Under the pieces are notes generated by a model. It was not told the DNA's origin, did not search any database, and saw nothing but the letters and a program-made list of their open reading frames with translations. Positions 1 to 64,000 of a stretch of DNA of 64,000 nt are shown here, one piece after another; the first letter of the stretch is position 1, and each line of letters starts with the position of its first letter. Position numbers and translations under genes: made by a program. Source of the stretch: Blastocystis sp. Blastoise (lineage: Eukaryota > Sar > Bigyra > Opalinata > Blastocystidae); contig JBBPEB010000020.1 in the NCBI GenBank assembly GCA_039096225.1, forward strand, positions 150,001-214,000. Reading direction: 5' to 3'.

Positions 1-3458
<3,458 letters not shown>

Positions 3459-3616
3459 TCAATTGACATTTTATTAATTTAAATAAGAAAACACTTTTTT
3501 AGTTTGCTTTCTATTTTATAGTAAAACATGGGAATCGTTTATATTTCAAGTCAGAAAACATATTTTTTCATGTTAATTTCTTATTTATATTTCGATGTCT
3601 TTATAAATTACTAAAT
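3459..3616. promoter_or_regulatory. Divergent promoter region
   Basis: This 158-bp spacer separates the start codons of the ROK-like gene (minus) and the Asteroid-like gene (plus). It must hold both promoters. I see no recognisable motif beyond A/T-rich stretches. Confidence 0.4.
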
Positions 3617-4921
3617 ATGGGGATTCCCGGTTTAATGTCCTATATCTGTAGTAACTCGAAATGTTGTTCTGAAAAGAAGTATATTTATTCAATTAAATAC
3701 ATATAATGTTCATTACTATTGTTAAAGATGTTTTTCTTCGAGTGTTGATGCTGTCATTGATGGCTCAGCTTTACGTTACGCACTTTTTAATCATTTTAAC
3801 AATATTCCTAATGATGGCTGTGGTCAGATTCTTGAAGAACGTATTATTTCGTTTATAACTCGCCTTCAAGAAATGAATATTATAATAAAATATATTGTTT
3901 TTGATTCAGTGTCTGTAGATGATAAATTAAGTACTGTTCTTATTCGAAGAAATAGAAAAGTCACTCAATCGATTGCTGACTATAAAAAAATCACAAAATC
4001 TTTATGTCTAAGTGGTATACATGTTTTTATTTGATATAAAATTAAGTCTACGGTTTATTACGTTTTTTATTACCTCTAGCTGTTCCTCCAACTCTACATG
4101 ATCAGATGAATTCTATTTTTTATAAACTTCGCCATTATTTCTCTACAGAAATTTATGTTATTAATTCTGTTTTAGATGCCGATCAGTATATACTTTAAAA
4201 TCAATATGTTTTTTAATATATATTGAAATAAATAAATTTTAAAAAAATAAACTTTTTTTTTAAACATATATAGACAAATATCAAGTATTGCTTATCATCA
4301 TAACTGTGTTGTATTAAGTAATGATAGTGATATGTTTCTGTATAACTCCCCAGGAGTTATTTTATTAAAAGATCTTGATTTTCTATTCTCAAAAAATTAT
4401 ACGAAGAATTGTATATACATATGTTTATTTTATATTGATTATGATGAAAATGTAAAATGCTTATTTATTCATTTTATATTTATGATGATATAATATAATA
4501 TATATATATAGTAAAAGTACCTATTCAAATATATAAATTTGATTTAATTTCTTCCTTTTTAAAATTAGATCCCTCACAAATTCCGTTCTTTTCTGTTTTA
4601 GCGGGAGCAGATAACTGTAAAATTCATGGAATTAATTCTTATGGTATATATATATATATATTCTTTTTTTATCTATAAATATATATATATATATTTATAT
4701 TATAGATTTAAAATATTCATTATCATTAATTCATGATTTCCACGGGGATATCTCAGAAATACTTCCAAAAGTAAAAGATATTCTTGAAAAAAGAACAGAT
4801 AGTGAACTTATTAATGATGTATATATATATAGATTTTATATGTATAGATTATGTATATTATAGATTTTATCATTAGATATATTATATATATATATATATT
4901 ATAGATTTTCATTAGATACAT

Positions 4922-4953
<32 letters not shown>

Positions 4954-5582
4954 ATTTTATAGATTTTCATTAGATACATTATATATATATATATATACTT
5001 TATATATATTATAGATTTTATCATTAGATACGTTATATGATTCTTCGTCAACTTCTTCATCGTTATATTCTCCATTCTCAACATATATACATGATTATTA
5101 TGAAAATATTGAAATTATTGAAAATGAAAAAAGTATGCATAAATAATATTACATTATATAATATAATACTATATAAATAATATAATATTATATATATTGA
5201 TAGACCTAAATGATATCTATATACTCATGAATAATGGGGGTCTCCCTCTTTCTCTACTTTCTCTTTTTCTCACGGGAATTATCAATACTCAAGATCCACG
5301 ATTCTCTACTATGAAATTATATAATACCTTTGAAGGAATTATTTTTCCATTATGGAAACAATTTATAGAAAAATTTTTAACAGATGTCCGTTCTATATAT
5401 AAATTTATATATATGGATAAAATTCTTGATATTCCCACGAATAATATGAATAATAATCCTATTCAATTCTTACTGAAAATGGCTGAAAATTATACTCAGC
5501 CTCTTTCAGTCTCTTTCAATTCATTCTTATCGCTATTTCCTATTACACTTCCTTTGCATTTATTCTCTTTTACAGAACAAGG

Positions 5583-5614
<32 letters not shown>

Positions 5615-6260
5615 TATTAATATTGTTCGTATTTAACTATATTCATTATATATATCTATATCAATTTTTTTTACAAAAAATAGATAATTATTCAAATACT
5701 ACTGATATTTTGTTTGAGAATAACTACGGGAATAATATAAATGACATTCATATTCATCCTCTTCTTATTATTTGCTTATTGTATGTATTATAAATATATA
5801 TACATTATATATACATATATATATATATATATATAATTTATCAAATAGAATAATAAAGAAATCCATGCCTACATTCCCACGGTTATTGTATAATTCAATT
5901 ATTTTTTCAATATACTCAAATCACAAACATGGTATATTGATTATATATATATATATTTATTTAATATATATATATATTAGTGTTTATATATATAATATTT
6001 CTATATATATATTTATTTACTATATATATATATATTAGTGTTTATATATATAATATTTCTATATATATATTTATTTACTATATATATAGAGAAAGATAAA
6101 TGTGTTGTTAATGCTTCAATTTTTGAATATATAGAAATGTTTAGAGTATATATATATTTATGTAATGAATATATATATACTTTATTATTTATATATATAG
6201 TATCTTTTCAACAGTCTTCATCCTATGTGCTCGTTTTTCATTAATACATCTCAATATAAC
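3617..6260 (+). CDS. Asteroid-like XPG/PIN-family nuclease, multi-exon
   Basis: This is an Asteroid-homologue-type member of the XPG/FEN1 (PIN-like) nuclease superfamily, a family tied to DNA repair or signalling. Phase-consistent exons are 3617-3678, 3728-4014, 4080-4185, 4274-4410, 4512-4643, 4706-4818, 5015-5132, 5204-5581, 5684-5780, 5849-5931, 6090-6145 and 6201-6260. Every intron is GT..AG, usually GTAT...TAG, 49-196 nt and TA-rich. The protein starts MGIPGLMSYI, the classic XPG-N opening, followed by VIDGSALRY with the first metal-binding Asp. The fourth exon has NCVVLSNDSDMFLY, the XPG-I-like acidic motif, and a following segment reads FFSVLAGADN, matching the family's LLGNDY position. 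No in-frame stop occurs across the 12 exons. The 3' end after 6260 is unresolved; a terminal exon may lie further on. This gene argues that the host uses standard stop codons. Confidence 0.82.
4866..5014 (+). repeat. Tandem copies of a splice acceptor plus exon start
   Basis: Four to five copies of a ~35-50 bp unit (TTATAGATTTT, then CATTAGATAC, then (TA)n) lie inside intron 6 of the Asteroid-like gene. The last copy is the true acceptor and first codons of the exon beginning at 5015, so the intron carries duplicated decoys of its own 3' splice site. Confidence 0.8.
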
Positions 6261-6591
6261 TATGTATATATATATATATATATAATATCTTATATATATA
6301 TATATATATAACATGAAATTATAGATAATATCATTATATATTTATCATAACACACTATAGAATACATTAAATATATAGGATATATGTTATAATTATATAT
6401 ATCATTTATATACATGTTCTGAGCAACAATATGAAAAATGCCCATTGTTTAATTGCTACAAAGGAACCAAAGAAGAGTGTATCTCGAATATTCAATACTT
6501 AGAAAATCTATATACAAAATTGTAATGTGGTCATTGTGTCGATAATAACATTGGTTTTGTATTATATATTCTTAATACATTATTAGGTATT
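6261..6591 (+). other. AT-rich stretch with a short Cys-rich reading frame
   Basis: (TA)n DNA is followed at ~6420-6590 by a frame reading YEKCPLFNCYKG and, past a stop, CGHCVDNNIGF. It looks like a degraded zinc-binding exon, either the tail of the Asteroid-like gene or the N-terminal part of a transposase copy. I could not assign it. Confidence 0.3.
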
Positions 6592-6887
6592 TCTACAATT
6601 CACTCGTTTTTTTCTCGATTATGACTCGTTTTTAAATTTTTATGTGTAAATTATTATCAGTTTAAACATTCATATATGTTAACTTTTTTTCATTTGTTTG
6701 TTTTTTCATGAATGAAAAGTGTTCTATATTGTAAAAATCAAAGAAACTTTTTAAAATTCGAACATGATTCTTTGTCGAATACAGAATATTACAAAAACAT
6801 TTGCTATTTTTTATAAGTATACGTAGAGAAAGAGACACATATCATAAAAAATATAAAAAAATATAAAAAGTATCAAATTAATAATAT

Positions 6888-8335
<1,448 letters not shown>

Positions 8336-8441
8336 TAAGACGTTTTCTTTACCTGTATTACTTTAAGCGTTAAAGAAATATTTAAAAAAAATATTCTAGA
8401 AAAACGAGTCATAATCGAGAAAAAAACGAGTGAATTGTAGA

Positions 8442-9646
8442 TCTCTTCTGTTTTAATCAAGAAGATTCTTTATTAATACATCTTTTGGATATTCAAGCAG
8501 ATATTATCAATAATTCAAAATAAAGAAATGTCATAGATCAAAAGAGAATTAAATATGTTAGAAACAAAATGTACTATATTTATGCTCATTTATGATCTAA
8601 AATTACCAGAAGAGTTCATTACTAGTCAGCTTCATTATAGTATCCATCTTTTTCAGTCAATAGAAAACATACGTAGTCTTCAGTATTGTAGTACATGGAA
8701 TTCAAAGATACTACTCGAAGATTAAGAGAGCAACATTGGGGGGACTAAATTTTATCAAATCAGCCATGTTGGGTGTATCTCAAAACTAAATAGTAGATAT
8801 AACTGCTACTTCAAGCATCAGTGATTTCTTAAACAATTGTAGAACAGATAATATAGAATCAAATAATTTCAATAGGAATATAAATACTAACAATCAAGGT
8901 GATAATGGTTTTAATAATATTCAAATAAATGAAATAGTAGGACAATCATTGGAGCAATTCAAAGAAGTTATATATAACAATGACTCTTTCCATAAATATA
9001 TTCAATTAGAGGAATTTGAGGAGTAGATGAATGTAATACTAATAATATTATTACTCCTTCATTGTTGGTTAATATTATGGGAATTAATAATGATCATTTA
9101 AATAGTATACTATTTAATTGTATTGATATTCATAATTTGACAGTAGACCAAAGAATTGATCTGCTAAATAGTCCATATATGTTTTATTAAATAATGAAAA
9201 ATGCCGAAAACCTAAATATATTTTCCTACTAAGAAATAATGATAAATAATGAACTATTGTTTACAGTAACAGATGAAGATGAAGGAATAGAACAGTTAGA
9301 TAATTCATATTTAATGTATTATGAAAAACAAAATAATATATTAAAGGCTCATTTAATCAAATCATTATTATATATTCAAATAGAAGATATGCTTCTAATA
9401 AAAGTGCACAAATATCCAGAAGCAGAAATATCAAAGAGTGGATTATTTTTCAAAATAAATAATTCTAATCAATTGTATGCTATAAAGTACCTGTACCAAG
9501 TGACCTCCTGTACCAAAGTGACCAGTTTTGAAAATTTTAGTGTTCCCATGGAAATCTACGTTTTTAAAATAAAACAGCACATTATTTCCATGAATATTGT
9601 TTTTTTTAAATATATTTTTTATTTATTATTTAAAAAGCTATTTTAA
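8442..9646 (+). pseudogene. Decayed Transposase_21 (Tnp2-like) copy 2
   Basis: The sequence right of the TIR element matches the 3' half of the transposase gene at 20.9-24.4 kb. NQEDSLL...DIQADIIN matches NQQDSLL...DLQADIIN, and further on the frame at 9239 (EDEGIEQLDNSYLMYYE, YIQIEDMLLIKVHKYPE) matches the same region of copy 1. Frameshifts and stops interrupt it. The 5' half is absent, and the homology ends at ~9482 where a MITE has inserted. A relic, not a gene. Confidence 0.8.
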
Positions 9647-10122
9647 TACTAGTTACATGAATCAGTCACTCCCCTGAGTTCTATGTTTGTTTCAACCATG
9701 TGGTAATTGTCACAAAAAACTGTGACTAAATATTTTTTAAACATTTTTTTTAAATTTTAAAAATTCAATCTAGTTTTATTTGACTGAGTGTAACAGTCAT
9801 TCATTGTCATAACAACTGTCAAGAAAGTGAGGGATGGATCTGATACGTTTATAATTTAATACTAGTTAAACTTCCATTTTTTATTATTATTCATTTTCAT
9901 TATACTTCATATAAAAAAAAACCAAAATACATATCTTTTATAAACGAGAATAAAAAAATTAAGAAAAATAATAAAATAATAAAAAAATATTTATAAAAAA
10001 AAACAATATTCATGAAAATATTATGTTATTGAACTTTAAAAACGTAAATTCTCATGGAAATACAAGCATTTTCAAAAAGTGTCACTTTGGTGCAGAAGGT
10101 TACTTTGGTTTAGGTACTTTAT
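9482..10122. mobile_element. 641-bp MITE with ~120-140-bp inverted ends
   Basis: The ends ATAAAGTACC and GGTACTTTAT are inverted, and the match continues inward (GACC..CTGTACCAAAGTGAC..TTTTGAAAAT, then CATGGAAAT..TACGTTTTTAAA, then CATGAATATTGTTTTTTTT) to about 9620 on the left and 10000 on the right. The interior contains GTGGTAATTGTCACAAAA, related to the interior of the hAT-type MITE at 18.9 kb. It interrupts the decayed transposase copy and carries no ORF of its own. Confidence 0.8.
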
Positions 10123-10147
10123 TTTTAGAATTGAATCCTCTATAGTA

Positions 10148-10399
10148 TTATTTAAGTAATTTGTTTTCAATGCACAAGCTATAAACAACATGATAATCAT
10201 TTATAAAGTAATATATATGTGAGTAATTGATACTGATTTTTGACAATATTGTTGATGTAATAGAATTCACCTGTGTACATATCTCATTACATACATTAAT
10301 AGCATCATCAGGTTCTGTAACCATTTTGCGCTTGGTTGGAGCAGAATCTTGAGTCAAACATTTTCTTAGATGAATAAAACCTATATAGCATAACAACAA
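10148..10399 (-). CDS. Possible small exon(s), unknown
   Basis: An open frame includes a coding-looking stretch (RKCLTQDSAPTKRKMVTEP, then DDAINVCNEICTQ) that could end at the donor GTGAATTC at ~10275. It lies divergent from the basic ORF at 10586. It has no recognised family and may be part of the neighbouring transposon load. Low confidence. Confidence 0.25.
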   Translation of the reverse strand: MLLCYIGFIHLRKCLTQDSAPTKRKMVTEPDDAINVCNEICTQVNSITSTILSKISINYSHIYYFINDYHVVYSLCIENKLLK

Positions 10400-10585
10400 A
10401 AGCCAATAGCAATATTATTTTCAAATATTTCGTTTCCTCGTTCCATTTCTAAAGTATAAATAACAAAATAAAATGCTAAAAAAATAATAATCTACTAAAA
10501 ATTGAATCTTTTTCTGAGTTTTATTTTGAAAATATATTCATTAATTTTCTTAATGATATGTTTGAATAACGATATCACGTACATA

Positions 10586-10729
10586 ATGGATACAAGACAA
10601 CGAACACGAAAAAGAAAAACATCAAGTATTTCAGAATTGCTTTTCTTTCAGTTTAATAATCATCATTACTATATATATGAGAATAGGCAAAAAAATTCTC
10701 ATTGGTCAGTTTTTGGAAAATGCATTTGA
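10586..10729 (+). CDS. Possible small basic ORF, unknown
   Basis: From the ATG at 10586 the frame reads MDTRQRTRKRKTSSISELLF, a basic start like a nuclear localisation signal, and stops after 47 codons. It may be an exon of a transposon accessory gene upstream of the Harbinger-like nuclease. Nothing more can be said. Confidence 0.22.
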   Translation: MDTRQRTRKRKTSSISELLFFQFNNHHYYIYENRQKNSHWSVFGKCI

Positions 10730-11685
10730 TTGGCTAATGTATACTATAGTTTGTGGACACCTCTCCTCTAAACTTACGGGGAGTTAACTTTTGGTTGAAA
10801 CACAGTTCAATACAATATAACGTGTAGTTTTGCAACATATATTTGGTTAAGCGATATTATTTATAATTAAAAAGTTATTAATAAAAGAACAGAAAACATG
10901 ATTTTTGAGTCGTTTTTGATTGGCTCTTTGGGATCATCCCGATAAAAATTGTTGACCAGACAATTGAAAAATGAACATGGGGTAAACTTGATTTTTTCTC
11001 AATCCCACAATATACGTTATCCGTGTTTATTCTTTATATTTATCTATTTTTTAATACTTTTTCATATTGAACACGTGAGGCCTTAACGGTCAAATTTAGA
11101 TTCTTATTTTGACATCATATTCTGATTCAGGAGGTCCAAAAACCTAGGTGTACCAATTTTGAGCTCCTGAGGACGATTTTTGAGTGATCGATATTTTCTT
11201 TGATCTTCTTATAAGGAATCATATTCAACTGATTAATCAGATATATTCAGATTAAATCAGAAACAAGAATATCGAGTCAGACTATATTTAAATTATCAGA
11301 ATTATTTATCATATCATTGCGAAAAATAAGAAATAATTACGATAATAGTGGATTATATGATATCAAACTATTAACATCTAAGAATATTCGATCAGTATGT
11401 ATTATACACATCATTTGCTTGCTAAAAAAATAAAATTATCATATGCGACTGATAACGTCTATCACAAATTGATCTGCGTCATTTTTTATTTGATTGTACA
11501 TATCACATACGTATTGTACTTTTCTAATTACGCGCACTATTTCTATTGATAAAGTATGAATGTTTTTCTTTTAGTCATTACGTATGTATATTATGTATTT
11601 ATTTGCACTAATAAAAAAACTAATACGTCTCACAAAACATTAAAACAATATCTATTTACAAAAGAAATTTATATTTACAATAAAA

Positions 11686-12747
11686 ATGAGTTTGATTGAT
11701 TCGTTTTCTTGTGACATAGAAGAGGAAATAGATAGGGAAGTGGAGGACAATTGCTTAGATCATGATATAACTGTTAATGATCCAGATGAGCAATCATTCT
11801 ACCCTGAATCATTTCAAAGACTCTTAAGTGACTCTTCTTGTAAACAATTGCTGGGTTTTTCTCGTTCAAGATGCGAAATGATAATATAAGATGGTATTTT
11901 TTGTTCAATAATATTATATTTCTCTTATTATACTATTTTTCTAGCAATGTTTAACTTTTAAGGAAACAGAAAAGGTTCGTTGTCTCAAAATAAGTCAATT
12001 TTTTTGGCTTTGGTTTATATAAGAAGATGTTGTACTATTGGAGAATTGGCTACTAAGGTTCATGAAAAACGTAATATCGTTAGAACTGCCGTCTTAAAGG
12101 GAATAGATGCCATAGCAGCTTGCTATGTACCGTTTTGTACAACATTAGGTTGTCCAAAGCTTTCATCTAAGATTAGCGAAGCAGAAAAGCAGCGCCTATC
12201 AGAGCAAGGACAATCTTCACGCTTTATAATCGATGGACGTCATCAACGTATCGCTGCTGTATCGTCTTCATTTGCCCAACGTCGTAAGTTTTTTCCCACA
12301 AATTTCATAGCCCTGGAATGTCAGCTCAATATATTATCAATCATGAGGGTCTATGTATATATGTTTCTCCTTCCCTTCCTGCATCAAACAGCGATATATC
12401 CATGTTTAGATTGAATAAGCACGCAATAATGGCTGGATTAAATGAAATGCTTACTAACATAGGAGATACATTAAGTTCTGTTTATATATTAGCTGATAAA
12501 GGTTATCATTTTGAATCGGATCCTGAACTCTTGACACTTCCTAATGGCGTTAATGATATAACGTTTAATAAGTATAGAATTCTTATAGAAAACTATTTTG
12601 GAAGGATGACTAGAGTATTTCAAGCAGCTTGAGAACCATTTGGCCTTGCTGAAGAACGTTTTGATTCCTTTAATAAAGCCCTTACCCATTTGACAAATCT
12701 GTCCATAATGGATTCACCTTTACGATCAGAGGAATTTAAAGTTCTTT
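11686..12747 (+). pseudogene. PIF/Harbinger-like (DDE_Tnp_4) nuclease pseudogene
   Basis: The 5' exon (11686-11889) encodes an acidic N-terminus. After a likely intron ending TTTTCTAG (~11944) the frame continues with a helix-turn-helix-like part (ELATKVHEKRNIVRTAV) and then the nuclease: FIIDGRHQRI (first Asp), NSDISMF (second Asp), VYILADKGYHF, and NKYRILIENYFGRM (Glu region). These follow the order of PIF/Harbinger HARBI1-type nucleases. A 1-nt shift at the T-run near 12290 separates the two halves, and an in-frame TGA (~12630) and TAG (~12747) interrupt the C-terminus although similarity-like sequence continues past them. Inactive as it stands, unless the T-run shift is an assembly error. 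Confidence 0.72.
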
Positions 12748-14531
12748 AGTGTCACTATGATAAGATTGAACTTATGCATCGCAACAAAGCTGAAAGACAT
12801 AAGGAAGAGCAAAGAAAGTATCAGCAACGATTTAATGCATCTATCTCTAATAATCAATATAAATTTCCATATTATATATATTGTTTTGTTAATTATATAA
12901 CACTCTCCATTCAAGTAAACCCATATTTAAACCATTAAAGACTGATCCTTATGATACAATATGTTGTGACTATATAATAATAATAACTCCCAGTAAAGAA
13001 CAAAACAAGAAGGTACATTAATATTATAATACAAGACAAAGAATAGAAACATAAACATAATAGCAGTTATTAACTTCAGTCATCTATATATAGTAGTCAA
13101 GAAGCATATCCTATTATAATATATATAAAATATAAGTAATTAATAAAATACATACTGTTGTTATTTAGTAGTATGTGTATTGGTCAGGACTATTTGAGAC
13201 CACGATATATCATACATATAGGAGTAATACTATATATCTATATATAATATAAGAGGATGTGTACATAAATACAGTCCAAGGACTGACAGTGGGGCTTTGA
13301 AACTTTGTCCCCTGCTAGAGTTTCTTTTGAAACGAATTATCTTTTTTTAACTGAGTCAAAATATTGCTTATATCCAGAGATATAGCTATTTAAAAATTAC
13401 ATAGAATTCCACTGTTTCCACTGATCATATCAGTAAATACTAAAAAAACAATATAAACTGACGTCATCATTTTATTCTATTGGTGCTTTTTATGTAAATA
13501 TCCAATGATGCAATTGACACATACAACTCACATCATCCACGTCATATAAATTAAATAGATATCATTTGCTAAAAATCAAAATGATCCAATCATTCTATAT
13601 CAAGAAATTTGTCACTTATAATGGTTTCTATTGTCATTGAGTTGATAATTCTAAAATTACCATGAATATTTATACATAATTAATCAGATAAAATAAGTTC
13701 CTTAAAGTCTCATATTATACATGTATTCAGTAATTGAATGTTAATTTGTAAAATAACTCATCAAAGTATCTTTACATCAGCCAATCTGTTTGTTAATTGT
13801 CTTTTTAAAAACAATATTTACAAATAATATGTCTAAAGTCTTAATATACACCAGTGGGCACGATTTTCTTGTTTAGACCGGGTTTGAGCTCTGTTTAGAC
13901 CGAAAATTTTTAAAAAGCGTTCTAAAAATGTTTTTGGATCGGTAAAAAAGTTTTGGATCGAAAAAAAGAATTTATTGTCAGTATTAATTGAATAAAAAAT
14001 GAGTTCGAAATTTTAAATGGCTCTATCTCACTTATATTCATTGATTTTCATTAGTTACACGTTTTTATATACTCCAAATGAGTAGTAGAAACTTTATATG
14101 ATGCCAATATATAATATGTTCAACCTTAATTATTGTCATTTTCATTAAAGCCATGTTATTTGTTAAAGTTAATTGAATGCTAATCTTAGCACGTAGCCTA
14201 TGCAATATCAACATAAAAAAGTAGAATTCGTAAAGAATTTTTTTTCCGATTCTTAGAATTGACTCTTAATTCAATAAGCTTTATTCTATTCAACTTTAGT
14301 CGATCAATGTATCATGAAGACATGACTAATATACATTATTACAATATATTTTTATCAAAACAATTTGTAATCAGTAATCTACTTTTTAGTACTTTTAGAA
14401 TTTCAACAACTTTATATAATTAAATAGTCCATAACTTAATAATGTAATAAAAGGTGTTTACAAATCAATAAATAATATCTAAATAGAAAAAATATATATA
14501 ATAATGAAATAAAAAAGTTTATTATTTTTTC
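12748..14531. other. Non-coding AT-rich stretch
   Basis: Frame remnants of the Harbinger-like tail (KAERHKEEQRKYQQRF) extend to ~12850. After that I see no gene. A slightly GC-richer patch at 13255-13335 and repeated GGATCG/TTTAGACCG words at 13875-13965 have no clear meaning. Confidence 0.5.
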
Positions 14532-16097
14532 TTATAACACTTTTTTATTATTCTTTTTTTTTATGTTTTTCTTTCTTTCTTTTGTGGCAGGTTTTCTTTT
14601 CTTTATAATAGACTTTTGTTTCTTTTCAGGCTCTTTTGGAATAGATGCTATTTCTAAGTATTATATTAAGTATAAAATGAACAAAAAGTAATTATGATAT
14701 TATTATATACCATCATAAGATTCAAGATCCAATGATAAATCTTCTGTTTCTTTATTTTCTTCATTTTCCTCTTCTTCATTAGAATAGCTTGAATCTATGG
14801 CGCGATTTGAACTATTATCTCTAACTTCAGTTTCTAAATTCTCGTTCAAAGTCATTTGTTGTGGAATCTGGTATTACTAGCTTGACTATCGTTTCCCAAA
14901 ACAATTATTTCTTGTTGAACTTTATCACATTCATGTTCTACATCTAAAAATGGAAATATTTTTGATGGATTTTCACTATATATATAAAATTTTATACATG
15001 TAGTCTATTTAGAATTGTATGAAATAAGTATATATTTATAAAGAAATACATATAATATATAAAGCAATATATATATATAAAGAAATATATATATATATAG
15101 TAATAAATAATAAAATATATTATATACCAAAATGTAAAAAAAAGACTTGCAAATAATATAGATATATTATTATTTTCATAATCTCCATCATCTAAGGTGT
15201 AAAAATGATATTTATTCTGTTTATTTTTTATTTTAATAGCAGATATTTTTTCATTTTTATATTTACAATTAAATTCTTTCATGTATGGTGCTTTTTCTAA
15301 GCCTTTGCTTAAAAACAAATCATTATTATTTATCTCCTATATATTATAATATATAATTTCCATAGTATTTTTAGAATTATTTATAAATGTATTAAATTAA
15401 AATAATATAATTACTTTAAATCCTAAAAGCTTATGTAGATGATTATTCTTTCTTTTGCCATTAAAATTTGCCTTAACTAGTTTATTAATTGCAACGAAAT
15501 CTTAACTTTCATTTATCAGAGCAGGGATTTCTTGCAATAAAACTTGACAGACGAATAAATTCTTTATTATTATTCTCAATTGTTTTATATTGCATTTTAC
15601 CACTTTTTCCTTCTAATGAAAACATGAATGCAAAATTGGATCGTATGATTACTGGCATAAATTCACATATTTTATTACAAAGCATCTATATATATATAGT
15701 AATTTAAACTAAATACTTAAATACCTCAACATTTTTTTGGAACGTATTTATCCATAACTTTTCCAGTTCTTGTGAAAATTATTTTGCTTATTACCTCTTC
15801 TAGAATGACGTTTGTAGAATTAGTTTTCAAATTATTTCCTAAATAAAAATAAAAAGTTAAAATGAAAATATACTTTTATATTCAGAGTTAACTTTAAAAA
15901 CAATATTCGATACTATATTCCCAACTTCCCTTTGTATTTCTTTACAAATACTGATAATATCTTTTGAGTTTGAAGGTAAATCTTTTGTTTTATTTCTCGG
16001 AGCTGCACAACACACTTTCTAAGAGGTAAGAAATCTATAAAGAATAACAAATAAAAGTGAGTAGCATACTACCACTAAACCCTTGTTGAGAATCCAT
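14532..16097 (-). CDS. Multi-exon nuclear-type protein, unknown
   Basis: The gene starts at 16097 (MDSQQGFSG, donor GTAGTATG). Coding-looking exons follow at ~16019-15895 (CCAAPRNKTKDLP...REVGNIVSNIV), ~15840-15738 (VILEEVISKIIFTRTGKVMD), ~15685-15505, ~15480-15415 (FNGKRKNNHLHKLLGFK), ~15330-15130 (GLEKAPYMKEFNCKY...DDGDYEN), ~14975-14712 and 14660-14532. The last two exons give an acidic segment (SNEEEENEENKETEDLS) followed by a strongly basic Lys-rich tail, typical of nuclear or chromatin proteins. Exon boundaries in the middle are uncertain, and at least one junction (~14870) needs a shift. No domain was recognised; BEN-like or transposon accessory origin is possible. Confidence 0.45.
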
Positions 16098-16507
16098 TCT
16101 TGTTGGTAAAAGAAAAAAGTACTAAAAAGTCTACTCGTTTTTTTTTTACTGATTCTTATTATTTTATTTGATTATATTATTCTTGATTTTAAAAATACAT
16201 TAGAATCACTTATAATAATGAAAGAAAATAGTATACAGTTCTTTGCAAAATATAAGAATGTGGTTTGCAAAATACTTTCTCTTAAAAATTGAAAATTTTC
16301 ATGTTATTTAAAACTTGTAAAAACTTTCTTTGTAAAAATAAATATTGCAAAATACTTTCTTATACAAATAAAATATTGAAAAATACTTTCTTCAAAGACA
16401 AAAATTTTTTTCATGGAAATTATTATATGTCAAAATACTTTCTTTTTTTTGCAAATTACTTTCTTTTAAAAATATTTATTTATTATTGTAAATTTAAATT
16501 TTTTTGA

Positions 16508-17967
16508 ATGTCCCTTTTTACTGCTGATATTTCAAATCCTGAGAGTCTTCAAGCTTATGTTGACTCTGCTCCTACTGTTATTGAAAACATTCCTTATGTT
16601 CCAATTTCACTTGATGAAGCTGTTAATACACCTATTATTACTAATGTTTTTTCATCAGTTGATAGTCATTCTCAAGTAAATATTTTAGATGCTATTCCCT
16701 CTGTTCCTGAAATTGTAAACAATAATGGAGTTCCTAAAAGAATTAAAGTAAGTCAAGAAAATATTAATTCACTTAAAGATGCTTATGAAAAACATCAAGA
16801 TGAATGGTCGGCACTACAATATTCCTGTCATTGTGGAATTAAGTTGTCTAGAACAAAGAAGTTTCTCACTGACTTAAGAAAAGGAAGATGTATTGATAAA
16901 TCTACTGTGAATAAAGGAAGAAAACGCTTACTAGGTCGAATTCAGTCTAATATGCTAACTAATATGATTAGAAATGATTGTAAGGTATCTCTTCAAACTC
17001 TCTCCGATAATCTGGCAAATCCTGATTTTAATATTCAATCTGAACCTCAACAAGAATTATTAAGTTTAGAAGAAGAACGAATTCGTGAAGAAATTGAACT
17101 AGAAAATATGGTACCTGTACCATCTTCAAATAATAATCAATTGAATGATACTACTTCTATTTCTCCTATTGTTCAACCTCCTTCTTCATCATTAAATCAA
17201 AATACTATTACTGATATTCCTTTGATAAATGAAAATACTTCTATTCGTGTTTCTCCAAGTACTATTAGTAGACATCTTAGATTTAGAATGATTGATTATG
17301 ATCAACCAAATATAACTCTTAAGAGAGTAAGTCATCGTGAAATAAATTCAAACAATCCAGACGCAAAACAAAAGCGTATTGAGACCATCGTTAAACTCAA
17401 TGATATTCTCAATAATGGTACTATTCCTTTATTTAGAGATGAAACTCACTAGAAAGTTGGATTAGTAAAGAATATGGGAAGATCTCCTGTTGGCACTAAG
17501 GCATTTGATAATGCTAATAGAAGAGAAATGGATGTAACTTGTATTGCTGCTATGTCTGACTCTAAAATGGAAGAATGTTATTTACTTAGAGGTAGTATTA
17601 CAGCACCTGTCTTTAAGGCTTATATTCAGAACTTAATAGCTTCTTTGAATCCTAGAGCTACTTATTGTTTCTATATGGATAATGCTAGTATTCATCATGA
17701 TGTTGAAATTGAAGAGTTAATAAAGAAGTCTGGTAATACTATTATCTATTCTGTACCTTATTCTGCTAAAATGAATCCTATTGAGTTCATTTTTGGTGCT
17801 TGGAAACAACGATGTGAAAAGGATATTCGTGTCTGGACAAATCGGGAAGATTTATTAGATAAAATTAAAAATGGATTCTTAACTTTAGAAGAGAATCTTG
17901 TACGTAAGAGGGTTCAACATGTTTTACGCTCTGTTTGGAAGAAAGTCTTAAATGGAGATAATATTTA

Positions 17968-17968
<1 letters not shown>
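16508..17968 (+). pseudogene. Tc1/mariner DD34E transposase with in-frame TAG
   Basis: One continuous frame of 486 codons is broken only by TAG at 17450-17452. The N-terminal ~280 residues hold a helix-turn-helix region (STISRHLRF near 255). The first catalytic Asp is in LFRDETH, immediately before the stop. After it come GRSPVGTKAF and the usual Tc1 core, then YMDNASIHH (second Asp) and, with 34 residues between, MNPIEFIFGAWK (Glu). At the stop the Tc1 family usually has an aromatic or hydrophobic residue, so TAG is most simply a TGG to TAG nonsense change. Downstream reading is undamaged, implying recent inactivation or readthrough. Confidence 0.85.
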
Positions 17969-18006
<38 letters not shown>

Positions 18007-18174
18007 TCTATTATTATATATATGTAATTGTTTTTGTTTTTAATTAATTAATTAATTAATTATTGTTTTGTTAAAAAATAACATTTAATATAAAAATTAG
18101 TTTATATAATAATATGTTATATATAAAGTATAAAAAAAAAATGATATATACATAATGTTCATGTATATACATAA

Positions 18175-18505
18175 TGGTGTAGTGATATGTGACTTGACGA
18201 ATATTAGCAATATTCATGAATATAAGACATTTCTCTATAATAGTATGTGCTGGTTACTCTGTCCGTGATAGCCTGTACTAAAGGCGAACGTCCGGTTTTA
18301 TCAAATGATACACTAGCCACAGACTAGCAAATGTATCAAAGCAGATCTAAAATCACGGGAATTTTAGCAAACCATTCATTCTATAAGCAGACTACGTTGA
18401 ACTAGGAAATTTCCTCTTGAGTTTTACCGACAAAACAAAAGCCTGTGGGAAGGATGGAACCTTGAAGCTTTTGCTAAAATCCGACAGTCACATACCACTA
18501 CACCA
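18175..18505. mobile_element. 331-bp foldback element with tRNA-like head at both ends
   Basis: TGGTGTAGTGATATGTGAC at 18175 and its inverse (18 of 19 bases) at 18487-18505 bound a comparatively GC-rich sequence inserted in the Tc1-type element. Read on the minus strand the end resembles the D-arm/A-box of tRNA (GGTGTAGTGGTATG), and ~50 nt on is AAGGTTCCATCCTT, close to a pol III B-box. This suggests a tRNA-derived SINE or MITE hybrid. No ORF. Confidence 0.6.
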
Positions 18506-18662
18506 TGGATCTCACAAAATTTTATGTTTTTTTATGCTATTTAAATTTACAATAATAAATAAATATTTTTAAAAGAAAGTAATTTACAAAAAAAAAAAAG
18601 AAAGTATTTTGACATATAATAATTTCCATGAAAAAAGTTTTTGTCTTTGAAGAAAGTATTTC

Positions 18663-18926
18663 ACTGATAGGCATTCCCGTGAATACCCAAATTGCGATAC
18701 ACACGATCTGGAATGGTCAGACAGATTCAGATTCTTTCAACACATTTTTGAGAATTCAACTATTGGATTATTATATATTATAAAGGACTTTGTTTGGCTA
18801 TAACAAAATTAGTAGCCAATTAATTGAACAAGAATTTGGAATACTCCAAAATTATTGGGATAATTTTTTTTTTTATTTAATTATTTTATTCATTAATTTT
18901 TTTTAATATTATTAATAAAACTTGTG
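18663..18926. other. AT-rich spacer
   Basis: No gene is visible. The stretch includes one ATTCCCG word at 18673, adjacent to the right end of the Tc1-type element. Confidence 0.5.
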
Positions 18927-18934
18927 ATTAAAAT

Positions 18935-19115
18935 CAATGTCTTCCCTGACTTTTGTGACAATTGCCATGACAATAGCTGACTGTCACTTTCAGCCAGACT
19001 TAAATTGACTTAGTCATAAAAATATAAAATTACACTGTCAAAAATAAATATTTTGTCAGAAAATTTTGTGACAATTGCCACGTGGCAATTTTGTCCAGTG
19101 ACAGGGAAGACACTG
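18935..19115. mobile_element. 181-bp hAT-type MITE with 8-bp target duplication
   Basis: The ends are inverted (CAATGTCTTCCCTG and CAGGGAAGACACTG), and ATTAAAAT lies directly on both sides (18927-18934 and 19116-19123). CA(G/A)TG ends with 8-bp duplications are the hallmark of hAT elements. The interior is palindromic around TTGCCACGTGGCAA. Non-coding. Confidence 0.85.
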
Positions 19116-19123
19116 ATTAAAAT

Positions 19124-20018
19124 GAAACAAAACAATTTTTTTTAATGAATAATACAATTTAAACCAATAATTAACAAAAAAAAATCAATATATATATATT
19201 TAAATAAATAATCAGAAGCAAAATAGACAATTTACAAAAAAAAATATAAATGAATTGAGAAACTACTACTATTATACAAGCAAACCATGAAATTTAATAC
19301 CTATATAATATTGAAAAAAAAAATGGAAATATTAATAAAATAAAATGAATATAAAATTTTAATTGCGTAAAAGCATACTTTTAAACTATAAATAAATTCA
19401 GTCACTCAATCTTCACTTGTTCCTATACAGAATATATGAATAATATAGATATACGGTTTTACAAAAAAAGAAATTATACTAAAATATTTAAAACATATAC
19501 ATAACTGATTTAATTAATCACTATACGATATAAAACATAGAACAATATTAATTATGTATAATCTTCAAATCTATATATGATATGAAAATAATAATTAAAT
19601 AATTATAACATATAAAGCTTACTTTTTGGTTATTTTAAGCAAAGCGGAATGACATGGTTACTATAAATAAAGGTATTATTAGAAAAATTCATAACATAGA
19701 ACATACATAAAGAATTGGCTTCAACAGAGCAAGAACAAAACTATATAAATGTAAATTATGATGTATAAATATATATCTTAAATAAATGTATACTTACATA
19801 TATATTCATCATATAAAACATAAAAATAAAAGAAATATGATCAAACAGATAATCTATAAACAGGAATCCTAAATCGAATGGATTTAAAACGAATGGCTAT
19901 AAATATTATCTGTTTAGTTATATAAAAGAATATATATTTTTTATAATACACATAAAGAATTAAGATTTCGTTTATAGATAATATTTAAATTATAAATATA
20001 TACGTTTTAAAAGCTATA
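19124..20018. other. AT-rich intergenic stretch
   Basis: No open frame, RNA or repeat could be supported here beyond general A/T-richness. Confidence 0.5.
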
Positions 20019-20772
20019 CTATAAATTTTTATATATATTCTGTAGTTTCTCAATAAGATCTTTATTATTCTTCATCTTTTTTTCATGTAACTTCATAAAA
20101 TTTGGTGAGAGCACCCAATCAGTATTCTATATATAATAAAAATATATCTAAGCTAAAAATTAATATATACAAAGAGAAGGGACTGATCTGATTTGACTAG
20201 ACATCTATATTGTTCAAGAGACACATTCTTAGGTTTAAAACCAAAATAGGTAAATAAAGTTCCACGTAGCTTTTTATTTATTAAAGCCATTTTAACAATT
20301 GTTCTTGTTCGTACTAATGATACAGACATTATTTGCTCCTCAGAATTTAAATATTTAAAGCACAGATTAGACATTTTTATAAATAGATCAGATTTCCTGT
20401 TAAATTTTGGAATACCATCATTAAATATAAATATTTCTAAGGCTTTATTTTTATCTTCATCAGACAGAATAATTGGAATAAATCTTAATACATCCTAAAA
20501 ACTATAGTATAATAATTAATGAATATATACACTTATTAGAATAGTAGCCGATTTTATATATCTTATGGGTAGAGACTGTCTCACAGCCAAATGTCGAAGA
20601 AATATTTCGAACTCAGCATTGAGATAATGAAGTTGATCACCTATAATACTTAATTTGTATACATAATAAATATACGAGTATTAATTGACCCATTTTGTAG
20701 ACCAATGAACTCATCAATAGAGCCTACCATAACAGATCGAAAACGTTTCAATTCTTGTTCATTTGCAGTCAT
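20019..20772 (-). CDS. Unknown multi-exon protein, partner of Transposase_21 gene
   Basis: The start is at 20772 (MTANEQELKRFRSVMVG). Exons follow at ~20640-20530 (HYLNAEFEIFLRHLAVRQ), ~20496-20158 (SDEDKNKALEIFIFNDG, then MSNLCFKYLN, RTRTIVKMALINKKL, GFKPKNVSLEQYRCLV) and ~20127-20019, ending in TAG with a Lys-rich coiled stretch. Introns are short and TA-rich. The gene is divergent from the transposase at 20899 with only 126 bp between start codons, so the two probably share a promoter and an element. No domain was recognised; a DNA-binding accessory protein of the transposon is a reasonable guess only. Confidence 0.5.
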
Positions 20773-20898
20773 GATTCTATCATTAATTAAATCTATCTAA
20801 AATGAATATCAAACCTATTGTGTTCTATTTGCTTTTAAACCTAAGATAAATAAATAATTTATTATGAAAATTCTAGAATAATCTTATACTTTTATACG

Positions 20899-23800
20899 AT
20901 GGATGGTGTTCGACTCTTCACGAAATTTGGGTTTAAAAGACCTGCAGGTATGTTCATTTAAGATGATTTACTACATTCATAGATGATGATTTTTTGTATT
21001 CTCCAGACACATCATCTAATTGTAATACTCAAGTTGATCAAACATCTTTTCTGATTAATCCAGAGAGTGTAACATCAGAGAATGAAACAGTTCTAGATGA
21101 GATTATGAGAAATATAAATAGAAATGTAAATATTTATATTTAAAATAGCAGTATATATAGATAGTTGAATTATATATAACGATATATATATACTTATAAA
21201 TCCATAGACTGTTAAAAAAGCTAAAGAAAACATACTAATCGAAGAAGAGATAGAAGATATTATTTTTTGTGGTTGGAAACAATTAGATATTAGTGAAGAG
21301 AAAATACTAACCATATTCGATATAGTGAATGATGTTCTCCAAATGGTTTCTAGCACTACAACAATAAAAAAACCAAGAAGAGGGCAAGACTTTATTAGAA
21401 GAATACTGAATAGTAACACATTGATGCCAACGTTCTTTAATATTTTTTATTGCTCAAGTTGCCAAAATATTGTTGATTATAACCAAAGTTGTAACATTAA
21501 ATTAGATTCAAGAAGAGTTTGTACTTTGCATAATAATGATAACAACCGTATGTAACTATATTCAATATAATAAGATATATGCATAATATACAAATATTAC
21601 ATATGACATAATTATATTATGTTTATATTATATTATATTTGTACTATCAATTTATAACTTATTATATATTGTTTATATTAAATCAATATTACATATATAT
21701 AATATAATGTTTTATTTAATAGTATATATTAAATATATACTATTATACTATTATACTATTTTTAATATCATTTTATATAATACATATAATAATCTATATA
21801 CACATATCTATAGCTCAACATTTGAAGATACTCCCAATTATTCCTCGTTTAAGGAGTCTTCTTTGTAATCAACAAATTATCCAAGATGTTCATTTATATA
21901 CCAAAAACCAAATTCAGCAAATAGTAGAAAAAGAGGAATTGCAAGATAAAAATATACCTAGCTATATGTATGGTAATAACTTTTCAAAATATGTAAAGGA
22001 AACAATAGAAAATGGTGATTTATTCTTTTTCTTTACAATTACTGCTGATGGCATATCAGTATTTAATGCTCCTTTGAGACAAGATAATAAGACTTCTAAA
22101 CCATTATTGGTCAATCTTCTTAATTATAAGGACTCACGGCAACATGATAGAAGAGAATTTTGGGTATATAGTATTTCATCTTCTGTAGAACTAAATGTAT
22201 CGTTACAGATACTAGTAAAAGAATTTGATTTATTGAAGGAAGGTATTCCAATGATGATTAATATCAATGGTAACATAGAAGAAAGGAGAATTGTAGGAGT
22301 TTTGCTAGAAGTGTATGGAGATACAGCTGAGATCCAAGAACTTGGTCATTTTAGTGGTCCTGCGTCTAATTTTCCTTGTAGGTTTTGTAACCTACGCATA
22401 AATAGAGAAAATGATAATTTTCATGCAGGAATTAAAACATCATATGTTCAAGTCAAATCATTTGTTGCTCCTGAGATACCATCTAACCATGTAGAAGTTT
22501 TTTATCCTCTATCGAGTAAACATAAAACTTGTATACTTCCTGTTACAATTAATGGAATAAATTGCATCAAATATACAAAATTTTTAAAAGGAGAAATTCA
22601 GCAAGATTCAGTAACGAATATATATCTTATTGATAATACAAAAGATCTAATAAAAGAAATAAGAAACAGCCCTTCAGATATATCTAGTATTAATGGGATT
22701 AAAACAATAGAAAGCATATTTGAAAGTCTTAAATACTTTGATGCTGCTACTAGTTTCAACTTAGATCCAATGCATCTATTTAATAATAATGTTGTTTTAC
22801 TTATTTCACTCCTATTAGGATATAATAGAGAGAAGTATATTCAAGTTTTGAATAATCATAAATATAAAAATCCTAATAAAATATTAAATGCATTTCAACT
22901 TTCCCTTGAAAATATCACCATACTACGTAACAGAATTCAAAATATCAATTCTTTCTTTTATAACACAGAAGGACAATTTCGTTTGATTTTTGAAGAAACG
23001 TCATTCTTTAAAATGACATCTCATAGCAGAGTATATTTTGCTTCTAAATTTTACCACTTATTAGTTCAGATTTCAATCAACAAGATTCACTATTGATACC
23101 ATTATTAGATCTTCAAGCTGATATAATAAATATGAGTACTATGAAGAATTATAGAATAACTAGTGAAGTATTGGAAATATTACAGGTTAAAAGTAATATA
23201 TTCATGTTTATGTGTGATACAATTCTTCCTAAAGAATTCATCAATAGTCAGTTACATTCAACGATTCATTTAAGTAAGTGCATACAAAATTCTGGAGGAC
23301 TCCAGTACTGTAGTACGTGGAGATCAGAAAGATACTATTCCAAGATTAAAAGGAACACATTAGGTAGATTATCATTCAATAAATCTGCAATAAATAAAAT
23401 GGCCCAAAAGGAAGTACTAGATTTAAATAATGTTTCACTAAAGAGTTTAAAACAGAATTCAGTTAATACTAATATCTTATCTGAACAACCACAACTACAC
23501 CATATTAATAATGCTTCTAATGATACTGGAATTGATATTTTAGATGAAACAAGTTTCAACTATTTAACTGTACCAAAATATGAAGAATTTAAAGAAATAC
23601 ATTATTATCAAGAATCAACACATAATGTATTTTCTATAAAAGGAATTCGTAGTTACGATGATGACTCGAATAGAATAGACTTCACAGTTTCATTTCTAAA
23701 ATATATAATAAAGATGAATAATGATAATATAAATAGAATCTTATTTTATAACATTCATCCTAATGTAGACACAGTTGAATCAATGTTGAGACACTTAAAT

Positions 23801-24449
23801 TGTGAATCTTCATTAAAAATAGTAATGGAGAATTCAAAGAATTTGAATGTTTACACATATTCAGAAATATTAGTGAATAAAACATTATCGTATACTGTTA
23901 CATTCGAAGATGAAGGTGTAGAACAACTAGATAATTCATACTTAATGTATTATGAAAACAACAACAACATCATTTCAGCTCATCTAGTTAAAGCTTTAAT
24001 GTACATTCAAATAGAAGATCTATTCTTAGCAAAAATACATGAATACCCAGAATCAGAGGTATTAAAGAATGGACTTTTTTATAAAATACCTAATTCGAAT
24101 ATCTCATTATATAATAATGTCTATCAATACGATAAAACATATAAAGATATAAGAAATTTTGTTCCTTCAAATATTATTGTTTGTGATATTCATAATAATA
24201 AAATTAATACCAGAATAGATGACGAAGATTATATAGATGTAATTATTTCTTATTTATATATAATAATATATATATCTATATCTATATTATTAAGTTCATT
24301 TATCTTTCATACTTTAATTATATATTTTATTCTAGAATGAAAATCTTCAAAAGAATAGTACAATAACGAAGGCTACAATTAATTCTAATGAAATCTCAAC
24401 TACAACAGTATTCATTCCAAAATTTTATCAATATATTGATTCCATATAA
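20899..24449 (+). CDS. Transposase_21 (Tnp2/CACTA-like) transposase, copy 1, one frameshift
   Basis: The start is at 20899 (MDGVRLFTKFGFKRP). Exons run from there through ~21060-21127, ~21211-21549 (zinc-like YCSSCQNIVD..SCNIK..CTLHN) and ~21814 onward. The long exon has the family signatures: ITADGISVFN, a KPLLVNLLNYKDS-type block, LLKEGIPMMIN, GVLLEVYGDTAEIQELGHF, SNFPCRFCNL (zinc site), and the DPMHLFNNN acidic motif. A final intron (24238-24337) leads to TAA at 24449. The frame shifts by one base at the T-run near 23050 (SKF/YHLL versus SDFNQQDSLL); copy 2 confirms the downstream frame. It is therefore either a 1-nt deletion or an assembly error. Inverted termini were not found. Confidence 0.75.
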
Positions 24450-25298
24450 TATTTTTTCTTCATTCTTTTTTTTATTATATATATATCTTTATAATATATT
24501 CTTTTATTAGTTTTGTAAATCATACTTATTATACCTTTTAACTAATAACTGTTGTTCATACTCCATACATACATTACTGTTAAAAATTGAATAGACATAA
24601 AATTCTAATTAGAATAATAGCTAATAAAACCTTAAGTAGGTAAAAACTACTAAGAATATAGGATTGCTAACAATAAAAGAAGGAAGGAAGAGGCAAAGAT
24701 ATATCATCATTAATGAGATTCACTTTAGACGAATATATAATATCAATATTTGACACAAGTATATACTTTGTCATAGAGATAGGAAGCCTTAATATATACA
24801 ATATGAAGTAGTATAAAACTCAGAACAGTTAAAAATATATTAAAATAGTTTCTTAGATTCATAAGAATAGTAATATTGGCATTTAGAGAATTTAACCTGT
24901 AATTATGGGATTCATTTTTCTATAATCATTTAATATATTCATGTTTCATTAACATAAAAAAAGATACAATAATTGGCAAATATCATAAGTTGATTTAATA
25001 GCAAAGGATACAGTTTGACTTGTAGAACAACCATGAAGAATAAATTATGGATTTATTAAATATATATATATCCAAGCACATACTATTTGATAAATTTGCT
25101 TAACAAAAGAGATATCCCACGAGAATATATAATTGTTTCCAATAGACTATTAATTATTCGATGATGATCTAATATAAAAGAAGAAACTATGAAAGGAGAA
25201 GAGTTTAGGGAACCAAGAATAACTCAAGCATTGCTGTAGTTCTAGAAGATAGAGAATGAGATATAAATACAATGATTGGCAAATAATATATGATGCAG
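24450..25298. other. AT-rich intergenic stretch
   Basis: Convergent 3' region between the Transposase_21 gene and the ubiquitin-protease-like pseudogene. I see no ORF or repeat that can be supported. Confidence 0.5.
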
Positions 25299-28200
25299 TT
25301 AACTATTAAATACAATCGATATCATGCTATTAAGACATTGATTCTGATGATAATGACATAATCCATCACTACATAAGATAGGTTTATTTCTTGGACATAT
25401 ACGATAAGAAGGACATTGTTCACTTTGAGATATACAACTACCCTCTATACATCGTTTACTACCTTTAGGACAAAGAGGAGGAGGAATAGAATTCGATAAG
25501 ATATTCGATTGAAAGGATGTATCTGTAGATAATGGATCCCAATAATATTTATTTATAGAAGTTAAAGATCCTTCTATAGAAGCAATAGGATCTCCTGTAG
25601 GTATAAAATAGGGAGATATACTATATATATAATAACTATCATAACTATAATGTATATTATATCTTCTACAAGGATAAAATTGATAAGCACGTGAACATAA
25701 ATGTTGATATCGCTCTTTTATTTTATTAATACAATTATTTATATCTTCTTTATTATTATATATATTAGTACCTATGCTATTAGTTCCAGAGAGAGCATCA
25801 TTAACATGTAGAGAAACACAACAAACGGGAGTTTTATCTTGACCAACAATAGGCTGTTCCCCGTGGGGAATTGAAACAATTCTTTAATTATTTCTTTCTA
25901 TAGTAAATGGATTATTCATCAAATAAACATGAATATCAGTATATATATCTTTATCATTTCTCTTTATTACTATACCTTCTGTAGGTATATATAATAAACC
26001 ATCTATATAACCACTATTACTAAGTAATTGAATAAAACTATTCATATAACAAGTATTTCCTAAATTACGTATTCCCACGGGGAGATCACAATTTCTTAAT
26101 CGTGGGAATGGAGATGAAGGAATAGTATAAGTAGATGAAGGTGTAAGAGGAGGAGGAGTTTGATCATAATTTAATATAGGAGGAACAAGAGTTCATAAAG
26201 GAAATAATATAGACTTATTGATATATTGTTCAATACTCATATTATCAACAGCTAGAAGAAAATAATAAATTATTTATATGTAGAGTATATTTGACATGAA
26301 ATAAATAAATAAATAAATATATATATATATATATACCTATTTAAAAGAGTAGATTCGCTGCAGCTCTGTGTATACCAGTTCTCCAAGGAGTATGAGAGAG
26401 TAATATATAGTGAGAAAGGAAAGTAGAAGATACGAGGGATGTAGCGAGAGGAGTTAAAGCGTCGGAAGGGAGGGAACGATACTGGGAAGGGGGGAAAAGA
26501 TACTTGGAAGGGAGTTAAAACGTCGGAAGGGAGGGAACGATACTGGGAAGGGAGGGAATAAGATAAAATAAGATAATAATAAATATAATAATAATTATAT
26601 ACAGGATATATAATTACCATGCTTTTGATAATCATGGTTTTCAAAGAGGGACATGGAACGCGATTATTATAGGCGGCACATAGTTTAGTATATACTTGAT
26701 GTAAAGGTAATTTACAAGTATGCAGAGATCCTTGTCCTGCAGTATGTATAAGCATTATAATATCTCTATATATAAGTTGATTAATTATAAATATAGAATA
26801 GTAAAAACTAAATATATATATATATAGAATAGTATATATAGCATAATATATATATACACAATAGAGAAATGCTGAAGCATAAGTATTTCCCACAATTAGG
26901 GATTAATAAAGACAAGATATCACTGTGAAGCTGGAAGATAAATTAGGAGATAATACAAGAACAGTATATAACCACGGGGATAATTGAGTATACCTAGAAA
27001 AAAGATATATTAGATATTATAAAAAAAAAAAATATATATATATATACAATAAAATATTTAATAAGAAGATCATGTCATATAAGTAGCTGACAGAGGGATT
27101 CGCTCATCCACAGAATACATAGATTCTATGTAATAATAATAATAATAGTATATATATATATATATATACGGATATCGTATATCAAGTAGTTCATTCCATC
27201 CGTTTGCTGAGTTTTCATTTATTGTTTAATTTGCAAGAGAAACATAAGGAGACAAATTACGTATTGTGTAAAAAACTTCATTTGCATATATACTACTACT
27301 ATCGATACTAGAGTTATGAGCATCACTAGGACATCCAATAAAGAAAGAGAACTTGGTGTTTCGAGATGGCCTTAAAAAGTTTATTAATGTAGTAAATAAT
27401 ATATCAGATGGAATAGTGGGTAATACTGGGAACTAGATGCTATATTTATAGAATAATAATAAGTAAAATTATATATATAATAATATATATATAGAATAAT
27501 ACATAATAATATATATATATAAAAATAATAATAAGTATAATTATATATATAATAGAAAAATAATAATATATATATATACAACTTGAAGGCAATCTTAAGG
27601 GGTTATATACAAATGCTTTCTCAATATAATCCGATATATAAAAGAATTCTTAACTATTTCTATATATATGTATAATAATATATATAGAATATTATAATAT
27701 ATATATATTTACAATTCTATGTAATAACCAGGGGAATTCACACATCGTGGATGTGTTATATCTTCAATAAAAAAGTCTATAAAATATTTATTATAATTAT
27801 AATTATATATATATATATACTTCTCCATGATAAGGAAGACACTTCTTATTATATAAAGGAGCAGTTTTATTTCCGTACATTAATCCCCTTAATATTGTAA
27901 AGTCTTTTGTTTGTATTTTATCTTGACATTCATCTCCGTATATATATCTAAATAAATCAGCAGCTGTCAGTTCCGCGGGAATCGTCAAATGGACAGCAGA
28001 TCTTTTAAAAGTTTCGTGGGAAGTAGGTAAAAGAACAGCAATTGGTTTTTGAGGTGTAGAGAGATGTATACTCTATAGAAAAGAAGAAAAAGTTGAAGAC
28101 AACATAAATAAGAATTAATATATATTTATATAAATATGATAAGTATAAATGAATTAAGAAAAAGATAATTATATATATTTACAAAATAGTCGATAAACAT

Positions 28201-28640
28201 AATGGTTGATACAAGTTGACAACAAATTGACGTATTTCAGGATTACAAATATTCTAGTCATAATTCTATAAACAAATAATAATACAAATTAAAAAGAAAA
28301 CATATAAATTGAAAATGAAATAATAAAATATTTATATACATAGATAACAGCATATCCCATATCTTGATGTAGAAAGGTTTGAAATAAATCAGACAAAGAA
28401 TACTACAATTACATCACACATAAAGACTAAAGCATACCTTGTAATAATTTTATTCAACTATAGCATTCACAATACCTATCTCATACTGATAAAGAAGCCT
28501 AAAACCTCAAAGGATCAAGTTTGCCAAGGAATCTGAAGAATCAAGTGATAAAAAATATTATTTTAAAGTTATAAATATAAAAGCAAAGCATACCTGTTCA
28601 GAATATAGTTGATAATAGCAAATTGTATGCTATATAAACG
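25299..28640 (-). pseudogene. Ubiquitin-specific-protease-like gene with several in-frame stops
   Basis: Exon-like blocks, separated by TA-rich GT..AG introns, run right to left: ~28550-28440 (GFRLLYQYEIGIVNA), ~28075-27830 (ubiquitin-like IPAELTAADLFRYIYG, FTILRGLMYG), ~27785-27715, ~27655-27598, ~27420-27175, ~26995-26850, and a long block 26251-25299. The last contains VGIRNLGNTCYMNSFIQLL, the catalytic Cys box of USP deubiquitinases, then unexpectedly a Cys-rich C-terminus (CPKGSKRC..GSC..CP..ICP..CSDGLC..QC) instead of the His box. Coding-like reading continues through TGA at ~28496 and ~26201 and TAA at ~28447, ~27223, ~26907 and ~25884, none a frameshift. Probably a decaying host gene or retained paralogue. 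Catalytic His/Asp boxes were not found. Confidence 0.6.
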
Positions 28641-30769
28641 TGTAGCAAACAAATTAAATATGGTTCAATTTCTATTATTAAATCAATTTCTTCGCTGTTT
28701 TACTAAAAATATCCGGAAAAATTTCTTTTTTTAGTATTTTTGTTTTTTAGTATTTACTTTTATATTACCAACTATTTTCATGCTTAAACAGTTTTCCAAT
28801 ATATATTTTAACACTAAACTACTGTGCCTCACAAGTTTCAGAATAAAAATTAAAAGTTAATTTTCTGTGTATCCATAATTACATTGTGAACTTTTAATAA
28901 ATTGTTGTTTTGCACTTCAGCAGTGCCTTCGTTGTCAAAAATAGTCTAAAGAGTCTTATCTAAAAGACTTTTATTTGATTCTGGGAAAAAATAATTTTTT
29001 TACAGCTTTTGACATAATTTTCTGAGGCGGAACTTTATATTATAATAAAATCAAACGAAAAAAAATGTATAAAACTCTTATGTCCTCTGATATACAATAA
29101 AATATAAAGAGACTCAGTTTTGAACAAGAAAATTATTCCCGTAAATATTTTAAAAATTCAAAACTCTGGTCTGACTGCCCATGGAACAAATAGGCTCGGT
29201 TCATTTTTTTCAGTGTAAAAAAAATATAATTTTTTGACTTTTTGACTGAATTTTGTCTTTGACCCATAGAGGTCTTTTTATTCACTTTTACACGTACTTG
29301 TAACTCTAAGAGGGTCTGAACTTCAAACACAACTATCAAAAATTTAAATATATTGACCCGATGAATTTACAAAATTATGACTTTAAAAAAAAGAAAAACG
29401 TTTTGGATATTGTATAACCCTATAAAAACAAAAAACAATGTCAATTCCATATTAAAATAAGTCTAATAGGGTCTTTGAGTCAAAATCAAAAGTCGACTTA
29501 AAATTTTCGTGAAAATTTTCATTTTTTTTGCCTAAGTCTTTTTTTTATTGAATTATTATTGGATGAATAAATTTTGAACGAGAATTAACCAATCAGAATG
29601 CTATAAAAAGTCAAAAATGCCTATCAGTGATTCCATGTTTTCATTCTGAATACTATTTACATCATCAACATCATTAACCTGAATCTAGTGAAAGTGAGCT
29701 TAAAATATGTTATAAATACATTATTTTGAGTCTCCATGTTTTCTAAACTATTACATTATAAAAAAACTTTATAAATGAAATAACAAAAAAATATTCTAAA
29801 CATAAAAAAAAAAATATTTCTCTGTTTTTATAAAAGAATCATTTTTACACATCGTTTTCTTTAACAAAAGCGATAAATCAATAGATAACTTATTCCAACA
29901 CACATTTCATTTGTAAAAAATTGTCTTCCTCAAATGGATTAGTAACTATTGTAACTAAAGAATTAAAAATAAGTTTTTTTTTAACGTTGACTCATCGAAG
30001 TAACTAAAATTTTACAATAAATAATTACTTATTACTTTTCCAAAATAATAATCATTCTTTAATTACACTAATTTTTAACAATAAGAACCAGTTATAAAGT
30101 TTTTCTAGGTATATATTAAGTCAGAAGATGTTTTTGATTTAGACTTACTATGTTTGCTGTAAATATATTTCTGACAAAGAAAATTACTTACATTAAACTT
30201 TTATTTTATGCATAATAATAAAAGGAAGTGTCTATTTATAACTAATTTATATAACAGAATTGCTATTTATTCAAAACTGATAACAAAACAGCACAAATTA
30301 TAAATATATACTCTTTATTTTGATAAACAACAATTATTTTGTTCTTTATTTCTTTATTTATCCAATAAAAATTATTTTTATAAAATGTTATCCAATAAAA
30401 AAGCTATTTTTTTATTCACGGGAATTAATCTTTTAAAAAGGAGGAAAATACCATGTTTAAGAACAAATCAGAAGAAAATAAGTCATAAAAGAGACATTTT
30501 TATCAGTTTTGAAAAAAAAAACGATATTTTGCTAAAAAAAAATTAAAAAGAGACATGCTTCTCACCAAAATCGAATTTTCAGACACTTTTATCAGAACCT
30601 CTATATAATATTATATATAGAATAATATATATGTATAAATATATATATAGTATTATATATGATATTATATATAGGATCCAATATTTCGAATATTATATAC
30701 AATTATATATATATATAATATTATGTATAGAATTAGATTTATATAAAATATGTTGAATATATATTATAT
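28641..30769. other. AT-rich intergenic stretch
   Basis: The stretch carries only short frames without coding character. It includes one CGGGAAT word at 30419 and one ATTCCCG at 29135. Nothing else can be supported. Confidence 0.45.
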
Positions 30770-31835
30770 TTATTCATACTCAATTTGTAATTGGTTTTCT
30801 TTTATTCTTTTTTTTAACACTATATATTATTATTATATTATTTTACTATATATATATTTTTAAATATAATTTTATATTTTTTTATATTATTTTATATTAT
30901 TTATATTTACTTGTTTTTACTACTTGATAGTCAATTTTTTGGTTTTTTTTTTAGTTTGATATATATGATATTTAATCGATTACATTTCTATATATATATA
31001 TTAGTATAATAATAACATTATTAATAGAAATTTATACAGAAGGGTCGTGAAGACACTGTCTTTTCATAACCCATCCAGAGACATCATCACCTTGAAAGTG
31101 AAACATAAACGGACAATCGGAAATACAGCATTTGTATATAATTCTTCCTTTTTCGGGCTTTTGTATTTTTATTGGATATCCAAGCTTTTGCATTTGTATT
31201 GAAACTTCACTCTTGAGTTGTGACTTATTTTCATACATAATTTGGACTCCATATTTTTTTCATTCTCAAATTTTTTTATTTCTTCACTATTTTTGAATTC
31301 ATCGTAGTTCACTTTAATCAAATCAAAACCTGCTATCATTTTTGGTTGTAGTTGAACTGAATCAATTGCCTAATTATTAAAAAAATAATGAAAATGCGTT
31401 TAATATCGATTTACAGACATTGTTGTTGACAATATATATTAATTAACCTTTTAATAGTCTAGATATAGTCAAAAAACAAATAAATATATTATTTGGTGAT
31501 TTATAACTGCAAATATTATTTTTATAGAGGAAAATCACCAAAAAATCAGGAAAATTAGAATTGTTGTTTTTTAAATGCCTTATTTGAGAGCAGTACTATA
31601 TATTATTACATTATTAATGACTCCAGTCAATTGATACAAGTATCTGAAATATTTATATTATATTTAGTTTAAAAATTCAAGCAATTATATAAAATATGTA
31701 AAATAAAATGATGGTTTTAACTTAGATAGTTATTTTTCTTCATTATTATGAGAATTTATTAATTTTTTTTAATGTCTTAATTAGTATAGGCTTCTTTTGT
31801 GAAATATAATAAATCAAATAAAAATATATTCTGGA
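30770..31835. repeat. Left arm of ~1-kb long inverted repeat
   Basis: The reverse complement of this stretch aligns almost end to end with 42480-43505. Shared landmarks include AATATATAGTG(T/C)TAAAA, AATAAAAGAAAAC, ATAGAAATG(T/C)AATCG, CAAGGTGATGATGTTTCTGG-type coding, ACAA..A(A)TGTCTGTAAATC(G/A)ATATTAAA and the AGAATATATTTTTATTT inner end. The arms are clearly diverged (roughly three quarters identical by eye) with small indels. Confidence 0.82.
31032..31238 (-). CDS. Small zinc-binding domain ORF in left inverted repeat
   Basis: A 68-codon frame contains YKCCISDCPFMFHFQGDD, then GWVMKRQCLHD. The C-x4-C ... W ... C-x-H layout resembles the DNA-binding zinc domains of MULE/FAR1/FLYWCH-type transposases. 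A second diverged copy lies at 43175-43291 in opposite orientation. The frame may extend upstream across the Lys-rich stretch to ~31370 if spliced or shifted. It could be a terminal gene of the element duplicated in both arms, or the remains of an older transposon. Confidence 0.5.
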   Translation of the reverse strand: MYENKSQLKSEVSIQMQKLGYPIKIQKPEKGRIIYKCCISDCPFMFHFQGDDVSGWVMKRQCLHDPSV

Positions 31836-31838
31836 GTT

Positions 31839-31965
31839 AATAATACTTCCGCTCTACGAGCTCCAGTAATTCACTCGATATAAGCCTTATAAAGGAAAAT
31901 CATACTGATTTTCCTTTTAAGGCTTATAGACGAGTGCTGGAGCTCTCGGCTGAAGTATTAATAAA
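31839..31965. mobile_element. 127-bp palindromic foldback MITE
   Basis: An imperfect hairpin is centred at 31904: AAAGGAAAATCA-TAC-TGATTTTCCTTT at the core, continuing through TAAGCCTTAT/TTAAGGCTTA, CACTCG/CGAGTG, GAGCTCCAG/CTGGAGCTC to AATACTTCCG/CTGAAGTATT. It lies exactly at the inner edge of the left inverted-repeat arm. Non-coding. Confidence 0.85.
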
Positions 31966-32310
31966 ACTTCCTAACCAAGGGGAAGGGTATAAAAATAGGG
32001 TTTTAAGTAAGAGTAATCAGGATTATTCAAACGGAGTGTTTTGATTGGCTTAGACGGGGTGTGCGTCATCGGTTTCTTAAAATCTAATATTAAAAAATAA
32101 TTTTTGGTTAAATGGTTAAATGGTTATGAACCAAATAACCAAATAACCCCCTATTATAAAACAATTTGGGAAAATTAAATTTTTTTTTCAGTCAAAAAGT
32201 AGTGTTTTAAGCAAAATTTTAAACAAAACAAATAAATAACTAGATAAACTTAATAAATATATAAAATATAAATAAAAAAAAGAAAAAAAAAAGAAAAAAA
32301 AACAAGAATC
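31966..32310. other. Spacer inside the virus-like element
   Basis: No gene. It includes short direct repeats (TGGTTAAATGGTTAAATGGTTA near 32106, ACCAAATAACC twice near 32130-32150) and, at 32221-32236, one copy of the AAACAAAACAAATAAA intergenic motif of the element, just 3' of the 164-codon gene. Confidence 0.55.
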
Positions 32311-32805
32311 CTAGATTCTTGAACCAGAATACAAGGCCTTATACACAAGACCTTGTATTCTGTGATCAGCCTTGCGTTTGGCTGATCTTTCCTTGAGCTC
32401 CTTGTCCATTTTCTCAGCCATATCAGCTCTAGAGAGGGAATTTGGCCCTCTAGGGTGATAAAAGCTGATGTCCCGAAGGACTGGACCTCTCCAAGGAGCT
32501 CCAGGATAGGGAAATATATAACCATCATCCCAGTCAAGGCTCTCAACACAGTTTAACTCTCCATTCTCGTCGAATGAAAAATCATTCGGCGAATAACAAG
32601 GTGCTACATGTTTCAGTAAGCACCTAGGAAAGATAAACTGGTTCCCTGATGGAACGGTGGCTTCAGTAGGTTCAATTTTAATAATTCCCTCAGCATCCAA
32701 TGGCAGAACCTCGTCGCAAGAGGAGGAGCTGGGGGATATAGATATAATAGACTCTTCTGACTCCGAGTCAAAAGAGGAAATGAAGGTAAGATCAATAATA
32801 GACAT
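32311..32805 (-). CDS. 164-residue protein of unknown function
   Basis: A complete frame from ATG at 32805. The N-terminus is acidic and Ser-rich (SFDSESEES, SPSSSSCDE). The middle is Pro/aromatic-rich (CYSPNDFSFDENGEL, DWDDGYIFPYPGAPWRG). The C-terminal ~50 residues are a charged helix (ADMAEKMDKELKERSAKRKA). It is visibly GC-richer than everything around it, suggesting a different origin or selection. The last codons contain an inverted repeat (CAGAATACAAGG / CCTTGTATTCTG, 32326-32365) that could fold at the 3' end of the message. It lies inside the inverted repeats and shares the 3' motif with the other genes of the element. No family was recognised. Confidence 0.6.
   Translation of the reverse strand: MSIIDLTFISSFDSESEESIISISPSSSSCDEVLPLDAEGIIKIEPTEATVPSGNQFIFPRCLLKHVAPCYSPNDFSFDENGELNCVESLDWDDGYIFPYPGAPWRGPVLRDISFYHPRGPNSLSRADMAEKMDKELKERSAKRKADHRIQGLVYKALYSGSRI
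32326..32365. terminator. Hairpin at the 3' end of the 164-codon gene
   Basis: Inverted arms CAGAATACAAGG and CCTTGTATTCTG lie 15 bp apart, overlapping the final codons and followed (minus strand) by poly-T. A second small palindrome, AAGAATCCTAGATTCTT (32305-32321), overlaps the stop codon. Possible transcript-end structure; a role is inferred only. Confidence 0.4.
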
Positions 32806-33656
32806 TTTTATATAATAAATAAATAATACAAAATCAAAAAATCAAAATAAATCACCATAGGAGCGTTATATTCATGGCGGAAATTTTTTTTAGCACTGTG
32901 GAGGTGTACTCTCCCCAGGGTTTTTTTTTTTCACGGTTTTGATCAATATTGACAGAGAAAAATGGATTTTTCACTTTTACTAGAATTTTTTATAGTAGAA
33001 TTTAGTATTTCTTATTTTTAATAGGGAAGGAGTGGTCGTATGAAGATGAAAGTTATATGGTTGAACTCAGGAGCTCATTTCCAGTCGAATGGTGTAATCC
33101 GCTTGTTGATACGACCATTAATTCGTATAGCTGAACTTGGACAATCACATTGAAATTGATTCATGAATACTTTGGGAATTCCCGTGAATTTTGTTTTAAA
33201 AAATGTCATTTTCAGCGCACATGTGTGCACGTGCAGCCACGTGAAGCCACATGTGTTCATCTGACATGACGAAACACCAATTGACATGACAAATGATTGC
33301 CAATGAAGAGTGAGAATTAGGGAATGAGAGAATTGTGTTCTAGTGAACTTAACGTCACACTAATACACACTTACCGGCACACTATTGTGAACTTACCAAT
33401 GAAGGAAAGTTAATTGTGTTTCAACTTACCAAGTCAACTAACCAATGGGAAAGTTAATTGTGTTTCAACTAACCGAAACACAAAAATAGTCAAATTGATA
33501 GTATTTTTCACGGGGATCACGAATTTGATATTATTTTTTGTTTATTTTGAATATTTCACTATGAAAAATGTGAATGAAAATTGGATTATAATTTGTTATG
33601 ATATAATGTAATTTCATTTTAATTTCTAGCAATTTCTTAGAAATTCTTTGTAAAAA
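32806..33656. promoter_or_regulatory. Non-coding region upstream of plus-strand cassette genes, with direct repeats
   Basis: The stretch between the 164-codon gene and the plus-strand pair includes a 23-bp direct repeat (GGAAAGTTAATTGTGTTTCA..., at 33404 and 33448, 44-bp period) and several ACTTACC(A/G) words (33370-33430). It also has an imperfect CACGTG-rich patch near 33225-33255. This would be the natural place for a promoter, origin or recombinase-binding site, but that is inference. Confidence 0.4.
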
Positions 33657-33989
33657 ATGTCAGAAAAAGTAAAAACAAATTGCTTTAAGTTAATATTTGA
33701 AAAAATAATTGAAATATTTTCTAAAAGTAGTGAACTAGTAAGTTGTATAATAGAAAATATTAATTTTAATTGTAACTGTTGTTCTCCTTATAAAGTAGCT
33801 AGATTACATCACTTAAGAGAGTCTCAATATAAAATAGAAAAAATGTTAACTGATATAAAAGATCAAGCAAAGGATATACATGAAAATACATTAGATGAAA
33901 CAGAGTCTATTGAAATAATAAATACAAAATTAGATTTACTAATAAAGACTTTGTCAGAAATATCAAAAAATATTAATTGTTTTAAGTAA
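33657..33989 (+). CDS. Small coiled-coil protein, unknown
   Basis: A 110-residue frame (MSEKVKTNCFKLIFEK) ends in TAA nine bases before the tyrosine recombinase start. The C-terminal ~65 residues have a heptad-like pattern (IEKMLTDIKDQAKDI, IINTKLDLLIKTLSEI), and a Cys cluster NFNCNCC lies near residue 40. It is probably co-transcribed with the recombinase. It lacks any recognised domain and could be a regulatory or virion protein. Confidence 0.6.
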   Translation: MSEKVKTNCFKLIFEKIIEIFSKSSELVSCIIENINFNCNCCSPYKVARLHHLRESQYKIEKMLTDIKDQAKDIHENTLDETESIEIINTKLDLLIKTLSEISKNINCFK

Positions 33990-33998
33990 TTTTCAGTC

Positions 33999-35798
33999 AT
34001 GTATAAACGTGGGGATTCTGATGAAGAATGTGAAGATTTTTTTATGAACTGTATTCGTGATTTATATCATTTTAAACGTATCCGTGAGTCTACTTATGAG
34101 GTATATATGCGTAATATGCGTACCATTTGTTCTAAGTTTCGTTCTGCCGCCAATATTAATTTACGGGAAAGTGTGCGTCAGCCTGATTTAGCGCCATACT
34201 TCTGTGTAGAGGCGTTAGGTCATCCTGAATATATTTCCAGTATATTACTGAATTCAGCTACTAGGGCTAATGGTCAAAGTGGTGGTTTATCCAAGACATC
34301 TGTCGCAAACTACTTAGCTATGTTATCATTTATAATGGAAAATATAGATATATTAACAGATGATAGGCAGATATTGCGTTCTCCCGTGTTTTTAAGGTCA
34401 AATATTCAGAAATTTAAGACATTATGGGTAGCTCTACAGCATGACGCTACTACCGCTAGACATTATGAGTATACCGATAGAATAACTGAGTCTGGGGCTC
34501 AGTGGGATGTTTTAATAAATAAAACAAAAAATGATTATTTAAAGAATCCAAATAATTTATTTTATGTAAATAGTTATTTATTAGTATTATCTTATGATTG
34601 TTTATGTTGTCGTAATGATTATGGTGATTGTAAGATATATACTCGTAGTGCTAAAGTGCCGTCAAATCTGAAAAGATCTACAAATTATTTAAATTTAAAT
34701 GATTTAACGTTAAATGTAAATGATACTAAGAATGTTTTTCAGATCGGTATTAACCGTGTAAAAACAAAACAAGAAGTATCTGAAGAATTCTTAAATGTTT
34801 TAGCAAGATCCCTACGGTTATTTCCAAGAGATCAATTGTTTGTAAATGAGTTAACATATGGTTATATAGGAGAAAATAAATTTGGAGAATATATAAAGTT
34901 ACATTTAGGTGATATCTTTACATATAAAGATACTGTAAATGGTCAAATAGTCGAAAAACCGTTAATAACAGGGTGTGATGTCATCCGTCATTTATTTGCC
35001 CAATGTTATTATAAAATATATTTACGTTTAACAGAAAGTGGAAATCCCCAGTTAGAAGTCCGTGGTCAACAGATCTTTGAGAAAAGTGTAGAGAAGATGT
35101 TACATGCGACTTCAACTCATTTAGAACAGTATATAACACCCTTTTTAGAACGTGTAAATAAAAAGAAAAAACAGTTAGATAGAAAATTTAGACCAATACA
35201 AATCAATGGTAGATCTCTATTTAAAGAGTGGTTAGTACAAGATAAAGAGAAAGATGTGTTTCTCTATAAAAGATTTTTAGAACGTATCTTAGAATATCAT
35301 GAAGATTATACAGATGTATTTGGTGATGAAAATTTTGGTCAGTATCTTAGTGAGGGTCAAAGCGTATCTTTTCGTATCTTAGATGATTTTCCAAAATTTA
35401 AACAAGGATTATTGGAGATATATCAACAGTTTAAAAAAGGTGGTTTTCCCGAGAGAATTAATTTACAAAGACAGTTACCTGAGGGTTGTCCATATAAAGA
35501 AGTAGTATGGAATACTGAAGATCGTGATAGATATATAAAATATTTAAAAAATAAGTTATCTGTGCGTCAAATCGATAAAGATACTCGTACAGGTGTGATG
35601 ATACCTCGAGAAAGTCAGGCATTACATAATATGAATAAAAGAAGTAGTGAGTATGACGCTTATGTCGAAGATGGTAAAGAACACCCTTATGCTACACGTA
35701 GTCAGTCTAATATAGACAAAAAACCAAATATAATACGTATAAGAATACCTCAAAAACACCATCATGGTGCAGGTATATTTTTAAAATTAAAATATTAA
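33999..35798 (+). CDS. Tyrosine recombinase 1 (integrase-like)
   Basis: A 599-residue protein. Catalytic-domain marks of the tyrosine recombinase family are visible in order: Arg205 in CCRNDYGDCKIY (box I), Arg330 in CDVIRHLF (box II), His369 and the probable nucleophile Tyr378 in MLHATSTHLEQY, with H-x8-Y spacing. The residues before ~190 look like a helical SAM-like core-binding domain. A C-terminal extension of ~200 residues ends in HHGAGIFLKLKY, a tail not seen in ordinary integrases and reminiscent of the Gly-rich cleavage motifs of the element's other proteins. The H of the usual H-x-x-R is absent. It should cut and rejoin DNA to integrate, excise or resolve the element. It is convergent with recombinase 2. 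Intronless, ATG start well placed. Confidence 0.8.
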   Translation: MYKRGDSDEECEDFFMNCIRDLYHFKRIRESTYEVYMRNMRTICSKFRSAANINLRESVRQPDLAPYFCVEALGHPEYISSILLNSATRANGQSGGLSKTSVANYLAMLSFIMENIDILTDDRQILRSPVFLRSNIQKFKTLWVALQHDATTARHYEYTDRITESGAQWDVLINKTKNDYLKNPNNLFYVNSYLLVLSYDCLCCRNDYGDCKIYTRSAKVPSNLKRSTNYLNLNDLTLNVNDTKNVFQIGINRVKTKQEVSEEFLNVLARSLRLFPRDQLFVNELTYGYIGENKFGEYIKLHLGDIFTYKDTVNGQIVEKPLITGCDVIRHLFAQCYYKIYLRLTESGNPQLEVRGQQIFEKSVEKMLHATSTHLEQYITPFLERVNKKKKQLDRKFRPIQINGRSLFKEWLVQDKEKDVFLYKRFLERILEYHEDYTDVFGDENFGQYLSEGQSVSFRILDDFPKFKQGLLEIYQQFKKGGFPERINLQRQLPEGCPYKEVVWNTEDRDRYIKYLKNKLSVRQIDKDTRTGVMIPRESQALHNMNKRSSEYDAYVEDGKEHPYATRSQSNIDKKPNIIRIRIPQKHHHGAGIFLKLKY

Positions 35799-35864
35799 GT
35801 TGTTTTAAAATATTAAAAAATAGTTTTGTTAACTAAACAAATAAATAAAAAAGAAAATTAAGAT
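35799..35864. terminator. Convergent 3' region with shared intergenic motif
   Basis: A 66-bp gap lies between the stop codons of the two opposing recombinases. It contains AACTAAACAAATAAATAAA at 35831, a copy of the AACAAAACAAATA-type motif seen at the 3' ends of other genes of this element. Probably a bidirectional transcript end. Confidence 0.45.
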
Positions 35865-36962
35865 TTATTCAGACCAACACTGACTTAAGTTTTTACACCA
35901 ATTAGTAAATTCTTCTTTTTTAGAATCCATATCAATAGGTATATCTTCATCATCAATAGGAACAGGAGTAACAGTAAGTTGATTATCAGTTAAATTAGTT
36001 AAGAAATCAGTAGTAGTAATAGACATATAGTTATTAATATGAGTTTTAAGGGAATGTCCAAGATCTAAAGCCAATTGATTCATTTCTTCAAAGTTATTAC
36101 CATGAGTAGAGCAATAGAGTTTACGTAGACTATTAATAGTAATTCCCCCGGGAATAACACGTCTCATAATATTTTTAACATATTCAGAGAAACGTTTAGG
36201 AGAATAACATTCATTTTTCCCAGGTTTATGAAATAAATAACGACTTGTAGGATTTAAAGTAAATAATTCATGAAGATCTGAATTAAATTCAGAACAACAC
36301 TTAAGTATACGTTCACCATAAGTTTTTGCTGTTTTATATTCAGTAACATGAATTTCATAAGAAGGATTTTCAGCAGTATTATCTTTATCTGGAATAATAA
36401 ATGAAGTAGATTCAGGTTTTTCAGGTTTTTCTTTATAAATAATCAAATTACCATAATCAGCACGAGCAGGAGGCATTAAGACATATAAATCAATTAATAA
36501 ACGTAACGGATCAGCAACAGAGCAAGTTTCTCTAATTTTCTTGAATTTTTCTAAAGAGCAATTGCTATTTTTCAGACATTTTAAGGTAGAATCAGTTTTA
36601 GCTTTCAGATGATCAGTGTAAATATTATTAATAATAGAATACATGGATTCCCAGCTTTTTATAGTATAAAGGCGTTTCTTGATAGACTTATCTTCTTTAC
36701 AGATAAACATAATTAATTCAGTAATTTTCTTCAGCATACTTAGACTAGGATTATATCTTTTACGTAAATAATCAATGAAAACCGTGGGAGTATAGATCAT
36801 TTTCATAAATAATTTCTCCGGAATTGGATTAATAAATTGCTTGAAATTGCTTAATTGCGTATTTTTCCAATCATCAGTCCACTTAGCTACATGAATAATC
36901 ATAAAGTAAATAGAATTATAATGCTTATTATTCATTTTTTCTACGGGAATAGTACAATTCAT
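35865..36962 (-). CDS. Tyrosine recombinase 2 (integrase-like)
   Basis: A 365-residue protein. Box I is PPARADYGNLIIY (Arg167), box II TINSLRKLYCSTHG (Arg280), then LGHSLKTHINNY with His303 and probable nucleophile Tyr312. Spacing H-x8-Y and the R-x-DYG box match recombinase 1, so the two are distant paralogues within one element, but overall similarity is low. A candidate catalytic Lys lies near residue 210. The length and PP-x-R-x-DY box resemble recombinases of algal-virus, virophage and Polinton-like elements (family knowledge, not searched). It is the last gene of the leftward set. Ends TAA. Intronless. Confidence 0.85.
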   Translation of the reverse strand: MNCTIPVEKMNNKHYNSIYFMIIHVAKWTDDWKNTQLSNFKQFINPIPEKLFMKMIYTPTVFIDYLRKRYNPSLSMLKKITELIMFICKEDKSIKKRLYTIKSWESMYSIINNIYTDHLKAKTDSTLKCLKNSNCSLEKFKKIRETCSVADPLRLLIDLYVLMPPARADYGNLIIYKEKPEKPESTSFIIPDKDNTAENPSYEIHVTEYKTAKTYGERILKCCSEFNSDLHELFTLNPTSRYLFHKPGKNECYSPKRFSEYVKNIMRRVIPGGITINSLRKLYCSTHGNNFEEMNQLALDLGHSLKTHINNYMSITTTDFLTNLTDNQLTVTPVPIDDEDIPIDMDSKKEEFTNWCKNLSQCWSE

Positions 36963-37000
36963 TTTTAAAAAATCGGAAAATCAAAATAAATATGAAATCT

Positions 37001-38740
37001 TTACCAATTTATTTCTCGGAGAATTTGGTTTCTCGTTTTCTTACGTAGGGTTCGTCGACGTCGACGCATACCTGACGCGACATCGATGTTGCTTATGTCA
37101 TTTTCTTTATTTACCCAATCACCGTCGTCTTTTGGTTTCTCGGATTCTCCTTTTGATTTACTTGGTGTCGTCATATAAGAGTAGAATTGACCTAAGTAGC
37201 TCTTATTATTCCACTCATCATTCTCTTTTTTCCGTTTTGTTTCTTCTTCATCTACTTTTTTATGGGCTTCAGCTCTTCTTGCTTTAAAGCCATCTCTACG
37301 TTTTTGATTAATTTCTTCAGTATGCTTAATTCTTTCAGCACGTTCAGCACGTTTTTGTTCAATTTCAGATTTTTTATCATCACTCAATTGACTTAAAGTA
37401 TCTTTATTAAATTGTTTTTTAGGTTTAGTTACTTTACGTCTAGATTCTCCAGTTTCCACAAGATCTAATTTATTCTTTTGATCTGGTTTTTCTTCAGTTC
37501 ATTTATTGCCAGTAACTTCTCCCACGGTTTTATTATAAAGTTTTTTACCAGCATTAGTAACCATATCTGATAGACTACCTTTAATTTTCTGTAAAGTACC
37601 TTGTTTAGCTTTTTCATATTCAGCATCTTTCAGCTTTTGTTTTTGAGCTTTAATTTGGCTATTATTATATTTATCAATTTTTTTATTTTCAGCTTTAGCT
37701 AATGCGTTAAAACCATCTTTTAAATTATCAACATTGTTCATACGTTTAGTGACATTTAGCTTACCTTCATCTGTTTTTAATTCATCACTTTTTATATAAG
37801 ACTTATGAATACGTTTTTTTGTTAACTTACTCATTTTATCAGTCATACCCTCATATTGTGTATTTTTTAAAGCTTTTAAATTATTTAACATAGTTTTTGG
37901 TGCTTCAGTAGAATCTCCAAAACGAGAATAATATTCCCTTTTAATTCCATTTTTTGTATGTATGATTTTCCCATTAATATTCTTCGAAACAGTATCTAAT
38001 TTTTCTTTGATTTTCCCAGGAATATTTGTAGCATAATCAATACCATTTAATAATTTACTAGCACCTTTAACTGTTTTAGTCCCAAGGTTATAAACAGATT
38101 TTCCAGTATTATATGTTTTTGATAATAAATTTTTGGCGGTATCCCACCAACCGCTTCCTTCGGGATCTAGTATACCACAACCACTTTTATCTATTTTAAT
38201 ATATTTATTAAAATTTTCAGATGTTAATAAAGAATCATATTTATTTTCTGAATCAGGATTATTTCGTCTGAATCTAGGGTAATCAACGTTAATATATCTT
38301 TGTAGACGTTTTACGGTATGCCTGGGGATTCTGCCATCTGGCAGTAGTCCTCCTCCAGATCCCCCTGGTTCTGGCTCTTTCTCATCTTCTTCGGATTCTC
38401 CCTCTGGTTCTCCCTCTGGTTCTCCCTCTGGTTCTCCTTCTGGTTCTACTTCTGGTTCTACTTCTGGTGTTTCCGCGGGAATTTCAGCTTTTGGTTCTGG
38501 GGGTGGGGGCGGTGCTGCTTGCCTAGCATTACCCATATGATAACTACGTGTATGCATATCATTTTCTTCTTTTTCAACTAATTTAAGACTATTAGGTATA
38601 ATATCATAAATAATAGGTTGTGCTACGACTATTCTAGGCATTTTATGGGGTCTAGAATAACTTAACCATTTTTCTTTTTTCCCAAGGTTATTACAATGAA
38701 ATGAACCTGGGCATGGACTACCAATTGGTGCACTTTGCAT
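37001..38740 (-). CDS. Structural-type protein with EGSG motif, split by TGA
   Basis: Two frames in the same phase are separated by a single TGA (37499-37501): 413 codons (38740-37499), then ~166 codons to TAA at 37001. The second part has no ATG near its beginning, so this is best read as one ~580-residue protein interrupted once. In order: a proline/acidic low-complexity region (five EGEP units near 100-114), GGSGGG at 126-131, GCGILDPEGSGWW at ~188-199, then amphipathic helices (TYNTGKSVYNLGTKTV), a Lys-rich region, and in the second part a coiled Lys/Glu region and an Arg/Lys-rich tail (MRRRRRTLRKK). Basic tails and G-S-G sites recall adenovirus-type core or minor capsid proteins processed by a viral protease. 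The other element genes end in TAA, which makes this TGA stand out. Function inferred. Confidence 0.6.
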
Positions 38741-38800
38741 TTTTTTTTTAAATAAATAAAATATATAAACAAAACAAATATAAAATAAATTATTGATTAT
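38741..38800. terminator. Intergenic spacer with shared AAACAAAACAAATA motif
   Basis: AAACAAAACAAATATAAAAT at 38767 matches the motif at 40888, 35831 and 32221. It lies 3' of one minus-strand gene and 5' of the next, so it could be a transcript end or a promoter. Confidence 0.45.
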
Positions 38801-40516
38801 TTAAAATAACGAATCATTAAAATTAATAGAATCACCAATATGATTCCATGAATATGATAATCTATCTGAAAAAGGATAGTGACCAAAAATAGTCATAAAA
38901 GATTGAAGTAAATCTTTTCTACTATCTTCTTTATCTTGTGATTGTTTTATAATATTATAAAATTTTTGAACTTCATAGTCTAATGGTTTATTTACAATAT
39001 CATAACTAGAAAGTAATTTTTTAATATCTTGGAAAGTCATAATATCTTTAAAATAATTACAATGTTCAATAAATGCTTGTATTCTAAAATTTGGTCTTTC
39101 TTGAAAGTTACTTGAATTACTTGGTAAATCATTATATTGATTATTTTCATATTGCCAATAATTTTTCAAGAATTCTTTACCTGGACCATGAATTTTATTT
39201 TCATTAAAATCATCTAGTTGTTGTTGATATTCATGTATTTTTTTATGAACTTGATCAACTAATTTATTATAATAATTTACAGTATTTTGAGCTATTTCAG
39301 AAGAAACATATTTTATTCCTTTTTGTGTTTTAGAAGCAGCTACTTTAACACCATTTGTCACTATCTTAGATGATTCTCCTAAAACATTACCAGTATATGA
39401 AATACCATTTTTTGCTTTTTCATAATAAATAGGTGTATTTTTTACAATTTTATTACCAACATCTAAAGATATTTTACCAATTGCTTTAGATCCAATAATA
39501 ATATGAGTAGTTGCAGTTTGTGTAGCTTTAATTAAAAAGTCTTTAACTTTTAAAGCAGCGTTATAGATATCTTCTTTAGTAAGATTTTCCATAAGATTTT
39601 CTGTTAAATGATTTGCACGAGTTGCTAAAGTAAAGAACTGTGTAGCATTAATAATATAACAATAACATTGTTCAAATTTTGTTTTTTCATCTTGAGTATT
39701 CGAACATATATCACCAGTAATATAATGTCTAAATAGTTGAATCAATAAATCTAAATCAACATTATTTGTATCAATATCATCATCATCACTATTTTCATTT
39801 ATTGGATAATCTATCATTGGTACTTGTGGTTGGAAAGATATATGTGGCATATTATTATTGGCTACTTTATTATTTGTGTTTGCAGGAGTTTGTTTATTTT
39901 CAAAAACAAAAGGAACAACACCATTATCAAATGTAGGTAATTCTTCATTTGTGTTTTCCGGAGAATTAAAATCAATTTGTGGAACATTATTGTGTTCTAT
40001 AGATCCTCTTAGATGACCATGAGGTTGTTGGGGGATTTGTGTTTCTGTTTCTTTATTAAAATCATAATTTTCTGGTACTACTGTTAGATTCATTTTTTCT
40101 GGAGGATTTATTATAGGAGTATCTATTGAAGGATTTATGGAAATATTTGGTTTTATGGGGATAAGTGTTGTTGAAGATTCTACTGTTTTTGGAGAATCTA
40201 TTGGTGGTTCTACTGGTTTTGGAGAATTTATTTGTGGTTCTAATGGTTTTGGAGAATCTATTTGTGTTTCAATAAGGTTTTGTGTTTCAACAGGGATTTG
40301 TGTTTCAACGGGAATTGAGGGTTTTACGAAATCTATTGGTGGTGTTTCAATTGGTTTAGGTTTGTCATTTTGTTTAAATGGATTTGATGGTTTAAATGGA
40401 TTAAATGGTTTAAAATAATCAAACCAACCATGTTTTTTTCCAGTTTCCTCATTTTTAACATTATTTAAAAAATCAGGCGGTACTTTTTCTAAACTACTTA
40501 TACATAAAATATTTAT
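38801..40516 (-). CDS. Virion-like protein with repeat-rich N-terminus; start disrupted
   Basis: The ATG-initiated frame is 430 codons (40093-38801), but the same frame stays open ~140 codons further upstream to ~40516 with clear coding character: WFDYFKPFNPFKPSNPF, then repeats of the type P(V/I)E(T/P)QI(D/N)SPKP. The only upstream ATG (MYK at ~40509) is out of frame by one base, so a 1-nt deletion in an A-run next to the start is likely, or initiation is non-AUG. The body has Asn-rich and helical stretches (GKISLDVGNKIVKNTP, amphipathic repeats ~200-270) like tail-fibre or minor-capsid proteins. No domain recognised. The opposite-strand frame over 40137-40418 is an artefact. Confidence 0.55.
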   Translation of the reverse strand: MNILCISSLEKVPPDFLNNVKNEETGKKHGWFDYFKPFNPFKPSNPFKQNDKPKPIETPPIDFVKPSIPVETQIPVETQNLIETQIDSPKPLEPQINSPKPVEPPIDSPKTVESSTTLIPIKPNISINPSIDTPIINPPEKMNLTVVPENYDFNKETETQIPQQPHGHLRGSIEHNNVPQIDFNSPENTNEELPTFDNGVVPFVFENKQTPANTNNKVANNNMPHISFQPQVPMIDYPINENSDDDDIDTNNVDLDLLIQLFRHYITGDICSNTQDEKTKFEQCYCYIINATQFFTLATRANHLTENLMENLTKEDIYNAALKVKDFLIKATQTATTHIIIGSKAIGKISLDVGNKIVKNTPIYYEKAKNGISYTGNVLGESSKIVTNGVKVAASKTQKGIKYVSSEIAQNTVNYYNKLVDQVHKKIHEYQQQLDDFNENKIHGPGKEFLKNYWQYENNQYNDLPSNSSNFQERPNFRIQAFIEHCNYFKDIMTFQDIKKLLSSYDIVNKPLDYEVQKFYNIIKQSQDKEDSRKDLLQSFMTIFGHYPFSDRLSYSWNHIGDSINFNDSLF

Positions 40517-40522
40517 AAAAAT

Positions 40523-40870
40523 TTACTTTTTTTTATGTGGCCAATCTTGTTGTGATGAAAATTTTCCAGCATTATTTGCTACTGTTTTAGCCATCTCATT
40601 TGCACGTGCTTCATCACCTTCTTTTCTAGCTGAATTCATTTCAGCCAAAAATATATCTTTATCCGATTGATTATCTTTAAGATATTTTTGCATATTCATC
40701 ACTTGACTCATGGAACTTTGTGCTGATGGATCATGTGCTATCGGCATCATGGGCTGTTCATCGGAACACAAATAACTATTGGGAAGCCAAGGATCCCATG
40801 ATTGTTTTTTAAAATTACGTTGTAAGATATCTTGTAACGTAACATAATCATATCTTGAATTTTGATCCAT
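40523..40870 (-). CDS. 115-residue protein, unknown
   Basis: A complete intronless frame (MDQNSRYDYVTLQDILQ) ends in a Lys tail and TAA. It contains a WDPWLPNSY segment and a Met/Gln-rich amphipathic helix with NSARKEGDEARANEM near the end. It sits between two structural-looking genes and was probably acquired with them. It could be a scaffold or cement-type protein; that is a guess from context. Confidence 0.55.
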   Translation of the reverse strand: MDQNSRYDYVTLQDILQRNFKKQSWDPWLPNSYLCSDEQPMMPIAHDPSAQSSMSQVMNMQKYLKDNQSDKDIFLAEMNSARKEGDEARANEMAKTVANNAGKFSSQQDWPHKKK

Positions 40871-40935
40871 AATATTATTTTTTTTTATAACAAAACAAAT
40901 AAAAATATAAAATAAAATTTAAAAAATAAATAAAT
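40871..40935. terminator. Intergenic spacer with shared AACAAAACAAATA motif
   Basis: AACAAAACAAATAAAAATAT at 40889, followed by AAAATAAAATTT. It lies 3' of the 424-codon gene and just upstream of the 115-codon gene. Confidence 0.45.
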
Positions 40936-42210
40936 TTAAATAAGTCTAAACATTTTTAACATTTTTTTAGTAACAGATAAAACAATCTCACTTTTCTTAA
41001 TATCAGGAAGTGATGCAACACTACCAGCATAACAATCTGATTTAGATTTTTTTGTTCCAGATGCTTTAGGTAAAGCAGCAACAGCAGGTACATGCAACTT
41101 AATATAAGCTTCAATAGCTACTTTAGCTACTTCAACAATTAATTTAGTTACATAAGATATAATAGTACCAATAGTTTTCCATTTACTTGTTTTATTTTTT
41201 TCTAATTCAGCTTGAATAGCTACATGTACAAGACTTTTAGTATCTACTGGTTTATTTTCACCTTTAAGTTTATCAATTAAATCCATAGCTTCATTATCAT
41301 TAATATCTAAATCTTCAGGATCAATTGAATTTAATAAAACATTAGATACATCATTTTTTGTAACATTTGTATCTTCAAATTGAATTTTATCGATTTTTAT
41401 ATCACCTAAACGATCTTTAATATAATCAAGTTTATCAGATGTAGTTAATTCTTTAGGTTTTTCTTTTTCATCTGATTTAGAATCATCTGAATCTTTATTT
41501 TCAGAACTTTTCAGTTTATCATTAGCAGCTTTAAGTTGATTTATAAATTTTCTTTTAAGACGTTTACTATTTAAATCATGCATAGACATACGTAACCCTC
41601 GTTTAACTTGTGGAGTATCAGATGAATTCAGTAAATCTAAATCTTCTTGATAACTTGCATTTTCTTCTACTCTACTTAATGGTTTAGTAGGTTCATCTTT
41701 ATCCCACCAATTTTTATTTACCCAAGTAGATTTAACTAAATGTTTTTTACCACCACCATAATGTAAACCACTACCTTCTGAATCGTTGTTTTCCGCTGAA
41801 TTTTTGATTATTCGTTTATTATTTGGGAAAGTTCTAGCTACATTTAAAAATGGATTTGAATGATAATTAGCTTTTAATAACGACTGAAATAAACTATGAG
41901 TGGGTTCATTCTGTTCTTCATTAAGATTTACATTCACGGGAATATTTGCGGGTTGACTTGGAGTTATTCCTACTCGAAAACGTCTTTTTTTACCATAATT
42001 TTTTAGTGAATCCTGATATTTTTGTGCAACCATTTCTTTGGCATATTCTTCAGGTATATGATATTCTTTTAATTCATCAACTTGATCATGGAGAACCTGA
42101 TAATCATATTCAAGAGTTTCTCTAATATCATCATAACTCTCACCCATTCGTCTATAAATATGTTTATTCAGTAAATCATCATTAGCTAAAGCATCATTTA
42201 TTTCTTTCAT
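40936..42210 (-). CDS. Minor-capsid-like protein with EGSGL motif
   Basis: A 424-residue intronless frame, first gene of the leftward set. The N-terminal ~75 residues are a charged helix ending KNYGKKRRFRVG. DSEGSGLHYGGGKK lies at ~143-156, the counterpart of the PEGSGWW motif in the TGA-split gene. A Lys/Asp/Ser low-complexity linker follows (~225-260). Near residues 335-372 is a long amphipathic-to-hydrophobic helix (ISYVTKLIVEVAKVAIEAYI) that could insert in membranes, a feature of protein-VI-like minor capsid proteins. Alternatives include an anchoring or scaffold protein. Function inferred; coding status firm. Confidence 0.6.
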   Translation of the reverse strand: MKEINDALANDDLLNKHIYRRMGESYDDIRETLEYDYQVLHDQVDELKEYHIPEEYAKEMVAQKYQDSLKNYGKKRRFRVGITPSQPANIPVNVNLNEEQNEPTHSLFQSLLKANYHSNPFLNVARTFPNNKRIIKNSAENNDSEGSGLHYGGGKKHLVKSTWVNKNWWDKDEPTKPLSRVEENASYQEDLDLLNSSDTPQVKRGLRMSMHDLNSKRLKRKFINQLKAANDKLKSSENKDSDDSKSDEKEKPKELTTSDKLDYIKDRLGDIKIDKIQFEDTNVTKNDVSNVLLNSIDPEDLDINDNEAMDLIDKLKGENKPVDTKSLVHVAIQAELEKNKTSKWKTIGTIISYVTKLIVEVAKVAIEAYIKLHVPAVAALPKASGTKKSKSDCYAGSVASLPDIKKSEIVLSVTKKMLKMFRLI

Positions 42211-42479
42211 TGTTTGATCCCATGATTTATATATGAGGCATTGTTAGAAATACCCAAAAAAACCATAATTATTTTAACCTGCCCAAAAAAAAATCGAATT
42301 GTTAGAAATACCCAAAATCTTTCAAAATTTTTGTTAAAATACCCAAAATTTTTACAAAATTGGTAGAAATACCCAACTGTTTATTTTAGACTCTAAACGA
42401 TTGGTGGTTTGAAAACACAAATTCTTCATAGCCAATTAAAATTCTTTTTATTTCTTTTGTCATTATTAGAAAAAAATAT
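42211..42479. repeat. Four copies of a (TAG)AAATACCCAA word upstream of the leftward genes
   Basis: GTTAGAAATACCCAAAA at ~42243 and 42301, TTAAAATACCCAAAAT at ~42335 and GGTAGAAATACCCAACTG at ~42361. They cluster in ~130 bp between the first leftward gene and the right inverted repeat. They could be a promoter or a protein-binding array. Confidence 0.6.
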
Positions 42480-43505
42480 ACTCAAGAATATATTTTTATT
42501 TTCTTTATAAAGCTTACATAAAATTTTTGTAGTAATTAAAACATAAGAAATATTTTAATAGATTATTATAATAATTTAGAAAAGTAGTTATTTAATTTAA
42601 GAGAAGCATTTTTATTTACAAATTAAATATAATTATGTCAAATTTTTAAATTAAGGATAGTATAAATACTTCAGGCACTTATATCGATTGATTAGTGTCA
42701 TTTATAGTGTAATAATATATTGTATTGCTCTCGAATAAAGCTTTTAAAAACTACAACGTAAGTTCTCATGATTTTTCATTAATTAATCACTATAAAAATG
42801 AAATTTGTTGTCCAGAATCACAAGAATATACTTTATTTTAATTTTGACATATTTAGACGATTAAAGCTTTAATTACTGCATATTTAACAACAAAGATATC
42901 TGTAAATCAATATTAAATTCATGTTAATTATTTTTATGTTATAATTTGGTAACTGATTCAGTTCAGCCACAACAAGAAGTGGAAATATGTTTTTGTTTGA
43001 TTAAGGTGAACTATCATAAGTTTAAAGATAGTGAATAAATAACAAAATTTGAGACTGTAAAAATATATGGAGTCAAAATTATGTATGTAAAAAGTTTCAA
43101 CTAGAGAATGTAGTTTTACTATAAATGTAAAAGCTAGGGTATCGAATAAAAAAACAAAAAACCCAAAAAGAAGACTTGTTTACAGATGTTTCATTTCAAA
43201 TTACCCGTTTATGTTCCATTCCCAAGGTGATGATGTTTCTGGATGGGTAGTCAAAAGATATTGTTGTCACGACTCTTCTGAACAAACTTAAATAAATAAA
43301 TTATACTCTTATAATAACATATTTATAGAAATGCAATCGTTTGTATATATTATATATCAAATGAAACAAAAAGCAAAAAATAGATTATAAGTTGTTAAAA
43401 AATGTTAAAAATAAATTAAATGATTTAAAAGATAATACTAAACAATATATAGTGCTAAAAGAAAGAATAAAAGAAAACAAATTAGACATATCATATGAAC
43501 TATTA
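42480..43505. repeat. Right arm of ~1-kb long inverted repeat
   Basis: Aligns with the reverse complement of 30770-31835 over nearly its full length. The arm includes a diverged copy of the small zinc-domain coding sequence. Divergence between arms is substantial. Confidence 0.82.
43175..43291 (+). pseudogene. Diverged zinc-domain fragment in right inverted repeat
   Basis: The frame LVYRCFISNYPFMFHSQGDD, then SGWVVKRYCCHDS ends in TAA and matches the left-arm ORF, but the second zinc-ligand Cys is replaced by Tyr, and the upstream frame is broken. Orientation is opposite to the left copy. Confidence 0.65.
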
Positions 43506-43920
43506 ATATTTTTAATCAAGAATATATATATATGTATTACATGATTCTACATAAATATATTAATATATTAGATTTTCTATTTTCTACACAATATTTAATA
43601 TATATAAATTTATATATATATGTATACATGTATACTATTCAATACATATGTATATCTATTCTATATACATATACAATTCTATATATATATATATATATAT
43701 AGCATTCTATACATATGCTTATTTATAATATATTATAGAATTCTAATATATCCGATTAAGTATATATATATATTCAATATATATATAATATATATTTTTC
43801 TATATATGTTATTCTTCATACTAATAAAAGTAACATATATACACAATTCTATTTATTGTTTTATATATCAATATATATATAATTCTATATATCAAATATT
43901 GTGTATAGCGTTTTAAAAAA
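43506..43920. other. (TA)-rich stretch
   Basis: Dense TATATA and TATTCTATA repeats with no gene. It lies between the right inverted-repeat arm and the purine tract. Confidence 0.6.
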
Positions 43921-46900
43921 TGAGAATTCAACTTCAATTGAATGAAAAAAACGATTCTTAGAATAATAGGAATAGGAAAATTATAATAAGAAGTGGTAGT
44001 AATATACGTAGATGAAGAATGATAATAGAAGTTGATAAAAAAGTGGCAGCAGAAGTAAAATGAGAAAGAGAAAAAGTAGAAGTAGAAGGACAAGGAGATA
44101 TAGAAGAACAAGGACAAGGACAAGGACAAGGACAAGAATAAGATGAGGGAGAAGGACAATGATAAGGCGAAGAAGAAGAATAAGAATAAGACGAGTGAGA
44201 AGGACAAGAAGAAGAAGAATAAGAATAAGATGAGGGAGAAGGATAAGGACAAGAAGAAGGACAAGAAGAAGGACAAGGACAAGGACAAGGACAAGGACAA
44301 TGAAAATGGCAAGAATAAGAATAAAAAGGATAAGGACAAGGACAAGGACAAAAAGAAGAAAGACAGGAGAAGAACAAGGAGAAGAAGAAGAACAAGGAGA
44401 AGGAGAAATATAAGGATAAGAACATGAAAGAGAAAGATAAGCACGAGAAGAAGAAGAAAAAGAAGAAAGAGAAGAAAAAAAGAATAAACCAAGAATAAGC
44501 ATAATAAGAAAAACATCAGTAGAAGGTAGGAATAAGTAGAATGAGAATGATTAGAAGTAGAAGTATAAGGATAATATAAGAAAAAGCAGACGGAGAAGGG
44601 AAAATATGTGGATGTAGAAGAAGAAAATGAGAATAAAAGTGGAAGAAGAAGAGAATAAAAAGATAATAGGAAGGAGAAGGATAATAAGAGAATAAGAATG
44701 GCAAAGTGAAGGAGGGAAAAAAGAAAGAGAAGAAGAAAAATTATAAGAAGAAGACAAGAAGGAAAAAGAGAATAGAAGGAGAGGAACAAAATATGAATAA
44801 GAAGGAGAATAGGAAGGAGAAGGATAAGAAGGGGAAGAGGAAAAGAATGACAAAGAGAAGGAGGAGAAGGAAGAAAGAACAAGAAAAAGACGAATGGAAA
44901 AAGGAAAGAGAAGAGAAGAATAGCAAAGAGAAAGAGAAGTAGAAGTAGAAGTAGAAGAGGGAGAAGAAGGAGAAGTAGAAGAGGGAGGAGAAGGAGAAGG
45001 AGAAGGAGAAGGAAAAAGAAAAAGAAAAGGAAAAGGAGAAGGAGAATAAGAAGGAGAATGAGAAGGAGAATGACAAGAATAAGAAGGAGAAGGAGAATGA
45101 AAAGGAGAAGGAGAAGGAGAAGGAGAAGGAGAATGACAAGAATAATAAGGAAACGGAGAATGAGAAAGAAAAAAAGAAAGAGAAAGAGAAAGAGAAGGAG
45201 AAGGAGAAGGAGAAGGAGAAGGAAAAAGAAAAAGAAAAGGAAAAGGAGGATAAGTAGAAGGAGAATGACAAAGACAAGGAGAATGAAAAGGAGAAGGAGA
45301 AGAAGGAGAAGGATAATAATAAGAAGAAGAAGGAGAAGGAGAAGGAGAATGACAAAGACAAGGAGAATGAAAAGGAGAAGAAGAAGAAGGAGAAGGATAA
45401 TAATAATAAGAAGAAGGAGAAGGAGAAGGAGAACAAAAGGAAGAAGTAGAAGTAGAAGTAGAAGTAGAAGTATAAGGACAAGAATAAGAATGACAAGGAC
45501 AAGGACAAAGACAAGAAGAAGAAGAATGACAAGGAGAAGGACAAGAATAAGAATAAAAATAAGAAGGATAAGAAGAGAAGGATTAGGACAAGAATAAGAA
45601 GGATAAGGACAAGGACAAGAAGAAGAATGACAAGGACAAGGACAAAAAGAAAGACAAGGATAAGAAGAAGACGAAGGACAAGATGAAGGGCAAGAAGAAG
45701 AGCAAGAGGAAGAAGAAGAAAGAGAAGTAGAAGGACAATGACAATGACAATGACAATGGCAAGGACAAGGACAAGAAGAAGAAGTAAAATAAGAAGAATA
45801 AGAAGAATAATAATAATAATAAGAAGAAGAAGAAGTAGAAGGAGAAGGAGCAGGACAAGATAATGGACAAGAAAAAGAAGAAGAAGAAGAAAATAAAAAT
45901 AAACCAAGAATAAACATAATAAGAAAAACATCAGTAGAAGATAAGAATAAGTAGAATGAGAATGATTAGAAGTAGAAGTAGAAGTATAAGGATAATATAA
46001 GAAAAAGAAGACGGAGAAGGGATAATATGTGGGTATAGAAGAAGAAATATGAGAATAAAAGTGGAAAAAGAAGAGACTCAAAAGAGAATAGAAGGAGAGG
46101 AGCAACATATGAATAAGAAGGAGAATAGGAAAGAGAAAGAGAAGAAAGAGAAGAAGAAGGAGAAGGATAAGAAGATAAGAATGACTAAGAGAATGAGGAG
46201 AGGAAAGAGAAGAACGAGAAAAAATGAAGGAAAAAAAAAGAGAAGAAGAAGAAGGAAAAGTGAAATTATAAAGCGAAGAAGAAACAGAAATAGAAAGAAA
46301 ATGATAAGAAGAATGAGAAGAAGAAGAAGAAGAAGAAGAAGAAGAAGAAGAAGAAGAAGAAGACAGAGAAGAATATATGGAGCAGGAAGAGAATAAAAAG
46401 AGGGAGAAGGAGAGGAGCAAAGTATAAATAAGAAGGATAATAGGAAAGATAAGAAAGATAAGAAAGATAAGAAAGAGGAGAAGAAGAAGAAAAATTATAG
46501 GAAGAAGGATAAGAAGGAAAAAGAAAAGTAGGTTTTAAAAGAGGAAAGAGAAAGAGAAGGGCAAGAAGGAAAAAAAGAGGAGAAGAAGAAAAATTATAAG
46601 AAGAAGGATAAGAAGGACAAAGAGGATGAGGAGAAGAAAGAGAATAAAGAGAAGAAAGAGAATAAAGAGAAAGAAAAGAAACAGACGAAGGAGAAGGACA
46701 AGAAGAAGGATAAGAAGAAGGACAAGAAGAAGGACAAGAAGAAGGAGAGGAAGGAATGCCAAGAAGAAGAACAAGAAGGATAAGAAGGAGAGGAAGGAAT
46801 GCCAAGAAGAAGAAGAACAAGAAGAAGAACAAGAAGAAGAATAAGAAAAAGAGAAAGGAATGTCAAGAAGAACAAGAGCAAGAACAAGAAGAAGGATAAG

Positions 46901-47930
46901 AAGGAGAGGAAGGAATGCCAAGAAGAGCAAGAGCAAGAAGAAGAAGAAGGATAAAGAAAAGTAAAAGTATAAATAGAAGGAGAATATAGAAAAGGAGATA
47001 GAGATGAAGACAAAAAAGTAGACGTAGAAGGAGAAAAATAAATAAATAAAAGTATAGTAGTAGAAACAGAAGTATAAATAGAAGTATTAGGAATAAGAAA
47101 ATGAGAATCATTAGAAGAAGAAGAATGAGAAGAAGAATAAAAATAAGAATAAGAATAAGAAAAAGTGAAAAAGAAGAAGAAGAATGAGAAATTGAATATA
47201 GAAAAAAAGAAGAAGATGAAAGAGAAAGAGAAAGATAATAGCAAGGAGAAGAATAAGTACAAGAAGAATGAGAAGAATAAGAAGTAGTAGAAGCAAAAGC
47301 ACGAGTAGGAGTAGGAGTAAAAGCAGAACTACAAGTAGAAATATAAGCAGAAATATAAGTAGAATAATAAGAAGTATTATTATTAGTAGTGTAGCTGTAG
47401 AAATAGAAGAAAAAATAAAAGAGTAAGTAGTAGTAGAAAAAATATGAGTAGAAGTACAAGTAGGAATAGAAGAATGAAGGAAAGAAGGAAAGAAGGAAGA
47501 AGCTAAAGGAGAAGAATTGCAAGGAGAATAAGGAAAAAAAGGAACAAAATGGAATGGAAATGATAACGAGGGAAAAAAGAAAAGAAGAAGAAAAAACAAT
47601 AAGAATAAGAAGATGTAGAAGGATAATAAAAGAAGAAACAACAATAATAATGAGAACAAGAAGTAAATCTATAATGAAAAGGAGAAGTGGAAAGGAAGTA
47701 TAGTAGAGAAGAAGTATAATGAAATGTAAAATAAAATGTAAAGGTGAAAGAAGCATAAGAAGAAGTAAAGTAAGAAGAAAAAGAAGAATCATGAAAGGAT
47801 AAGAAAAATGAAGAATAATGAAAAGGATAGGGATAAGAAGTATAATGAGAAGGACGAAGAAGTAATAGTAGAATTTGTGAAGAGGTAATAGTAAAGAAAA
47901 GAAAAGTTTATATCTATACATAAAAGAAGA
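43921..47930. repeat. 4-kb purine-rich (GAA/AAG/GACAAG) tract
   Basis: The plus strand is almost wholly A and G, built from degenerate GAAGAA, GAGAAG, GACAAG and AGTAGA units. All open frames here (Ser/Leu/Phe on minus, Lys/Arg/Glu on plus) are by-products of the repeat. Part shows higher-order structure: ~130 bp starting at 44483 recurs at 45897 (AATAAACCAAGAATAA, then AACATCAGTAGAAG, AATGAGAATGATTAGAAG), i.e. a ~1.41-kb period. Short units AGGAAGGAATGCCAAGAAGA recur at 46750-46925. Confidence 0.9.
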
Positions 47931-48110
47931 AAAACTAGAGTAAGATGTACAGTAGAATTAAGAATGAAGAATTAACAATAAAGAATGAAGAATTAAGATT
48001 AAGAATGAAGAATGAAGAATGAAGAATGAAGAATGAAGAATTAAGAATGAAGAATGAAGAATTAATACCAATAAAACTAAAGAATATATAATATTATAAA
48101 AATGGAATAA
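47931..48110. repeat. AAGAATG / GAAGAATTAAG minisatellite
   Basis: Tandem GAATGAA and GAATTAAGAATGAA units (about a dozen) mark the edge of the purine tract before AT-rich DNA. Confidence 0.75.
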
Positions 48111-48481
48111 TTATTATTATTATAAAGAAAAAAATAACAAATATATTATTAATAGTCAGTTAAAACAAACTAAATATATTATTAAATACATATATACCTT
48201 AATGAAGACTTGAATCATTGCAATCTGATTCCCAGGTTGTACTTGAATACGCTAAGATTCTATAAATAAATAAGTAGAATAAATTAATAAAATTAAATAG
48301 AGTATATATATTAAAAGATAAACAAGATAGAAAAATAGAAAGCAATTCAATTGTAAAAAAAAATATATAAATGAAAATGAAATAAATATGTTATAGAAAT
48401 AATATGAATGTATTGATAATATAGAAATAAAACAGATATAACAAAGAATAAACAAAATGAGAAAATGTAAAATAATTATAT

Positions 48482-48580
48482 ACCTTAGATTCATCTTTAT
48501 TGTTCACCAAGACCTTTAGAGTTGATTTGAAACTAGATATAGCTTTTTCTGAATATCTAAACAATACGCAACCAATTGAT
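48482..48580 (-). CDS. Possible isolated exon, unknown
   Basis: An open minus-strand stretch (GCVLFRYSEKAISSFKSTL, then VLVNNKDESK) precedes a donor GTATATAA. It reads like a short piece of an RNA-binding or similar domain, but no neighbouring exon could be joined. Low confidence. Confidence 0.25.
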
Positions 48581-51500
48581 CAACTGATTACTATATAAAA
48601 CAAAATATTTGAAGAGAGTAAACTATATAATATATATATTTATGACTAGAAAACATACGTAGATTCATTTTATATGTTTATAATGACAATATATGAAATA
48701 AATCAATATTTGAATCTCAAGAAATAATCATTCTGAGGATGGAAACAGGGATAAATCAGCCTAAATAGCGGAAACAACCTCTTTGATAAAAACTTTTTTG
48801 TGATTCAGTGAACAAGTTTTAAAAATAATTTCTAGAGATTCAAAGTTTGGGATAAAAAGTCTTTTTTGATATGGTCCCTATTCTTAAAGTTTTTTAGAAT
48901 TACTTCAATCCGTGAAAGTCTTATTCAGCATCGGCTTAAATGAACTGTTGTGGAAGAGTATATTTTTTAAATATTATTATATGGATTATTTAATTATTTA
49001 GAAGGTTATTTTATATTTTATAATTATATTATATTTTATATGCATATTATTATAGATTAGGAATGAAATAAATCCAAATAATAAGCCAATTGGTGATTCA
49101 TTCTTTCAGGTATATGTTTATTTGAATAATATTATGTATATAGGCTTAGAAACATAATCTAGGGAGCCTGATGACGTTCGCTATTCAATATTGGAAGAAA
49201 CTATATTTGTCATAATTTCTTGATTGGCAATTTTGGTTTTAGTATGCTCTAGTAGTATATTGTTTTATATTTTGTTTCTATATTTAATTATTATATAGTG
49301 AAGAATTTGAAAGAAAAAATTAAATGAATTGCATTTACTGAGAAGAATGTTACCTAGGTCTTTTTATTATTTTAATGACTTCTCTCATGATCTTACAAGT
49401 ATATATTTTTATTATTATCAATATACCTCATATTATTATATAGAAATGGTGAATGATCAGTTGTTTGAAGTTTTATTATCTTTCAAATTCATAGTATCAT
49501 TGAATTATTGAAGGTATATATATATATAATAATTATCATATCTTTTATAGGTATAACAGAAACAAAACAATGATTATGTCAAGATTATTTTAATATATAT
49601 TCAGTTAAAAGTATATATATTTATTAGAACTTAAACATCATCATCAATAGTTGATTCTGATATATATATATATATATATATATATTATTTATTTATCATT
49701 TTTATTCCTTTTATTCATTATATATATATAATATTATTTATTATATATTATCATATATAGACGTATTAATGATCACTTGGAAAATCAACTCATTATATAC
49801 ATATAGTATATATATCTACATATATTCTTGTTTATATATGTATATATATATATATTTATATTAATAACATATGTATATAGATTACATTATTTATTATAAT
49901 ATTTAAGTATTATCTTATTAGCAATCACACAATGTATATATAAATATATATTCCTATTTATTAATTTATATTTTAATAATTTGTCTAGAATATTTTGTAT
50001 ATAATATAATATTATGTTATACATTTTCTTTTTCTTTTTATAATCTATTGTTTTTTATTCTTAAACTTATATATATATATAGAATTATTACTGCCATTGA
50101 ATGGTTTGCTTTCTATAATCGATATTACTACATAATACATATTCTTTTTATGTAAATATATATATATGTTATATTACTTTTCTATTATTCTTTATCTCTT
50201 ATTAGTATTATGTTGTTTATTATCTTTTATTTTATTTTTAAACAATGATTATATATATATTATATTTCTATTATTAGCTATATGTCATTTTTTATATAGT
50301 GAATAGTTATTGTTATATTCAAGATTATTTTTTAGTATATATATATATTATATTATATATTATATTATATATTATATTCCATTTTGAGTTATATACTTCA
50401 TTCTTCTTTCATTTTTAATCTATAAAGTATGTAGTTTATACAAATAGATACGTTTTACTAATTATCATTATTTAGATTATTTATACTTTTTATTTCTTAT
50501 TCATGTTATTATTATTATTATTATTATTAATATTTATTATATATTCATTCTATATGTATAAATATATTTAATAACTATCACATTATATGTGTTTATTTAT
50601 TTAGTTTTATTTAGTTTTATAAGTTATATATATATATATACTTAGAGATATATATATATAAATTATTATTATGTATTATTTATTTTTATTATATTATTAC
50701 CATAATATGTCTATTTGCTTACATATGTATATATAGTTGTTTTATTTCATATTCAAACGTTGCTTTAGTGAACAAATATATATATTTATATATGATATTA
50801 TAGAATTATTTTGTATTCATTATATATATATATTATGCATTAATTTTTACATGTTTGTTATACTTAATATATATATATATATGTAATTATTTTATATCTA
50901 TATATATACATATATATATATAGATATCATTGATATTAATATTCAAAGTATATATATATAAACATATATAGACTTATATATAGTATTTTATATGTATTCA
51001 TATTATAATATATTATGTATAGTTTAATAGTTATATGTAAGTCATCCTTTCATGTTTCTTATGAATTTATATAAATATATTCCTTTAATTCTGATTATGT
51101 ATATATTATTATATATATCATCTTATTCTATATATATTATGTATTTTTTTATTAATATAAAAGATAATATTTTGTGTATTTAATATTTTATATCAATTAT
51201 TCTTCTATTTAACTCTTTTATATCATTTATCTTTCTACAACTTTATTATTTATTATCTTTTTTAAATACCATTTACCATATAGTTTATTATACATACATA
51301 TAGTAATAGTCATAGCGCTTCTTTATGTATGTTTTATTCAATTATGTTAGTATATGTATTGTGGTATATATGTATATTAATTGTCGTTTATTTATATATC
51401 GTTTTGTATTTATTTTGAAATAAAGATTATATACATATAGTTATTATGTATATATATATATATATATATATAACATTATTGATGTGAGCAATTTATTTTT

Positions 51501-52081
51501 CGTAATATATATTAAGTCTACTTCTCTTATATATAAATATATCTAATAATTTACTATATGTTTTCCAACTTTATATATATATATATATGTATTTACTATT
51601 TTCTATTATTATTATATATATATTGCTAATAAAATTAAGATATTGTCCAGGTAAGAATATATATATATATATATATATATATTAATTGTTTTTATTCTTA
51701 TAAGTATTATGTTCTTATATTATATTTAGATATGTTTTTTTCTTTTTGTTATTTTTTTTTAATTATACTGTAAATATAAATACATAACTTTCTACTCTGC
51801 TTATTACTTCTTTTATAATATATATCTATATTTCTTTCTATAAATATGTCATTCATCTATATGCTATTATATCTATTTTAGAATCCAAGCTCCTAATAGA
51901 AACTACTATAATTAATGATGATACAACCTTTTTGGTATATACATATTTATACTATTATTAGTTTTTTATAACTTATTATGTAATATTTTATTAATATTTT
52001 AACCAAATTTATTTATATATTATTATTCATTTTCTTTATTCTCTAACTATTTATAGAATGTATCTTTAGCTGGTCTCTCAT

Positions 52082-52119
<38 letters not shown>

Positions 52120-52322
52120 TCTTTATTACTTTATATTCTCTTTTTATATCTCTATTACATTATGTTTATCACTTATTGATATAAATCTTATTATAAGGTT
52201 TTCATTATATAAGTTAGTATAAATAGGCGTAATAGAGTATATATTTATATATATATATAATTATATTTTGGGTTTTTGTCTGTTAAACATATATACATGG
52301 TTATATTCAAATAATTAATATT
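48581..52322. other. Long AT-rich gene-free region
   Basis: Extremely A/T-rich with many (TA)n runs of 10-30 bp. I see no supportable gene. The small frame at 49329-49511 has no coding character. Confidence 0.6.
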
Positions 52323-52390
52323 CCTTAGACTGAATATGGTTAGTAGCAATCATTAATAGATTGTTATCAGGTTCAATTCCTGATCTAGGG
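52323..52390 (+). tRNA. tRNA-like sequence (anticodon-like TAA)
   Basis: A 68-nt cloverleaf can be drawn: acceptor CCTTAGA/TCTAGGG (7 bp, one G-T), a D-arm region with TGGTTAG, a perfect anticodon stem CAATC/GATTG with 7-nt loop ATTAATA (TAA in anticodon position), a 3-nt variable region, and T-arm TCAGG-TTCAATT-CCTGA. Position 8 is C rather than T, and a TAA (Leu) tRNA should have a long variable arm, so it may be a degenerate or organelle-like tRNA or a tRNA-derived repeat. Related to 63444-63511. Confidence 0.45.
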
Positions 52391-55358
52391 TCATATATTA
52401 TATTTTTTATAAAAAAATTTAAATATTTTTCTCTATAGATATTCTCATTCATTAGAACCAGTATGAAAGGGTATATTGAGTTTCATGTAATTGAATAAAC
52501 TCTATACATTGCTAGTCGCTTTTCTATAATGTTTTTAGTTTACTATATTCAACACACAACACATTCACAATTACATTCACTACCGTCGTTTTTTTTTTTT
52601 AGTGAAAAGGTAGTTTGAAGTTTTAGTGAGGTTTCCCCAATAATTGTTTCGTGAAAATATGGGAATAGGTTTTCGTGATTTTGACGACAGGGAAAACAGT
52701 GAATAAGGATGACACACCCTAAAATGCCTAGAGTTTTACCGAAATATTTGTCCGCCAAAAGTCTAATTGTAAGAATTTTTAGCGTTCACTTTTCAGTCAT
52801 TTTTCAGGGTTATTTTATTCATTGGTAGCTTAATAAACGTTCATATAACAAAACAAACACATATATATAATATAAAACATATAATAAACATATAATAGAC
52901 AAATAATAATAATAATAAACATTTAAATGGAACCAATCAACACTTATATCACACTCTCTAAGCATTGTAACCTATATAAAGATAATTATAATAATACAGA
53001 ACAATAATTAATTGAAATTAAAATTTAAATGATAAAAATATATATATACATTTTCGTTGTAAAACTGAGGCCGAACAGCAATACCATAGACACCTTGTAC
53101 TCATAATAAGCCTATATAAATTAAAATATTAGATAATTAATAGTATAAAATAGAATAATATTTACCATTGCAAGAATCCAAAATGAATAATAAGGAACCT
53201 ATACGCTTGCCTGTAATGCTGATCTATATATAATAATGATTAGATCCTTTAATAATAATAAATAATAATAATAACAGTAATAAATAATAATAAATAAAAA
53301 ATATATATATATACAATAAAAGCTATATAAATATAAGTGGGGTTAGTTAAAATAGGATAACGACAAGTAATATAGATAGATATATACCATTTTATATAAC
53401 TTCTTTCTGAGTCAAACGGATCCTATTCCTACAATTGTCACCCAACGATATAGAAGACGGAGAAAGCCAACCATTATAAGAGACAACGCAATCTTTAACT
53501 CCAAACGAGTATTATATACATATTAAGCAGAAACAAGCCAATACCGTCAACTATTACTAGAACCCATAGTTAATAGATGATTCACAATAATTAATAATAT
53601 ATGTGAAAGAAATGTAGATAAAATGACTATATATGGGTATGATAGGAATTCAAAAGATCTGGGGTATATTAATAAAATAAACAAGAATAAACGAGATTTA
53701 TTTTTAGTATAAGACTCTATGTTTTATATAAAATGAATGGTTATAAATAAATAAGAGAAAAAGCTTTAAATTCATGAAAATATTTGATCTTTTCTCTATA
53801 ATTTGAAATTTGTTTATTATTTTGTCAAGTACTTTCATGATCAATAATAGCGTAATAAAGTATTGTCAGTGCAACTAGACTTGAGTGGTAATCATTAATA
53901 GAAAAAATAAATAAGAATTTGCATCAATTCAGTGTTTCTTAATTAATTCAACTAATTAAGAGTAAGTAATAATTATAGGTGTTTAGTGGTGTGTGTTGTT
54001 TGATTCATGATGGTGATATGTGATGAGAAATAACGATATTACAAAAACTTCAAAATAAATAGGACAATCTTATCGGGCTATTATATATATTTTTTAGTTA
54101 TAAATATTCAGTGAAAAGAGAATTTGTAAAGAAAATAAGAATAGAATTATTTATAGAATGAATCCAAAGAGAAATGTTAGACTATCATTATTATTATCAT
54201 TGACTCTTGCTTCTTTCAATAATTTAATTGGAATACAATAGATAAAAAGTGTATAAGACAGAATAAAAGTGATTACAAACATTTCTACAAAGTGAATTCA
54301 ACTCTTAAATAAAGTTTGCTGTATTTAAAAGCACTTAAAAAGTACTTTTTAACTAATATTTGAAAGTAGTTATGTAAAACAATTAGAAATAAAATGTTTT
54401 TTTGTTTTGATGTTCTTCAAAAAATAGTTTGTTGGATTTATTTAAATGTAAAGAGTGTTAATTAATGCATAAAATATTTAAAAACATTTTTTCTAGTATT
54501 TTATTATGAACTATCAATACAAAAATAAGTTTACATTATAAAACAAACATTTTTTGCTGCTTTTATTCTAAAACTAATAAATCATTTTAAATTGATATAT
54601 AATTCTCATTTTACAGTTCACAGACAATGTGTTCTTAGTTGGAGATCATTTGAGCTATTTTAATTATTTGATCATCATCATCTTTTAACATTCCTTAATA
54701 TGAAAAAACAAAAAATAGCTAATTTAGATTTAAAAGTAGTTTCTACAGTGGTTCTCAATGATATTATTTAAAAATTATAAAAAAAGTAATTAATTAATTT
54801 CATAAACTATGTTAAATTCTTGTAAAAACCATTTATATATGTGATAAATGTAGTTTTATTTACAACTATGATTAGATTGTGTAGTTATTTAGGTTTTATA
54901 ATTGTAATTCTTAGAAACCTTTTGCTCAAAGCATTTAATATGTACTTTTTGTGAAAATAGATTTCTGTAAAAGCCAATCTAGAATATATTTATAAGAGAA
55001 TAGTTGAGAATATTTAAAATAATTGTAATTCGCTAACTTATTTTATTTAAAACATCTAAACCAACTATTAAATAACTTATAATATCTAAATATTAATCAT
55101 TTAAATCAATAAGTAGTAAATAAAATATAATGTTTGGTAATTAAATGCTAATTATATTGATCGTAATTAGAAGAGTTCATTATATAAGTACTTACAGTAT
55201 TTTAATTACTTGTAATAATAATCATTTAATATATATTCTCAAAAGAAACAATTATCTTTGGAAAATCATTTTTGAAGATATTGATAAGGAATATGAGATT
55301 AATAAGAATAGGTAGAACTATATAAAAATAGAATATGAAGAAAAAATATATGTATAAT
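52391..55358. other. Gene-free AT-rich region
   Basis: The stretch 52549-52760 (minus) is GC-richer and open for 69 codons, ending CNCECVVC. It lacks any recognisable motif and is left unassigned. Several 60-90-bp islands at 53040-53600 between TA-rich blocks look like remnants of exons, but none can be joined. Confidence 0.4.
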
Positions 55359-55422
55359 CCTTAAGACAGGGTTTGAACCTGTTTACACATAAATAGAGTA
55401 ACTTACCATTATAAGCTTAAGG
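55359..55422 (-). tRNA. tRNA-like sequence, degenerate
   Basis: On the minus strand: perfect acceptor CCTTAAG/CTTAAGG, TATAATGGTAAG resembling a D-arm/A-box, and T-arm ACAGG-TTCAAAC-CCTGT. The anticodon arm is too short and mispaired, so no anticodon can be assigned. It shares the acceptor-CT-D-arm layout of the two other tRNA-like sequences. Confidence 0.35.
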
Positions 55423-55790
55423 GATATATGAATGTAAAGAAAATAATAATTATATTATTAGGGATATATATGTACCTACTATATATTATCTATACTATAT
55501 ATATATCGTTATATATTTTTATAGACAAATATAGATAGAAAAATAAATAGAGAGAATAGTAACTAGAAAGATAGATAGAATAAACACATAACAGTAAAAA
55601 TTCTAATTAAAACAATAGTGATTAAAATTTAAAAAAGTATATTATAAACTAAATAGAGGCAATTTATCAATGAATATATAATCATAGTAAACAATAAAGT
55701 ACATTGTGATTGAATGAAGGATATTATATAAAGATAAGGAGGTAATAGAGAAGTTGTAGAAACCAGATAAACATTATAATATGAATATAT
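55423..55790. other. AT-rich spacer
   Basis: No gene; GATAGA and TAGATAGA words only. Confidence 0.5.
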
Positions 55791-56640
55791 AGGAAGATGT
55801 AAAAGAAAAAAGAAGAAGGAAGAAGAAGTAAGAAGAAGTAAGAAGAAGTAAGAAGAAGTAAGAAGATATAAGAAGAAGTAAGAAGAAGTAAGAAGATATA
55901 AGAAGAAGTAAGAAGATATAAGAAGAAGTAAGAAGATATAAGAAGAAGTAAGAAGATATAAGAAGACGAGATAAGAATAAAGAAGAATAAAGAGGATATA
56001 AAAAGAAGTAAGAAGAAGGAAGAAGTAAGAAGAATAAAGAAGATATAAAGAAGATATAAAGAAGATATAAAAAGAATATATAAGAAGATATAAGAAGAAG
56101 GAAGATGATATAAGAAGGAAAAAAGTGTATATAAAATAAAAGAAGATGACATAAGAAGGAAGAATAAAGAAGAAGATATAAAAATATATAAGATATAAGA
56201 TATAAGATATAGAAAGTAGCTGAAAGTAGCTGAAAGTAGCTGAAAGAAGATGAAATTAGATGAAATTAGATGAAAGTAGCTGAAAGAAGATGAAAGAAGA
56301 TGAAAGAAGATATAGAAAGATAAAGGAAAAAAAAAGAAAAAAAATAAAGAATAAAAACGAAGAAGATATAAAAAGAAGAAGAAGTATAATGATAAAGAAC
56401 ATAGAAGAAGATATAAGAAATGTTAAGAATTTTAAGGAAAATATATAAGAAGGATAAAGAACAAAGAAGAGAATAAAAAGAATGAAAAAGAAGAAGATAT
56501 GAGAAGGATAAAGAACATAGAACAATAGAGAATAAACATAACAAGATATAAGAATGAAGAAGAATATATAGAAGATGAATGAAGAAGTAAGAAAAGAAAG
56601 AATAAGTAACAAGATGGAAGAAGAACCAATGAAATCTTTA
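55791..56640. repeat. Purine-rich AGAAGAAGTA/AGAAGATATA repeat
   Basis: The tandem unit AGAAGAAGTAAGAAGATATA recurs many times at 55815-56000, then decays into GAAAGTAGCTGAAAGAAGAT units at 56210-56310 and AAGAATAAAGAA. Purines are on the plus strand. Open frames over it are artefacts. Confidence 0.85.
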
Positions 56641-59600
56641 GAAGAATAAAAATAATACCTTAATAGATGGTTGATATTTATACCTATATATAATAAACTT
56701 AAAAATAGTTATAGAAATTATAGAAATAGAACAGAAGTATTATTAAATAATAAAAAATAAAAGCATATAATAAGAATAAAATGATATAAATATATATTTT
56801 AAAATAAAAAGAAAACAATTGATATATACGTGACAAAAGAACAAGAATCTAATGAAATCAGAATAGAAAGAAAAGGAAGGAAATGAATATATAAAAGATA
56901 GATTAATAAAGATATATACATCAAAATAATGAAGGTAATAAATGATTTGAATAATATATAATAAGTAAGGAGGAAGAATGAAGAATAATATGCAAAATAT
57001 GTAATAGAAAGCAGAAAACGAAGATAAAGATGAATTAAAATAAATTTAGGGAGGAGAAAAGGTAGTAAAGAGAGTTGAGATTGTATATAGACAGAAGAAG
57101 TTTCATGAAGAATAAATGAATGAATAATAAATATACTATATATATATATATATAAAATGAACTATAATACAAGATAAATATATAGCAATAAAAAAAATAA
57201 CATTAAAAGTGTTAAATAAAAAGATAAAATAAAATGAAAATCGAATATAATAATACAGAAAAATTAAGATAAAAAAATAGATAAAGACTGAATAAAATAG
57301 TATATAGAATAAGCAAAATATGTTCACAAAAGTACACCAAGAATAAGATAGATAGAAGTAGCATAACATATAAAGGGAAAAGTGAAAATATAAGTAATAT
57401 AAAAGGATATGTTTATAATAGTATGAAGATTTGAAGAAAACGAAAGGGATGAAAACAAAATAAGAGGCTGAAAATTTAAGTGAAGTAGAGTAGGACAATA
57501 GAATAGGTAGAAAGATATAAGATAGAATTAAAAGATGCAGAAATAAAGAATCAAAGTAGTAAACGTAATGGAAATAAAACAAAAACATAATTACAGTAAA
57601 AGAAGCTAAAAATAATAAGTATAAAATAATATGAAAATTGAAATAACAGGTATGTATAATAGAAAGAAAATTAAAAAAACAGCAAAAAGAAGAATAGATG
57701 AAGGATAGGTGAAGATAAATGAGGATAATTGAGAAGAAGAAGAAGAAGAAGAAGAATTGTCTGAACATAAATCAAGCCCCTTTACAATGACTAAGAAAAG
57801 AGAATACTAAGAAGTGAAAAGAATAAAATTTGAAACTATTTTTGAATATTTAATAAAACATGAAAGAAGAGATGTAGAAAAGAAGATCTAGGAACGAAGA
57901 AGATTCAATGATAAATGATGTTTGAATAAAGGAGAATAAGACAATTAAGGACTAAATGAGACATCTCTAATAACATTAAAAGACCTAGAAAGAGACATAT
58001 AAGACACATGATAATTAGTAACTAATATATAATAATAAATTCTTTATACTGAATAAATAACAATGAAAAAATAAACTAAATAATAATAATAATAATAATA
58101 AAACATAAAAGAAAACAAAAACAATAAATATTTATATACTGACTGGTTTTGAAAGACAATGCAACAAGATGATGGAAAGAATGAATCAAAACACATCAAA
58201 ATTAGTTTGTATCACCTATACAGATTAGAATAAATAAAATAAAATAAAACATACAACAAAATAAAAAAAGAAACAACACGTAAAATAAGATTCATCCTCT
58301 CAAAGTAGTTATTTGAATAGAAAACATAATGAACACTTGCCATACAACATCTTCAAGCAGTTAACAAAGCAGAAATCTATATATAACAAAATACAAAAGA
58401 AATGGGAAAAGAAGTTAATATATTTAAAGTCAAAATTATATATAAATTAATAACTGAAGATATTTAGTATTAGACTATTATAAAAGAATACAATAAAAAA
58501 TAAATAACTACAATAAAAAATATACAGGCAAACTAAGTTTTAGAATAAGTTAATATGGTCTGAATCATATTGTCCTGGATTTGCCATTAACATTCTCTTG
58601 GGTATAACATAGCCAGTTTGGCGGCTAAGAGTGGATAAAAAAAGTAAAATTATTTGGGGAACAACTCGGATATTGCGGGAAATATTTTTTGTCATTTTTT
58701 AAATAATACCAATTTTAGTTATTTTTGAGTGTTGACATTTAAAAAGTATTCTCTATGATATAGAAAAGAATAGCATAATCCTTTCTCGAATAAAAAACTG
58801 CCTTTACTCCATTATCAGTGAATCACGACTAGTGAAGAAATCAGTTGTTGTTGGACACAGACATGCATACAGAGCTTTACTATTAGTTGGGTGAATTAAA
58901 AAACTCATCTCTTATTATTTCACCACATAATTACGATCTTTCTCAAAATTAGCTGTTTAAAGTTCTAAACATGATTTTCACGTCATATACTATGCTCTAA
59001 ACACACATATAACATCATATTAAAATAAAGTCGCATATTGATGGTAAACCATAGTCAAATAAAAACTTTCTCTGTTCAAGTTTCTTTTTTGAACCGAGAA
59101 ATTCTGAGTCCCCAGGTTGTCTGGCGGAAAAACTGTTTACGAGTTTAGGCCAAACTATTTTTGATCAAAAAATCTGAGTCATTTTACTCTCTCTCTCACG
59201 GGGAAATATCAAGAAAAAAAGCAAAACGACAGTAGTGATTCACTTAGAATACCACATTCATTATTTTGTTTTGCTATATATCCTATTGATCAATTCTACA
59301 CACAAATAAAAAATAAATATTCATCAATAACACCTTGAAGTCTATAAACACGCAATGCATTCTTTGTTTATACTCTTAAAAAGCATTTAAATCATCTATA
59401 TTAATATGATTGACACTAAAAGTCATTTGTAACATTTATAAACCACTCTTGAGACTTTTAAAGAACCTTGACAAATCTACATTACCTAGAAAACTATTAT
59501 AATTAACTTTAGTTTATATAGGTCATAATTAAATTCAAATTACTAATAGAAAATTAAAATAACGACATTCTAACTCATAATATCAACTAGAAAAATCAAT

Positions 59601-60060
59601 TGTGTTTGTAACTTCTCTAAAATTGAATTAATTAGTGAAATATGTATTTAAATTAATGTTGAATTTAAATTTAAACACACACAAACTCACCTTTTCTGAC
59701 AGTTCTACACATTTAGGCAATCTAGTGACTATCATATAATCGACTAATTTTTGTTGTCTTCATCAAGTCTAGTGATTTCCTCATGACCATAACCATTAAT
59801 TTCATTTTATGTAACACTCTATAAATAATTAATCAATTAACTAATTTTATTTACATAAATACATACTCCATCAACAACAAGAAGACATCAGGAGTAAGAA
59901 TAACGGTTTAAAGTATTTAAATAAAATAATAAAAAATAAAAAGTAGAAATATTAAGATTTCAATAAAATTTAATAAGTTAATTTATAGTGAAGTTTCAAT
60001 AATCATATAAAAAATATGATTAATTTCGTTTTTGTATGTTTTAAGTATATATTTATCTAT
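56641..60060. other. Gene-free A/G-biased then AT-rich region
   Basis: Purine bias continues to ~58000 without clear tandem order. The long minus frame at 57136-57768 is Phe/Tyr/Ile-rich and reflects composition. Patches near 58555-58640 and 58840-59230 have more even base composition but no supportable gene. Confidence 0.5.
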
Positions 60061-60330
60061 ATATAGGCCCTAGGAGTATAGTAGAGTACCTTCCAGTCTC
60101 CATTGGCAGATTGATCTGTTGTGCTATGTTCTCTTTCTCTATGGTGAGCTTGTCTGAGTGGTGTAAAGTGGTTGAGCTAGATGGTCTGCTATTGTATTGT
60201 TGTTTAAATTGGATGATGTGACGTCACCATACAAAGTTATTTCTTTAGGCTTTCTCACTGAGTAGCAATTGGTGGGTTATATTAACTGAGCGTGGTTCAA
60301 TACTTTAAAAAAAAAATTACTTAATTGGAT
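60061..60330. other. Relatively GC-rich island, unidentified
   Basis: About 270 bp of near-balanced composition in otherwise extreme A/T DNA (GGTGAGCTTGTCTGAGTGG, GATGTGACGTCACCATAC). There is no long ORF. It could be a non-coding RNA, a SINE or a foreign fragment. Confidence 0.35.
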
Positions 60331-60725
60331 AAACAGATTGGTCTTAAATTGCAGAGAAGCATGGATCTCTTCACTTAATCACTACCTATGCAACTCAAAT
60401 GCTTATAATTAGAGTTAATTTGTATTAGTCATATTCAGATTCTAGATGTATATATTTTCTGCATTTGTTTTCTTTATAATTATAATTATAATATTATATA
60501 GATATTTATATAGGTTATTATATAGTTATTAAGCCTAGTTCTTGTTCTTCTTGTCACTAACTTCTTGGCTTTTCTTATTTATGTATATATATATATATAA
60601 TTGACTTTTTTTTATTTTGCTTATATATTATTATTTTCTTTATTATTAAGAATTACTTTTATTTTTCTTTATTATTAGTTTAATTCAATATATTTATAGA
60701 CTTATTTATATTTTTTATTCTTTTT

Positions 60726-60764
<39 letters not shown>

Positions 60765-60769
60765 CAAAA

Positions 60770-61947
60770 CTTTTATATATTTGTTTTTCTTCATTCTTAT
60801 TTTCTCCTCTTGTCCTGAATTGGCCTTGTTCTCCTCTTCTCTCTTCCATTCATCTACTCTCTAGTTTTTACTCATTTTTATTCTTATACTCTTATGTTAT
60901 ATAGAACAGTTATTGTTTTTCTTAATATTACTTTATAGTATGTTTTATTTCATGTTCTTCTATTCTATATTCTAGTTTTTCCTTCACTTTCTTCTTTCCT
61001 CCATTAATTATTACTGGTTCTTCTTCTCCTATCATTACATACTCTCTTCATTTCAATCTCTTTATCATGATCGTCTTCTTTTTCATTTCCTTCAACTCTT
61101 CCTTTTCCTACTCTTCTTCTTTATTTCCTTCTATATTATTACTTCTTTTTCTCATCTTCTTCCAATTATACTTTCCTTATTCTTTATTCCTTTTGATTCT
61201 CATCTACACATTGTTTCTATTTTCCTTCTTCTTCTATATATCCTTATTTTTTGTCTCCTTGTTCATTCCTTTTTCGTTCTTTTTCATCTATTTATCCTTC
61301 TTCTATTTATTTTAATTCTGAATCACCTTCTTTCTCTCTCCTTCTGTTTCTTCTTCTTCTATTTGATCTTATTTTTCTTCTTCTCTTCTTCTTCTCTTTC
61401 TATACATCCTTCTCTGTATATTCTTTTTCTTTCTATCTCCTTCATCTACATTTCCTCTTCTATTTATCATTATTCTTATTCTACATTTTCTCCATATTAT
61501 TCTCCTCCTATATCTTATGTACCTCCTTTATCTTCTTATTCTTCGTCTATGTCTTCTATTTATTCTTCTTCACCTTTTTTCTTCTTCTATATATATATAT
61601 TCTACTTATTCTTCTCTATCCTTGTCTATATATCTTTCTTCTATATTTTCTGCTTCTACTTCTTCTTCTATATCTTCTATTTATCATTATTTTCCAACAT
61701 ATTTTTCTATGGTACTTCTTCTTTTCTCTTCCTTCTCCTTCTTTTCTATATCTTCTGTTTATCTTATTCTTCGTCTATATATAATTATTCTCCTTCTTCT
61801 TCTTCTTTATATATATATTCTTCTTTTTCGATATATTCTTTTTTTTTTTCTTTTCGTTCTTTTCCTTGTTCTCCTTCTCAATCTCCTTCTCTTCATTGAT
61901 ATCCTTCTTCTTCTTCTATTCATCTTTTTCTCCTTCTCCTTCTTCTT

Positions 61948-61978
<31 letters not shown>

Positions 61979-62218
61979 TTCTTCTTCTTCTTCTTCTTCT
62001 TCTTCTTCTTCTACTTCTTCTTCTTCTTCTTCTCCTTCTTCTTCTTCTCCTTCTCCTTCTTCTTCTTCTTCTTCTTCTCCTTCTTCTTCTTCTTCTTCTT
62101 CTTCTTCTATTCATCTTCTTCTTCTTCTTCTTCTTCTTCTACTTCTCCTTCTCCTTCTTCTTCTTCTTCTTCTATTCATCTTCTTCTCCTCCTCTGTCTC
62201 CTTCTCCTTCTTCTTCTA

Positions 62219-62251
<33 letters not shown>

Positions 62252-63130
62252 TTCTTCTTCTTCTTCTTCTTCTTCTTCTTCTCCTATTCATATTTCTTCT
62301 TCTTCTTCTATTCATCATCATCTTCTTCTTCTTCTATTCATCTTTCTTCTTGTTCTTCATTTAATCCTTCTTCTTCTTCATTTAATGCTTCTTCTCCTCC
62401 TCTGTCTTCTTCTTCTATTTATCCTTCTTCTCTTTCTATTCTCCTATATATCCTTTATCTCCTGTTTTTCCTTCTCAATCTCCTTCTCTATATCTCTTTC
62501 TTTTTATCCTTTTTCCACTTTTTCTATATTTTTCGCTTCTTATCTTTCTATATCTTCTGTATATCATTCCTCTCCTTCTTCTTCAGCATCTTCTTTTTAT
62601 ATCTTATAATTCTTTCCTCTTTATATTATTCTCATTTCATTCCATTTCATCTATTTTTCTATATCTCATTATTTTCAATATTTATTATACAGAATATCAT
62701 TTATATTTAATGTTTTTCACTTTCATTATCTTTTCCATATACATTATAGTCTTATTTGCTTTTCCTACATCTTCACTTGTTCTTCTTATGTGTATTCTCC
62801 TCATATTTTTATTTCTTTTCTAATAGATTTTCCTTTATAGTTCTTCTAACTCTTCTCTACATTCTTTCTTCTTTATCTCTTATACTTGACTTTCTAGTCT
62901 CCATCTTTCTTTTTTTTTTATCTTCTTATCTTATTATCTATATGTACTTCCTCTTCCTCTAATTCTTCTTTATACATATAAATTCTTTTCGCTCTTTATC
63001 CTTCTAATCAATTCCTTCTTCTTCTCATTTAATTAATATTTTTCTTCTTCTTTATTTATTTTCCCTTATTCTCCTTATTCTTGTCTTCAATTTTTTTCTA
63101 TATTCAATTCTTATTTTTCATTATCTTTTA
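60770..63130. repeat. 2.3-kb pyrimidine-rich (CTT/TTC) tract
   Basis: The plus strand is nearly all C and T, with pure (TTC)n runs at ~61935-62110 and 62230-62285 ((CAT)n at 62220-62250). It mirrors the purine tracts at 44-48 and 55.8-56.6 kb on the other strand. Ser/Phe/Leu reading frames over it are artefacts. Confidence 0.9.
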
Positions 63131-63342
63131 TATCTATATATATATATATATATATATACATACTTCTCTTCATATTTTAATTATTTCTATCTGTTATACT
63201 TATTAATATAATATTTATTTTTATTAATAAAAAGATTTTCCCATTTTTATTTCTTATTTATACTAATTATTTCATTAATTTATATACTACTTATTTATGT
63301 TTTTTTTTATATATATTTTAATATTTTTTTATTTATTTATAA

Positions 63343-63400
<58 letters not shown>

Positions 63401-63443
63401 TGGATATTATGTATTTTAATATTATTATCATTATTATTATTAC

Positions 63444-63511
63444 TCTTATGCTCTATAAGGTGAGAGGCTATCATAATTAGATAGCAATCAGGTTCAACTC
63501 CTGACATAAGT
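63444..63511 (+). tRNA. tRNA-like sequence (anticodon-like AAT)
   Basis: Same 68-nt plan as 52323-52390: acceptor CTTATG/CATAAG (6 of 7 pairs), CT spacer, D-stem CTC/GAG with loop TATAAGGT, anticodon stem CTATC/GATAG with loop ATAATTA (AAT, Ile-type), 3-nt variable region, T-arm TCAGG-TTCAACT-CCTGA. Probably a tRNA or tRNA-derived repeat. The short variable region and C8 are unusual. Confidence 0.45.
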
Positions 63512-64000
63512 CATTCCTTATATATATATATATATTGATATTTTATTTAATAAACATTTTAATTATATGTTCTTTTTACACTTATGAATGCATTTATTAA
63601 ATTATTTATAGCTCTTCATCCTTCAAAACTTCATAGTTTCTGAAATGAGTTGTAATCTGTTTTATTCTCAACAGTGTATCTTATTCAAAATATGTTAGAA
63701 TTGAGTTAAATGCAGTTTTAAAACTTAGATTCATTTTTTATTTTCAAAATATACTCAAATACAGAGTATATTCAGCAATCATTAATAATTTAATGACTGT
63801 AGTTTATTATTTTAAACTGAATTCTGGTCAGTATGCTCAACATAAGCAACCAAACACAACACATACACATTCATGATTTTTAAACAACATTTTCCATTTC
63901 GACATTTACTTGATCCATTATAAAACTATCTGTCCTTTTGATATAGTATAGAGAAACTAATACCATATACCAATCAAAACTTGTTAACATGAATCTCGTC
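63512..64000. other. AT-rich right edge of window
   Basis: No gene, RNA or tandem array is visible apart from a short (TA)n run. Confidence 0.5.

Follow-up and report, generated by a model that had tools for sequence, protein, structure and literature searches.

A compact gene block in the genome of Blastocystis sp. Blastoise is, with a probability of about 0.85, the left part of a larger integrated virus-like genome of the Polinton-like type that was later split by a transposon. The block lies in a 64,000-nucleotide stretch of DNA that was analyzed as a whole (hereafter, the window), and the provirus runs from window position 31837 to C28:256269 on the same contig, its right end lying approximately 42 kb past the window edge. 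An earlier note made from the window alone proposed a virus-like element that pairs two tyrosine recombinases with proteins of structural type; this integrated element is supported, and the block of long intronless open reading frames (ORFs) described there is borne out by the ORF content. The element resembles a Polinton-like virus (PLV), but its PLV membership is unproven, and its capsid proteins are candidates. Few protists are as common as Blastocystis in the gut of humans and animals; no DNA virus of Blastocystis was found in the literature searched, which excluded most subscription papers and bioRxiv. The idea of an undescribed lineage fits so far, and the search showed no such element in this host.

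Boundaries of the provirus

The anatomy of the provirus was assigned with high confidence: it sits in one copy of a host repeat, extends from window 31837 to C28:256269, and is split by a 22.6-kb transposon and a second insert. The block had been described as lying between inverted repeats of ~1 kb. These repeats are real and slightly longer (30612–31837 and 42480–43715; 73.6% identical over 1257 columns), but they do not bound the element: both arms belong to a host repeat that is dispersed in the genome, with at least 18 long copies, these two arms included (a lower bound, as 40 of the 198 candidates were scored). A copy on C31 matches the left arm at 84% identity, and a copy on C22 matches the right arm at 97.7%. 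The DNA flanking the provirus on either side also aligns to the C31 repeat, the two flanks covering successive parts of it. The right-flank alignment scored 172, against a maximum of 41 for shuffled sequences; of 200 pieces taken at random from the window, one scored higher (222), and the next two reached 167 and 165, these presumably being pieces of the same host repeat.

The virus is integrated into the left copy of the repeat (30612–31836), which is its integration site and not viral. The right arm is the end of the 22.6-kb transposon, which was inserted into the virus later. This host transposon-like, non-viral insert occupies 42235–64000, contains the right arm, and continues to C28:214816; its 9-bp target duplication, TTTATATAT, is found at 42226–42234 and again at C28:214817–214825. 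The second insert in the provirus starts near C28:220.26k. The 1.2-kb inverted repeats were ruled out as viral termini because they are host repeats and the right arm is inside the later transposon.

A satellite or reduced virus bounded by these repeats, as the earlier note suggested, has next to no chance of being correct: the window alone shows no capsid, ATPase or replication gene and the repeats flank the block, but the same contig carries the missing genes and a matching right terminus (C28:256269) in the order and orientation seen in kin, which refutes an element bounded in this way. The provirus has capsid-like, putative ATPase and primase-helicase genes of its own, which speaks against a satellite in the sense of a gene-poor virus, as distinct from one that depends on a helper; the reported lack of visible replication genes holds inside the window only.

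Genes of the provirus

Approximately 76% of window 31838–42238 is coding, counting an unsupported 164-aa ORF (32311–32805, minus strand), a doubtful gene with no homologue among the DNA slices compared. A conserved 110-aa protein (33657–33989, plus strand) is encoded upstream of the 599-aa tyrosine recombinase TR1 (33999–35798, plus strand), and the 365-aa tyrosine recombinase TR2 is encoded at 35865–36962 (minus strand). The remaining genes in the window are on the minus strand and code for the structural-type protein p413 (37499–38740), which has homologues in C14, C13 and C23; the amphipathic protein p430 (38801–40093), which has none among the DNA slices compared; p115 (40523–40870), which is homologous to a 121-aa protein of C14 and also has homologous frames in families B and C (see below); and p424 (40936–42210). 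The previously noticed EGSG motifs are present in p413 and p424. The homologues of p413 are longer, at 574 aa, and ~0.5 kb of extra sequence before TR2 aligns with the kin gene, so that p413 looks cut short by mutation. No stop interrupts the p424 frame before the junction with the transposon; the transposon has thus probably divided a gene, leaving p424 as its 3′ part and the 5′ part at C28:214781–215302.

Past the window, C28 codes for a putative packaging-type ATPase, a 216-aa protein and two paralogous capsid-like proteins, and also for a protease-like homologue, a 468-aa homologue and a primase-helicase, in the same order and orientation as in kin. The provirus is not intact, with p413 short, one gene split, and a TAA inside the 468-aa homologue. 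The capsid-like paralogs (432 and 542 aa) qualify as major capsid candidates only through their size and position; they matched nothing in Pfam, NCBIfam or the PDB and have dN/dS values of 0.6–0.65. The 216/217-aa and 773/812-aa proteins are minor capsid candidates for which no Pfam family exceeded the cut-off. The putative ATPase (348 aa; 28 matches in the genome) has a Walker A-like motif, identified by eye, and its best Pfam match was DEAD (E 6e-4), below the cut-off; the assignments of the ATPase and the protease rest on motifs and gene order, their Pfam and PDB matches being sub-threshold or unrelated. The family-B primase-helicase matched TIGR01613 (E 1e-8) and the family-C protein DUF5906 (E 1.8e-4), both below the curated cut-offs; an SF3 primase-helicase, a gene that many PLVs carry, was found, with a homologue also in the window provirus. 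Among the element proteins scanned, from which some small ORFs were left out, no pPolB or RVE integrase family of Pfam was detected, and PDB profile searches with element proteins gave unrelated matches or none. IMG/VR was scanned with the TR1 sequence, with a TR1 profile and with a profile of the capsid-like protein, and none of the three scans revealed relatives; an Rfam search gave nothing useful.

Related insertions and distant relatives

Other copies of the gene set were looked for in the host genome, and 27 TR1-bearing insertions were found, falling into three families (A, B and C). Two intact insertions were measured: the copy on C14 is 25.4 kb long with end repeats 99.2% identical over 365 columns, and that on C24 is 25.6 kb long with end repeats 98.0% identical over 715 columns. 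A Dam-type methylase occurs in family A, with homologues in family C. The 40 family-B end repeats scored, from 44 candidates, are 98–100% identical to the C24 one, which points to a recent spread of family B. Elsewhere in this genome the genes again occur together as a set; therefore, the recombinases and the structural genes are not separate insertions.

Crypton- and DIRS-like elements are tyrosine-recombinase transposons. That the element is a large transposon of this kind with captured genes, and not a virus, agrees with its two recombinases, its dispersed copies and its identification from sequence with candidate capsid proteins, but it is very unlikely, since the putative ATPase, the two capsid-like paralogs, the protease-like gene and the primase-helicase are common to the families. 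In addition, its length of ~25 kb and its terminal inverted repeats are in keeping with viruses integrated in protist genomes, as described in PMC10120064.

Database searches returned 162 relatives of TR1 and 87 of the smaller capsid-like protein, four in each listing being from this genome; 18 of the 87 were sampled. Most of these relatives are unnamed proteins on short contigs and are probably metagenomic.

Termini and integration sites

The left viral terminus (31837–31964) is an imperfect palindrome that begins with TTAATA (31837–31842), followed from 31843 by a recombinase-type arm, ATACTTCCG. The left terminal inverted repeat (31838–32174) pairs with sequence running leftwards from C28:256269 (85.2% identical over 338 columns), and the two ends share changes absent from the C14 copy. 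Imperfect palindromes form the examined ends in all three families (fold z −3.9 to −15.5), and the family-A termini show compensatory changes in the palindrome. The family-A test used four termini, of which the window provirus supplied two; the measure "pairs changed on both sides" was reached by 2 of 500 shuffles, and "further pair types" by 135 of 500, which weakens the reading.

Nine proviruses (three of family A and six of family B) were read by eye, and none showed a target duplication as long as 3 bp. TA(A/T)TA precedes the arm on at least one end in all nine, and a 2-bp TA duplication is a possible reading at four.

The terminal palindromes and their compensatory changes are also what would be seen if the palindromes were replication hairpins and one recombinase a telomere resolvase. 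Such a virus would be expected to show flip and flop forms, but all of the end repeats scored matched one way only (40/40 B-type, from 44 candidates, and 7/7 A-type), the matches beginning within 10 bases of the query start in every case. This explanation is improbable, and hairpin-telomere replication was rejected as first choice because of the single orientation.

The tyrosine recombinase pair

The two divergent tyrosine recombinases that the earlier note recognized are both real, with complete catalytic sets. R-K-R-H-Y is invariant in 12 aligned TR1 sequences (taken from 120 listed proteins of the 162 found) and in 5 aligned TR2 sequences, and hhalign indicated that TR1 and TR2 are homologous (probability 96.4%, E 1.2e-9). 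In a pattern check, TR1 motifs were found at 8 of 8 TR1 loci, and TR2 motifs at 4 of 8 TR2 loci, the lysine pattern matching none of these four; the other four returned the neighboring TR1 frame instead. The genome contains 29 matches to TR1, 25 of them near full length, and 28 to TR2. The family-C TR2 matches contain a TAA in 3 of 3 cases, yet a C15 ORF of 311 aa is open.

Profile searches matched TR1 to no recombinase family. TR2 had a single PHROG integrase match (E 2e-4) and a sub-threshold Pfam CTLH match; the best 60 of its 159 PDB matches were histone H2B, and a protein search returned two matches, the window's own protein and one kin.

XerC and XerD act as a recombinase pair. That TR1 and TR2 likewise act together, on the two unlike halves of each end, is the reading we favor, but as a hypothesis held at somewhat below even odds and graded below the anatomy. 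The recombinases that the virus encodes would join its DNA to host sites rich in A+T and would recognize the terminal arms AT(A/T)CTTC(C)G as well as the hairpin based on these arms; the genome would be copied by the primase-helicase and packaged by the ATPase into capsids of the two capsid-like proteins. It is only a little less likely that in the same virus one recombinase integrates while the other resolves dimers or is structural or regulatory, the palindromes being only binding sites. Such a division is consistent with the greater length of TR1, the basic tail in most aligned TR1 sequences, and the ~9 kb separating the two genes in family B, but both proteins keep the catalytic set, and dN/dS relative to C14 is 0.15 for TR1 and 0.27 for TR2.

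Comparison with known systems

PLVs with a tyrosine recombinase and a primase-helicase are described in PMC4642659, PMC7805220 and PMC10120064, the last of which gives ~15–30 kb for PLV insertions, often with terminal inverted repeats. Compared with these descriptions, the present element is like PLVs in size class (25.4 and 25.6 kb, with 365- and 715-column end repeats), terminal inverted repeats, integration in a protist, a putative packaging-type ATPase, primase-helicase and a recombinase of the tyrosine type, the integrase type of many PLVs; in a further likeness, neither pPolB nor RVE turned up in the proteins scanned. It is unlike them in its two homologous recombinases per family (in three families), palindromic ends, two capsid-like paralogs without a detectable match to known capsids, and Dam-type methylase. 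The pairing of recombinases and the palindromic form of the ends are new, and so is the host.

Size, inverted repeats, the putative ATPase and the protease-like gene also recall Polintons/Mavericks, whose insertion produces a target duplication of several bases, whereas here no duplication of ≥3 bp and no RVE integrase or pPolB match was seen. The protist host, integration, and the protease-like and putative ATPase genes are shared with virophages of the mavirus and Sputnik type; in contrast to mavirus, no pPolB or RVE was detected in the proteins that were scanned here, and in contrast to virophages, no giant virus is known here and the capsid-like proteins have no Pfam-level match.

The paired recombinases XerCD, the unlike short junctions of Tn916 without longer duplication, and the folded asymmetric attC site of integrons are all bacterial, and an XerCD- or attC-like design was not found for any eukaryotic DNA virus in the literature searched. 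It is less likely than not, on present evidence, that the element represents a lineage of eukaryotic DNA viruses in which two homologous tyrosine recombinases form a dedicated pair, work on terminal hairpins that are folded and asymmetric, and thereby integrate the virus without longer target duplication, a lineage resident in Blastocystis with relatives in many other public sequence sets. The recombinase pair and hairpin-like ends may be a little-known route of a virus into a genome, and if the pair and the palindromic ends are the integration machinery, they would constitute a new and biochemically testable recombination design. The likeness to XerCD, Tn916 and attC is one of working principle only, and no membership is claimed.

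Ends of the provirus and later inserts

The earlier note took the ~1-kb inverted repeats around the block as the bounds of the element, but both arms (73.6% identical) are copies of a host repeat, of which there are at least 18 long copies with the two arms counted in, and the viral ends lie at other positions. The left arm is a dispersed copy (window 30612-31836), and its match to a repeat copy on contig C31 ends at 31838, the start of the viral terminus. The C31 copy continues past that point, and the bases that follow in it recur on the other side of the provirus, outside its right terminus, at C28:256270 on the contig that carries the window. Since the C31 repeat is thus continuous across both flanks of the provirus, the virus was inserted into this host repeat. 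The right end repeat (C28:255907-256269) has changes in common with the left terminus that are absent from the family-A relative on C14. The repeat at 30612-31836 also encodes a short Cys/His-containing piece resembling the N-terminal DNA-binding part of MULE transposase; a Pfam search of the piece from this window copy gave no match.

A 22.6-kb transposon (C28:192235-214816), one end of which forms the right arm, has inverted ends and is flanked by a 9-bp target duplication, TTTATATAT. A search of the genome with a piece from inside the transposon gave 20 long matches, the piece itself among them, and one match, on C16, is nearly identical. The frame of p424, a structural-type protein, has no stop before the transposon junction, and a 173-aa ORF (C28:214781-215302) extends into transposon sequence; read as separate frames, the two are probably parts of one gene cut by the transposon. 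A second insert inside the provirus starts near C28:220.26k, where similarity to C14 ends.

The transposon, a host element that covers window 42235-64000 and runs on to C28:214816, contains long GA- or CT-rich simple repeats and a tRNA-Ile call (63442-63512), and the second insert (C28 ~220261 onward) starts near CAGTGCC, resembling hAT-type transposon ends. Window ORFs at 11962-12632, 16508-17968 and 21723-24340 are Harbinger-, mariner- and other transposase-like, as judged by eye.

Gene content

The ORFs of the block encode 110 aa, TR1 (599 aa), TR2 (365 aa), and then 413, 430, 115 and 424 aa; 574-aa homologues are longer than the 413-aa protein. TR1 and TR2 are arranged tail to tail, and their identification as two tyrosine recombinases was borne out: R-K-R-H-Y, which we assigned by motif, is kept in each across the aligned sequences. 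Profile comparison joined TR1 to TR2 (probability 96.4%, E 1.2e-9), and the sole library match to a recombinase was that of TR2 to the PHROG 216 integrase (E 2e-4).

Beyond the window, the provirus carries a putative ATPase (C28:215345-216391), a 216-aa protein (C28:216490-217140) and two capsid-like proteins (C28:217181-218479 and C28:218578-220206). Homology searches, by which alone C28:224001-255800 was covered, added a protease-like gene (C28:247649-248074), a 468-aa homologue with one TAA inside (C28:248230-249633) and a primase-helicase (C28:251913-254930). The last annotation comes from a family-B protein matching TIGR01613 (E 1e-8, below the curated cut-off). Family A also has a Dam-type methylase (PF02086, 2e-37; TIGR00571, 5e-47), with homologues in family C. 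The names capsid, protease and ATPase are inferred from size, order and motifs; library and PDB searches with these proteins gave no confirming match.

Related proviruses in the same genome

Searching the assembly (33.3 Mb, 34 contigs) for further copies, as the earlier note had proposed, gave 29 TR1 matches, of which 25 are nearly full-length. We read the other 4, which are partial, as two split copies and so count 27 insertions, with 20 in family B, 4 in A and 3 in C. For TR2 the search gave 28 matches, of which 21 fall in B, 4 in A and 3 in C. Identity of the window TR1 and TR2 to family B is only about 41% and 31%, yet both are retained in all three families, and their genes, separated by 66-69 bp in A, lie ~9 kb apart in the family-B copy on C24 and ~4.8 kb apart in the family-C copies on C15 and C23.

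End repeats within a provirus diverge by 15% in the window provirus, 2% in the family-B relative on C24 and 0.8% on C14, and the window provirus is therefore the oldest of the three. The dN/dS values of TR1 (0.15), TR2 (0.27), the ATPase (0.32) and the capsid-like genes (0.6-0.65), calculated against C14 or C13, blend constraint from before and after integration.

On C23 (15078-20250), a family-C terminus, its palindrome starting at 20119, begins where family-A similarity ends (20118), which suggests that one virus integrated into another. A family-A right-type terminus at C28:288035-288397, 91% identical to the C14 end, has no left partner among the family-A end-repeat matches and is possibly a remnant.

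Termini and mode of integration

Imperfect palindromes of ~110-130 bp occur at every examined terminus of A, B and C, with AT(A/T)CTTC(C)G as the common outermost arm and fold z-scores at six termini from -3.9 (B) to -15.5 (C). Among four family-A sequences, two of them from a single provirus, 9 of 53 pairs have both partners changed, and 99% of cells are paired; shuffles reached the covariation score in 0/500 cases, the pair count in 2/500 and the pair types in 135/500. Palindrome correction during replication could leave the same compensatory pattern. The end repeats, all in a single orientation, speak against replication hairpins of the flip/flop kind: 40 B-type scored from 44 candidates, and 7 A-type after leaving out five rows in which the palindrome matched itself.

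Inspection by eye of nine proviruses (3 A, 6 B) revealed no target duplication of at least 3 bp; a 2-bp TA is readable as a duplication in four. TA(A/T)TA precedes the arm at one or more ends in all nine and at both ends in three, and part of this occurrence may be chance, the host being A+T-rich. Joining by a tyrosine recombinase fits the junctions better than an RVE integrase does.

Comparison with known elements

Integration by either enzyme type is described in PMC10120064, PMC7805220 and PMC4642659. Many relatives of TR1 and of the capsid-like protein, the 628-aa TR1 type predominating, lie on contigs of up to ~24 kb with the source tags ena and lgn, which are probably metagenomes; IMG/VR scans with TR1 and with profiles of the capsid-like protein and TR1 detected no relatives. 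None of the papers covered by our literature search described elements of this kind in Blastocystis, and titles and abstracts retrieved with 'two tyrosine recombinases', 'virus' and 'integrase' named no pair belonging to a eukaryotic virus itself. Some large insect DNA viruses have more than one tyrosine-recombinase gene.
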